A DNA stretch of 64,000 bases from assembly GCA_025403435.1 (NCBI GenBank), contig CM046353.1:29077715-29141714 (forward strand), in the 5' to 3' direction. Positions 1 through 64,000 of the stretch are shown here, piece by piece. This DNA is from Artocarpus heterophyllus (lineage: Eukaryota; Streptophyta; Magnoliopsida; Rosales; Moraceae). Position 1 is the first letter of the stretch, and each line of letters starts with the position of its first letter. A program made the position numbers and the translations under genes. The notes beneath the pieces were generated by a model. That model searched no databases. It saw only the letters and a program-made list of their open reading frames with translations, and was not told the origin of the DNA.

Positions 1-1023
1 CTGCTAGCTGGATTTATATCCAAGATCTATGGCTAGACTTACTTAACTTTCCAACAAAAGGATCTAAATCATCCAGATCTCTTTGTCAGATTACATGGAC
101 TAGAAGTTGAGAGAATTTATTTTTTGATTTTAGAGATGTTGCATAAGTCTTACTTATCCTGTTTTGTATTCTAGCTTATGAAATATGGTGTATGTTGACA
201 AGAATCTAGGCATAAACAGAATGCTAACCGTCTAGTTTGAAAGCATGCCATAGTAAGTAAGTTTCCAGTATCCAAAAATGAGTGAGATTTTGGTTACCAA
301 TGACCATAGGTTCATCATCTTTGTTTTTTGTGACAATAGTTGGGTATACCTTTGCACATTGTAGAAGAAATAAAAGAATCTAATATACCTGGTGTATATC
401 AATGGAAGCAAGGAGCTGGTAGGGATTTGACATTGAAGAAGACGGAGAAGAAGATGAAGCAAAAGAAGAGGACAAACTGAATTGCTCAGGGGTATCAATT
501 GAAGAAGAAAAAAAGAATTAGAAAAGTTTGGTGGAGCTTGGGAAGGTTGGAGACGAGGGAAGAATTAGGGGAGAGCTAGGTTGGGATGGCTGGGGATGAG
601 GAAAAAAGAAAACATGAATTGGGGTTTTTTTTTTTCAACTTTGTTGCTGAGGTGGAGTTTCTAGCTAGCAAATTTTTTTTGAGCTTCTTTGAAGATATGG
701 CATTCAAGCCATTTATTCAATTATGAGATTTTTTTGTCTACTTATCAAAAAACACTTCTTCTTTAAGCCATTTGCCTAACTCCCTGGTTTTTTGTCCAAG
801 TGAAGATATGATAAAATAAAAACAAATTGTGTCGTTTTAGATGATTAAGTTATTGAGAGGTAGAAAATATTTTATATATACATATATATATATATATATA
901 TTAATTTTTAGAGGAGCGGTCTAGTCTGGCCTAGTTTTGGGCCCTTTTTAATAGTCCTTAAGCGATCTGGTCACCGCTGGACTAGTCTAGTGTGACGATT
1001 TGGTTTTTTTTTTACACAGCCTT
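1..1023. other. Left flank, unassigned AT-rich DNA
   Basis: No gene can be supported here. Reading frames on both strands are short and low in complexity. A plus-strand lysine-rich stretch around 395-480 could be a remnant of an acidic or lysine-rich exon, but no family is recognisable. The segment ends at the first Tat-A LTR. Confidence 0.5.
873..902. repeat. (TA)n microsatellite
   Basis: A run of TA dinucleotides with a single C interruption. It is a simple sequence repeat, with no sign of function. Confidence 0.9.
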
Positions 1024-1674
1024 TATTGATGCTTACCAGTAGGTGGCAACGAATCAACACCATGTGTGGCTACGCACGGTATTTGGATGGCTCTTCCTTG
1101 CTCGTCTCGGCCTGCTCTGACGTACCTATAACTAGAGGAGGGACGCTTTAAAGGCAAAAGGGGGGACATTAGTGCAATACTGGACAAAGGCTCTCTGACG
1201 CTCAAGACAGGAGCTTCTTGGCAAAGAATGGGAGCTGGTTAGCTAGGGAAGTGCACGTTGGCCTCGATCTGTAGTAAATGCGCTCTATTTATAGGCTACC
1301 ACTTAAACAAGGTGTTAATGGGTTTTGCCCATGACCCGTGTGTCACATCAAGGCTTATCAGAAGGTAAACGACATGTGTCATGTCCCCCACCGATGGATT
1401 GGCCTTCATTTGATAGGGACAATACAGCCATCTATTGGTTTCTTGTGGTGAGTGACTGCCTACTTGTAAGCTCTGACAATCTGACCCAAGCATATGTCTT
1501 ACCCGAGGAGGCGATAGTTCGCTTCATGGCTCGTAGAGGCCCTATAGAGCACCTTAGATAGACTAGCCAAGCTATTGTGGATTGAGATTGCTCTTCCCAG
1601 TATATCTATTAAGCATATTTGTCGAGCCACTAGGGATCTAAACCTCAAGGATGGCGCCGAGCACACCCCTAACA
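1024..1674 (-). repeat. Tat-A 3' LTR
   Basis: Matches 35217-35714 plus 47355-47509 along its length with many substitutions. Shared blocks include the start TTGATGCTTACC, CTATTTATAGGCTACCACT and CCCTATAGAGCACCTT. On the minus strand it begins TGTTAG at 1674. CTATTTATAGG near 1286 is a TATA-like element in plus orientation, and none was clearly placed for minus-strand transcription. The short plus and minus frames inside are non-coding shadows. Confidence 0.85.
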
Positions 1675-2068
1675 ATAGCCCCTCGTGCACCTGGTCCGTG
1701 CTCAGTTGGGTAGACTATGTTGAGTGGGAGTGGTTTGCTCATATTAGCCCTCGGGCAGTGCCCCAAGGAGATAAGAGATGAAGGGTCACACAATGAAGCT
1801 CGAAAGGACACTTGTCGACACACGATTGGGTGTTTCCCTAAAGATCGTAATCATTGTGGCTCTTTTTTTTCAGTGTTCGAGTTTTGCGCCTGAGTTGCAG
1901 CCATAAATAGGGGTTAAGCTCCTGTTGTACCAACGTAAAAACATAACCAAACTTTAGGATTTTTGAGTTTTAGCTACCGAGCTGTAGTTTGTAAGCTGAG
2001 AACTTAAGATTTCATCCTAAGCTCCTACCAAACTAAGCAGGTAATTTTCCTAAAAAGGACATTTAAAA
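1675..2068 (+). promoter_or_regulatory. Tat-A polypurine tract and putative promoter of the antisense frame
   Basis: The minus strand has GAGGGGCTAT directly next to the 3' LTR (1675-1685), as expected for a polypurine tract. In the plus direction ATAAATAG at 1903-1910 is a good TATA box about 160 bp before the ATG at 2069. This suggests the antisense frame has its own promoter next to the LTR. The promoter role is inferred. Confidence 0.5.
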
Positions 2069-5000
2069 ATGAGTGACCTTAGTGACTTCCAAAATGATAT
2101 AAATATTTCCTGGTCGGATAGCAGTACTGATACTGACCAGTTGACGACCCAGGAAATCGACATCGAGGAAGTTTCGCTTAATCATAACGGTGCGGTTTGG
2201 CTGACCAAAATTTTGAGCCTAAGTGCCCAAACAATCCTTAAGCAAGAGTTCCTTGACCTAATAGATGAGAGACGACTGGCTAGGCCGTATAAGGGTGAGG
2301 TCCCGTATATCGGTGCTACCGCAGTAGGCACGTCTTGGTTATAACCTGAGAACGTGCTACCATAGTGGCGGCTTTCGAAGTGCCAAGCACCTCGGGCCGA
2401 GGGGCTAGGGTTACTGCTCCTGTCCTAGGCTAGATAACCATGGACGTTTCCATCAAGGACTAGCCAACCAAGGATAAAGAATTGGAGGAAGCCAAGGAAA
2501 GGCCGATTGCGACCAAGGTCCGAGGCGAGATAGCATACAGAAGTTATCGGCCAGGCCAAACCTCTGTAGCGGGATACACTTCCACGCTAATGCTAGGCCA
2601 GCTCGAAGCATTACGTCAGGAATACCGTATCCCAGATGACATTGACCTCATCTTGCCCGAGGAGGGTGACTAGTCGCTGAACACGCCCAAAGGTCACATC
2701 ACATTGTATGTCGAGTTTTTTTGAGCCGTGCTTCATTTGTCTTTCCATCCCTTCCTTCGCCAGGTGTTACATGATTTAAACGTGTGCCCTGCTTAGCTTA
2801 ACCCAAATTGCTACCGCTCCATGATTAGGTTGTACATTCTTTGGAGGTATTACTGGGCAACCGAGGTGCTGTAGGAAGCCTTTAAGCAAGTGTACAAAAT
2901 GAAGAGGCTTCCTTGGCAGTCTGGGTGTACTACTTCACCAGATTTAAGAAGGATTTTATCTTAGGTAACCCCGACTTGGACATGCTATGGAAGTTTGAGT
3001 GGTTCTTCATTTTGAGGAAATTATTTATCATGAACTAGTGAAGTGGTGCTCAAGGACTAGCAAGTCCCGACAAGGTTCGAGTAGGGGCATGTTTGGTCGA
3101 CAAGGCCGTTGCAACAGTGGAGGATTTGTACATAAAGCCTGAGTCTATTCGACAACAGTCCTTCCTACTTCAAAAGACCAACCTCACCCATTACGACTGG
3201 TTTGAAGGGTCTAGCCTAATAAAACCTTATCAAACATCCCACTTGCCTGGTCGATCGGGCAGGTGACAGTCGCCAGGCCTAGTGTTGTGGACATCTTGGG
3301 GCCGAGCACTAGCCGATTCGAGTAGGCAATGAGGGAACCATCATCCTCCAGTCCCAAGAATTCATTGAGTGGTTCACTTGACTTAGGGCTGCCTGTTGCC
3401 GAAGAGGACCTCGAGGAAGTAATAAGGCATCTATATCCGTCACGCTAGCTCAAATCAGGGGTAAGCCCTTTTTTTTTTTTGGCCGAGCTTGTCCTGACTT
3501 AGTGATTTCCTCTTGTAGATATGTCTTCACGGCAAATGTCTAGGCAGGAAAGGCAGAGGATGATGGAGAACCCTCGTCGTTCAAGGGGAAAGTAATCGTG
3601 GGGTCAAAGAGGAAGAGGACCTTGAGACCCAAACAACCTACTACCCCTAAGCAACCACCGATCTAGCCACCATTGACCAGGTCTGGCGGTTCATCCAGCT
3701 GGGGCTGTCCACCCACCATGGTCCCTATTGTACCACTACCACCGTCTGATCCCCCCAGGAGACGTCCTCCCTCACGACGCCTGATGGTTGAAACCATCGG
3801 CAACGCCGTGCTTGAGGAGGAATTTTTTGAGCAAGCTCGATAAGAGACCTTTTCCGATTGCTTCTGGTCCACCTTCCACCTATCCATCAAGGTATGCTGA
3901 CCTACACTCTGAGGCTCTCTTGTAATATTTTCGTAACACTTCCTTGGCTTTGACCACTTTTTCTCGTAGGCCAATGCATATATGAAAATTGCAGACATCA
4001 TCACCAAGCGTACATTCCACCTCAAATAGAGGAAGGCTGAGAAGTCCAACAAAGAGAAGGAAGAGGTGAAGAAAGCACTTGAAGAGAAGGATGCTAAGCT
4101 CTACCAAGCAAAGGTTGACGTTACTCGGGCCGAGGATAAGGCAAGAAGTGTTGGAAAAAAAGGTAGGCAGTGAAATTTTAAAAAATTTATATCAGAGTAA
4201 TTCCCAAAACACAAGTTTGACATGCTATATATATAAATTAACCAGATCTTACTAACCTTTGTGTGCCGAAGAAGCTCCGTAACCTGTGAAGAGAAGTAAC
4301 GTTCCATAAGAGCCTCAACCAACTAGTCTTCTTTGCTATTCTCTTTCCACGATCGGAATGAGTGTGGGCTCACACGTATAGCTCTTCCATCGGTGACTCT
4401 TCTTTCAACCAATCGAGAGAACCCAAAGCAAGTGTTCGTGATTTGTGAACAAAAGCTCTCAAGGAGTTTGCAAATTCTTAGTAGCAGAGTATCACTCTTA
4501 ATCTCTCAATTGATCTAAGTAACTCATAAGACTTACTCCCTTTATATAGAGATTGATCCTAGGGTCAGTCCTTATTAGATTAGGTCTCAAAAACTCGAAA
4601 CATAATCAAGTTTGGATCAATATCTGATAAGATCCATGTGAAAATATGTGATCTTATCCTTCGCTGATCGGTCAGCCAAACAGCCTGATCGGTAGGCCGA
4701 ATAGGCCCCATCAATAGGCCAAACATGTAAATCGATAAGCCAAACTACCGCGTAAATATCTCCGCGAATCTTTTATTTTCCATCCGAGATTCTATAGGAT
4801 AAAGTTTCAGTTTTAATTCAAATAACCCAATAGAGAAGCTATCTGATCAAAACAACTTTATCTAGATAATCTCTAAGAAAATAAATGAATTCCCAATAAT
4901 TCTACAAGTTTATCTTGATCTAATTTAACCAAAATTAAACCAACCGATGAACAAACAAGAATTATCCGATCCCAATAATTCAACAAGTTTATCTTGAATT

Positions 5001-6540
5001 AATTTTATTACAAAATTAATTCAACCGATAAACAGACATGAATTATTTAATTCTTACAAATTTAACCAATCTGATAAATCTGACATAAGTCAGCAATTAT
5101 TGGAAAAGCACGCCGTGTCGTTATAGGATGTTGTGAGCTAGCAAAGGGGACAAAATGGACCTATATAGTTCATGCTCCCAATAATTATGAAACCCAATAT
5201 CCCATATATATATTTCATAATTATCTACTCCAACGCTACTCCACTAAAAGCTTGGAGCTACACTTTTGAACTATATAGAATTACGAAGCTCGTATAGCTA
5301 AGTCTCCATGACATATCATAATGTATCGTATCCCCATATGATAATCCATAATCAGCTTAAGGACAAGTTCTGTCTTACCTTCCCGATTATTTTTATCTTA
5401 CGTTCCATCATCGCACCATTAGAAAACTTACTATCCAAATATAGTAATACCATTTGGTTACACCTATGTATCCAAATGGTTGAGCGCTCTAGTTTTCCAA
5501 TTACAGGACAACACATATAAGAGGATATCATTACTCCTAAAGAGAAGCTATGGATTCCATATCTATGAATAACAAGTCTACGCCATCAAGAGTCATGCCT
5601 CCAACGTACCGGCATGCATACCACTATTAAGATGTGGGTGTTACCATTTGGTACATCAAAAGACACAAGTCAAGACAACGGGCCCACTATTCATCTCAGG
5701 ATTAAGATACAACACAAATGATTGTCTAAAGTGAATCGATTTGCCGAGACAGAATTATTAATCCAAATCAATTCACTTTATGTCCCAACCCAACACATTG
5801 TTACCTATGACAACATGCCAATGTTTCTATTCACGGAGTCCACCTCCGATGGTCAAGACAAACCATCTCCCAATTGGGATATGGACAACATAACAATCTT
5901 TGCATGAATAAAGCGCCCAACTTTATTCCCTCGATTATGGATCTTATATTTTAGACCATCACCTTAAGAATTATGTCTTCCGCATAATCTGTCCATCATA
6001 TGCCCAATTCTCAAGGTTTAGACCGACAGTCTCAGACTATTGTTTGCTTAATATACATTTAACAAATATGAACATAAAAAGGACAAAATTTGGTACATAA
6101 ATAATGAATAAATTCTTTATTGATAAAAATGTCTCCAAAAACTTATTACATTTTTACTCCCTAGGGCATACATGTTAAATAAGAAGTGCTTAGGAGGAGG
6201 CCAACTAGGCACGGGCCGAGGCTGACCAAGCACGGGCTGATCTATAGGCCGCTAGGGAGGAGCACGACTGCTTCTTGAGGGAGGAGCTGCTTGGCAGGCT
6301 GGTTGAGGCAGTTGAAGATTTCAAGTCGTCTACAGAGTACACGGACAATGACTATCTCGGGATGAAGGACCTGCAAGAACACATTCTAGAGAAATATCCT
6401 GAGCCATCTGCCCTAGACTGGTCCTTAGTGGTTGGGCTAGAGGTGGTCTAGGAGGAGGGGGAGCGGGTCGACCGCGACGCTGTAATGGACCTAGACGCTA
6501 AGGACGGGGATGCCGAGGTGCGGCCCAGACATAGATTTTG
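2069..6540 (+). pseudogene. Tat antisense ORF, broken (gypsy-associated 'Transposase_28'-like protein)
   Basis: This plus-strand frame runs opposite to gag-pol. It starts MSDLSDF at 2069 and is open to 2344. It resumes in another frame at 2482-2673, then continues with stops through 2690-2870. There a proline- and hydrophobic-rich block (HPFLRQVL, LNPN, then a WRYYW patch) resembles the plant 'putative gypsy type transposon' domain. A lysine- and glutamate-rich coiled coil follows around 4020-4148, is interrupted by the solo LTR at 4149-6181, and continues at 6187-6530 (LLGRLVEAVEDFK). A homologous C-terminal part is present at 54985-55545. Tat and Retand elements are known to carry such antisense frames of uncertain role. 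Frameshifts and stops show that this copy is dead. Confidence 0.6.
4149..6181 (-). mobile_element. Solo LTR of Copia family 1 (older subtype), TSD AGAAG
   Basis: A sequence of about 2.03 kb that aligns end to end with the LTRs at 13594-15604 and 21210-23239, in the same orientation. It starts TGTTGG and ends in the eroded form of TCTAACA. It is flanked on both sides by AGAAG (4144-4148 and 6182-6186). No internal region is present, so it is the product of LTR-LTR recombination. It interrupts the coiled-coil part of the Tat antisense frame. Confidence 0.9.
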
Positions 6541-7118
6541 TATTTTTGTTGTAATTGTCTTCTACCCGGGCTTTAGGAGGTGCCCGGTTAATTGTACCTC
6601 CCTGAGACAATTAAATTTTATCTTATATTTTTTAATGAAATTTTAATTTCATTTTCCTAAGTTCTGCACTCCTCAGAAGTATAACCCTTTAGCTTTATTT
6701 TCCCAAGTTCAATGCTTTTTAGGGAAGAAACCTTTAATTTCATTCCTCAAGACTTCTTAGAAATGAACTTTCTCAGGAATGAAATCTTAATTCCATTTTT
6801 TCCAAGTTCAACGCTTCTCAAAAATGAACTTTCTTGAAATGAAATCTTAATTCCATTTTTCCTTTTCGGCCGAGCAAGAAATACTCATTTCTTGGCCCGA
6901 GTTAACTATAATACTATATAGTACCCAATGGCCCCCTTAGACTTGTTTAAGTTCATTTGAACTTTTACAAGTCTAATTGTTATTGGGAGTCAATTTCCCT
7001 AGAGCTACTACTGTATCAGGGCAACTCTTGGTCAGGTTGTCTGCTTTGCGATGGACTAATGGACTGGTGTTTCAAGCCCACTTGTGGCCGAGTCGTGGCG
7101 ACTAGCCCCCAGTCTGGT
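6541..7118. other. Spacer between the converging antisense frame and pol of Tat-A
   Basis: AT-rich sequence holding several imperfect copies of a phrase like AATTTCATTTTCCTAAGTTC or GAAATCTTAATTCCA (about 6640-6870). It separates the antisense frame from the integrase end. It is probably the shared 3' UTR of the two converging transcripts. No gene is seen. Confidence 0.5.
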
Positions 7119-8149
7119 TTACCCAGGATGACCCTTCCCTCTTTGGGAGTTACGATCTGGTCCCCCAAAATGGGAGTTAGGATGGCCCTCATTCTTTGGG
7201 AGTTTTAGGCCTTTCTGTGCAAATTGCTTGGAGGAATTCATTAAAATGGATTTTTTCATTAGCATCTCTTTCCTTCTATACACTTTGGTTTTGCTTAGCA
7301 GACTTTTCGATCCAAATGACTTGAGCCTGGGTTGCTGGATGATGACCTTTTTAAGTACCAAGTCACCAACTTTAAAACTTCTTGGTTGAACCTGCTTGTT
7401 GTAGTACCGAGCAACTACTTGATTTCGTGTCATAGTGCAGATTATCTCCTGATCCCTCGTCTCTTCTAGTAGGTCTAGCTCAAACATCATGAGTTCGGTA
7501 TTTTGTAGCTCATTATAATGTTCAATCTTGAAGCTTGGCAGGCCAACCTCCATTAGGATAACAGCTTTGGTCCCATAGACAAAGGAGAATAGAGTCTCTC
7601 ATATGGTAGTCCGGGCCATTGTTCAGTATGCCCAGAGCACCTTTGGGAGCTCATCGATCTACACGCCTTTAAGGTCCTCTAGCTTTTTCTTCAGGTTATC
7701 TTTGATCGTTTTGTTGACCACTTCAAGTTGCCCGTTGCTCTAAGGATAACCGGGCAAGGAGAAAACATTCTTGATGCCGAGCTGCTTGCACAAGTGGAGA
7801 AGACTCGACGATTCGAACTACTTAGCGTTGTTAGTGACTATGGTATGTAGAGTTCTAAACCGATAGATGATGTTCTTGTAGATGAAGTTGCTACACTTGG
7901 CCTCGGTCATGTTGGCGCATGGCTCAAGCTCCACCCACTTAGTGAGGTAATCTATGGCCATGATGCAATATTTGAATTGTGACCAAACTTGATGGAAGGG
8001 TCCGATCAGGTCAATTGCCCACTTAGCAAACAGCCACTCAAATGTGACCAAGCTAAGAGACTCAGCCTGGTGTTCGATTGTCGGGGTAAAGTACTAGCAT
8101 TCGCGGCATTTTTGCACAAATTCTTTGTAGTCTTGCTCCATGGTCAGCC
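7119..8149 (-). pseudogene. Tat-A integrase core and C-terminal domain, broken
   Basis: The minus strand encodes an integrase core (WAIDLIGP near 8010, then YLTKWVE). The second acidic position reads TNNAK instead of the usual T-D-N-G type motif (about 7818), and QLEVVNK carries the glutamate near 7730. The C-terminal module MEVGLPSFKIEHYN and FKVGDLVLKKV (7553-7330) is typical of Gypsy integrases. Frame breaks occur at about 7818 and 7553. The loss of the second aspartate alone would abolish DDE chemistry. The N-terminal part lies beyond the solo LTR at 8155-10183. Confidence 0.85.
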
Positions 8150-8154
8150 AATAG

Positions 8155-10183
8155 CGTTAGACATGTATGCCCTAAGGAGTAAAAATGTAATAAGTTTTTG
8201 GAGACATTTTTATCAATAAAGAATTTATTTATTGTTATATACCAAATCTTGTGCTCTTTACGTTCATATTTGTTGAATATATGTTAAGCAAACAATAGTC
8301 TGAGACTATCGATCTAAACCTTAAGAATTGGGCATATGGTGGACAGATTATGTGGAAGACACAATTCTTAAGGTGATGGTCTAAATCATAAGATCCGCAA
8401 TCAAGGGAATAAAGTTGGGCACTTTACTCATGTAAAGATTGTTATGTTGTCTATATCCCAATTGGGAGATGGTTTGTCTTGGCCATCGGAGGTGGACTCC
8501 ATGAATAGAAACATTGACACGTTGTCATAGGCGACAATGTGTTGGATCGGGACATAAAGTGAATTGAATTGGATTAATAATTCTGTCTCGGCAAATTGAT
8601 TCACTTTAGACAATCATTTATATTGTATCTTAATCCTAAGATGAAAAGTGGGCCCGTTGTCTTGACTTGTGTCCTTTGATGTACTAAAGGGTGACACCCA
8701 CATCTTAATAGTGGTATGCATGCCAGTACGTTGGAGGCATGACTTTAGATAACGTAGACCTATTATTCATAGATATGAAATCCATAGCTCCTCATTAGGA
8801 GTAGTGATGTCCTCTTATATGCATTATCCTGTAATTGAAAAACTGGAGCGCTCAACCATTTGGATACACAGGTGCAACCGAATGGTATACTGTCTTTGGA
8901 TGGTAAGTTTTTCAATGGTGAAATAATGGAACGTAAGATAAAATAATCAGGAAGATTAGACAGAACTTGTCCTTAAGCCGATTATGGATAATCATATGGG
9001 AATACGATACACTATGATATGTTATGGAGACTTAGCTATACGGGCTTCGTAATTCTATGTAGTTCGAGAGTGCAGCTTCAAGCTTTTAGTGGAGTAGCAT
9101 TGGAGTTGATAATTATGAAATGTATATCTAGAATATTGAGTTTCATAGTTATCAGGAGCTTGAACTATATAGGTCCATTTGGTTCCCTTTGCTAGCTCAC
9201 AACATCCTGTAACGATACGGCATGCTTTTCCAATAATTGGTGACTTATGTCAGATTTATTAGCTTAGTTAAAATTTGAAAGAATCAGATAATTCATGTTT
9301 GTTTATCGGTTGAATTAATTTTGTGATAAAATTAATTGAAGATAAACTTGTTGAATTATTGGGATCAAATAATTCTTGTCTATTTATCGGTTGATTTAAT
9401 TTTGAGTAAATTAAATCAAGATAAACTTATAGAATTATTAAGAATTCATTTATTTTCCTAGAGATAATCTAGATAAAGTTGTTTTAATCAGATAATTTTT
9501 CTATTGGGTTATTTGAATTAAAACTGAGACTTTATCCTATAGAATCTCGGGTGGAAAATAAAAGATTCGCTGAGATTTTAATCGGCAGTTTGACATACCG
9601 ATCTTCATGTTTGGCCTGTTGATGGGGCCTATTCAGCCTACTGATCATCCTGATCGGCCTACCGATGAGCGAAGCATAAGATCACGTATTTTTACATGGA
9701 TCTTATTAGATATTGATCTGAATTTGATTCTGATTCGAATTTTGAGACCTAATCTGATAAGGACTAACCCTAGACCCAACCTCTATAAATAGGGAGTAAG
9801 TCACATAAGTTATTTAGATCAATTGAGAGATTAAGAGTGATACACTGTTGGTGAGAATCTGGAAACTCCCTGAGAGCTCTTATTCACAAATCACGAACAC
9901 TTGCTTTGGGTTCTCTCAATTGGTTGGAAGGAGAGTCACCTGGTGGAAGAGCTGTACATGTGAGCCCATACTCACTCCGATCATAGATAGAGAATAGCAA
10001 AGAAGACCAGTTGGTCAAGGCTCTTTTGGAACATTACTTCTCTTCACTGATTGCAGGAGCTTTTCGACACACAAAGGTTAGTAAGTTCTTGTTAATTTAT
10101 GTATATAGCATGTGAAACTTGTGTTTTAGAAAATACTCTGATATATAATTTTTAAAATTCCACTACGTACTATTTTTCTAACA
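8155..10183 (+). mobile_element. Solo LTR of Copia family 1 (older subtype), TSD AATAG
   Basis: A plus-oriented LTR of about 2.03 kb. It begins CGTTAGACATGTATGCCC (T changed to C at the first base) and ends TTTTTCTAACA. It is flanked on both sides by AATAG (8150-8154 and 10184-10188). It carries the family's promoter region, with CTCTATAAATAGGGAG near 9780 and degenerate TCGGCCTACCGA-type repeats near 9650. There is no internal region. It splits the Tat-A integrase between its N-terminal zinc domain and its catalytic core. Confidence 0.9.
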
Positions 10184-10188
10184 AATAG

Positions 10189-11194
10189 TACCTTTGATGA
10201 AGGCATTTCTAGGCTAGAAAATGCCCACCTGCATGCTTGTTGCATAGCCCCTTGTGGATTTACTTCATGAGGTACCGAGCTTCTCTAAGCCCTACACATC
10301 TCAGGCATTGGGTAGTGTAGCCATGTCTGTAAAGTTTTCCCCCGATCATTAAATACTGGGCTGAGCTATTGTGGATGCATCGGGCTTGTTCTTGGTTGCT
10401 AGGCAATTCAGTTGTGGTCAGGTATTGAATAATCGGGTCCATCCAGGTACTCGATTGCTCTTCAACTTTACTAGTCATTTCTTTAACGATGCTTGGCTCA
10501 GCTAATCTCTTTATCAGAACCAATGTCAGTTAGCTGTTTCCCAATCCTGAGGCGAGCCAAGCAAGAATGTTAGCCTCGGAGTTCTTGGATCTTGGGATTT
10601 GGATGATAGAATAAGCTTTGAACTATCCCAACAATGCCCAAACCTCTTTTAGATAGGTGGCCATGGACTCTGTCCAAGCTTGGAATCCCCTGGAAACCTA
10701 CTGGACAACGAGCATTAAATCGCTATGGAAATAGATGCAGTTCGCCCTGAGGTCTTGGGCAATTCTAAGCTCAACCAGTAGCGCTTCGTATTCGGCCTCG
10801 TTGTTAGATGCCTTGAAGCCGAAGCAAAGGGCATAAATTGCCTTGTATCCACCTAGGCTAATGAGGACTAGACTGGCACCCAACTCGTCTATGCAAAATG
10901 ATCCATCCATGAAGAGCTTCCATTTGGGTGCAAGGTCAGAGATGCTGCTATTTTTGCTGCTACGAGGGCAATCTTAGGTCTCGACGGGGACCTTCTCGAT
11001 GGACGGGGTGCTTTGCCCAGCATCGGTAAACTTCATAATAAATTTGCCCAGGGCTTGCTCTTTGATATCTATTTTGGTGATGAAGTCTATATCATATTGT
11101 TCAAGCTCGACCGACCACTTTGCCATCTGCCCAAATATCTCTGGACTTTGAAGGACTTGCTGCAAGGGATATTTGGTCAGGATCCGAATGGTGT
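10189..11194 (-). pseudogene. Tat-A RNase H and integrase N-terminus, broken
   Basis: From right to left on the minus strand: the end of RT and the connection (QQVLQSPEIFGQMAKWSVEL, about 11173-11110), the Tat-type RNase H (MDGSF at 10910, SNNEAEYEALL at about 10810, a SDLMLVVQ end), and the region before the integrase zinc domain (10523-10260, LYRHGYTTQCLRCVG). Stops separate these parts. The upstream RT lies at 31442 and beyond, because the 20-kb element is inserted exactly here. The reading frame continues across that insertion when one duplication copy is discounted. Confidence 0.85.
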
Positions 11195-11199
11195 GACCC

Positions 11200-13329
11200 T
11201 GCTCTCGCGTCTATTTACGCATTTTAAACTAACATTAAGTATAAGGTTGTCTCAAGTAATATTTTCTCGGTGAATCCGAGGTCGAACCCACAAGGAAGGA
11301 TTTATTCAGTTCTAGTACATGTATTATATTAACTTTTTCTTTTTATTTAAACTGAAAATTTTGAGGATTAATATTTATTATTCACAGAATGTATTTACAA
11401 TATTTACACATTTTTTTACAGCATTTTTCATCTTTAAATTTTGATAATTTGGAACTTTAATAACAAGAAATACAAATAATAATTTAAGCAGAGTAACAAC
11501 AATAATAACGGCAATTTAAGGAAGTAAAACAACAATAATAACAGGGCTGAGGTTCAAAGGTTCTGTTCTGACAATTATCTTCAATATATTTTAGTTTCTC
11601 TTTTTATTTATTAGTTGGTTTAAGTATACACTATGCCATCCTATGTCGACAATAAATCAAGATTTACTAAGTATTTACTATGTCATTCCATGTCTATAAT
11701 GCAGCAAAAACACAACTTAATAAATAAGCAGCATTTCAACATAACTTAACTAAAATAACAACCAAGATAGTTAGTTAAGCATTTACCGAGCCATTCTCTG
11801 ACTACGAGTAATCAAGGTCCTCCCAAGCATTATCCGTGCCAGTCTATGTTGTCGATAAATTAGAACCGTAATTTTGACAGAGTTTTAGCTAAGAAAATAT
11901 TGAAATTCTAGGTTTTCTAAGAGAATATTTTGGCATTACAACAGCTTAGAAAACTAAGAAAAACCAAAAATATTTAAGATAATTTTGCCAGAATTTCCCC
12001 CTCTTCCCTCAGCTAAAAAGAAATTTAGAAATACATAATTAATAAAGTACTACTGATATTATTGAGCATAATTTTTATAACATAAACTAGAAAATATTTT
12101 ACAAGAAACTAGACTGAAAAGTAAAATAAAAACTAGACTATAGTTATTACAATAGCATTTTCATGCTGCGAGGGGGCTCTCCCAAACTGAGGCAAATGTC
12201 CCAGTATTTATAGGAGATCGATTTTACAAACTGCCATTTGAAATTAATACGATTTCCTGTTGAAAGTTGACGATTTTGAATTATTTCCTTCTTCTTTCAC
12301 GCTGATCCGCGTTCGTGAGAATGCAAATTTGTCTTTGAGATTCTCTGCCTCATGGTACATGGCAACACTTAAACGGACTGATCGTGACCGTTAATCGTAT
12401 GATCCAACGACTCCAAACAAGCCTGAGAATGGGCCCAGCTGGGACCAATGGGACAGCAATTTTGGACTGTCAGATTGCTCTTGGTCATCGCATCCAATGG
12501 CTAGAAGAACAGCTGCACGTGGACTCACCCACACGTGAGCAGACACGGCTTGCGATTCCCCTGTGACGCCTGCAGCTTTGTCGACGCGTGTAACGCACGC
12601 GCCAATTATATCTCGACACGTGGACCGCACTTTGAGATTCTGCTGATGCACCGAATGACGCGTTGACACGCATCTTTTCCTCGGACGGCTGAGATGAATT
12701 CGGCATTGAATCCGATGGTCCTTGTTACGCCACGTGTCCCATTTAATTTAAATTCAGATTTTCTTTATCTTTTTGATGCATTTGATGTCCGATTTTATTC
12801 GTTTTGGTGTCGTTTTGCTCCGTTTTTCCTCTAGATTTCAAATCTAAAAATCACAAACACACTAATATTAATTATTTTACAAACATAATATTTATTAAAA
12901 ATATTTATTTTACAACAAAACACACAAAATTAGATAAAAACTCCTAAAATTTCCAGTCTTTTGCGGTTTAGCACAAATATAATTTTTATGACTTGGAAAT
13001 ATTTTTAAAAATTACTAAAAATATAACAAGACATATTTATAAACTTAAAACACACTATCAAACACACTAAAACTCAAAATAAAATAACCACATTACTTTT
13101 ACGGTTTTGACTATTTACAGACAATACACTTATTTAACACACCAAAATGACTTTAAAATTTACTAAAAACATAAAACACACTAAAAACGCATTTTTAAAC
13201 ATAATTTCACACCAAGACACAAAAATACTTATTAACACAAAATGCTATTAATTAGAGGATTTAATGAGAAATAAAAGCGTAAACAAATGATTTAAGCCTT
13301 AGAAAATGTACACTTTTACAGTCTCATCA
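11200..13329 (-). repeat. 3' LTR of the Athila-like element
   Basis: Nearly identical to 29306-31436. The sense strand starts TGATGAGACTG at 13329 and ends GCGAGAGCA at 11200. A TATA box (CTATAAATAC, sense) lies at 12205-12214. The upstream part (12516-12736) holds four CACGTG boxes. Open frames in this GC-richer block on both strands have no recognisable protein and are taken as shadows. Confidence 0.92.
12516..12736. promoter_or_regulatory. Cluster of four G-boxes (CACGTG) in the LTR
   Basis: CACGTG occurs at 12516-12521, 12532-12537, 12617-12622 and 12731-12736. Three of the four are kept in the other LTR (30622, 30723 and 30837). G-boxes are bound by bZIP and bHLH factors in light and abscisic-acid responses. 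Their place upstream of the LTR TATA box suggests promoter elements. Function is inferred. Confidence 0.55.
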
Positions 13330-13488
13330 TACCCCCCAACCAGCTTACTGCTAGTCTCTAGCAACTAAAGCGATAAAACTTAAAATAGACAAAAGATTTT
13401 TTTTTTTTTTGAAACTTGCGATTCCTCACTGATTTTCTTCAGGGTTTATCCCATATTCATGCCTCAAAATAAAGATGCAAACACTAAT
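13330..13488 (-). other. Polypurine tract and remaining 3' internal DNA of the Athila-like element
   Basis: The sense strand reads GCTGGTTGGGGGGTA directly before the LTR start TGATGA, a good polypurine tract. The rest (13342-13488) is non-coding and stops at a truncated piece of Copia leader. Confidence 0.7.
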
Positions 13489-13593
13489 TAAAATTAAATT
13501 CAAGCATAGGAGAGATAAAGATCACAAAATTTATGCATATAACATGATCATAAACTTGTAAATTTATGTAAAAACCGTGGCTCTGATACCAAT

Positions 13594-15604
13594 TGTTGGA
13601 AACGAGGTACGCAACGAATTTTTTAAAATTTTTCATTAGAGTAATTTCTAAAACACAAGTTTGACATGCTATATGCATAAATTAGCCAAATCTTACTAAC
13701 CTTTGTGTGAAGATCCTCCGCAGCCTGTGAAGAGAAGTAACGTTCCAGAAGAGCCTCAACCAACTGGTCTTCTTTGCTATTCTCTATCCACAACCGGAGT
13801 GAGTGTGGGCTTACACGTACAGCTCTTCCACCAGTGACTCTCCTTCCAACCAAGAGAGAGAACCCATAGCTAGTGTTTGTGATTTGTGAACAAAAGCTCT
13901 CAGGGAGTTTTTCAGATGCTCACTAGAAGAGTATCACTCTTAATCTCTCAATTGATCTTAGTAAATCATGAGACTCACTCCCTTTATATAGCCATTGGTC
14001 CTGGGGTCAGTCCTTATCAAATTAGGTCCCAAAAACTCGAAACAGAATCAAGTTTGGATCAATATCTTATAAGATCTGCATGAAAATACGTAATCCTTTT
14101 TCTCCCTGGTCGGAAGGCCAAACATCCTGATCGGCAGGCCGAACAGGCTCCATCTACAGGCCGAACTCCCAAGAAAAAATCTCCGCGAATCTTTTATTTT
14201 TCACCCGAGATTCTAAAGGATAAAGTCTTAGTTTTGATTCAAATAACCCAATAGAGAAGATATCTGATCAAAACAAGCTTTATTAAGATAATCTGTAAGA
14301 AAATAAATCAATTCACAATAATTCTACAAGTTTATCTTGATCTAATTGATCCAAAATTAAATCAACCGATAAACAGACAAGAATTATCCGATCCCAATAA
14401 TTCAACAAGTTTATCTTAAATTAATTTTATTACAAAATTAATTCAACCAATAAACAGACATGAATTATTTGATTCTTACAAATTTTAAACCAATCTGATA
14501 ATTCTGACATAAGTCACCAATTATTGGAAAAAGCACGCCGTGTCGTTACAGGATTTTATGAGCTAGCAAAGGGGACCAAAATGGACCTATAAAGTTCAAG
14601 CTCATGATAATTATGAAATCCAATATCCCAGATATACATTTCACAATTATCAACTCTAACGCTACTCTACTAAAAGCTTGGAGCTGCACTGTCGAACTTT
14701 ATAGAATTACGAAGCTCGTGTAGCTAAGTCTCCATGACTTATCAAAGTGTATCGTATCCCTATATGAAAATCCATAATCGGCTTAAGGACAAGTTCTGTC
14801 TTACCTTCCCGATTATTTTTATCTTACGTTCCATTGTCTCACCATTAGAAAACTTATCATCCAAAGATAGTATACCATTTGGTTACACCTATGTATCCAA
14901 ATGGTTGAGCGCTTCAGTTTTCCAATTACAGGACAACTCATATAAGAGGATATCATTACTCCTAAAGAGGAGCTATGGATTCCATATCTATGAATAACAA
15001 GTCTACACTATTAAGAGTCATGCCTCCAACGTACCGGCATGCATACCACTATTGAGATGTGGAAGTCACCCATTGGTACATCAAAAGACACAAGTCGAGA
15101 CAACAGGCCCACTATTCATCTCAGGATTAAGATACAATACAAATGATTGTCTAAAGTGAATCGATTTGCCAAGACAGAATTATTAATCCAAATCAATTCA
15201 CTTTATGTCTCGATCCAACATATCGTCACCTATGACAACGTGCCAATGTTTCTATTCACAGAGTCCAACTCCGATGGCCAAGACAAACCATCTCCCAAAG
15301 GGATATAGGCAACATAACAATCTTTACATAAATAAAGCGCCCAAGTTTATTCCCTCGATTGTGGATCATATGTTTTAGACCATTACCTTAAGAGTCGTGT
15401 CTTCCGCATAATCATCCCTTCATATGCCCAATTCTTAAGGTTTAGACCGACAGTCTCAGACTACTGTTTGCTTAACATACATTCAACAAATATGAACATA
15501 AAGAGGACAAGATTTGGTATATATAAATGAATAAATTCTTTATTGATAAAAATGTCTCCAAAAATATATTACATTTTTACTCCTTAGGGCATACATGTCT
15601 AACA
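13594..15604 (-). repeat. Copia family 1 3' LTR (minus copy)
   Basis: About 2.01 kb, starting TGTTGGAAACG and ending TGTCTAACA on the plus strand. It matches 21210-23239 and, in reverse, both LTRs of the copy at 36568-46207. Three degenerate TCGGCAGGCCGA repeats sit at about 14109-14166, against four in its partner LTR. The TATATAAAGGGAG promoter core lies near 13980 on the minus strand. Confidence 0.92.
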
Positions 15605-15618
15605 ATCTCCCACTTGCA

Positions 15619-18600
15619 CTAAGTGAGTAAATATAGCAAAATTTGCATCCCCATAGCTTCCACATGCATCTCGAAGACTCTCCCAGTAAGTGTCTTCGTA
15701 AATAGATCAGCTAAATTTTCCTCTAACGCGATCTTGCATACCGTGACTAGCCCGCCCTCAACAAAGTCCTTTATCACATGATACTTCCGATCAATATGCT
15801 TACTCTTCTTGTGAAACCTTGGTTCCTTAGCATTAGCTACCGCCGCACTGTTATCACAGTACAGTGATACCGCTTTATCCATACCAGGAACTACCTCAAG
15901 ATCCTCAAGGAACTTGTGGAGCCACATTGCTTCTTTCGAAGCATCACTAGCCACCACATACTCGGCCTCCATCGTTGAATCCAAAGTGCAATCTTGCTTC
16001 ACACTTCTCCAATTGATGGCACCGCCGCCTAGAGTAAACACAAACCCCGAAGTTGATTTCCTAGAATCCAGACAGGATTGAAAATCCGAATCAGTGTATC
16101 CTAGAGGAGTTAAATCCTCACCTGAATACACAAGCATATACCCTCGAGTCCTTCTCAGGTACTTGAAAATATGCTTTATCGCAACCCAATGGTTCGGTCC
16201 TGGATCCGCCTGAAATCAACTTACAATCCCGACCGCATAGCTAATATCCGGTTGTGTGCAAAGCATAGCATACATGAGACTACCCACTGCTGAAGCATAA
16301 GGCACCTTCTTCATGTGTTCTCTTTCTTCATAAGACTTTGGAGAGTCTTTCTTAGAAAGAGTAATTCCAAACCTAGATGGTTGCCCACCTTTCTTGCAAT
16401 CCTGCATTGCAAACCTTTTGAGAATTTTATCTATGTAGCCGGCCTGTGACAAAGCTATCATTTTGTTCTTCCTATCCCGAAAGATCTAGATACCGAGAAC
16501 AAAATTAGCCTCACCCAAGTCCTTCATGTCAAACTGCTTGGTCAACCATAATTTGACCGATGACAATGCCCCAACGTCATTGCCAATTAGCAGAATGTCA
16601 TCCACATAGAGTAGTAGAAAAACCACCTTCCTATCTTTAATGTGTTTGTAAACACATGGTTCATCCACATTTTGTGAGAACCCATAAGTCTTGATCACTT
16701 GATCAAATCTTATGTTCCAAGAACGGGAAGCCTGCTTAAGTCCATAAATTGACTTTAGCAGCTTACAAACCTTACTCTCTTGACCCGCGACCTTGAACCC
16801 GTCTGGTTGTTCCATATAAATGGACTCATCAAGATAGCCATTCAAAAAAGCAGTCTTGACATCCATCTACCAAATCTCGTAGTTGAGAGTGGCAGTTATG
16901 GACAAGAGAATCCGGATGGACTTAAGCATGGCTACAGGCGAAAAGGTTTCCTCATAATCGATTCCTTCCTTTTGTGTATAACCCTTAGCTACCAGTCTAG
17001 CCTTAAAGGTTTCGACCTTTCCATCCACTGCTCTTTTCCTCTTGTAGATCCACTTACACCCTATGGGTTTTACCCCTTCGGGAAGATCCACAAGCTCCCA
17101 GACCTGATTAGTCTCCATAGACTTCATCTCTATGTTCATGGCCTCTGTCCAGAGTTTTGAATCAACATCCTCCATAGCTTCTGCGTAAGTATAAGGATCC
17201 CTATCATGTTCATCCGGTTCAGCCAAGAAGACCTCCCCATTGAACATATACCTCTCAGGTTGACGCCCGATCCTCCCACTATGCCGAAGCCCATGAGATT
17301 GTTGTTCAAGTTTGTTTGGTTTTTCTATACCGATCGGAATGGTTTTGTTCGGAACCTCCGGAGTGAACGGATCACCCCTTAACTCCTCAAGCACCACTTT
17401 GCTTCGAGGTTTAAAGTCGTCCATGTAACTCTCCTCAAGAAAAGTTGCATTAGTTGAAACCACGACTTTTTTTTCCTTTGGGTTATAAAAATAACCCCCT
17501 TTAGTCCCTTTTCGATATCCTACAAACACGCAAACTTCCGAACGTGCTTCTAACTTATTCGAATCCTTAAACAGGACATGAGCCAGACATCCCAATATGC
17601 TAATATGGTTTAAGGATGTCTTCCTTTTTGTCCACAACTCATGAGGAGTTTTAGGGACCGATTTTGAAGGCACATTGTTCAAAAGATAATATACAGTTTG
17701 TAGTGCATATCCCCAAAAGGATAAAGGTAATGATGAATAACTCATCATGGACCTAATCATGTCCAACAAAGTCCTATTCCTTCTCTCTGCTACGCCAGTC
17801 TGCTGCGGAGTGCCCGGCGCAGTCAAATGGGATAAAATCCCATTCTCTAACAAGTGTCCCATGAACTCATCAGAAAGGTATTCCCCACCTCGATCAGATC
17901 GAGGTGCCTTTATGGGTCTACCCAATTGCTTTTCCACTTCAGCCTGAAACTCCCTGAACTTATCATAAGTTTCACTTTTGTGGTGCATCAGGTACACATA
18001 CCCATATCTTGAGTGATCGTCAATAAAAGTGACGAAGTACTCATACCCTCCTCGTGCCCGGATGTTCATTGGTTCGCAAACATCACTATGCACAAGTTCT
18101 AGAACCCCTTCGGCCCTATTGCCCTTAGACCCGTATGGTCTTTTGGTCATTTTACCCTCCAAACAAGATTCACATGGAGGTATAGATTCCACCTTTAAGT
18201 GACTTAAAGGTCCATCCCTTACCAATCTTTGAATCCTATTCAGGTTAATATGGCCAAGGTGCAAATGCCAAAGATAAGTCTTATTAGAGTGAGAAGTTTT
18301 AAGTCTTTTAGTGTCATTATCACTTATCTCAACATTAAGCAATAAGTCCATCTTAGGTTTGATAAAATATAGATTATTTTGCATCCATCCAGAATAGATA
18401 AAAAAATTGTTTTTACGAATCACCACTTTTTCATTAAAAGATACCATGTAGGAGTCTTTAAATAAAGAAGATATAGAAATTAAATTCCTTTTAAATTTAG
18501 GAACATAAAAACAATCTCGCAAAATTAAATTCCTATAATTATCAAAGTAAAGATGGACATCTCCCACTGCTTCCGCTGAGACCAAGGATCCATCGCCCAT

Positions 18601-19572
18601 TTGAAGCGTTAAGTCTTCACGTAGCAGACTTCTCGTTTCTTTGAATCCCTGCAGAGAAACACAAACATGATTAGTTGCACTGGAATCTATAACCTAGATG
18701 TCACTGGATTCCTCAACCAAACAAGTTTCTAAATATAGAAGATCACACCTACCTCCCTTGGAAAGGAAGTCCTTGCAGTGCTTTTTTATATGCCCGACCT
18801 TACCATAGAAGAAGCACTTAAGCTTCTTTGGGTTCTTCTTCTTCTTCTTCTTGTTCTTGGTAGCAGCAGGAATAGAAGACTTCCTGTTCTTGGCCCGTTG
18901 CTTCTTTCCATTCCCTGAGTTAGGATTGGAACCAGAAGCAGCTACCATGTTGGTCTCACCACCAGCAGGAGACTCCCTGATCAGCAGTTCGAACTCCTGT
19001 AACTGTTTCATCAGTTCTGTTAAGGTCATATCCCATCTATTACTTAAATTAAAAGTAGCCCTAAACAGAATAAATTCCTTAGATAGAGTTTGAAAGACCA
19101 TAGTCATCTAAGTTTCAGCATCGATGTCGGCTCCATTGGTTTGAGCCTCAGCGAGGTAACCCATGACCAACATCATGTGCTCCTTCACAGATGTCCCCGG
19201 TCTCTGTCTACAGTTTAAGAGTTTCTGAAGCATCCTTTGCCGCTTTGTTATGGCCTGGCCTCCGAACATATCCTCAAGATTATCCAAGATCTGCTTCGTA
19301 GTCTCATAATCCTGGTGTTGAGCCTGCAGCACGTTGTTCATGCTAGCCATAACATAGCAGCGAGCCTGATCATTAGCATCTTTCCAGCGATCGTAAGCTT
19401 GGAATTGTTCATTACTTGAGTCTCCCGTAGGCTCGAGAGGACAAGGGGTTGTCAGTACATATTTCAGTTTCTCAAAGGAAAGGATGATATCCAGGTTCTG
19501 TTTCCAATCGTTATAATTCTCACCGGTTAATTGGTTTTTGTCAAGTATTGATGATAAAGCGTTTTTAGACAT
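15619..19572 (-). pseudogene. Copia family 1 gag-pol, one frame broken by five stops (minus copy)
   Basis: A single frame runs from ATG at 19572 to the stop at 15619 with no frameshift seen. It is interrupted only by stops at 19108, 18694, 16867, 16486 and 16216. Domains in order: gag (19572-18800); zinc knuckle CFFYGKVGHIKKHC near 18800, with its second cysteine changed to tyrosine; protease D-S-S-A-T-N just after the 18694 stop, where D-S-G is usual; and integrase with HLHLGHI, then HSDVC, SDRGGEY and AERRN, all three catalytic residues kept (18270-17600). RT has YVDDILL at 16591-16611, and RNase H YTDSDFQSCLDSRKSTSG is at 16137-15619. All stops fit C-to-T or G-to-A changes. The product would be the usual capsid, protease, integrase and RT polyprotein, but this copy cannot make it whole. 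Confidence 0.9.
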
Positions 19573-21209
19573 TTTCAATCTACAATAAAGAATGATATAC
19601 CAAACATAAGCAAACATATATAATAATTTAGTAAGATAACACAATCATGTAAAATCATACAAATGGGTTTATGTGTCAAAACCTTGAAAATATCACAACC
19701 TTACAACGATAATTCCCAACTCAGAATTCAACAAGCTCCTAGGGGAGTCATGTCAAATTCAATCAGGAACACGGATCCCTTCCTGATTAATATATGCCAT
19801 CCAAGACCCACATGATCCAGCATATACTAATAATCGTTTCTTTGGCCATTAATTTTATTAACAGAGCTCCTAGGGGAGGTTAATAATAAAATTAACGTGA
19901 GTGTATAACCATCGTTTCAATATGTTATCCATGATTTATAATCACCACATAGGGGTGTGCAACCATAAATCATACTAAAATCCCTTATCCTTTTAGAGAT
20001 CCAATCTGGTACATGACAGAAATCCCTTCTTAGGGGTCGGGACCACCATGTTTTTCCTATGGACCAACGATGGAGGCCTTAGGTTCTCTCTTCGAAAACC
20101 TTCTCCCACTCAATCTTTTGAAATCAAGGTTTTATTTTAAAATTATGCATGAACAATTTTAATATGAGCGGCACTCCCTATTCTATATGACATGTTATCA
20201 ATATACATGGTAAATCATATTATAATGCAGACAAGCAAAGCTACAAGCAAAATAATAATAACCGTAATATTATGGTTTCACCCTAGAGAATAGAAAACTA
20301 AGATTACAAGAGAATAATCGAGACATTTATCGATTCTTCATCCTTGAATCCTCAAGTTGTATCCTTCTTCATGCAATATCTATCTTCAAGTCTTCAATCC
20401 CGTATGAATCAAAAACTTCATATTTCTGGTCATATTGAAATTTAATGTTTCTCAGAATCGTCTCAAAAATAAAATTAAAAATGCACTAAAAAAATTGCAC
20501 CTTTTCTGGACACTTGGCAGCTCTCGGTCGGCAGGCCAATTTGGGTAATCGGCCTGCCGATCCATGAAGGTTCGGCCTGCCGAACTGAATGTTCGGCCTG
20601 CCGGGAGAGCACCCCAATTTCTGCCCCACTGTCGGCCTGCCAGACCACACGTTCGGCCTGTCGATCTATGACCTTCGACCTGCCAAACTGTGATGTCCGG
20701 CATGCCGACCGAGTAGAAAAAACTTATTCCAAAAAATACAACTTTAATGCAATTTCTCAATTTTATTTTCAACAATTTAAAAACATAAAATTAGAGACTC
20801 AGGAAATACCTAGGAGCTCCATCATCATTCTTCTAGATCCGTCTTCTCCGAATAATTATTTAATTACAAAATTTTACAAATTTAAAATTAAATAACAATT
20901 CCTAGACGAAGATGACAGTCTGCCATCTAATTACATGAAAAACCTAGATACATATTCTAACCTCTAAGGAACCATAACAAGTATTAATTAATTAATTAAT
21001 AATTAAAACAAAGATTTAATCAACCATAATTAATTAATAAATATTTACCATATAATCCATGACAACATATATAATTTATAGAAACCTAGAGTGCCATCTC
21101 TCTATAAAATTAAATTCAACCATAGGAGAGATAAACATCACAAAATTTATGCATATAACATGATCACAAACTTGTAAATTTATGTAAAAACTATGGCTCT
21201 GATACCAAT
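19573..21209 (-). other. Copia 5' leader with primer site (minus copy)
   Basis: About 1.6 kb of untranslated leader between the 5' LTR and gag. The plus strand GCTCTGATACCA at 21196-21207 is the complement of the standard initiator tRNA-Met primer site TGGTATCAGAGC, separated from the LTR by two bases. The leader also carries the near-palindromic repeat array at 20526-20709. Short frames inside it are not coding. Confidence 0.85.
20526..20709. repeat. Array of nine near-palindromic TCGGCCTGCCGA repeats in the Copia leader
   Basis: Nine copies of a 12-14-mer of the form (T/A)TCGGCCTGCCGA(A/T) in about 185 bp, spaced 20-45 bp apart. The array is colinear with 39094-39298 of the plus copy. The CGGC and GCCG arms can pair within or between copies. 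The same word recurs in the LTRs upstream of the TATA box. Function is unknown. Confidence 0.85.
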
Positions 21210-23239
21210 TGTTGGAAACGTGGTGCGCAGCGAAATTTTTAAATTTTTTTATCAGAGTAATTTCTAAAACACAAGTTTGACATGCTATATGTATAAATTA
21301 GACAGATCTTACTAACCTTTGTGTGAAGATCCTCCGCAGCCTGTGAAGAGAAGTAACGTTCCAGAAGAGCCTCAACCAACTGGTCTTCTTTGCTATTCTC
21401 TACCCACAACCGGAGTGAGTGTGGGCTCACACGTACAGCTCTTCCACCGGTGACTCTCCTTCCAACCAAGAGAGAGAACCCAAAGCTAGTGTTCGTGATT
21501 TGTGAACAAAAGCTCTCAGAGAGTTTTTCAGATGCTCACTAGAAGAGTATCACTCTTAATCTCTCAATTGATCTGAGTAAATCATGAGACTCACTCCCTT
21601 TATATAGCCATTGGTCCTAGGGTCAGTCCTTATCAGATTAGGTCTCAAAAACTCGAAACAGAATCAAGTTTGGATCAATATCTGATAAGATCCGCGTGAA
21701 AACACGTAATCCTTTTTCTGGCTGGTCGGCAGGCTAAACATCTTGATTGGTAGGCCGAACAGGCTCCATCGACAGCCGAACTTGTCATTCGGCAGGCCGA
21801 ATTCCCGAGAAAAAATCTCTGCGAATCTTTTATTTTTCACCCGAGATTCTAAAGGATAAAGTCTCAGTTTTGATTCAAATAACCCAATAGAGAAGATATC
21901 TGATCAAAACAAGCTTTATCAAGATAATCTCTAAGAAAATAAATCAATTCACAATAATTCTACAAGTTTATCTTGATCTAATTTATCCAAAATTAAATCA
22001 ACCGAAAAACAGACAAGAATTATCCGATCCCAATAATTCAACAAGTTTATCTTAAATTAATTTTATTACAGAATTAATTCAACCAATAAACAGACATGAA
22101 TTATTTGATTCTTACAAATTTTAAACCAATCTGATAATTCCGACATAAGTCACCAATTATTGGAAAAAGCACGCCGTGTCGTTACAGGATTTTGTGAGCT
22201 AGCAAAGGGGACCAAAATGGACCTATAAAGTTTAAACTCATGATAATTATGAAACCCAATATCCCAGATATACATTTCACAATTATCAACTCCAACGCTA
22301 CTCCACTCAAAGCTTGGAGCTGCACTCTCGAACTTTATAGAATTATGAAGCTCGTGTAGCTATGTCTCCATGACATATCAAAGTGTATCATATCCCTATA
22401 TGAAAATCCATAATCGGCTTAAGGACAAGTTCTGTCTTACCTTCCCGATTATTTTTATCTTACGTTCCATTGTCTCACCATTAGAAAACTTACCATCCAA
22501 AGATAGTATACCATTTGGTTACACCTATGTATCCAAATGGTTGAGCGCTCTAGTTTTCCAATTACAGGACAACGCATATAAGAGGATATCTTCCTCCTAA
22601 AGAGGAGCTATGGATTCCATATCTATGAATAACAAGTCTATGCTATCAAGAGTCATGCCTCCAACGTATCAGCATGCATACCACTATTGAGATGTGGAAG
22701 TCACCCATTGGTACATCAAAAGACACAAGTCGAGACAACGGGCCCACTATTCATCTCAGGATTAAGATACAATACAAATGATTGTCTAAAGTGAATCGAT
22801 TTGCCAAGACAGAATTATTAATCCAAATCAATTCACTTTATGTCCCGATCCAACACATCATCACCTATGACAACGTGCCAATGTTTCTATTCACGGAGTC
22901 CAACTCCGATGGCCAAGACAAACCATCTCCCAAAGGGATATAGACAACATAACAATCTTTACATGAATAAAGCGCCTAACTTTATTCCCTCGATTGCGGA
23001 TCATATGTTTTAGACCATCACCTTTAGAATCGTGTCGTCCGTATAATCATCCCATCATATGCCTAATTCTTAAGGTTTAGACCAACAGTCTCAGACTACT
23101 ATTTGCTTAACATACATTCAACAAATATGAACGTAAAGAGGACAAGATTTGGTATATATAAATGAATAAATTCTTTATTGATAAAAATGTCTCCAAAAAT
23201 ATATTACATTTTTACTCCTTAGGGCATACATGTCTAACA
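21210..23239 (-). repeat. Copia family 1 5' LTR (minus copy)
   Basis: About 2.03 kb, partner of 13594-15604. It contains four TCGGCAGGCCGA-type repeats at about 21724-21802 and a TATATAAAGG core near 21595 on the minus strand. It ends TGTCTAACA at 23239, followed directly by the 3' flank of the LOG-like gene. Confidence 0.92.
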
Positions 23240-23330
23240 ACATATACTTACCAAAGCGGTTATTCAAAGACAAACACATAAACAAAGACAAAAACAATAA
23301 TGCTGTAACTAAAACTAAAAGAGGTAGAGT

Positions 23331-23969
23331 TTAGGGAGAAAGATCCCAATCTCGTTTGCGTTTTTTGCAAAACTTTGATGTTGCAATGTCCGTTTCAAGA
23401 TCAATGACGTGCATTTTTTTGAGCAATTCCTCTACAGTAGTGGCAGAGATAAAAATCTTTCTTCCTGACTCATCAAGAAACTTTTGTTCCACAGTATGAT
23501 CTAAAAAACTAGGCAAATAGTCAAAGTAACCATTTATATTTAACAAACCAACAGGTTTAGAGTGTAGTCCTAACAATTTCCAACTAGCAATGGCAAAAAG
23601 TTCCTCTAGAGTTCCTAAACCTCCAGGTAAGGCAATGAAAGCATCAAAAGCAAACTCCATGTCTCTTATTCGCTCAGGCATACCTGTAACTATTTTTTCA
23701 ACACCAATGGTAGGACCACATAAACGACTTTGAGCAAGGACACCTGGAATAATACCTAAAGCTTTAGTACCTCCAGAACGTCTTCCAGCAGAGACAGTAC
23801 CCATTAAACCTAGACTATCTCCTCCATAGACAAGGTTTATCTTTTTCGTAGACAAGACATAGCCTAGATGAAATGCAGTTTCTATGTAATCAATGCCTTT
23901 TCCTGATTTAGAACCACAAAACACACAGATATTGTTGAACTTTAAAGATGACTGGGACGAGGAATCCAT
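23331..23969 (-). CDS. LOG-like cytokinin riboside 5'-monophosphate phosphoribohydrolase, retrotransposon-borne
   Basis: An intact, intronless frame of 212 residues, close to the usual LOG length. LOG enzymes remove ribose phosphate from cytokinin nucleotides and so release active cytokinin bases in the cytosol. Visible motifs are VFCGS (16-20), VYGGDSLGLMG (47-57), MPER with the conserved arginine at 100, and PGGLGTLEE (115-123) with the catalytic glutamate at 123, followed by KPVGLLN. Deviations: GGDS where GGGS is common, MPERIRDM where plant LOGs have a R-K pair, and a basic tail KKRKRDW (202-208) that could be a nuclear signal. Typical plant LOG genes have several introns, so this looks like a processed copy. 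It lies in sense inside the Athila-like element, where pol is missing, about 630 bp after the small cysteine-rich frame. An A-rich tract lies just before the ATG (minus strand). The open frame suggests either recent capture or selection; activity is unproven. Confidence 0.88.
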   Translation of the reverse strand: MDSSSQSSLKFNNICVFCGSKSGKGIDYIETAFHLGYVLSTKKINLVYGGDSLGLMGTVSAGRRSGGTKALGIIPGVLAQSRLCGPTIGVEKIVTGMPERIRDMEFAFDAFIALPGGLGTLEELFAIASWKLLGLHSKPVGLLNINGYFDYLPSFLDHTVEQKFLDESGRKIFISATTVEELLKKMHVIDLETDIATSKFCKKRKRDWDLSP

Positions 23970-24597
23970 GATAATTGACTAAGACTAAGACTCTTTTTTT
24001 TTCTTTTTTTTTTTTTTGACTGACTCTATTTTACAAATTCGCTCTGAGAAAAACTTAAAAACTAAAAGGATTTTATAAACACCTAAAGCGAACGTTGGGT
24101 AAAATTAAATTAAGACAGTTGTGATGACAGACAAGGACTAATAAATGTGACACCCTGCAGACAACTTGTACCTGACAACACTATTAACTTTTTGACAAAC
24201 TAAACTTTACTGTACAACTTTTGACAAATGGTACTAAATTTTAAAATTCGAAGCAAATCTTATCTTACACGACACACAAGATACCTACCGAAGAAAATTA
24301 TGCATCTGACAAAAGAAGAAAAGTCAAGATATTATTATTATAAGATAAACGATACTATCACAATTATTAAACAACAACTGTACAAATCACAAAAATAAAA
24401 ATCTTTTTGATGATGAAATTTTATTTGAGAATGAGTTGAAGAAAACTTTTGTTCATCAAAACGGGTTTCCAAAAATTCCGTTACTCAGCCGTTTTGATGA
24501 TTTTTCATTAAAACCATGATCATACCTCGAATAAATTTTCAATCAAATTTTTTTTTTTTAGAACAAACACACAAAGAAACAAAGAAGAATACTTTAC
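23970..24597 (-). other. Spacer between the cysteine-rich frame and the LOG-like gene
   Basis: AT-rich and non-coding. It holds a long A-rich tract on the sense strand (plus-strand T tracts at 23992-24017), a second T tract at 24549-24559, and a hairpin at 24453-24500. There is no convincing TATA box for a separate LOG promoter, though ATAATAATA runs near 24340 could serve. Confidence 0.5.
24453..24500. repeat. Inverted repeat, 12-bp perfect arms, 24-base loop
   Basis: TCATCAAAACGG at 24453-24464 and its exact complement CCGTTTTGATGA at 24489-24500. It sits upstream of the LOG-like gene in the cargo region. It could form an RNA hairpin or be a small palindromic site. Function is unknown. Confidence 0.8.
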
Positions 24598-25148
24598 AAA
24601 CCTTGTTCTGAAGTAGAAGGATCTTGAGTCTGTTTTCCATCTAACATTCTTGCAAACTGAACAGTTGGGTCTTTTAGCGTCAGATTCTCAAGACGTTCTT
24701 TTTCTTCATGAAATTAAGGCCAGAGTTGTTTCATAGCCCCCCAAACGTATCCACTTGGATGGGACTCAAGAGAAACTTGGAGGTCTTCTAAGTTTTCATT
24801 CCTAAGACCATTTTTACAGAACTGAATTTTATCTTCCCTATTTCTAGATACGAAACCAAGTGAGGGACATTTTTCAGAACAAGTTTGACGAGAACATTTA
24901 TGACATTTTGACTCCATGCGACGAGCTCTTCTTTTTCTAGCACACAGACTTGTACCCATACCAGGAAAACCTACATTATTTACATCACTTGAATGAGCAA
25001 GACCTTCTATGCACATCTTAATATCAGTAGGAAGCTTAAAACGTGAAAGTACCCAAAGACGAGTGACTCTAGTTTTGTACTTCTTTCTGATCTCTCTTTA
25101 AGAAAGTGAAGGGAAATATTTCTTTAAGTTCTCATATTTCGGATCCAT
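24598..25148 (-). pseudogene. Small basic cysteine-rich protein frame, carlavirus NABP-like, with two in-frame stops
   Basis: From ATG at 25148 one frame can be followed to a final stop at 24598-24600. It is about 180 codons long and broken by stops at 25098-25100 and 24714-24716. The middle open part includes, in order, a leucine- and arginine-rich helix-like segment, an LPTDI segment, a GTS motif, a basic run RKRRARR and a cysteine cluster C-x2-C-x4-C-x3-C (KCHKC, then TCSEKC). This layout resembles the carlavirus nucleic-acid-binding protein family, whose members bind nucleic acid and suppress RNA silencing. The resemblance is judged from layout alone. A different zinc-ribbon protein of host or element origin is the alternative. 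A host-like promoter precedes it. No RT or other retroviral domain is present. It is unlikely to yield a full protein in this copy. Confidence 0.5.
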
Positions 25149-25383
25149 GATTGAGAAATTGAGATTCTTGAGAGTGAATTAAAAGCTTTAAGAGAAAGTT
25201 CGAGAGAGAATTGTGAAGATTTTTGTGAAAGCAGAAGAAGAGGAGATTGAAGATTTTCTGGAAAAAAAAGTGTTTGAAAGATTGAAGATGTTTGAAAGAG
25301 TTTTGAAGAATTTCTTGGAATTTTAGCAAGAAGACAGAGAGAATTCGAGAGAGAGAACAAGAAATTTAGAGAGAGAAAGAACA

Positions 25384-25510
25384 AAGATTTCTGAGCTTGG
25401 ATGCACAGTAATAGATTTTATAGACAAGGGGTAGACTTCTATTCAGACACGGGGAAGACTATTCAGACGCATGCGAGAGTAATGGGCTGAATTAAAATGG
25501 GCCAAAGAAA
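25384..25510 (-). promoter_or_regulatory. Internal host-like pol II promoter before the cargo genes
   Basis: On the minus strand TATAAAA lies at 25422-25416. About 60-85 bp further upstream are two site II boxes, seen on the plus strand as TGGGCT (25483-25488) and TGGGCC (25498-25503). Downstream, from about 25395, a CT-rich leader runs to the ATG at 25148. Site II boxes plus TATA and a CT-rich leader are typical of plant gene promoters. This suggests the cargo came with its own promoter, or acquired one, and need not rely on the LTR. Confidence 0.55.
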
Positions 25511-25835
25511 GGTAACCTAACAGATTACTCAGAAATGAAAATATTTTTGTGTTTTTTTTTTTTTGAGTTTTTCATTTTTTTATTTTTTTAATTTTTATTT
25601 ATTTTTATTTTTTTTACAAAGATCTAAAATTCAGAAAAATTCATTGAAAATCATTTCATTAAAATGCATTTCTAGAGGCCGTTGATACAAAAATACCAAC
25701 TAATCGTGCTGATTATAACCTCCATAATTTCTGCCATTTTAATGAATTTTTTAAATTATTTTTCTGATTTTTAGGAAAGACAAAGAAAATAAAGATACAA
25801 TAAACAAACACAAAAACATAAATACGATACAAATA
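25511..25835. other. AT-rich non-coding DNA between gag-protease and the cargo promoter
   Basis: Contains a T-rich low-complexity block (about 25549-25617). No reverse transcriptase motif is found here or in any frame between 25835 and 23240. This is where pol would begin in a complete Athila/Tat element. Confidence 0.6.
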
Positions 25836-28473
25836 TTAATCTATAACTATGATTTCAGTTTCAGGATTGGAGTCAGAATCATCAATGTTGATGACTGTTG
25901 GAAGAGTTGCTCTAAACCTTCCCAAAAGATAGCACTCCCAAAAAGTTAAGTTGCCAGCAGCTGCAAAGAATCTTTGCTGAAATTCTTCTTCATCCATGAG
26001 ATCATACATGAGGTCATCCATAGTGTCACCCATCACCACATCCTCAGGTTCTTCTTCAAAAACTTCATTTTCACATTCAGCTTCAAAAGTTGAATTGTTT
26101 GCTTCAAGAGATTGGTCAGAAACATTCACAGGATGGTTATCAACTTTGGGTGGAACATTCGAATCAAAAGAATTAGCCAAATCAGGCAAAGGATCAACAA
26201 ATGTTCCTGAAGTACTGCTCACAACAAAATTCACTTCACACTTTTCAGAGGGTGATTGTGCCATGTTAAAAACGTTGAATTCTGAAGTCATATTCCCAAA
26301 AGACAATTTTAGTATTCCATATCTACAATTAATCAAAGCATTAGAAGTTGCAAGAAATGGACGACCCAAAATGACAGGAATTTGAACATTTGAATTTGTG
26401 ACAGGTTGTGTATCCAAAACAATGAAATCCACTGAGTAGTAAAATTTATCAATTTGGACTAACACATCCTCGACAACACCTTTTGGAATTTTTACAGATC
26501 GATCAGCTAGTTGAAGTGTGACAGAAGTTGGCTTTAGTTCACCTAGACCTAATTGCTGATAAACAGAATAAGGTAAGAGGTTGACACTAGCACCAAGGTC
26601 TAACAAAGCATGTTCAATTTGAGTATTTCCGATGATGCAAGAAATTGTGGGACAACCAGGATCCTTGTATTTCAATGATGAATCATGTTGAATGATGGAA
26701 CTAACATTCTCAGCTAAAAATGCAGTTTTAGTCACATTATGCTTTCTTTTAATTGTACAACAATCTTTCAAAAATTTAGCATAAGATGGGACTTGTTTGA
26801 TTGCATCTAAAAGTGGAATGTTAATTTGGACTTGTTTGAACAGTTCAAAAATTTCAGCGTTTTTGTCAAACTTCTCTTTTGAAAGCAAAGCTTGAGGAAA
26901 TGGAATCTTTGGAACAAATTTCTCTCTTGAAACACTCTTTCTTTTTTTTCAGAATTTTCCTCATTACTATTAATTTTATCACCACTTTTCAAAGCTGAAT
27001 TAACTTTCTGATCTTTTAAAAGATTAGTTTTATCAACAGTTTTTCCACTTCGAACAGTTGTAACAAAATTAACAGTTTCTTGTTGTGCCTATGAATTGGA
27101 AGAGGCAATTTCATTAGCAGATGGATAATGTACATGTTAAGCAGGAAATTTGCCTTTTTCTTGAATGTGAAGGGAAGAAGTGAGTTTGGAAATGGATTCT
27201 TTAATTTCATGAATGTCTTGAGAAGTGCGAGTGTTATGAACTTCCTGTTTTTGAATTAATGATTTTTGAGCTTGAATGAAAGTTTGAAAAGTGTCTTCAA
27301 GAGTTTTGACTCGAGATTGGAGATTTTCAGAAAAATTTTGTGGAGGCCTTTGAAAATTTTGAGAATTTGATGGAAATGGTGGACGGCCTTGAGAGTTTTG
27401 TGGTGGAAATGGTGGTGGTGGTTGATATTGCTGTTGTGGTTGATCATTTCTCCAACTGAAATTGGGATGGTTTTTCTATTGTGAATTGTATGTGTCAGAA
27501 TGTGGGGATGGAAATGGCTTTCTAGGTGGTTCCAATTGATTTGTGTAATTCACTGTTCATGGGACTCTTCCTTAAAAATTGGGCATTCATAGGTTGAGTG
27601 TCCTAGAGTTTGGAAAACACTACACAAAATTTCAATTTTGGGTTCTTGGACATTCCTTCGTTCCATGGCTTCAATCCTTTTAGTCAAACATGCAATTCTA
27701 ACACTTAAATCATTTTCTTGACTAAGTTGATGGACACCTCTTTGAGCATTAGCAAGATTAGATCTAATTGAGCCTTCAGAATTACTATGTTGCCAATATT
27801 GAGAGTTATCAGCCAAATTATCAAGGAAATCTAATGCTTCATCAGGTTCTTTATCAAGGAATTCTCCATTACACATTGTTTCAACAAATTGACAGGTTTC
27901 AGGAGTTAAGCCTTCATAAAAAAAAATTAATGTGACGCCATTTTTCAAAACCATGATGTGGGCAAGAATTTAACAAATCTTTAAATCGTTCCCAGCATTG
28001 GAAATAAACTTCTTTTGCATTTTGGGAAAAATTTTGAATTTGTTTTTCAAAGCATTGGTCTTATGTGTTGGAAAGAATTTTTTCAGAAACTCAGTTTGCA
28101 TTTCTTGCCATGTACCTATTGACCTAGGTTTTAAAGAAGTAAGCCAAGTTTTAGCTTTGTCTTTTAAAGAAAAAGAAAAAAGCTTAAGCTTAACAATTTC
28201 ATTTGAAACTTCCTGGTTAGTGAAGGTAGCACAAACATCTTCAAACTCTCTGAGGTGCAGATATGGATTTTCAGATTCTAAGCCATGAAAATTGGGAAGC
28301 AAGTTGATCATTCCAGGTTTAAACCTAAAGTGATGAACATTGAGAAAAAAAACCAAACATGATGGAGTGGATTCACGGGGTGGTTGCAAATAATCTCTCA
28401 TTGAGCGAACAACAAGATTGATGATTTGTTGATTAACAATATTTTCATTATGAACACTTTCATCATCAGCCAT
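25836..28473 (-). pseudogene. Athila-type gag-protease, frameshifted gag
   Basis: Gag starts at ATG 28473 (MADDESVHNENIV). It has the retrotransposon gag core FKPGMINLLPNFHGLESENP and KAKTWLTSL (about 28315-28100). A single-base loss near 28050 and a compensating change near 27925 put about 40 codons out of frame. Gag resumes with FFYEGLTPETC, and the CCHC-like segment follows near 27575. A proline-, glutamine- and lysine-rich linker (27550-26890) has further shifts. Protease is intact in a 350-codon frame (26888-25836), with LLDLGASVNLLPYSVYQ near 26610-26560 as the active-site region (D-L-G-A where D-T-G or D-S-G is usual) and LADRS after it. The frame ends in an acidic tail and never enters RT. 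Gag binds and packages RNA, and protease matures it. Confidence 0.85.
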
Positions 28474-29281
28474 TTTTGGTGAATTTGAAGACACAACAGA
28501 GACGAAAAGTGGTTCTAAACTTTTCCTAACTAACCTATGACTATTAGACTCACGAAACCAAACTGGCATACAAATTATTTAAATATCTAGAAAATTTTAT
28601 AGACAAATACTAAGCTTTTCTCCACTCAGGGAGAGTAGAGTAGTGAATGAAAAGTATCTGCCTTATTGATTTTGTGAAGTTGCAAATTATATTTTTCAAG
28701 AATGTCCCTAGGAGAAATTGGTGGTGCTAAGGCTCCTTAAGAACCAATCTCCTTGACAGAACAACGTTTCAGGAATGACTGGTGTTGGGAGAATCTCCAA
28801 AAGTGAACCGGTTATGGGAAAGAATTCCGAACCAGTACCAGTCCCCAAACAAAACTTTCTCAAAAAATACTTTTCACAAAAACACAATTTGTTTATTAAG
28901 TATTATGGAAAACCTAATCTAAAATTTTATGAAGTTTTATTTCTAAGGCAAAAACCTAAAACTAGCAAAATAAATATTTTACAAAAGAAATGAGAGAAAA
29001 TAAAATTTTTATGATTTTTTTATGATTTTTGATTTTTTTTATTTTTTTATATTTTTTTAATTTTAAAATAGTGACATGAATAGTAACTACAACAAATAGT
29101 AACTTACAAAAAATGCATGCAGATTTCTACGTGAACAATACTTAATACCTGTAAAACAAAAGATATTAACAAAAGAAAAGAATAAAACAAAAGAAAAGAA
29201 AAGTTAGTAATATATAAAAGAAAAATAAAAAGAAAGAGAAAATATATTACACGATATTATACTGCACTAAAAACAATACCT
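28474..29281 (-). other. 5' untranslated leader of the Athila-like element
   Basis: Non-coding DNA between the primer site and gag, including A/T-rich low-complexity stretches (29020-29070 and 29155-29250). A plus-strand frame at 28775-28993 is antisense and has no recognisable content. Confidence 0.6.
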
Positions 29282-29299
29282 TCCCTGGCAACGGCACCA
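29282..29299 (-). other. Primer binding site, tRNA-Asp type
   Basis: The sense strand TGGTGCCGTTGCCAGGGA lies six bases after the 5' LTR. It matches the complement of the plant tRNA-Asp 3' end with about two mismatches. A tRNA-Asp primer is common in Athila-like elements. Confidence 0.75.
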
Positions 29300-29305
29300 A
29301 AAACT

Positions 29306-31436
29306 TGGTCTCGCGTTTATTTACGCATTTTAAACTAACCTCAAGTATAAGGTTGTCTCAAGTAATATTTTCTTGGTGAATCCGAGGTCGAACCCACAAA
29401 GAAGGATTTATTCAGTTCCAGTACATGTATTATATTAACTTTTTCTTTTTATTTAAACTGAAAAAATTTGAGGATTAATATTTATTATTCACAGAATGTA
29501 TTTACAATATTTACACTTTTTTTACAGCATTTTTCATTTTTAAATTTTGATAATTTGGAACTTTAATAACAAGAAATACAAATAATAATTTAAGCAGAGT
29601 AACAACAATAATAACGACAATTTAAGGAAGTAAAACAACAATAATAATAGGGCTGAGGTTCAAAGGTTCTGTTCTGACAATTATCTTCAATATATTTTAG
29701 TTTCTCTTTTTATTTATTAGTTGGTTTAAGTATACACTATGCCATCCTATGTCGACAATAAATCAAGATTTACCAAGTATTTACTGTGCCATTCCATGTC
29801 TATAATGCAACAAAAACACAACTTAATAAATAAGCAGCATTTCAACATAACTTAACTAAAATAACAACCAAGATAGTTAGTTAAGCATTTACCGAGCCAT
29901 TCTCTGTCTACGAGTAATCAAGGTCCTCCCAAGCATTATCCGTGCCAGTCTATGTCGTCGATAAATCAGAACCGTAATTTTGGCAGAGTTCTAGCTAAGA
30001 AAATATTGAAATTCTAGGTTTTCTAAGAGAATATTTTGGCATTACAACAGCTTAGAAAACTAAGAAAAACCAAAAATATTTAAGATAATTTTGCCAAAAT
30101 TTCCCCCTCTCCCCTCAACTAAAAAGAAATTTAGAAAGACATAATTAATAAAGTACTACTGATATTATTGAGCATAATTTTTACAACATAAACTAGAAAA
30201 TATTTTACAAGAAACTAGATTGAAAAGTAAAATAAAAAGTAGACTATAGTTATTACAACAACATTTTCATGCTGCGAGGGGGCTCTCCCAAACTGAGGCA
30301 AATGTCTCAGGATTTATAGGAGATCGATTTTACCAACTGCCATTTGAAATTAATGCGATTTCCTGTTGAGAGTTGACGATTTTGAATTATTTCCTTCTTC
30401 TTTCACGCTGATCCGCGTTCGTGAGAATGCGAATTTGTCTTTGAGATTTTCTGCCTCGCGGTACACGGCAACACTTAAACGAACTGATCGTGACCGTTAA
30501 TCGCATGATCCAACAGCTCCAAACACGCTTGAGAATGGGCCCAGCTGGGACCAGTGGGACAGCAATTTTGGACCGTCAGATTGCTCTTGGTCATCGCATC
30601 CAATGGCTGGAAGAACAGCTACACGTGGACTCACCCACACGCTTGCAGACACGGCCTGCGATTCCCCTATGACGACTGCAGCTTTGTCGACGCATGTAAC
30701 GCACGCGCCAATTATATCTCGACACGTGGACCACACTTTGAGATTCCATTGACGCACCGAATGACGCGTTGACACGCATCTTTTCCTCGGACGGCTGAGA
30801 TGAATTCGGCAGTGAATCCGATGGTCCTTGTTACGCCACGTGTCCCATTTAATTTAAATTCAGATTTTCTTTATCTTTTTTAAGCATTTGATGTTCGATT
30901 TTATCCGTTTTGGTGTCATTTTGCTCCGTTTTTCCTCTAGATTTCAAATCTAAAAATCACAAACACACTAATATTAATTATTTTACAAACATAATTTTTA
31001 TAAAAAATATTTATTTTACAATAAAACACACAAAATTAGATAAAAACTCCTAAAATTTTCAGTCTCTTGCGGTTTAGCACATATATAATTTTTATGACTT
31101 GGAAATATTTTTAAAAATTACTAAAAATATAACAAGACATATTTATAAACTTAAAACACACTATCAAACACACTAAAACTCAAAATAAAATAACTGCATT
31201 ACTTTTACGGTTTTAACTATTTACAGACTAGACACTTATTTAACACACCAAAATGACTCTAAAATTTACTAAAAACATAAAAACACACTAAAAATGCATT
31301 TTTAAACATAATTTCACACCAAGACACAAAAATACTTATTAACACAAAATGCTATTAATGAGAGGATTTAATGAGAAATAAAAGCGTAAATAAATGATTT
31401 AAGCCTTAGAAAATGTACACTTTTACAGTCTCATCA
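29306..31436 (-). repeat. 5' LTR of the Athila-like element
   Basis: Partner of 11200-13329. The sense-strand TATA box CCTATAAATC is at 30320-30311, which puts the transcript start near 30285 and leaves about 1 kb of R-U5. Upstream, CACGTG boxes are at 30622-30627, 30723-30728 and 30837-30842. The fourth box of the other LTR is lost by substitution. The outer end TGATGAGACTG is followed by the GACCC duplication. Confidence 0.92.
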
Positions 31437-31441
31437 GACCC

Positions 31442-32700
31442 TGAAAAAATGGCCGGAGCTTCTGGGCAGAAGTGATGAAAGCAAATGCAAGCTTTTCCAA
31501 TGGAAGGTACCTCTCCTTGGTGCCTTGAGATGCATGGCTGGTATAGTAGACTGGCTTCTAGATACCGTCTTTTTCTCAGACAAGGATCGAGCTTACAGCT
31601 TTCTTGGACACGGCTAGGCAAGCATATAATACCTCTCTCGGTAAAGGTTTAGACAAGAGTGGGGGTGTGGCTAGATTCCTCTTCAGATTTTGGAATGCTT
31701 TTTCACACTCCCTGCTCCATTCAAACCTCCCCTTGAGTGCCAAAAAAATAGGTGGCACTTGTCAGTAGATCGGGATACAAATCTAGACAGGGCCGCTACC
31801 ATGTTGGCCAGCTTGTGTACCTTTTTGACTCTACGGGGTAAGTGCATGTCAATCACTGCTTGGCCTTTAGCTGGGTTGACCTCGATCCTTCTTTGGTTTA
31901 CCAAGAATGAGGAAATTAATAGATTTAACCCTAAACGTGCACTTGGCCAGGTTGAGTTTCATCCTATACTCCCAGAGAATGTCAAAACATGCTCAGAGGT
32001 CGGCAATATAATTCACCGCCTAGATTGATTTGACAAGCATGTCATCTACATAAACTTCCATGGTCTTGCCTAATCAGTCAAGTAAACATTTTGTTTACCA
32101 AAGCGCTGGTAGGTGGCTCTGGCATTCTTCAGGCCAAAGGGCATAACCACGTAGTAGAAGAGCCTTTGGTTTATGGTGAAGGCAGTCTTAATCTAACCTT
32201 CCTTAGGCCATCCTGATCTATTTGTAGCTGGAATAAGCGTCCATAAAGCTCAACAACTCATGTCCGGCTATCATGTCCTATGAGCTGATCTATCCGAGAA
32301 AGTGGGAAGCAGTCCTTTGGGCAGGCTTTGTTGAGGTTGGTATAGTCGATGTAGACTCGTCATTTTCTATTAGATTTTCTAAGTTGGACTACATTTGCCA
32401 GCCATTCTAGGTAGGTGACCTCTTAGACAAACCCAGCCTTCAAGAGCTTTTGGACCTCCTCGTTGATGGTTACATACTTCTTTGGGTTGAAGGCTCTCTT
32501 TTTTCTGAATGACTGGTTTATGCTTGGGACGGACATTGAGGCGAAGCAAGATGATGTAGGGATTAATGCCAGGCGTGCCTTTATGGGACCACACAAATAC
32601 ATCCCGATATTCTATAAAGAACTTTTCTAGCTAGGCCCGGATCTCAGGTTTCAACTGAGAATCGAGTTGGACCATTTGGTCAGGATGTTTGGGGTCCAAA
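31442..32700 (-). pseudogene. Tat-A reverse transcriptase, heavily broken
   Basis: Minus-strand pieces in several frames are recognisable as Gypsy RT. From right to left they are VWSHKGTPGINPYI (about 32590), a palm segment near 32360 (VQLRKSNRKWRVYIDYTNLNKACPKD region), VNPAKGQAVI and HKLANMVAALSRF (31880-31790), FEWSRECEKAFQNLK (31730-31690), and a segment ending KLRPFF-like at the insertion edge. Many stops and shifts are present. The frame at 31442 continues into 11194 across the 20-kb insertion. Confidence 0.8.
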
Positions 32701-32979
32701 TTGTACGACACCAGCTCCACCATGGGCATGGCTCTCATGTCTTCTTCTAGGAGCCAGGGATCCAGGTCGAACCATGTTGGGCTTCTATTCGGTAGGAAGT
32801 GATATTTCATCCACTTTATATATAGTCGAAATGTTCAATTGCTGAGCTGAAGCCTCCTTGAAGGCGTTTGCATAGCAATCTTGGGAATCCTTTTATCATG
32901 ACCTGATGACGTCGATGCTATTCTCCATTAGGAACTTCATTGAGGTGATAGGTGGAAACCATAGCCTTCAAAGGGCGCT

Positions 32980-34720
32980 TAGGGTTGGCTGCCCAATAAT
33001 GATATTATACTAAGAGGTTTTATAAATAATGAGAAAGTTGACAGTGCGTGTTACCCAAGCAGCCCCCTCTCTGAAAGTCACCAAAAGGCCAACCTTGTTG
33101 ACTGCTCGGATGCATTCTCTGGTAAAACCATACAATGGCACTTGGACTGGGATAAGGTTGGCATATTGATCTTCAACCTATCGTAGGCCTTGCTAAAAAG
33201 AATGTCGATCGAATTATCGTTGTCGATCAGCACACGTCAGACAATATTGTTGGCAATTTGGAGCTCGTATACAAGGGCATCATTGTGTGGGTGAACAAGT
33301 TTAACCGCCTCCTCCTCGATGAAAGTGATGAGGACATCTTGTTGTCGATGGATCTTGTTGATGTATTCAGACATATTCATAAGGTCGCCTCTCTCGACTA
33401 GCCAAGCCTTTCGAGCATAGGCTTGTCGCTCACTTAAGGTGTCCTTGGTGACAGGCCCACCGAAGGTCGTATGAACAATTTTTGGAGGTTCCAAGATATT
33501 CCCACCTTCATTGAGTGGTCGGGTTTGTGAATCCCAAGTTGGCTGGTCATTCCTCTTGGCTACGAAGCTTGGAGTTAGGACTCTCTCTATGAATTCTTGT
33601 AAATGCTTGTCTCGAACCAGTCTTTCGATCTGGTCTTTGCGCTAAATGCCATCGCAGGTGTTGTGTCCCATGTCCTTGTGAAAGTTACAACATTTGTTCT
33701 GATCCCTCTTAGCCTTGCTTCCCTTTAGCTTGGGGAATCCACCAACAAATTCCTACCACTCACTTGGGTCAACATTTCATCAATGCTAGCAACTAGGGGT
33801 GTGTAGCTCTAAAATCTTCCTGTCGAGGCCTTAGTCTTGTTGGATCTTTGCTTCTCCTTCTTTGGCTTCTTGCTCTGGTCGGTGTTGGGCTGCTGAGGTA
33901 AAGCCTTCTGTTTTGCCCCTTCTTACTGCTGCTACTACTTCCTTTACCTTCTTGAAGCTTTTCATATATTTGGTCGCATCAGCATACCTCTAAGTGTACC
34001 CGAGCACCAGCATCTGAGAGAAGGTGCTCGGCTGCTCAAATGCGAGTGACTACGTTAAGTTCCTATATTGGAGATGCTTTGTGAAGGCATGTTTCAGGGT
34101 CTCATCTTTGACATACCTAACCTCTAATGCCGCTTAAGTGAATCAATTTATGTACTCCTTAACATTGCCATCTCCTTGTTTGATAGCTTAGAGGTGAGTA
34201 ACTTCTTTCCTCCTTGTCCTCATCGTCGAAAATGTAGAAGAAAAGGTGTCAGATAACTGGTGAAAAAAGGTAATGTTTCCCAACTCTATTCGCTTGAACC
34301 ATTGTCGAGTAGGATCGGTCAGTGTGAGTGAGAATGCCTTGCACATGGTTGCGTCGTTGGCATTCTGAAGTAACATGTGCCCTCGATGCAGCTCCACGTG
34401 CTCATCTACGTTAGTCGTACAATCATAAGCCTTGATCTACAGGACCTTAAATTTTAGGGGCATGGGGGTCCGTATGATGACGTCGGTGAACGACGGTTCC
34501 GGCATGCCGCCCTAGTCTACCCTAAGCCTGTTGTTATGAATCTAGTCGATCTATCACTATAGTTCTTGGAATTGACGACTGTTAGTATGTTCGGCAGTTC
34601 TACCCTATACAAGGCTCTGCCCTCAACTCTGTCACCTCCTTCGGGTAATTGATCTTGCTGAACTTCCCCCTAGCGCTTGAGCTGGTCAAACATTGATGCT
34701 CAGAAGCTTGAGGTGACTGT
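32980..34720 (-). pseudogene. Tat-A gag and protease, broken
   Basis: Gag core at 34397-34188 (GHMLLQNANDATMCKAF and LTDPTRQWF). The zinc-finger-like CNFHKDMGHNTC lies at about 33690-33650. The Tat hallmark FGGP is at about 33455. The protease region near 33215 reads LIDNDNSIDILF, where D-N-G-S is usual, so the active-site glycine is lost. The region between 32700 and 32980 is degenerate pol. Stops interrupt all parts. Confidence 0.75.
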
Positions 34721-35196
34721 CCTTGGCCACCCTGAGGGCTGAGCTAGCCTTCTCGAACAAGCCAGGTTGTTAGCCAAGACCCTATGAGTGGTCTGCCTTG
34801 AATGTTTGAAATCGGCATCATTTCAGCCCTTACCCTGCTTGACCCACAGCCTGGTCCTCTTAGGCCAACGGAGGGAGGACAAGAGCGGGCTGACGTTGCA
34901 CCTGTTGCTGGGCAATCTGTTGTGTTGGTGACCTGACAATGTTTGTGAGTTCTCAAATTGGATTTTGGGCAAACGGGTCTTCTACATTTTGTTCAGCCCT
35001 AGCCGTACTGCCTTGACCATCGGACCAAGATCTAGTAGCTCGGGTGAGGCCCCTAGGCTTGTTCAAGTTCTAGTTTTGGTTTCGGGCATCGCCCGACCCC
35101 TCCTATCGGGCACCCTTATCCCAGGTATTTCCTCTTGTTACCATGCTTGAGTGCAAAAAGAGTTGTGGCTGATGATTTTGGGTGAAGGCATAGGTG
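34721..35196 (-). other. Tat-A 5' leader and start of gag
   Basis: Degenerate sequence between the primer site and the recognisable gag core. Short frames at 34744-34956 and 35116-35316 show no family motifs. Confidence 0.5.
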
Positions 35197-35213
35197 CCCT
35201 CTTTTTAGCGCCA
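35197..35213 (-). other. Tat-A primer binding site (candidate)
   Basis: The sense strand TGGCGCTAAAAAGAGGG starts three bases after the 5' LTR. It has the TGGCGC start of many Gypsy primer sites. The matching tRNA was not assigned. Confidence 0.55.
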
Positions 35214-35216
35214 AAA

Positions 35217-35714
35217 TGTTGATGCTTACCCATGGGTGGCGGTGAATCAACACTACGTGTGGTTGTGCACGGTGTTTAGACGGTTCTTCCCTACTTGTCT
35301 CGTCCTCCTCTAACATACCTGCAACAAAAGAAAGGACGCTTTAGAGATAAAAGGGGGGGACACTGGCACTGATATCGGATAAGGGCTTTTCGATGCTCAA
35401 GGCAGGCACTGCTCAACAAAGAATGAGAGCTGGTTAGTTGGGGAAAAAGCACGTTGGCCTCAAGCTATAGTAAATGTGCTCATTTATAGGCTACCACTCA
35501 AACTAGGTGTTAGATGGGTTTTGCCCATGACACGTGTGTCACATCAAGGCCTATTAGAAGGTAAGTGACATGTGTCGTGTCCCCCGTCGGTGGATTGGCC
35601 TCCATCCGATAGGGACAATGCGGCCATCTATTAGCTTCTCATGGTGAGTGATTGCCTACTTGCAAGCTCTAATAATCCAACCCGAGCACTTGTCTTACCG
35701 GAGGAGGCGATAGT
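35217..35714 (-). repeat. Tat-A 5' LTR, inner part
   Basis: Matches 1024-1521 of the 3' LTR. It is interrupted after GGCGATAGT by the solo Copia LTR, and its remaining 155 bp resume at 47355. The ATAGT at 35710-35714 is the target site duplicated by that insertion. Confidence 0.88.
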
Positions 35715-36567
35715 TGTTAGACATATATGCCCTAAGGAGTAAAAATGTAATAAGTTTTTGGAGACATTTTTATCAATAAGAATTTATTTATTATTTATAT
35801 ACCAAATCTTGTCCTCTTTACGCTCATATTTGTTGAATGTATGTTAAGCAAACAATAGTCTGAGACTGTCGGTCTAAACCTTAAAGAATTGGGCATATTA
35901 TGGACAGATTATACAGAAGACATGATTCTTCAGGTGATGGTCTAAAATCATAAGAGCCGCAATCGAGGGAATAAAGTTGGGCGTTTTATTCATGTAAAGA
36001 TTGTTATGTTGTCTATATCCCTTTTTGGAGATGGTTTATCTTGACCATCGAAGGAGGACTCCGTGAATAGAAACATTGGCATGTTGTCATAGGTGACGAT
36101 GTGTTGGATCGGGACATAAAGTGAATTGATTTCGATTAATAATTCTATCTCGGTAAATCGATTTACTTTGGACAATCATTTATATTGCATCTTAATCCTG
36201 AGATAAATAGCAGGCCTGTTGTCTTGACTTGTGTCTTTTGATGTACCAAAGGGTGACACCCACATCTTAATAGTGGCATGCATGCCGGTATGTTGGAGGC
36301 ATGACTCTTGATAGCGTAACTTGTTATTCACAGATATGGAATCCATAGCTCCTCTTCAGGAGTAATGATATCTTCTTATATGCGTTATCATGTAATTAGA
36401 AAACTAGAGTGCTCAACCATTTGGATACATAGGTGTAACCGAATAGTATACTGTCTTTGGATAGTAAGTTTTTCGATGGTGAGATAATGGAATGTAAGAT
36501 AAAAATAATCAGGAAGGTAAGACAGAACTTGTCCTTAAGCCGATTATGGATTATTATATGGGGATAC

Positions 36568-38579
36568 TGTGAGACATGTATGCCCTAAGGAGTGAAAATG
36601 TAATATGTTTTTGGAGGCATTTTTATCAATAAAGAATTTATTGATTTATATATACCAAATCTTGTCCTCTTTACGTTCATATTTGTTGAATGTATGTCAA
36701 GCAAACAGTAGTCTGAGACTGTCGGTCTAAATCTTAAGAATTAGGCATATGATGGGATGATTATGCGGAAGACACGATTCTTAAGGTGGTGGTCTAAAAC
36801 ATATGATCCGCAAACGAGGGAATAAAGTTGGGCGCTTTATTTATGTAAAGATTGTTATGTTGTCTATATCCCTTTGGGAAATGGTTTGTCTTGGCCATCG
36901 GAGTTGGACTCCGTGAATAGAAACATTGGCACGTTGTCATAGGTGACGATGTATTGGATCGGGACATAAAGTGAATTGATTTGGATTAATAATTCTGTCT
37001 TGGCAAATCGATTCATTTTAGACAATCATTTGTATTGTATCTTAATCCTGAGATGAATAGTGGGCCCGTTGTCTCGACTTGTGTCTTTTGATATACCAAT
37101 GGGTGACTTCCATATCTCAATAGTGGTATGCATGCCGGTGCGTTGGAGGCATGACTCTTGATAGCGTAGACTTGTTATTCATAGATATGGAATCCATAGC
37201 TCCTCTTTAGGAGTAATGATATCCTCTTATATGCGTTGTCCTGTAATTGGAAAACTGGAGCGCTCAACCATTTGGATACATAGGTGTAACCGAATGGTAT
37301 ACTATCTTTGGATGGTAAGTTTTCTAATGGTGAGACAATGGAACGTAAGATAAAAATAATCGGGAAGGTAAGACAGAACTTGTCCTTAAGCCGATTATGG
37401 ATTATCATATGGGAGATACGATACATTATGATATGTCATGGAGACTTAGCTACACAGGCTTCGTAATTCTATAAAGTTCGAGAGTGCAGCTCCAAGCTTT
37501 TAGTGGAGTAGCAGTTAGAGTTGATAATTGTGAAATGTATATCTAGGATATTGGGTTTCATAATTATCATGAGCTTGAACTTTATAGGTCCATTTTGGTC
37601 CCCTTTGCTAGCTCACAAAATCCTGTAACGACACGGCGTGCTTTTTCAATAATTGGTGACTTATGTCGAAATTATCAGATTGGTTTAAAATTTGTAAGAA
37701 TCAAATAATTCATGTCTGTTTATTGGTTGAATTAATTTTGTAATAAAATGAATTTAAGATAAACTTGTTGAATTATTAGGGATCGGATAATTCTTGTCTG
37801 TTTATCGGTTGATTTAATTTTGGATAAATTAGATCAAGATAAACTTGTAGAATTATTGTGAATTGATTTATTTTCTTAGAGATTATCTTGGTAAAGTTTG
37901 TTTTGATCAGAAAACTTCTCAATTGGGTTGTTTGAATCAAAACTGAGACTTTATCCTTTAGAATCTTGGGTGGAAAATAAAAGATTCGCGGAGATTTTTT
38001 CTCGGGAGTTCAGCCTGCCGAATGACGAGTTCGGCCTACCGATGGCGCCTCTTCGGCCTGCCGATCTGCGAGAAGTAAGATTATGCGTTTTCACACGGAT
38101 CTTCTCAGATATTGATCCGAATTTGATTTTGTTTTGAGTTTTTGAGGCCTAATCTGATAAGGACTGACCCCAGGACCAATGGCTATATAAAGGGAATGAG
38201 TCTCATGATTTACTCAGATCAATTAAGAGAATAAAAGTGATACTTTTCTAGTGAGCATTTAAAAAATTCCCTCAGAGCTTTTGTTCACAAATCACGAACA
38301 CTAGCTTTGGGTTTTCTCTTTTGGTTGGAAGGAGAGTAACCAGTAGAAAAGCTGTACGTGTGAGCCCACACTCACTCCGGTTGTGGATAGAGAATAGCAA
38401 AGAAGACCAGTTGGTTGAGGCTCTTCTGGAACGTTACTTCTCTTCACAGGCTACGAAGAATCTTCACACAAAGGTTAGTAAGATCTGTCTAATTTATACA
38501 TATAGCATGTCAAACTTGTGTTTTAGAAATTACTCTGATGAAAAATTTTAGAATTCCGCTGCGCACCGCGTTTCCAACA
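36568..38579 (+). repeat. Copia family 1 5' LTR (plus copy)
   Basis: Starts TGTGAGACATG (one change from TGTTAGACATG) and ends GCGTTTCCAACA. The promoter core CTATATAAAG is at 38183-38192, with CCAAT about 10 bp upstream. Three TCGGCCTGCCGA-type repeats lie at 38009-38022, 38030-38043 and 38052-38065, about 120-175 bp before the TATA box. The partner LTR has only two. Confidence 0.92.
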
Positions 38580-38581
38580 AT

Positions 38582-38593
38582 TGGTATCAGAGA
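38582..38593 (+). other. Primer binding site, initiator tRNA-Met type
   Basis: TGGTATCAGAGA lies two bases after the 5' LTR. The standard Copia site is TGGTATCAGAGC, so only the last base differs. Confidence 0.88.
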
Positions 38594-40264
38594 CATGGTT
38601 TTTACATAAATTTACAAGTTTGTGATCATGTTATATGCATAAATTTTGTGATATTTATCTCTCCTATGCTTGAATTTAATTTTATAGAGAGATGGCACTC
38701 TAGGTTTCTATAAATTATATATATTGTCATGGATTATGTGGTAAATGTTTATTAATTAATTATGGTTGATTAAATCATTGTTTTAATTATTTATTAATTA
38801 ATTAATACCGGTTATGGTTCCTTAGAGGTTAGAATATGTATCTAGGTTTTTCATGTAAATTAGATGGCGGACTATCATCTCCGTCTAGGAATTGTTATTT
38901 AATTTTAAATTTGTAAAATTTTGTAATTAAATAATTATTCGGAGAAGACGAATCTAGAAGACAGATCTAGAAGAATGATGATAGCGCCCCCAGGTATTTC
39001 CTAAGTCTCTAATTTTATGTTTTTAAATTGCTGAAAATAAAATTGATGAATTGCATTAAAGTTGTATTTTCTGGAATAAGTTTTTCTGCTTGGTTGGCAT
39101 GCCGGACATCACAGTTCGGCAGGCCGAAGGTCACAGATCGGCAGGCCGAACGTGTGGTCCGGTAGGCCGACAGTGAGGCAGAAATTGGGGTGCTCTGCTG
39201 GCAGGCTGAACTTTCAGTTCGGCAGGCCGAACCTTCATGGATTGGCAGGCCGATGAAGCATGACCGGTAGGCCGATCTGAGTGATCGGCCTGCCGACCGA
39301 GAGCTGCCAAGTGTCCAGAAAAGGTGCAATTTTTTCGGTGCAATTTAATTTTATTTTTGAGACGATTCTAAGAAACATTAAATTTGGATATGACCGAAAA
39401 TATGAAGTTTTTTGATTCATACGGGATTGAAGACTTGAAGATGGGTATTGCATGAAGAAGGATACTTGAGGATTCAAGGATGAAGAATCGATAAATGTCT
39501 CGATTATTCTCTTGTAATCTTATTTTTTTTCTACTCTCTAGGGTGGAACCATGATATTACGGTTATTATTATTTTGCTTGTAGCTTTGCTTGATTGCTTT
39601 GCTTGTCTGCATTATAATATGATTTACCATGTATATTGATAACATGTCATATAGAATAGGGAGTGCCACTCATATTAAAATTATTCATGCATAATTTTAA
39701 AATAAAACCTTGATTTCAAAAGATTGAGTGGGAGAATGTTTTCGAAGAGAGAACCTAAGGCCTCCATCGTTGGTCCATAGGAAGAACATGGTGGTCCTGA
39801 CCCCTAGGAAGGGATTTCTATCATGTACCCGATTGGATCTCTGAAAGGATAAGGTATTTTAGTGTAATTTATGGTTGCACACCCCTACGTGGTGATTATA
39901 AATCATGGATAAAATATTGAAACGATGGCTATACACTCACGTTAATTTTATTATTAACCTCCCCTAGGAGCTCTGTTAATAAAATTAATGGCCAAAAAAC
40001 TGATTATTAGTATATGCTGGATCATGCGAGTCCTGGATGGCATATATTAATCAGGAGGGGATCCGTGTTCCTGATTGAATTTGGCATGACTCCCCTAGGA
40101 GCTTGTTGAATTCTGAGTTGGGAATTATCGTTGTGAGGTTGTGATATTTTCAAGGTTTTGACACATAAACACATTTGTATGATTTTACGTGATTGTGTTA
40201 TCTTACTAAATTATTATATATGTTTGCTTATGTTTGGTATATCATTCTTTATTGTAGATTGAAA
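38594..40264 (+). other. Copia 5' leader (plus copy)
   Basis: About 1.67 kb untranslated, colinear with 19573-21195 of the minus copy. Carries the nine-copy repeat array at 39094-39298 and ends just before the gag ATG at 40265. No coding content recognised. Confidence 0.8.
39094..39298. repeat. Array of nine near-palindromic TCGGCAGGCCGA repeats in the Copia leader (plus copy)
   Basis: Units at about 39094, 39115, 39138, 39158, 39199, 39219, 39242, 39263 and, inverted, 39284. Best copies read TTCGGCAGGCCGAA. The array is preserved between the two coding copies despite base changes elsewhere. Confidence 0.85.
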
Positions 40265-43200
40265 ATGTCTAAAAACGCTTCATCATTGATACTTGACAAA
40301 AACCAATTAACCGGTGAGAATTATAACGATTGAAAACGGAACCTGGACATCGTCCTTTCCTTTGAGCAAACTAAATATGTACTGACAACCCCTTGTCCTC
40401 CCGAGCCTACGAGAGACTCAAGTAATGAGCAATTCCAAGCGTACAATCGCTAGAAAGATGCTAATGATCAGGCCCGCTGCTGTGTTATGGCTAGCATGAA
40501 CAACGTGCTGCAGGCTCAACATCAGGATTATGAGACTGCAAAGCAGATCTTGGATAATCTTGAGGATATATGTGGAGGCCAGGCAATAACAAAGTGACAA
40601 GGGGCGCTTCGGAAAACTCTTAAACTGTAGACAGAGACCGGGGACATCTGTAAAGGAGCACATGATGTTGGTCATGGGTTACCTCGTAGAGGCTCAAACC
40701 AATGGAGCCGACATCGATGCTGAAACTCAGATGACTATGGTCTTTGAGACTCTGTCTAAGGAATTTATTCCATTTAGAGCTACTTTTAATTTAAGTAATA
40801 GACGAGATATGACCTTGACAGAACTGATGAAACAGTTACAGGAGTTCGAACTGCTGATCAGGGAGTCTCCTAATGGTGGTAAGACCAACATGGTAGCTGC
40901 TTCTGGTTCCAATCCTAACTCAGGGAATGGAAAGAAGCAACGGGCCAAGAACGGGAAGTCTTCTATTCCTGCTGCTACCAAGAGCAAGAAGAAGAAGAAG
41001 AACCCAAAGAAGCTTAAGTATTTTTTCTGTGGTAAGGTCGGACATATAAAGAAGCATTGCAAGGACTTCCTTTCCAAGGGAGGTAGGTGTGATCTTCTAT
41101 ATATAGAAACTTGTTTGGTTGAGGAATCCAGAGACATATGGGTCATAGATTCCGGTGCAACTAATCATGTTTGTGTTCCTCTGCAGGGATTCAAAGAAAC
41201 GAGAAGTCTGCTACGTGAAGACTTAACGCTTCGGATGGGCGATGGATCCTTGGTTCAGCGGAAGCAGTGGGAGATGTCCATCTTTACTTTGATAATTATA
41301 GGAATTTAATTTTGCGAGATTGTTTTTATGTTTCTAAATTTAAAAGGAATTTAATTTCTGTATCTCTTTATTTAAAGACTCCTACGTTGTATCTTTTAAT
41401 GAAAAAGTTGTAAAAACAAATCTTTTATCTGTTCTGGATAGATGCAAAATAATCTATATTTTATCAAACCTAAGATGGACTTATTGCTTAATGCTGAGAT
41501 AAGTGATAATGACTCTAAAAGACTTAAAACTTCTCACTCTAATAAGACTTATCTTTGGCATTTGCACCTTGGCCATATTAACCTGAATAGGATTCAAAGG
41601 TTGGTAAGGGATGGAACTTTAAGTCACTTAAAGGTGGAATCTATACCTCAATGTGAATCTTGTTTGGAGGGTAAAATGACCAAAAGACCATACGAGTCTA
41701 AGGACAATAAGGTCGAAGGGGTTCTAGAACTTGTGCATAGTGATGTTTGCGGACCAATGAACATCTAGGCACGAGGAGGGTATGAGTACTTCGTCACTTT
41801 TATTGACGATCACTCAAGATATGGGTATGTATACCTGATGCACCACAAAAGCGAAACTTATGATAAGTTCAGGGAGCTTTGGGCTGAAGTGGAAAAGCAA
41901 TTAGGTAGACCCATAAAGGCACTTCGATCTGATCGAGGTGGGGAATACCATTCTGATGAGTTCTTGGGACACTTGTTAGAGAATGGGATTTTATCCCATT
42001 TGACTGCGCCGGGCACTCCGCAGCAGAATGGCATATCGGAGAGAAGGAATAGGACTTTGTTGGACATGATTAGGTCCATGATGAGCTATTCATCATTACC
42101 TTTATCCTTTTGGGGATATGCACTACAAACTGCATGTTATCTTTTGAACAATGTGCCTTCAAAATCGGTCCCTAAAGCTCCTCATGAGTTGTGGACAAGA
42201 AGGAAGACATCCTTAAACCATATTCGCATATGGGAATGCCAGCTCATGTCCTGTTTAAGGATCCGAATAAGCTGGAAGCACATTCGGAAGTTTGCGTGTT
42301 TGTAGGATATCCAAAAGGGACTAAAGGGGGTTATTTTTATAACCTAAAGGAAAATAAAGTCGTGGTTTCAACTAATGCAACTTTCCTTGAGGAGAGTTAC
42401 ATGGACGACTTTAAACCTCGAAGCAAAGTGGTGCTTGAGGAGTTAAGGGGTGATCCGTTCACTCCGGAGGTTCCGAACGAAACCATTCCGATCGGTGTAG
42501 AAAAACCAAACAAACTTGAACAACAATCTCAGGGGCTTCGGCGTAGTGGGAGGATCGGGCGTCAACCTGAGAGGTATATGTTCAATGGGGAGGTCTTCTT
42601 AGCTGAACCGGATGAACATGATAGGGATCCTTATACTTACGCAGAAGCTATGGAGGATGTTGATTCAAAACTCTAGACAGAGGCCATGAACATAGAGATG
42701 AAGTCTATGGAGACTAATCGGGTTTGGGAGCTTGTGGATCTTCCCGAAGGGGTAAAACCCATAGGGTGTAAGTGGATCTACAAGAGGAAAAGAGGAGTGG
42801 ATGGAAAGGTCGAAACCTTTAAGGCTAGACTAGTAGCTAAGGGTTATACGCAAAAGGAAGGAATCGATTATGAGGAAACCTTTTCGCCTGTAGCCATGCT
42901 TAAGTCCATCCGGATTCTCTTGTCCATAGTTGCTGCTCTCGACTACGAGATTTGACAGATGGATGTCAAGACGGCTTTTCTGAATGGCTATCTTGATGAG
43001 TCCATTTATATGGAACAACCAGACGGGTTCAAGGTCACGGGTCAAGAGGGTAAAGTTTGTAAGCTGCTAAAGTCAATTTATGGACTTAAGCAGGCTTCCC
43101 GTTCTTGGAACATAAGATTTGATCAAGTGATCAAGGCTTATGGGTTCTCACAAAATGTGGGTGAACCATGTGTTTACAAACACATTAAAGATGGAAAGGT

Positions 43201-44206
43201 GGTTTTTCTACTGCTCTATGTGGATGACATTCTGCTAATTGGCAATGACGTTGGGGCATTGTCATCGGTCAAATTATGGTTGACCAAGCAGTTTGACATG
43301 AAGGACTTAGGAGAGGCTAATTTTGTTCTCGGTATCCAGATCTTTTGGGATAGGAAGAACAAAATGATAGCTTTGTCACAGGCCGGCTACATAGATAAAA
43401 TTCTCAGAAGGTTTGCAATGCAGGATTCCAAGAAAGGTGGGCAACCATCTAGGTCTGGAATTACTCTTTCTAAGAAAGACTCTCCAAAGTCTTATGAAGA
43501 AAGAGAATACATGAAGAAGGTGCCTTATGCTTCAGCAGTAGGTAGTCTCATATATGCCATGCTTTGTACACGACCTGATATTAGCTATGCGGCCAGGATT
43601 GTAAGTTGATTTCAGGCAGATCCAGGACCGAACCATTGGGTTGCGGTAAAGCATATTTTTAAGTACCTGAGAAGGACTCGAGGGTATATGCTTGTGTATT
43701 CGGGTGAGGATTTAACACTTCTAGGATACACTGATTCTGATTTTCAATCCTGTCTGGATTCTAGGAAATCGACTTCGGGGTTTGTGTTTACTCTGGGCGA
43801 CAGTGCCATCAGTTGGAGAAGTGCGAAGCAAGATTGCACTTCAGATTCAATGATGGAGGCCGAGTATGTGGCAGCTAGCGATGCTTCGAAAGAAGCAGTG
43901 TGGCTCTGCAAGTTCCTTGGAGATTTTGAGGTAGTTCCTGGTATGGATAAAGCGGTATCACTGTACTGTGATAACAGTGCGGCGGTAGCTAATGCTAAGG
44001 AACCAAGGTTTCACAAGAAGAGTAAGCATATTGATCGGAAGTATCATGTGATAAAGGACTTCGTTGAGGACGGGCATGTCACGGTGTGCAAGATCGAGTC
44101 AGAGGACAATTTAGCTGATCCATTTACGAAGACACTTACTGGGAGAGTCTTCGAGAGGCATGTGGAAGCTATGGGGATGCAAAATTTGCTGTATTTACAC
44201 ACTTAG
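40265..44206 (+). pseudogene. Copia family 1 gag-pol, broken by stops and frameshifts (plus copy)
   Basis: Gag starts at ATG 40265 and has in-frame stops at 40331, 40451 and 40595, then a shift before 40662. Gag resumes to the zinc knuckle YFFCGKVGHIKKHC (about 41020), with the first cysteine changed to tyrosine, and a normal protease site DSGATN near 41150. A one-base loss near 41252 shifts the frame. Integrase (41442-42305) has HSDVC, SDRGGEY and SERRN, with a stop at 41767 and a shift near 42235. RT follows, with stops at 42674 and 42953 and YVDDILL at 43214-43234. RNase H (43688-44206) has YTDSDFQSCLDSRKSTSG. The stop after GRIVS-like residues at 43607 is shared with the minus copy. Confidence 0.9.
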
Positions 44207-44220
44207 TGCAAGTGGGAGAT

Positions 44221-46207
44221 TGTTAGACATGTATGCCCTAAGGAGTAAAAATATAATATGTTTTTGGAGACATTTTTATCAATAAAGAATTTATTGATTT
44301 ATATATACCAAATCTTGTCCTCTTTACATTCATATTTGTTTAATGTATGTTAAGGAAACAGTAGTCTGAGACTGTCGATCTAAACCTTAAGAATTGGGCA
44401 TATGATGGGATGATTATGCGGAAGACACGATTCTTAAGGTGGTGGTCTAAAACATATGATCCGCAATCGAGGGAATAAAGTTGGGCGCTTTATTCATGTA
44501 AAGATTGTTATGTTGTCTATATCCCTTTGTGAAATGGTTTGTCTTGGCCATCGGAGTTGGACTCCGAGAATAGAAACATTGGCACGCTTTCATAGGTGAC
44601 GATGTGTTGGATCGGGGCATAAAGTGAATTGATTTGGATTAATAATTCTGTCTTGGCAAATCGATTCACTTTAGACAATCATTTGTATTGTATCTTAATC
44701 CTGAGAAGAATAGTGGGCCCGTTGTCTCGACTTGTGTCTTTTGATGTACCAATGAGTGACTTCCACATCTCAATAGTGGTATGCATGCCAATGCGTTGGA
44801 GGCATGACTCTTGATAGCGTAGACTTGTTATTCATAGATATGGAATCCATAGCTCCTCTTTAGGAGTAATGATATCCTCTTATATGCGTTGTCCTATAAT
44901 TGGAAAACTGGAGGTCTCAACCATTTGGATACATAGGTGTAACCGAATGGTATACTATCTTTGGATGGTAAGTTTTCTAATGGTGAGACAATGGAACGTA
45001 AGATAAAAATAATCGGGAATGTAAGACAGAACTTGTCCTTAAGCCGATTATGGATTATCATATGGAGATACGATACATTATGATATGTCATGGAGACTTA
45101 GCTACACGAGCTTCATAATTCTATAAAGTTCGAGAGTGCAGCTCAAAGCTTTTAGTAGAGTAGTGTTGGAGTTGATAATTGTAAAATGTATATCTGGGAT
45201 ATTGGGTTTCATAATTATCATGAGCTTGAACTTTATAGGTCCATTTTGGTCCCCTTTGCTAGCTCACAAAATCCTGTAACGACACGGCGTGCTTTTCCAA
45301 TAATTGGTGACTTATGTAGGAATTATCAGATTAGTTTAAAATTTGTAAGAATCAAATAATTCATGTCTGTTTATTGGTTGAATTAATTTTGTAATAAAAT
45401 TAATTTAAGATAAACTTGTTGAATTATTGGGATCGGATAATTCTTGTCTGTTTATCGGTTGATTTAATTTTGGATAAATTAGATCAAGATAAACTTGTAG
45501 AATTATTGTGAATTGATTTATTTTCTTAGAGATTATCTTGATAAAGTTTGTTTTGATCAGATAACTTCTCTATTGGGTTGTTTGAATCAAAACTGAGACT
45601 TTATCCTTTAGAATCTCGGGTGGAAAATAAAAGATTCACGAAGATTTTTTCTCGGGAGTTCGGCCTGCCGAATGACGAGTTCGGCCTGCCGATCAGCGAG
45701 AAATAAGATTACGCGTTTTCACGCGGATCTTATCAGATATTGATCCAAACTTGATTCTGTTTCGAGTTTTTGAGGCCTAATCTAATAAGGACTGACCCCA
45801 GGACCAATGGCTATATAAAGGGAGTGAGTCTCATGATTTACTCAGATCAATTGAGAGATTAAAAGTGATACTCTTCTAGTGAGCATTTAAAAAATTCCCT
45901 GAGAGCTTTTGTTCACAAATCACAAACACTAGCTTTGGGTTTTCTCTCTTGGTTGGAAGGACAGTCACCGGTGGAAGAGCTGTACGTGTGAGCCCACACT
46001 CACTCTGGTTGTGGATAGAGAATAGCAAAGAAGACCAGTTGGTTGAGACTCTTCTGGAACGTTACTTCTCTTCACAGGCTACGGAGAATCTTCACTCAAA
46101 GGTTAGTAAGATCTGTCTAATTTATACATATAGCATGTCAAACTTGTGTTTTGGAAATTACTCTCATGAAAAATTTTAAAATTCCGCTGCACACCGCGTT
46201 TCCAACA
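44221..46207 (+). repeat. Copia family 1 3' LTR (plus copy)
   Basis: Partner of 36568-38579 but about 25 bp shorter, partly because one repeat unit of about 22 bp is missing upstream of the TATA box (only 45659-45672 and 45680-45693 remain). Starts TGTTAGACATG directly after the polypurine tract. Confidence 0.92.
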
Positions 46208-47354
46208 GATACGATATACTATGATATTTCATGGAGACTTAGCTATACAGGCTTCGTAATTCTATATAGTTCAAGAGTGCAGCTCCAAGCTTTTAGTGGA
46301 GTAACGTTGGAGTTGATAATTATGAAATGTATATCTGGGATATTGGGTTTCGTAATTATTGGGAGCTTAAACTATATAGGTCCATTTAGTCCCCTTTGCT
46401 AGCTCACAACATTCTGTAACGATACAACGTGCTTTTCCTATAATTGGTAACTTATGTCGGATTTATCAGATTAGTTAAAATTTGGAAGAATTAGATAATC
46501 TATGTTTGTTTATCGGTTGAATTAATTTTTGTGATAAAATTGATTCAAGATAAACTTGTTGAATTATTGGGATCGGATAATTCTTGTCTGTTTATCGGTT
46601 GATTTAATTTTGGATAAATTAGATCAAGATAAACTTGTAGAATTATTGGAAATTGATTTATTTTCTTAGAGATAAGCTAGATAAAGTTGTTTTAATCAGA
46701 TAACTTTTCTATTGGGTTATTTGAATTAAAACTGAGACTTTATCTTATAAAATCTCGGGTGGAAAATAAAAGATTCGTAGAGATCTTTTATCGGCAGTTC
46801 GGCCTACCGATCCATGTGTTCGGCCTGCCGATGAGCGAAGGATAAGATTACGTGTTTTTATGTGGATCTTATGATATATTGATCCGAATTTGATTCTGAT
46901 CTGAATTTTGAGACCTAATCTGATAAGGACTGACTCTAGACCTAACCTCTATAAAAATGGAGTAAGTCTTAAGAGTTACTTAGATCATTTGAGAGATTAA
47001 GAGTGATACTCTACTGGTGAGAATTTGAAAACTCATTGAGAGCTTTTGTTCACAAATCACGAACACTTGCTTTGGGTTCTCTCGATTGGTTGGAAGGAGA
47101 GTCACCTTGGTGAAGAGCTGTACGTGTGAGCCCACACTCACTCCGGTCGTGGATAGAGAATAACAAAGAAGACCAGTTGGTTGAGGCTCTTTTGGAACGT
47201 TACTTCTCTTCACGTTTTGCGAGGGTTCTTCGGCATACAAAGGTTAGTAAGATCTGGTTAATTTATGCATATAGCATGTCAAACTTGTGTTTTGGAAAAT
47301 ACTTTGATGTAAAATTTTTAAAATTCTGCTGCGTACTATTTTTCCAACAATAGT

Positions 47355-47509
47355 TCTTGTCGCAGCTCGCAAAGGCCCTATAGAGCACCTTGGACAGACT
47401 AGTCGAGCTCTTGGGGATCAAGATTGCGCTTCCCGGTGTATCTGTTGAGGACATTTGCTGAGCCATCGGGATCTGATCCTCAGGGACAGTGCCGAGCAAA
47501 GCCCCAATA
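47355..47509 (-). repeat. Tat-A 5' LTR, outer part
   Basis: Matches about 1522-1674 of the other LTR (CCCTATAGAGCACCTTGGACAG block and GTGCCGAGCA). It marks the right end of Tat-A, about 730 bp before the VPS36 start codon. Confidence 0.8.
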
Positions 47510-48179
47510 GCTCTAGGCTCAAAAATGAAACCATACGTGTTTCTAAAACCATTTTAGTGTTTTGTGTTTTGGAAAAAAAAAAAAACTTTTGAAAAATGCA
47601 ACCAAACAGGGATTCTGTTTTTTCTCCTTTCACTGAAAAGATTCTTAGTTTTTTCTTCGCTTATTGGTTCTTCAGCAACAAAATGTTTTAATCTCGTCAA
47701 TTCTTCCATGTGTTTGATGTGAAGTTGAGCAAACAATTAAACACATAAAGCAGGTTTTTTTATTTTTTTATTTTGGGAATATCTATTAATAAAACATATA
47801 AAGTAGGTTTTTGTTTTTTTTTTTTTTATTTTGGGAATATCTACTAACAAAACAATCACTTGTAAATTTTTGTAATGTAAATATGAGATGCAACATACAA
47901 TTATATTATCTTCTTCTATTCAATGTATGTTTTCTTTTACAAAATTTTATTACAAAACAATGAGATTCAATACAAGATTGACATGGTGACTCCAAAGAAA
48001 TGCACGTGCTAACCTTCTTTAAAAAATTAACACAAATAGGCCACCCTCTTTGAAAAGGCCTTTTTAACTTGTTCGGTTGCCAAGCTAATCCGACGTTGCT
48101 AAACTTCTCACCATGACCGCTCAGAATTTGGCAGCTTGAATTTGGCAGCAATCTCCCAACGCATGAATACATAAGTAAA
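47510..48179 (+). other. VPS36 upstream region
   Basis: Host DNA with two similar T-rich segments (about 47754-47790 and 47805-47845, each followed by TTTGGGAATATCTA), which look like a small tandem duplication. Minus-strand frames at 47554-48403 are shadows. Confidence 0.5.
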
Positions 48180-48188
48180 TATATAAAA
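48180..48188 (+). promoter_or_regulatory. VPS36 TATA box
   Basis: TATATAAAA lies 51 bp before the start codon. It would give a leader of only about 25-30 bases that includes the A tract at 48209-48224. Distance and match are good, but no transcript was available. Confidence 0.55.
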
Positions 48189-48238
48189 TCTCCGCCCAAG
48201 AGACAGAGAAAAAAAAAAAAAAAACCAGCAGACTCTCT

Positions 48239-51200
48239 ATGGCTGGAAACTGCCTCCCGGCGGCTGAAGTCACCGAGAGCGGTCGACCGGTGCTTCTTCC
48301 GAACGAGATCGAGTGCTTCATCCTCTCCTCCGTCGATCTCCAATGCGACGAGCTCTCCAATTTCCCCGTCCTCCGTTCCGGCCTTCTCTCCCTCACCACT
48401 CACCGTCTTCTATGGCTCCCGGAATCCACAGCCTCCGCCTTGGCGATTCCTCTCGCCGCCGTCACTCACATCTTCTCTACCAAGAAATCACTCCGCTCCA
48501 TGTTCGCCTCTCCGAGAATCCGCTTGCAAATATCGGTCTCGCCCGAGGGACAGGTGATCGGCTTGGGTCCGGTTTCGGGTTCGAGGTCGGTGGTGGTGAC
48601 GATGGTGGTGCGGGGGAAGGGCGATTGCGACGCGTTCTTGGCCAAGTTCTGGGAAAGCTGGCGAGGTAGGGCTTGGGAGAGCGAGGTTGCGGCTTCCAGT
48701 GATCAATCTGGTTCGGGAGGGTTGTATACCACCGACGGGACGGTGAGGATGGTTGGGGTTTCCGGGATATTGAGGAAAGAGCAGGAAATATGGGAGAGCA
48801 CTGATAAGAGCTTGCAGGACGCTTTCCAGGATTTGAATGCTCTTATGGTAATGCTAAATAGTGTCTTTCTCTTTGCATAATTTGTTTCCCATTATTCATA
48901 TGTTTTTATGCTGATAATTTCTTAGCTTCTTTGGGTCATTTTCTTAGTAACATGTGGTGAAATTCGATGCCTTCATCAATTGTGCATTTTGTCTATGCCT
49001 GATTGGTTTTGCGCTCTTCAGCTTTTACCTGTGTTTGTTTTCGCATGAAAGAAGCTGTAATATATATGCCCAAGTTTTTTTTTTTCAATATTTTGTGATA
49101 TATGCAGATTTTGTCACCTTAAAGAGGGGAAAAAAAAGAAGAAAATTGAAGTTGGATTTAAGGTTTTTTCGCACTCCATGTACTGATGATGCAGCATACA
49201 GTTACCACGTTATTATTATGCTTTTTTTTTTTTTTTTGGGTTCAGTTCAGCAGATGCTAAGGCTCTATGTTAGCTTTTAATTACAGAGTAAGGCCAAAGA
49301 GATGGTGATGCTCGCAGAGAAAATGAGGCAAAAACTCTTGTCCGGCACGAATTCTCAAACTGGCGCATTAAATGATGAGGAAATGGGTTCCAAACAAGAG
49401 TTGCAAGATTGGTTGTTGAGTGTTGGTATTTTATCTCCTGTTACCAAGGAGTCTGCGGGTGCTTTGTACCACCAACAATTGTCCCGTCAGGTTTCCTGCA
49501 ATTATACACTCTCTATTTGTAGCTTTTGCTTTTAATTGGAAACAGAAACATTACTAGTAAGCAGAAAGACTTTGAAACATAAAGGATGCCGCAGGGAATG
49601 ACATTCTCCAAAACATAGGAAAAGATTATGATATTTCCTTTCCATCCACTAAGCCCAGAAACAACAACCTGCAGTAATAGATAAAAATCATGAAGTGTCG
49701 TTTAGAAAACAGTTAAAAGCATAATAACTTTTCTTTCATCTCACAAAGATGCAAATTGCACTTGTTATTTTATTTTATTTTTGCTCAGGTTTCACTTGTT
49801 TATTTGGAAGGGTCGTATCACATTGCTAGTGGGGATTCTTGTCTAACGTGTCTCTGTTATTTCCTAAGATTAACTTGACCATGAACGGATTAAGCAAAGC
49901 TGCTAGGAATGGGGAAAGAGGTCTCAACTTTAGAGATAATTTTATTTTTGCTTAGGTGTAATGCTATTGAGATTGTTACCGTGACTAAGGAGTTGTTTCT
50001 TCAAGACATGTGGTGTAAGTTGAGGGAGTAGCCAATAAAATACCTAGGTCTTCCTTTTGGTTGGAATCCTCTTCTGTGGGCGTAATGAAGTCCGGTGATT
50101 GAGAAACTGGCTACAAGACTTAGGTGGGTGGAAGAAAGCTTTTTGTGGGAGGAAGATCAACTCATGAGAAAATTTTGGCACTTTTCATCAAGTAGTTGGG
50201 GAGATTCCCTTTAGGACAATGGTCTTTGTGAGCAATGGTCGTTATGAGTAAATATGTTTTACATCGTAATGGTTGAGATTCCACAACCCTGTAACTAGGG
50301 ACTTTTTAGGAATCTGTGGAAGTTTATAACTCAAGGAAGCGATTGATGTCTTTTCAGAAAGTGGCTCTGGTGATTCCCTTTAGAACAACATTCTTTGTGG
50401 GCAATGTTTGTTATGAGTAAACAAGTGTTATGTCTTTACCATTGGGATTCAAAAACCTTGTGTCTAGAGGACTTTTAGAAAAATGTGGAAGTTTGTATCT
50501 CAATAGATTGATGTGTTTCTTCAGAGTTGCATATGGGTTGTAAAAAATGGCAAATTTTTGAGGTTAACGTTATTACTTATGGGAAACTGAAATGAGTTAT
50601 CACTTGTCAGTATGAAAATTGCTAAGAAAATTTATACTCTTTTTGCATAAAAACTTTCTTTTATTGTGACGAAATCAATGTCAAAAGAGAGATTAAGAGG
50701 TCTTTAAAAATAAAAGTAAAACAGGGAAAAGAAACAAAAAGCTAACCAAAGATCTTCAAATGCAGGTGAGATGCATTACGTCTTTTCAAAATTTGAAAAA
50801 ATAAAAAATGAAATAAAAAAAAGAAGCCCTTAAAGACTTCATCAATAGAGGTACTTTGCCTTCTCAATCCTTTGTCTTAAAAAATCCTGGCATTTCTTTC
50901 CAAATAAACAGTCCAGAATATGAAAGACTCTTCTGCAAAACTTGAGCCATCTTGTTAAATCCATAGCCACCATCATCAAAGAGTTGCACCATGCAGGGAA
51001 AACCCAAAGGAAACCAGCTTCATTCAGTAGTTAATACAATAAGTGTCTAGCCACAAAAACTGTTTGAAAAAATGAAAAGAAAAAAAAAAAAGAAGTTAAA
51101 TTGTTTCCCCTTCTTATTGTAGAACCAAATAGACTTTAAGAAAAGTTGAGCAAAGTCTTGTTGTTTCAGAATATTTGAGTTTTGATCCCTGGTGGCTATA

Positions 51201-53498
51201 GATATATTGAAGTTTGTATTTATCGTAGCCCAAGTGGTTTATGGAGTTGTAAATCTCTCCTTCTAATTTACTCACCCCCTCAAACTTGCACACACTTGTG
51301 ACATAGTGTATGTATTAGTCTCTCCTTTGTACACTCTTTGGTGAGTAGAGAAGCAGCAGGTAACACGTCATGCTGTTGATTAATGTTGTGATCTTGACAA
51401 TGTTTGTGTTGATTGATATGATTTTATATTTGCTTTCTTAGAATGAAACTATAGCATTCTTTTTGTCATTCAGTTGGCAGATTTTGTCAAAATTCCGCTT
51501 GAGAGGGCTGGAGGAATGATTAATCTTATAGATATCTATTGTCTCTTCAATCGTGCTAGGGGCACAGGTTTTGTATTATTATCCTCTATTTTCTTTTCTT
51601 TGCAAGTCTGACTTTTATTGTGAGATATTTATCTCTTGTCAGCGTGTATAAGGTGAAAACAATGTTTCTTCTCTTCCTACAACACAGAACTGATATCACC
51701 AGACGATCTGCTGCAAGCATGTTCACTTTGGGAGAAATTTGATGTGTATGTGTGACATTCAACTAATTTATGTAAAATCATTGTCACATTTCCACAATAT
51801 ATAAGTAATATGAATTATGATTATAATCATTTGTGGCTCTTGAACTTTGTAAGTGCTATGTCTCCCTTTTGTGATGAGAAAAGAGTTCAAAGTTCAAGGA
51901 ATAAAGTGAGATTCTTATAAAATTTCAGGAACCATTAGTGAGTACTGAATAGTGATGTGAGCATTTCTGTCAAAATTTGCAATGACAGTTAGTTTGAGGA
52001 CCAACTGGAAACAACTACGTTAGTTTGGGGATCAACATGTTTGATTTAAAATCTAAGTACTGAATAGAGGCTGGCAGAAAAATTCAATGACCACTGATGA
52101 AACAGTTCTATGAATATTATTTTATTTTTCTTATGGAAGTACAAACACGATATTATGTCATTCTATGTTTGCAGACCTGTGATGCTTCGAAAATTTGATA
52201 GTGGAGTCAGGGTCATCCAAAATAAATCCCACAGTGATGAGGAGGTTCTCTCTCTCTTATACTTTTGAGTTATAACTTCATACTTCATGTTTTGGTTATG
52301 TGTTGAATAGATTCTCCTTTTTTTCCCTTTTCTTTTACTGGAGTGGAATTGGTGGTAAGATGCATGTAGGCTTCATTGTTTTTCTTGTTTGATATGACGG
52401 AATGGGTCAGCAGGTTTTAACAGTTGTTTCTTCTATGTTTAAATTGATAACTGATGCAATAATTGTTTCTTCTATGTTGTAAATTAATAACTTATGGGCT
52501 ATGTTTTTAAACATTTTTCTACACAAAAATCAAATTGAAACATGTTGGTTTTATGTTCTAAATAGAAAACAGAACTAAAATTGAAATCATGGTGCCTGAG
52601 ATTGGGTGTTGGCTCTGAAAACTCTTTTTGTTGAGGGAAACACCCGTTCGGTTGGTTTCAATAGTTTGTGTTCGCAAGATGAATAGGAAAAAGAGAAAGA
52701 AAAAGCATCATTTTCCCATGAATTCAAGCTTTTCTATTGAAACTTTTCGGAAACTCGTTTTGCAGAGATTTTTTGCTATATTTTACTTTTTGCCATGTGC
52801 TCAACTGAAAGGTTTTCTGAACATGTGTATATGTCAACACGTTCCGAAGTAAGTCTGTTCTGGGTTTAAGAAATCTGCAATTTAGATAACTAGACATCCT
52901 CTTGAGTAAAACTGAAATGAAAAATGAAGTTTTAATTCTCCAAGGCTAACTATCGGGATGTCTGATCCGAATAACGTCTGATGGATCTCTTTGGATTTTC
53001 AGTTATGTTTTTGCTCTGCCGTGATCATTCTAGTGTTGAACCTGCAATATCTGTACCGCACGAAGGAAATTTTCATGATTTATCTACTTATTTTCTTTGG
53101 TGGATATATGTCATTCTATTATCGGAAGTTCTATAGGAACGATGTCAAATTACTTAATAACAAGTAACAACTAGTTAGCTTGTCTGCAGGTTTTCACTAG
53201 AATCAAGGCCCTCATAACAAAACATGATGCCCTTCAAATTGGAATAAGTGCCAGCGATGCTGCAGTGACATTAGGAATTGCACCAGCAATGGCCAAGGAA
53301 CATCTTCTTACTGCTGAACGTAAAGGTAAGTTGCTGTGTAGCTTCTGTTTGGAATACATTATTATGTTTGTAGTTCAATGCTGCAATTTAATGTCAAATG
53401 TATTTTCAGGTCTGCTGTGCAGGGATGTAAGCCCTGATGGTTTTCGATTTTATATAAACCTGTTCTACGAGCTTGATCCAAACAATGTCTACCTGTGA
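48239..53498 (+). CDS. VPS36: VPS36, ESCRT-II subunit (seven exons)
   Basis: Exons inferred from GT-AG sites and an unbroken frame: 48239-48847, 49287-49490, 51474-51567, 51688-51745, 52175-52244, 53190-53325 and 53410-53498. Together they give 419 residues, close to plant VPS36. Residues about 1-140 form the N-terminal GLUE-like domain ([35 protein letters not shown]). In yeast and animals this domain binds phosphoinositide and ubiquitin. The C-terminal part from about residue 205 is the EAP45 winged-helix region ([57 protein letters not shown]). VPS36 joins VPS22 and VPS25 in ESCRT-II on endosomes and acts in sorting ubiquitinated membrane proteins into multivesicular bodies. The start is the first ATG after the TATA box. 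It appears intact and is the only clear single-copy host gene here. Confidence 0.95.
49930..50200 (+). mobile_element. LINE (L1-type) RT remnant in VPS36 intron 2
   Basis: A degraded plus-strand segment with the LINE reverse transcriptase phrase KYLGLPFG near 50040 and [10 protein letters not shown] near 50094, separated by stops. It is a short fossil without ends or a poly(A) tail. Confidence 0.55.
50203..50540 (+). repeat. Degenerate tandem duplication, two units of about 169 bp
   Basis: Units begin at 50203 and 50372 (GATTCCCTTTAG). They share GTTATGAGTAAA and TGTGGAAGTTT with many differences. It follows the LINE remnant in VPS36 intron 2 and may derive from it. Confidence 0.65.
50541..51473 (+). 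other. Rest of VPS36 intron 2
   Basis: AT-rich intron DNA ending in a normal acceptor (TTTTTGTCATTCAG). No further gene or repeat was recognised. Confidence 0.6.
52245..53189 (+). other. VPS36 intron 5
   Basis: A 945-bp intron with normal GT and AG ends. The plus frame at 52628-52852 lies inside it and has no recognisable content. Confidence 0.7.
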
Positions 53499-54410
53499 GT
53501 AAAACTTTGCTATTTTTCATGCTTGTTTGATATACTGTTTCTACTACTATTGATAGAATTTAGACATCCCTATGTATGTTACCAGTACACTTAACTCTTG
53601 ACACTACTGGTAACAAACCAAAACGACACCTCTACATTTGAAGCTTCTGGTTCAATCCAATATACAAAACTATTATAAGAATAAACTTTAAGATGCAGAG
53701 AGTAGGACAAGGAATTATCGTTAGAACGCTTTTTATAGTCTGATGCAGTTAGCTTTTCCAAAGTATCAAAAGCTTGTCAATCGCCCTTTTTTTGAAATCA
53801 GTTTTCTAACTGGCATTGGCAGCTTGAATTTCTTTATTTGGTACATAGACTACCCATGTGCTGCATCATGTAGAAAATAATAAATTCACTTGTAGAGTAT
53901 TACCGTGTAGAGAAGAGCTTGGTCTTTCTGACCATTTTGTATCTTGAGCTGTTGTACACTGCATTTGGACAGAGTGAAGGATTATGGGATCTATGCAACC
54001 TGGATAAAGGCTGCCGTGGCTTCTAGACAAGCGTAGGTGGTTTATCCCCTGATCTTTTTCAGATGGCAAAGAATAAGTTCCGGAAACGACCTCGAATGCA
54101 GCCAGTTTCTCTTCATTTATCATTCAGTCTCCCCGTAAGTTTCATCAATCTTCTTGGTTTGGGCCGCCGTTGTGTACTCGAGATTCAACAAATTTGCGCA
54201 TGATCAACTCCGATGGCAAAGGATTCCTTGTAGCACTAGGATTTCCATAGCGTTTCTTTCTTTTGTCATTTTAGCCCGCTGCAAGTCCTTGTCAGTGTGC
54301 AGTTCAATAATCTTGGGCAAAACTTTCTTCCTCCTTTTCCTGCGGAGAAGTTCAAGGCCCAAAATTTTTGCATCATCTCGTTGTGATTCGTGTTGTTTGT
54401 AATAAATAGA
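53499..54410 (+). other. Probable VPS36 3' UTR and flank
   Basis: No coding content. AATAAA at 54401-54406 and an earlier AATAAA-like site near 53877 are candidate polyadenylation signals. The mature end cannot be fixed from sequence alone. Confidence 0.45.
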
Positions 54411-54984
54411 AACTAACGAGTATTTATAGAAATTTTACATCGATTGACATCCTTCGCTAAGGTGTTGCCGTGCTAAATGGTGTAAAGATTTCGATGAGTC
54501 AATAATTGCATCCTCGAACTGATTGTTTTAACATTTCTGCCATTCTATGATCAAAATAGCATTTCTGTTATTCTGATTGATTCGCGTGATTATGCTTTTA
54601 GTGGTTGGTTTGGCGAGCCACGTGGCCACATGAAGTTGAAACTCTTAAGATATCCCCAATGTAAATATCAACCTCAATTTTATATTTATCAACAAAAAGT
54701 GAGCAAATAACATATTTGATGTTTTATTTTATTTTGTACTCTAATGCATAATGGTATAATTGCCTTTCATTGTAATTGATTATTAAGCCTTGAAATTGGT
54801 AAAAGAACCTTCAATATTAAAATATTTAGAAGAGTAATTAGTAAGGGAAAAAACCAATGTATCAACCAAGGGCATCAAATGCTAAATTTGTCATATGCAA
54901 TATGTGGTGGTAAATTTGCCATCAAGTTTAACATGTAGCATGTTTGGTATTAAAATGGTATTTCATTGGAGTTTTTTGCCTTGC
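54411..54984. other. Intergenic spacer
   Basis: AT-rich DNA with no gene or repeat recognised, between VPS36 and the Tat-B fragment. Confidence 0.5.
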
Positions 54985-55545
54985 ACGAGCTTGAAAATCG
55001 CCAACCTCAAGGCCGAGCAGTAGGCCAACATAGAGTGGGACAAGGTTGACCAGGTTGCCAAGCTGGACATTGAGGTGGAAAAGAAGCGAGAGGAGAGTGC
55101 CAGCTGGCCTAAGTTGAGGCCGAATTAGAAGCGGCCAAGGATGAGGCTAGTCGGGCCCAAGAAGAAGCTTAAAAGGCTAATGCCGACCTCCATGGGGCAC
55201 AAGAGATGGCCCAAGCAGCGAAGGCGCAGCACAATAGATTCCTTCAGGAGGAGCTACTAGGCAGACTGACCCAAACGGTGGAGGACTTCAAGCACTCCAA
55301 TAAGTTTGCTGGCAACTACTACCTTGGGATGATGGATTTATAAGGAGTATCTTCTGTCAAAGCATCTCGAGGCCATCGCAATGGATTGGTCGCTAGTAGC
55401 TGACCTTGAAAAGGCGGAGGAAAGAGGCGAGGAGGGGGACGAGGATGCAAAGGCCCTAGCTTTGGCTGACTAGGACGGCAGTGAGCATAAGGCGTGGAGT
55501 AGGCGGTCATCGACTTGGATGCCCAGGAGGCCGAGAACACCTAGC
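54985..55545 (+). pseudogene. Tat-B antisense frame, C-terminal coiled coil
   Basis: Alanine-, glutamate- and lysine-rich sequence with stops, homologous to 6187-6530. It ends in a TAG near 55541, which probably marks the natural end of this protein in the family. Confidence 0.6.
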
Positions 55546-56177
55546 CTTCTTCTTTTTTTTTTTTTTAATCATTTGTGCCCCGGTATGGGAGGTGCTTAGT
55601 TATTTTACCTCCCCTTAAACATTAATTTTAATAAAATTACTAATTTTCCTAAGTTGATTTATCATTATCACTTATTGTTTTTTTGCGCCCCGCCCCCCAC
55701 CCGCGCGAGTCCTTTAGGAATTCTACAAGTCTGAAAATGGTTGAGGTTTTTTAGTCCTCGAGCTTAGCCGGTGCTTGGTGTGATCGGTTTGGATAGTCGA
55801 AGGTGCAATTGGATTGGTATACTTGTTTTTCAAGTTCACCTTTGGTCAGAATTTATGCCAAATAGCCCCCAGTAGGGAGTTGAAAGGGGCCCCCTTTTTG
55901 GGACTTACAGGTGGCATTCTCCAATGTTGGAGTTAAGAAAGGTGGCCCGAGCTCGGACTGTGGTGTTGTCTTAATCACCCTTTTTTTTTTTTTACTCAGG
56001 AGAAATTATTAATGCACTGCACTTAAAATAATTCGTGTATTTCATATCATTAAGACATTGAAATTACATCTTATTTATACTAGAGAAACCAACTAATAAA
56101 GAAACTAACTAAATCTATGTTAAACTAAATCCCTAAATATTAGGAAATATAACAAAATCATAACTTCCTATGTTATG

Positions 56178-56518
56178 CTAATTCCACGCCAACAGTATAT
56201 TTATACATTCGTGTCGCACCCTAGTCGGTAGATCTTTACAATTTTTTACAAAAAGAATGTTAGGGCCAAAGGTCAAAAAAGATGATCTGGCTCTTGCGTA
56301 AGCAGTCAAATCTTTCAAGTGCTCAGCATTCCAAGGATGGACGAGTGCATTCCCTTCGGTGTTAGCAATTTTGTATATGCTTAGTCGGACGATGCCGGCC
56401 ACTCTAAATGGCCCGTCCCATTTAGGCCCAAAGGATCTAAGCTCGGGTTGCTGGACGATCACTTTGTTTAGGGCTAAATCCCCAACTTTAATGCTTCTCG
56501 GTTGCACTTTATCTTTTA
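56178..56518 (-). pseudogene. Tat-B integrase C-terminal domain
   Basis: An open stretch of 109 codons with IKVGDLALNKV, FGPKWDGPFRV and ALVHPWNAEHLK. This is the GPY-type module and end of Gypsy pol. It is truncated on its N-terminal side by the deletion junction at about 56518. Confidence 0.8.
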
Positions 56519-56926
56519 AATGGAGTAAATGCTCTCTATTTATAGGCTACTACTTGGACTGGTTGTTAGGTGGGTCTGACTCGTGACCCCTGTGTCCTAT
56601 CAAGTGGTGTCAGGTAGTTGGTGACAGGCGTCACGGTCCTAAAAGAGGGCCAATCCTTCGTTCGAGGGCTAAGATGAGGCCATATGTTGACGTTTGAGTT
56701 AAGTTGTTGCCTGGTTGTGGGCCATTATCAATCCTACCTAAACACATGTTCTTCTTGAGAAGGTGACGTCTTGCATGGCAGCCAACGGAGGCCCTGCGGA
56801 GCACCTCAAGAGGGAGTGCCGATCAACGGGGAGTCACAGGCATATGTGAAAAATGGCTATATCCAAGTAGGGTGTCTGGATTGCCGAGGAGTGCTCTTTG
56901 AGAGGGGCGTCGAGCATACCCCAACA
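56519..56926 (-). repeat. Tat-B LTR, partial
   Basis: Related to the Tat-A LTR from its CTCTATTTATAGGCTAC block to its end. The first part of about 260 bp is missing because of the internal deletion. Confidence 0.65.
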
Positions 56927-58670
56927 GACATGATGTAGTTGCAATAGTTCCTGAGCATAAGAAATAGTGAACCGAAAATTTTGGCAACATATTAGTAAGT
57001 AAAAATTGTCAAAGGTCCTCTATTTAGGGCTTTTGTTTCTCTATTTATGGAGATCCAATAAATGAAGTAGTGTGTCCCTACCTAGGTTATCATCACCCCT
57101 CTCCTCTTGTCATAGGAGGTTGTGCGGTAATGGGTACTCACCACACTTGCCCGCCTATGCTCTTATGATTGTTGTAGTTATGGAAACGTGTCCATGAAGT
57201 CAATATTAGTTTTGAGAGTCCAGTGTAGGCAACCGTCAATGTAAATCGTGGGACGGTAGCTGAGTAGGTCAGATCTTAGTCATATGACAATTAGACTTGT
57301 AATTAGATTTTGATCAGACCTTGGTTGTCACTGTTAGACTAATTTTGTTGGCTTTTCATCCTACTTTCTCGGATTGGCCTTTTCGGCCTACTGGTGGCGC
57401 TCTCAAATTGATCTTTTCGACTTACTTTGTGGCCCTCTCAAATTGGTCTTTTTGGCTTACTCTGTGGCCTTCACGGATCAACCTTCCTGGCCTATTGGTT
57501 GGACATTCAGTTCCAAGGGCGCTTGAATTTTGGATAGTTTTCCCATCGTGAAATGTTCCTGCACAACAATTTTTCTTCGAAGTCCCAATCGATTTACTCT
57601 CACAAGTTTTCACCCTTTTTTTTCCTTAAAAACAAGAACTTAAGAAGAAACACTTCTCTTCAAAATTGTGAGAAATTGTTAAATTATACTTAAAGAAAAA
57701 CTGGTTTAAGATACAAACATATTTATTACGAATTTAGAATTCAAATTTCCCTCGATTATGTTAAATTAACCCAGCAAAATGACTTTTTTTTTACCATTAG
57801 TCAATAACAAAGTTCTTATTCCATGATTTGTTGCAGTAAACGTAACCTCTTGATGACATTTAAACCAAAAATTAAAAACAAATCAAAAAATAATTCTTAC
57901 ATTGTTTTTATAATAATTTTTTTATTTTTTATTAATTTTTAAATTCATACACTAAATCCTACATGCAAACCAAAAAATAACTATAAGCATCTTTCACAAA
58001 TTTATATTTTTTCATCTCCACAATATGCAAACAAGATTGAAACTGTACTTGCCTGAAATTAGAACCATATAGATTGAAGTAATGAATCAAAGTGTATGTG
58101 TGAATGAAACTTACCACACCTGAATAAAGCTTCTCAAACTTTGCAACATGCTGTCTTAAAAATTTTGATATACCTGTTCCAACTATTCTAATCATCTAAA
58201 ACATACACAACATAAATATATTCCCCATTTATTATACCTTTATTAAATTTGACTTTATTACATATATAGGGCTTTCATCTCATGGTAGATCGTCCTTTAC
58301 ATATTGGTGATACATAAGTCCAAATCACTCATTAACAGCTTTTCTCTCTCTTTTTTCTTTTTTTTTTGCTTATAGTTTGTTTATAATTTAATATGTTATA
58401 TTTGCATAAAAGTATCCAAGAAAATAGTCGTAGCATAGTTCAAAAAAATCAAAACTAGGGTTATATTGTTTTCAAATATCCATTTAGCATATAAGAGTTT
58501 AGTGCACAAGTGGGTTTAGTTCATATTCTCAAAATATCTGATTCTAGATTCATTTTTTTTTTTTCCGATTACAACATTGACTCTCACAAATCGTAAATTT
58601 GGAAACACAATAAATCAACGAAAGGAATGCCCAAGTGCTAAACGCAATCCTAATCTATAATACAAAACAA
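56927..58670. other. Spacer with a short tandem repeat; no gene seen
   Basis: AT-rich DNA apart from the repeat at 57361-57505. Frames at 57321-57551 and 57959-58195 have no family motifs. Confidence 0.45.
57361..57505. repeat. Imperfect tandem repeat, about 35-bp unit, four copies
   Basis: Units beginning near 57387, 57421, 57456 and 57490 share C(C/T)TA(C/T)T(T/G)..GTGGC..TCTCAAATTG..CTTTTTGG. No coding role is apparent. Confidence 0.6.
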
Positions 58671-58860
58671 AATATCACGTAATGCAAATATCTATAGCTT
58701 TTCTTAATGATTCAAAACGCGTTACATCTAAAGCTTTGGTAAAAATATCAACAAGTTGTTTTTCTCTTGCAACGTATTTTAGAATAATGGTTTTGTTTTC
58801 AACCGATTCACAAAGAAACTGATGCCAGATGTCAATATGCTTTTTCCTAGAGCATTGTAG

Positions 58861-60539
58861 TAGAATTTTAGAATTTTAGAGATGTCCATTTCTAGGGTCT
58901 GGTAGATCCGTGAGATATGACTTGTTAAGATAGTACATGTGTTGGTCTCATATTCAATAGTGTCGATGTTGACGTGGCTGGAGCAACAAATAAGCCTGTA
59001 CGAGGTGACTTTGGTAGGACCTCCAACGAATGATAGGAATGGTTAAGAAAAAAATAAATTGAAGGAAGCAACTTCTAGTGCCCACTCTATTGCCGAACAA
59101 CCTAGAAAACTTACAACAAAACTAAGAAAACATAAAAAAAAAATATATATATATATATATATAATAATAATAAAGGAACTAGCGTGAGTAGTGACGGTGG
59201 GAAGATTAGTCAATGATTGATGGAGGATCGGGTTTGGAAGGTAGAGACAAAACTATCTCTATCAAGGCTGGAAGCAAAGCTGCCTCCATTTTCCAATCTG
59301 GGCTACCTTTGTAGTAGAAGGAGGAGGCTTGGTGCTTGTGGTACAGGAGATGAAGTTTGCAGGCCTCTTTAATTTTCTAAAAAATATGCTCCTGACTGGA
59401 ATGCAGGTTACCTCCGTCATTGGTTACAAACAGCCGGAAAAAAAAAAAAAAAAAACTTGAAATTCAAAGCTTTTTAAGGATGATGAGATATATTAGTGAA
59501 GTTTCTAAGTGTTTTGGTAGCGGTGTCATAATGTCCGAAGAGGCTGATGTTGTGATAGAGATGGGATTGGATCTCCAACAAAGGAGATAAAGAGCTATTC
59601 CTTGAAATTTCTAAGTCTAGATCAGAAGAGGAAGAAGGTGGTTTTCTGATGCTATTAGGAGTGAAATTTGTGTAAACTTCATGGTATAAGTCCCTCTAAT
59701 TAGCTTGCACTAAAGGAGGAAGATGACAAGTATTTATAGTGGAGGCAGGAGACTTGCCTTGGAGTTGGTTCCTTTGTGCTTTGACATCACATGCTACACT
59801 CTATTTCCCTCTAGAGCAAGCGTGCCAGGCACTTCTAGAGGTTGATTTTGGGTTGGCCTAAAATGATATACATTCATGGCTGTTCTCAAATGTAGTCTCT
59901 CCCTTAGGCCTAATACTTCTAAGGGTTTTGAGCAAGTCTAACCATCTAATTTTGGAGACCTACATGCATGCTATTCGCTTTAGCATGGGTTTCTCCATTT
60001 TTACCAACTCTAAAACGTCTGATGAATCATCAAAGCTCTTTCAAAAATTATAGTAGGAAATGGTGATGGAGGCACCTACATGGCACCCTCGACAGTGGAC
60101 TTGCGACTCGGACAAAGGTTACAATGACAAGGACGAGACCTATTTAGAGGTGCGCCTTGAAGGCACATGTTAGGTGTTCTAGCGAAACATCAAATGCTCT
60201 GTCACTAGCTTTTTCTTGGTGTTTTTGCTACAAAAAAAGATTTTGGACTCCTTGGGCTGTACTAAGACAAAAATAGAGTTTTTGGGCTATTTTAAAGACA
60301 AAATTTAGGGTTATTCCCTTCCTCACCCATTTATTTCAGTTCAATTAACTTTAAAATCCTCTAAGTGGGGATTAAAATTGAATTGAACCAAAATAAATGG
60401 GCTCATTTAAATACTCATAGCCTACCAAACCATAGCCCAAATTACTTCCCGAAGTGTGCCTCGGGTCCATGGAGCGAGCTCGTTGGTGTTGTAGGAACAA
60501 AATGCTGGGCCTTGGCCGTCAGAGGAGCCTAGTACGAAA
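58861..60539. mobile_element. Unidentified insert of about 1.7 kb within the SIRE RNase H region
   Basis: The SIRE RNase H domain stops at 60540 and resumes at about 58860, so the DNA between is an insertion. It has no coding content that I recognise. It holds a poly(A)-(TA)n-(TAA)n tract at 59136-59175, an A tract at 59439-59455, and a TATTTATAG near 59732. Clear ends or a target duplication were not found. An old solo LTR is one possibility. Confidence 0.5.
59136..59175. repeat. A-tract and (TA)n/(TAA)n microsatellite
   Basis: A run of A followed by about 11 TA units and three TAA units. Simple sequence repeat inside the unidentified insert. Confidence 0.9.
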
Positions 60540-63500
60540 TTAGCCATTAGCAACTATAGCACTAGTATTATCACAACAAATAGTCAAAATATTTAGTAAA
60601 ATACCATGGTCCTTAAGCATTTGTTTCCCAAATAAGATCAACCTCAAGTGTTTCCAAAGTTGTTGAGTGTAACAACTACTAACAACAATGTACTCTAACT
60701 CTACAGTGGACAGTGAAATAGAATTTTGCTTCTTTTGTACCAAGAAACCAAGTTGTCTCCTAGATAGTATTAGCCTTTGGTGGTGCTCTTCCTACATCTA
60801 CATTCCTACCCAATCAACATCACTATAACCTACACGACTTGGATTAGTGTCATTTGCATACCAAATACCACAATTTGATGTCCCATTAATATATCTAATA
60901 ATTGTTTCATAGCAGCTAAATGTGACTCCTTTGGATTTTCTTAGTACCTAATACAAACACCAATACTAAAACAAATTTTAGGTCTACTAGCAGTTAAATA
61001 TAAGAGGCCCTCTATTATGCTCTGGTAAAGGCTATGGTCAACTGAGACACCATCATCATCTTTGGTTAATTTCATGTTAGTATCAATCGGTGTCCTCATT
61101 TGTTTCGATGTTTCCAAAGGACACTTCTTATCTAGGTTTTTAGCACATTTACTCCATAAGGAAAACATTCCATCTTTGTATTGCTTCACCTGTAAACCTA
61201 GAAAATAAGCTAGTTCTCTAATCATACTCATCTCGAACTCCTTTTTCATTTGATCAACAAGTTCATTAAAGATCTTTCCCTAGAAAGTAAACCAAAAGCA
61301 ATGTCATCAACATAAACTTGAGCATTAATAATCCTAGAATTTATGTCCTAATGAAACAGATTTTGTCTACTTCTCCTTTCTTATAGTCTTTATCAATAAA
61401 AAAAAATTGTCAATCTCTCATACTATGCCCTGGGAGCATGTTTTAATCCGTATAAAGCCTTCTTCAATTTGCACTCATGATTGAGGTGAATTAGATTTTG
61501 AAAACCTTTAGGATACTCTACAAATGCCTTATTCAATATCCCATTTGGAAAGACACTCTTAATATCTATTTGATACAATTTAAAACCCATCAGACATGCT
61601 ATGGCTAAAAGCAACCTAATCAATTCAAGCCTAGCTACCCAGCAAAGGTTTCATCAAAACCAATACCTCTGTATAGGTGGATGCTTGAGCAACCAACCTA
61701 GCCTTATTCCTAGTAAAGTTACCAAACTCTTCAGTTTTATTATTCCAAATCCACTTGGTACCAAACATATTACAATTCTTCAAAATCTACTTGGTACCAA
61801 ACATATTACATTTTATCGGCCTAGGAACTAATGTCCACACGTCATTCCTTGGAAATTGTTCTAATTTCTCTTGCATAGCACTAAATCGAAGCTCTACAAG
61901 TAATGCTTCTTTGATGTTTTTAGTTCCAATTTGGGAGGTAAAAGAAACACACTTGACCATGTAATTATACCTTTTCCTTGGTTAATCTCTTGTATAGATG
62001 CCATCCTTAATTCTTCCAATGATTTAACATAGTTGAATGATTCTTCTGCACCCTTTAAGATGGCTATCATGTGAAAAAATTAGTTATATTCATCGCAAGA
62101 GTATCTTGATCTCTATTTATTGTAGACCTATATTTTCCGAATATGTCACAGTTTCTATTGCAACAAGTTACACAACAGATTGGTCATTGATGACTTCTTC
62201 ATCATTATTTTCAGCTTTCTCAATAAAGCTTATAATTTCATCCTCCTTGGAGAATTCTGAAAGGTCTTTATGGTCAACAAACACGACGTTAGTAGATTAC
62301 AAAATGGTTTGGGTTCTCATGTTATGAAACACGAAAAGACCGACTACTAGTGGAGTAACCTAAAGACACCTTGATCACTCTTTGACTCAGACTTACTAAG
62401 CTAATCTTGATCGTCCAGAATTAGAAAACGTAACCAAAAACATGAAAATAAGTAATGTTCGATTTCTTACCTTTCCAAATCTCATATGAAGATTTAGTTG
62501 TACATGGCCTTAAATAGACTCTGTTTATGGTGTAGCAGGTAGCTTTAACAGCTTAGGCCCAAAGTCGCGTGATAATTCTCTTTGAATTTAACATCACCAG
62601 AGTGATCTCTTGTAATGCCCTGTTCTTTCTTTCAACAATAAAGTTGTGTTTCTTTTTTTTTTTTTAGTAGTAGACTCATGTGCAATTTCGTGCTCATCAC
62701 AAAAATAAGCAAAAATAGTATTTTTGAATTCTTTACTAGGATCACTTATTTTTCTTACTATTTCACTAATATTTTAATCTTTTTAAGTTTTTAGTTTAAT
62801 GCATAAATTCTTGGAAAAACATCAAAAGTGTCAGATTTTTTACTAATAAATTCAACCCAAGTAAACCCAGAGAAATCATCTAAATAAACAAAGACATGCC
62901 TCTTTATTGTCGTGCTTTCAACCTCATGGGACCCATAATATCCATGTGAAGCAACTCAAGAACTTGCGTCATAGAAATAGATTGCAACACTTTATATGAC
63001 AATTTCAATTGCTTGCCTAGTTGGCAAGGACCACAAACACTAGGTGGTTTTTCTCAAGTTTGAGAACCCCATGAGCAGCCCCGACACTCACAAGTTTAGT
63101 TAGAGATTTATAATTCAAATGACCAAGTTTTTGATGCCAAATCTCTATATCATCTAAAGTGAAATTGTGACAAGTGTATGGGTATGATAAAGTATTGCAG
63201 TTGTCAAATGACCTAGATCCCTGCAAAACACAATTATTTTTATCGTCAAGTACTTGACAATTATTTTTAGTGAATTTCATAAAAGATCATGATCACAATA
63301 TTAACTTATGCTAATTAAATTGGCTTTATGTCCTTCAAGATATAACACATTCTTTAGCATAGGAAACCAGTCAAGATTAAGTGTTCCCTTGCCAAAAACA
63401 TGTTCTTTCACACCATCACTGAAATTCACATGACCATAGGAGCAGCTCCGGTGGTTAGCCAAAATTCCTTAATCACCTGTCATATGGCTGGAGCAACCAC

Positions 63501-64000
63501 TATCAAAATACCAAGAATTAGCAGCACATATAAGCAATAAAGCATCTTAAATTAGATTTGCTAACACAAATTTTGGCATAAATATATATGCTCTAATATA
63601 TTTGGAAAGGTCCGGTTGTGTTCATCACCACTTCTCATTTATTGCCCTTTTCGGGTTTGTCTTTTTAATTCCTTCATGTGCACCTCAATGAAAGGCTCTA
63701 CTTCATTAGCATTGTACAAGACATAAAGACAAGCTTGCTCTACTCTCCTCGATTTATCGAGGAAGGATTGCTAACAGATAGTCCCCTAGCCATATTTTTT
63801 ATTGTCTCTGGCACCCCAATTGCTTCTGTATGTGACAAGTACTCAGAGCAAAATTTCAACTAATTCCTCCACTGTGTAACTTTCTATGGTATATTCCTCT
63901 GGCCTATTTCACTTCTTCACATAGCCCTTCAAAACCTTCATATACCTTTCAAATGAGTACATCCATCTCAAATATACCAGTCTACATAACTTAACTTCGC

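Follow-up and report, generated by a model that had tools for sequence, protein, structure and literature searches.

The question raised by this locus of Artocarpus heterophyllus is whether an LTR retrotransposon that carries a LOG-like cytokinin-activation frame in place of pol is a one-off capture or one copy of a family built in this way, and what such a gene might do for its carrier. Within the window, by which we mean the whole 64,000-nucleotide stretch that was analysed, the initial annotation had placed the element at 23240-28473. This proved to be only the core, as 23240 is the junction with a nested element, and the whole element, delimited by its LTR pair and GACCC edges and including the target duplications, occupies 11195-31441 on the reverse strand, as do all its features given below. 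The paired LTRs with an exact GACCC duplication that had been described were recovered, with the 3’ LTR at 11200-13329 and the 5’ LTR at 29306-31436 (96.0% identical across 2137 columns; K80 0.0397), and GACCC at 11195-11199 on the element’s 3’ side and at 31437-31441 on its 5’ side. The primer site TGGTGCCGTTGCCAGGGA (29282-29299), which we take to be of tRNA-Asp type, and the polypurine tract GGTTGGGGGGTA (sense; 13330-13341) were present as annotated, completing the hallmarks of an LTR retrotransposon (paired LTRs, 5-bp duplication, primer site and polypurine tract), which were also present in three further copies. Across these three, the primer site read TGGCGCCGTTGCCGGGGA in two and differed by one base in the third, and the polypurine tract was the same as the window’s in two, with a single variant in the third. 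PMC6317226, in its accessible part, gives tRNA-Asp as one of the primers used by non-chromoviruses.

The window copy is interrupted, on the 3’ side of LOG, by the nested element, which lies outside the family (13489-23239, likewise on the reverse strand, with its own LTRs at approximately 13489-15605 and 21105-23239) and is presumably of Copia type, as recognised from its frames. The distance from LOG to the 3’ LTR was approximately 250 nt in the window versus 1699-1741 nt in three other copies, with approximately 1.45 kb of the host element missing beside the nested element. As no matching target duplication was seen by eye in the flanks of the nested element, the deletion may have accompanied its insertion.

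The annotated gag-protease was found, with the first part of gag at 27970-28473 (PF03732, E 5.6e-13) and a protease-containing frame at 25836-26948 (PF13650, E 2e-6); it is not intact in the window, being split across several frames, with the broken gag running on to approximately 26807. The protease was 61% identical over 231 aa, and gag 55% over 126 aa, to those of a pol-bearing element in locus L011, which we assume to be an Athila. The reported absence of reverse transcriptase (RT), RNase H and integrase was borne out, as queries from an Athila-type element matched nothing between the element ends (E 1e-3), and weak pol matches in the window fell only outside the element, at 7356-8153 and 31438-32524. 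None of 20 further copies fetched gave a sense pol match from the 5’ LTR to LOG, the final stretch before the 3’ LTR being fully seen in just three copies, and the 3’ pieces L029-L032 gave no pol match. An autonomous Ty3/Gypsy element would carry all three enzymes; over the span covered, neither the window element nor any of the 20 copies gave a sense match to one of them. We also considered a pol masked by the nested element or sitting 3’ of LOG; this was rejected on the LOG to 3’ LTR distance of just 1.7 kb in the three two-LTR copies and on the result for L029-L032. Three further observations on pol were recorded in the fetched loci: the pol-bearing element in L011 lies antisense, an RNase H match (37%) lies approximately 1 kb 3’ of LOG in L013, and an integrase match is located 5’ of the LTR in L017.

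Downstream of the protease lies a putative internal promoter, TATAAAA (25416-25422), which is present in sense as annotated, 275 nt upstream of the ATG of the small cysteine-rich frame and was also found in 20/20 other copies. That small frame (24594-25148) is present in sense and is interrupted here by two in-frame stops, the window’s open stretch (24714-25097) being bounded, by eye, by stops internal to the frame of its relatives; relatives with an intact frame exist. The initial annotation did not recognise it as a relative of the carlavirus-type cysteine-rich proteins (CRPs). Among 31 CRP relatives, Pfam matches with E up to 0.01 were obtained to Carla_C4 (25/31) and Viral_NABP (23/31), and relatives such as P0134 exceed the Pfam cut-offs (27.9 bits against a cut-off of 20.9); the window’s own piece scored 22.7, slightly below the Viral_NABP cut-off of 23. 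The plant proteins resemble carlavirus and mandarivirus CRPs in having a basic stretch ahead of a four-Cys finger, whereas the plant CRPs are encoded in plant genomes adjoining LOG and have a conserved C-terminal half past the matched stretch. Two invariant Cys and NREDKI were retained across the 31 sequences. The predicted model (pLDDT 66, pTM 0.33) found as its best two BFVD fold matches a virus silencing suppressor (E 0.7) and a viral protein that binds nucleic acid (E 2.6), neither significant, and a search of viral contigs with CRP and LOG confirmed no relatives. Carlavirus CRPs reportedly suppress silencing, and one is reported to be a hyperplasia-inducing transcription factor.

The LOG-like frame (23331-23969; PF03641, E 1.2e-31) is open over 212 codons, as had been annotated. 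It retains PGGLGTLEE and carries an Asp within the conserved YGGGS loop that is unique to the window among 21 copies and recurs in one relative, P0086 (Reevesia); YGGGSLGLMG was present in 18/21 copies, and the sequence signature of a LOG, a PF03641 domain with the PGGxGTxxE and YGGGSxGLMG motifs, was recovered, the loop Asp of the window apart. The non-host LOGs form one clade (support 99/96). The intactness of the window frame was rejected as proof of selection, because the neutral chance of its remaining intact since insertion is 0.40.

The layout proved to be that of a family, a possibility that the initial annotation had raised. A LOG 30-mer gave 247 matches in the genome (reversed control 0), so the window copy is not alone in carrying LOG, and protease, CRP frame and LOG followed in the same sense order, with no pol between, in 20/20 fetched copies (ranks 2-21 by similarity to the window LOG). 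Gag was found in 18/20 and the 5’ LTR in 18/20; the protease-CRP distance was approximately 700 nt, and the CRP-LOG spacing was near the window’s in 18/20 and longer in L020 and L022. An insertion of LOG and CRP as a separate unit with its own ends, raised as the alternative, was rejected because the order is shared by 20/20 copies and the spacing is window-like in 18. Matching 5-bp target duplications flanked 3/3 copies assessed (LTR K80 0.016-0.046). A fourth copy, L009, has a 3’ piece (L029) whose LTR matched only in parts and which was left out of dating. Of the 150 CRP places listed, 101 were followed 0.8-4.4 kb further downstream by a LOG that was also on the list (0 in the wrong-orientation controls). 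Another 18 CRP places, for which no LOG was listed, were fetched (L033-L050, high-ranking places biased to decayed LOG), and 16 of them nonetheless had one. All 16 of these LOG copies reached only through CRP contained a stop or frameshift relative to the window’s frame, a sample biased to decay because its members are absent from the best-LOG list; L051-L090, by comparison, were all chosen from LOG places without a stop. This is a high-copy LTR retrotransposon family without detected pol in the copies examined.

The proposed dN/dS comparison gave a divided answer, with purifying selection on LOG at common variants and a contrast that is lost at loose thresholds and unclear pairwise over 77 copies. 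At variant-frequency thresholds picked after data inspection, LOG variants in at least 8/77 copies comprised 15 nonsynonymous (N) and 17 synonymous (S) changes, a ratio 0.39 times the neutral one (1.03 and 1.65 in the off-frames), compared with 191 N and 56 S among singletons (Fisher p 5e-4), and variants in at least 4 of the 16 CRP-found copies gave 0.26 (off-frames 0.91 and 2.69). The ratio was 0.70 at 3 or more of 77 (off-frames 0.68 and 0.83), 0.76 at 4 or more of 77 (0.55 and 0.85) and 0.50 at 3 or more of the 16 (0.61 and 1.86). Pairwise pN/pS was 0.76 over 77 copies (off-frames 0.82 and 1.11) and 0.53 over 21 copies (0.96 and 1.41). Recurrent transitions imitating shared variants may have caused the loss of contrast in the 77 copies. 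The N/S contrasts for CRP and protease were not significant (p 0.39 and 0.14).

Athila-like elements carrying a LOGL4-like extra ORF were reportedly described by Steinbauerova et al. in 2011 (Genetica). TR-GAG elements are non-autonomous plant LTR elements with gag and without pol; the present family likewise retains Gag, lacks pol and is presumably trans-mobilised, but keeps a protease besides and carries two accessory genes. AlkB domains, encoded by some plant elements, are also known from flexiviruses. In the text available from PMC9289625, orchid Ty3/Gypsy elements encode an AlkB m6A demethylase, an extra gene in a plant LTR element as here, but a different one and a single accessory protein rather than a pair. 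The same source gives YgdH/LOG-domain elements in Citrus sinensis, C. clementina and Populus. These, like the 2011 elements, have a LOG-like frame in a plant Ty3/Gypsy element, but have pol, with no CRP partner in the portion available, whereas our family has CRP before LOG and copies seen without pol. LOG in an Athila-like element is therefore not new, having been reported in 2011 and in PMC9289625; what appears to be new is that the high-copy layout lacks pol, that the CRP partner is of viral type, that the CRP-LOG module is shared and that LOG carries a signal of selection. In the accessible text of PMC6338049, insect transposons encode RNA helicases of a virus-like type that are weakly active as silencing suppressors. 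These transposons have in common with the family a virus-type silencing suppressor, a putative one in the case of CRP, but differ in protein and host group and are described there without LOG.

Three other readings of these data were weighed. The family could be autonomous and a conventional Athila that carries an accessory region at its 3’ end, of which our 20 best matches sample one amplified deletion derivative. The LOG elements of Citrus and Populus were located through RT (PMC9289625, accessible part) and hence bear pol, and a second sequence group among the LOG 30-mer matches lies outside the copies fetched, which are those that match the window best. Even then, it would be the derivative that has amplified, as far as the copies seen go, and the absence of pol between protease and CRP in 20/20 copies, together with their protease-CRP distance, argues for one stable layout; we think this reading unlikely. 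That CRP and LOG merely hitchhiked in a successful master lineage, with no role, is less probable again: frames do decay after insertion (a stop in 76/150 of the LOG matches listed), neutral survival of the window frame is quite feasible and the N/S signal weakens at loose thresholds, but only the coding frame shows a low N/S at common variants, CRP-LOG gene models are also found in Citrus and Orobanche, and the CRP residues noted above are kept in all 31 sequences.

The LOG-fold protein might instead no longer matter as a cytokinin enzyme and serve the element as an accessory that binds nucleotides or acts as a repressor in the nucleus. In most relatives the C-terminus consists of a basic cluster and LxLxL, presumably an EAR-like repression motif (81/91 non-host matches of at least 205 aa, many of them near-identical, versus 0/10 host-type LOGs, which were recognised by eye by their names and tails and all lie outside the non-host clade), and the LOG loop motifs are degraded in the Citrus and Orobanche CRP-LOG models. 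Against this, PGGxGTLEE is retained in 19/19 non-host LOGs other than those models, the window LOG keeps 46/49 positions conserved across host and non-host LOGs, and the family in this genome ends not in LxLxL but in DWDLS and one further residue (L in each of 8 copies inspected); we regard this reading as improbable.

We somewhat favour a non-autonomous Athila-like family which encodes its own Gag-protease, would take RT and integrase from a pol-bearing relative and would express from its putative internal promoter a CRP-LOG module that would act on the host; counting against it are the RNase H match in L013 and the failure to find an autonomous partner whose LTRs match. The observation of the initial annotation is confirmed, and its interpretation, a vehicle spreading a growth-hormone enzyme and possibly using another element’s pol, is partly supported, the check it proposed having gone largely in its favour. 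Judging from sequence likeness, the plant-virus-type zinc-finger CRP would enter the nucleus and/or dampen silencing, and the LOG-like enzyme encoded after it would increase active cytokinin locally; together they would hold the cell dividing and permissive, so that the element is transcribed and inherited. This suggests a genomic parasite that may alter host cells to aid its own spread, a high-copy family spending its coding space on probable host-directed genes and not on its own polymerase.

The role of extra ORFs in plant LTR elements is an open question in the available text of PMC7264820. The two extra ORFs here resemble proteins with known activities and adjoin each other in Citrus and Orobanche too, and their recognisable relatives, the recurring pair and, for one ORF, the frame-specific signal at common variants allow that question to be put to a direct test on a pair of small proteins, asking whether an element interferes with hormone level and silencing in order to replicate. 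Less probably, the family belongs to a long-lived pol-less eudicot lineage that pairs a viral-type transcription factor or silencing suppressor with a cytokinin-activating enzyme and spreads via host cell proliferation. If true, such a proliferation-inducing lineage would be a nuclear counterpart of tumour-inducing bacteria and some viruses.

The family element was found on the minus strand at 11195-31441, bounded by GACCC at 11195-11199 and again at 31437-31441, with LTRs at 11200-13329 and 29306-31436 of 96.0% mutual identity. The initial annotation had set the element at 23240-28473; this interval held as its core but not as the whole element, whose LTRs reach 11200 and 31436, because a nested LTR element (13489-23239) separates the LOG-like cytokinin-activation frame (LOG) from the 3′ LTR. 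Read in sense, the 5′ LTR is followed by the primer site, gag, protease, approximately 700 nt with a TATA box, the small cysteine frame (CRP, for carlavirus-type cysteine-rich protein), LOG and 3′ LTR. Gag and protease domains were detected in the window by Pfam, with gag-protease broken across several frames; the CRP frame, as read by eye, is interrupted by two in-frame stops, and the LOG frame is open for 212 codons. K80 between the two LTRs was 0.0397, from which, with two assumed rates, we take insertion to have occurred ~1.5-2.8 My ago. The flanking sequence at 31438-32524 gave weak Ty3/Gypsy RT and RNase H matches, and the insertion target was therefore probably another retroelement. The nested element, whose frames at 15619-19644 we take by recognition to be of Copia type, has a second, inverted copy (13594-23239 against 36568-46207, 93.6%), and its LTR recurs at additional places in the window.

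The 985 Mb assembly containing the window was searched for the family. With 150 of 5999 LOG candidates scored, the 150 listed places showed 84-100% identity and 74 of them were stop-free, while a LOG 30-mer with up to 3 mismatches gave 247 genome matches (reversed control, 0), a count that more divergent copies escape. Layout was sampled in 20 fetched copies (ranks 2-21 of the LOG search), all of which carried protease, then CRP, then LOG in sense, with TATAAAA upstream of the CRP ATG (20/20). Gag was present in 18/20, being missing from L011 and L025, where protease was partial, and a 5′ LTR in 18/20 (missing from L011 and L022). When queried with the RT, RNase H and integrase frames of a pol-bearing element antisense in L011, none of the 20 copies gave a sense match between 5′ LTR and LOG; one match, outside the internal region, lay 5′ of the LTR in L017 (38%). 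An RNase H match in L013 (37%; 9388-9930, sense orientation), ~1 kb 3′ of LOG at the expected spacer position, may be another insertion. The L011 polyprotein resembled that of the window (protease 61%, gag 55%), which places the family close to an Athila-type element, this being the lineage to which we assume the L011 element belongs. That element lies inside a family copy and its pol frames are partly open.

Four 3′ ends were fetched and three copies were assessable, with matching 5-bp duplications in 3/3, LTR K80 of 0.0459, 0.0160 and 0.0185, and LOG 1.70-1.74 kb from the 3′ LTR. Adjacent same-strand LOG copies spaced 9.7-9.9 kb, roughly one LTR plus internal region, occurred on contigs C4 (25.72 Mb), C6 (5.15 Mb) and C15 (29.55 Mb), which suggests tandem arrays with shared LTRs. 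In L016, L019, L021 and L023 (4/4 examined), a similar antisense frame of 92-118 codons lies between LOG and 3′ LTR at ~8440-9930 (sense orientation), a possible accessory ORF absent from the window, and the CRP-LOG spacer carries similar antisense frames of 80-101 codons (4/4).

CRP and LOG were linked. At 101/150 CRP places, a listed same-strand LOG lay downstream at a distance of 0.8-4.4 kb, 97 of these pairs being spaced 1.0-1.5 kb, and the controls (LOG upstream or on the opposite strand) gave 0. Among the 49 CRP places without a listed LOG, 18 were fetched and 16 had LOG downstream (none in L037 and L046). The window CRP piece matched Viral_NABP marginally below the curated cut-off (E 1.1e-4) and Carla_C4 weakly. 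Two relatives, at 92% and 79%, were identified by protein search; a profile of these and the window piece then retrieved 113 proteins (E ≤ 10), including Orobanche gracilis, Citrus x changshan-huyou, Xanthoceras and Acer entries. When the window piece was aligned with 30 of the 113 (n=31), 25/31 matched Carla_C4 (best 1.5e-8) and 23/31 Viral_NABP (best 6.4e-9) at E up to 0.01, and 13 columns were invariant, including NREDKI and Cys 2 and 3 of the four-Cys finger. The structure model was poor (pLDDT 66, pTM 0.33); its top two viral-model hits, a Helleborus mosaic virus RNA silencing suppressor and an Indian citrus ringspot virus nucleic acid binding protein, are a hint only, because their E values were 0.7 and 2.6.

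Outside this genome, CRP and LOG were combined in 6/113 CRP-profile proteins: both Pfam domains were present in Orobanche P0141, P0169, P0201 and P0212 and Citrus P0162, and in Citrus P0229 a LOG domain is accompanied by a CRP match. The LOG-like part of a seventh, P0166, was recognised by eye. Being automatic gene models, these predicted proteins are evidence of neighbourhood, not of fusion. In a 37-row LOG tree, drawn from 120 listed of 1027 hits and leaving out hits <205 aa, P0114 and non-host rows >80% identical, the window LOG, on a long branch, clustered with Populus, Diplodiscus, Reevesia, Melia, Citrus and Orobanche LOGs (clade support 99/96). This non-host clade was separate from 12 host-type LOGs, the location of its unnamed members in elements being putative.

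Selection was assessed from nonsynonymous (N) and synonymous (S) variants, at frequency thresholds picked post hoc with the data already seen. Across 21 copies, LOG variants in at least 3 copies comprised 6 N and 15 S (0.18 of the neutral expectation; off-frames 1.31, 2.35), against 59 N and 21 S among singletons (Fisher p 2.3e-4). With 77 copies the contrast was gone at ≥3 (0.70; off-frames 0.68, 0.83) and ≥4 (0.76; 0.55, 0.85), but was clear at ≥8 (15 N, 17 S, 0.39; 1.03, 1.65; p 5e-4 relative to singletons) and ≥10 (0.33; 1.26, 1.96). The 16 copies found via CRP gave 0.26 at ≥4 (0.91, 2.69) and 0.50 at ≥3 (0.61, 1.86). Pairwise pN/pS was 0.53 for 21 copies (0.96, 1.41) and 0.76 for 77 (0.82, 1.11). 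CRP (21 copies; 0.46, p 0.39) and protease (19 copies; 0.50, p 0.14) pointed in the same direction, non-significantly. Our reading of these sequence counts is that LOG was constrained during family spread and decays once inserted.

The family LOG looks like an enzyme by its motifs: PGGxGTLEE was conserved in 19/19 non-host LOGs (CRP-LOG models excluded), and the window LOG retains 46/49 conserved positions common to host and non-host LOG. YGGGSLGLMG occurred in 18/21 copies of this genome; only the window copy has Asp in place of the third Gly of the loop, a change that need not abolish function, because Reevesia P0086 carries Asp at the same site. Among hits P0001-P0120 (best 120 of 1027), an LxLxL C-terminus, mostly preceded by a basic cluster, was found in 81/91 non-host LOGs of at least 205 aa and 0/10 host-type LOGs; this presumably EAR-like end is a possible nuclear repressor tail of mobile LOGs.

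Gag-only elements are known as TR-GAG, and LOG was reportedly described in Athila-like elements by Steinbauerova in 2011. PMC9289625 cites Steinbauerova 2011 for the latter, and extra ORFs of LTR elements are treated in PMC7264820 and PMC6317226. A literature search by title found no report of a CRP inside a retrotransposon, most subscription literature lying outside its scope. According to PMC6338049, insect transposons carry virus-type helicases with suppressor activity. PMC12172455 describes flexivirus CRPs as suppressors of silencing and as pathogenicity factors; for the chrysanthemum virus B protein it adds, citing Lukhovitskaya 2013, a role as a hyperplasia-causing transcription factor.

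Anatomy, copy number, linkage and a threshold-dependent selection signal are what these data establish; the mechanism that they probably reflect is as follows. Gag and protease would be expressed from the LTR promoter, with RT and integrase supplied in trans, and the internal promoter would drive CRP and LOG, whose products would keep the cell permissive by acting on silencing, on transcription and on the level of cytokinin.
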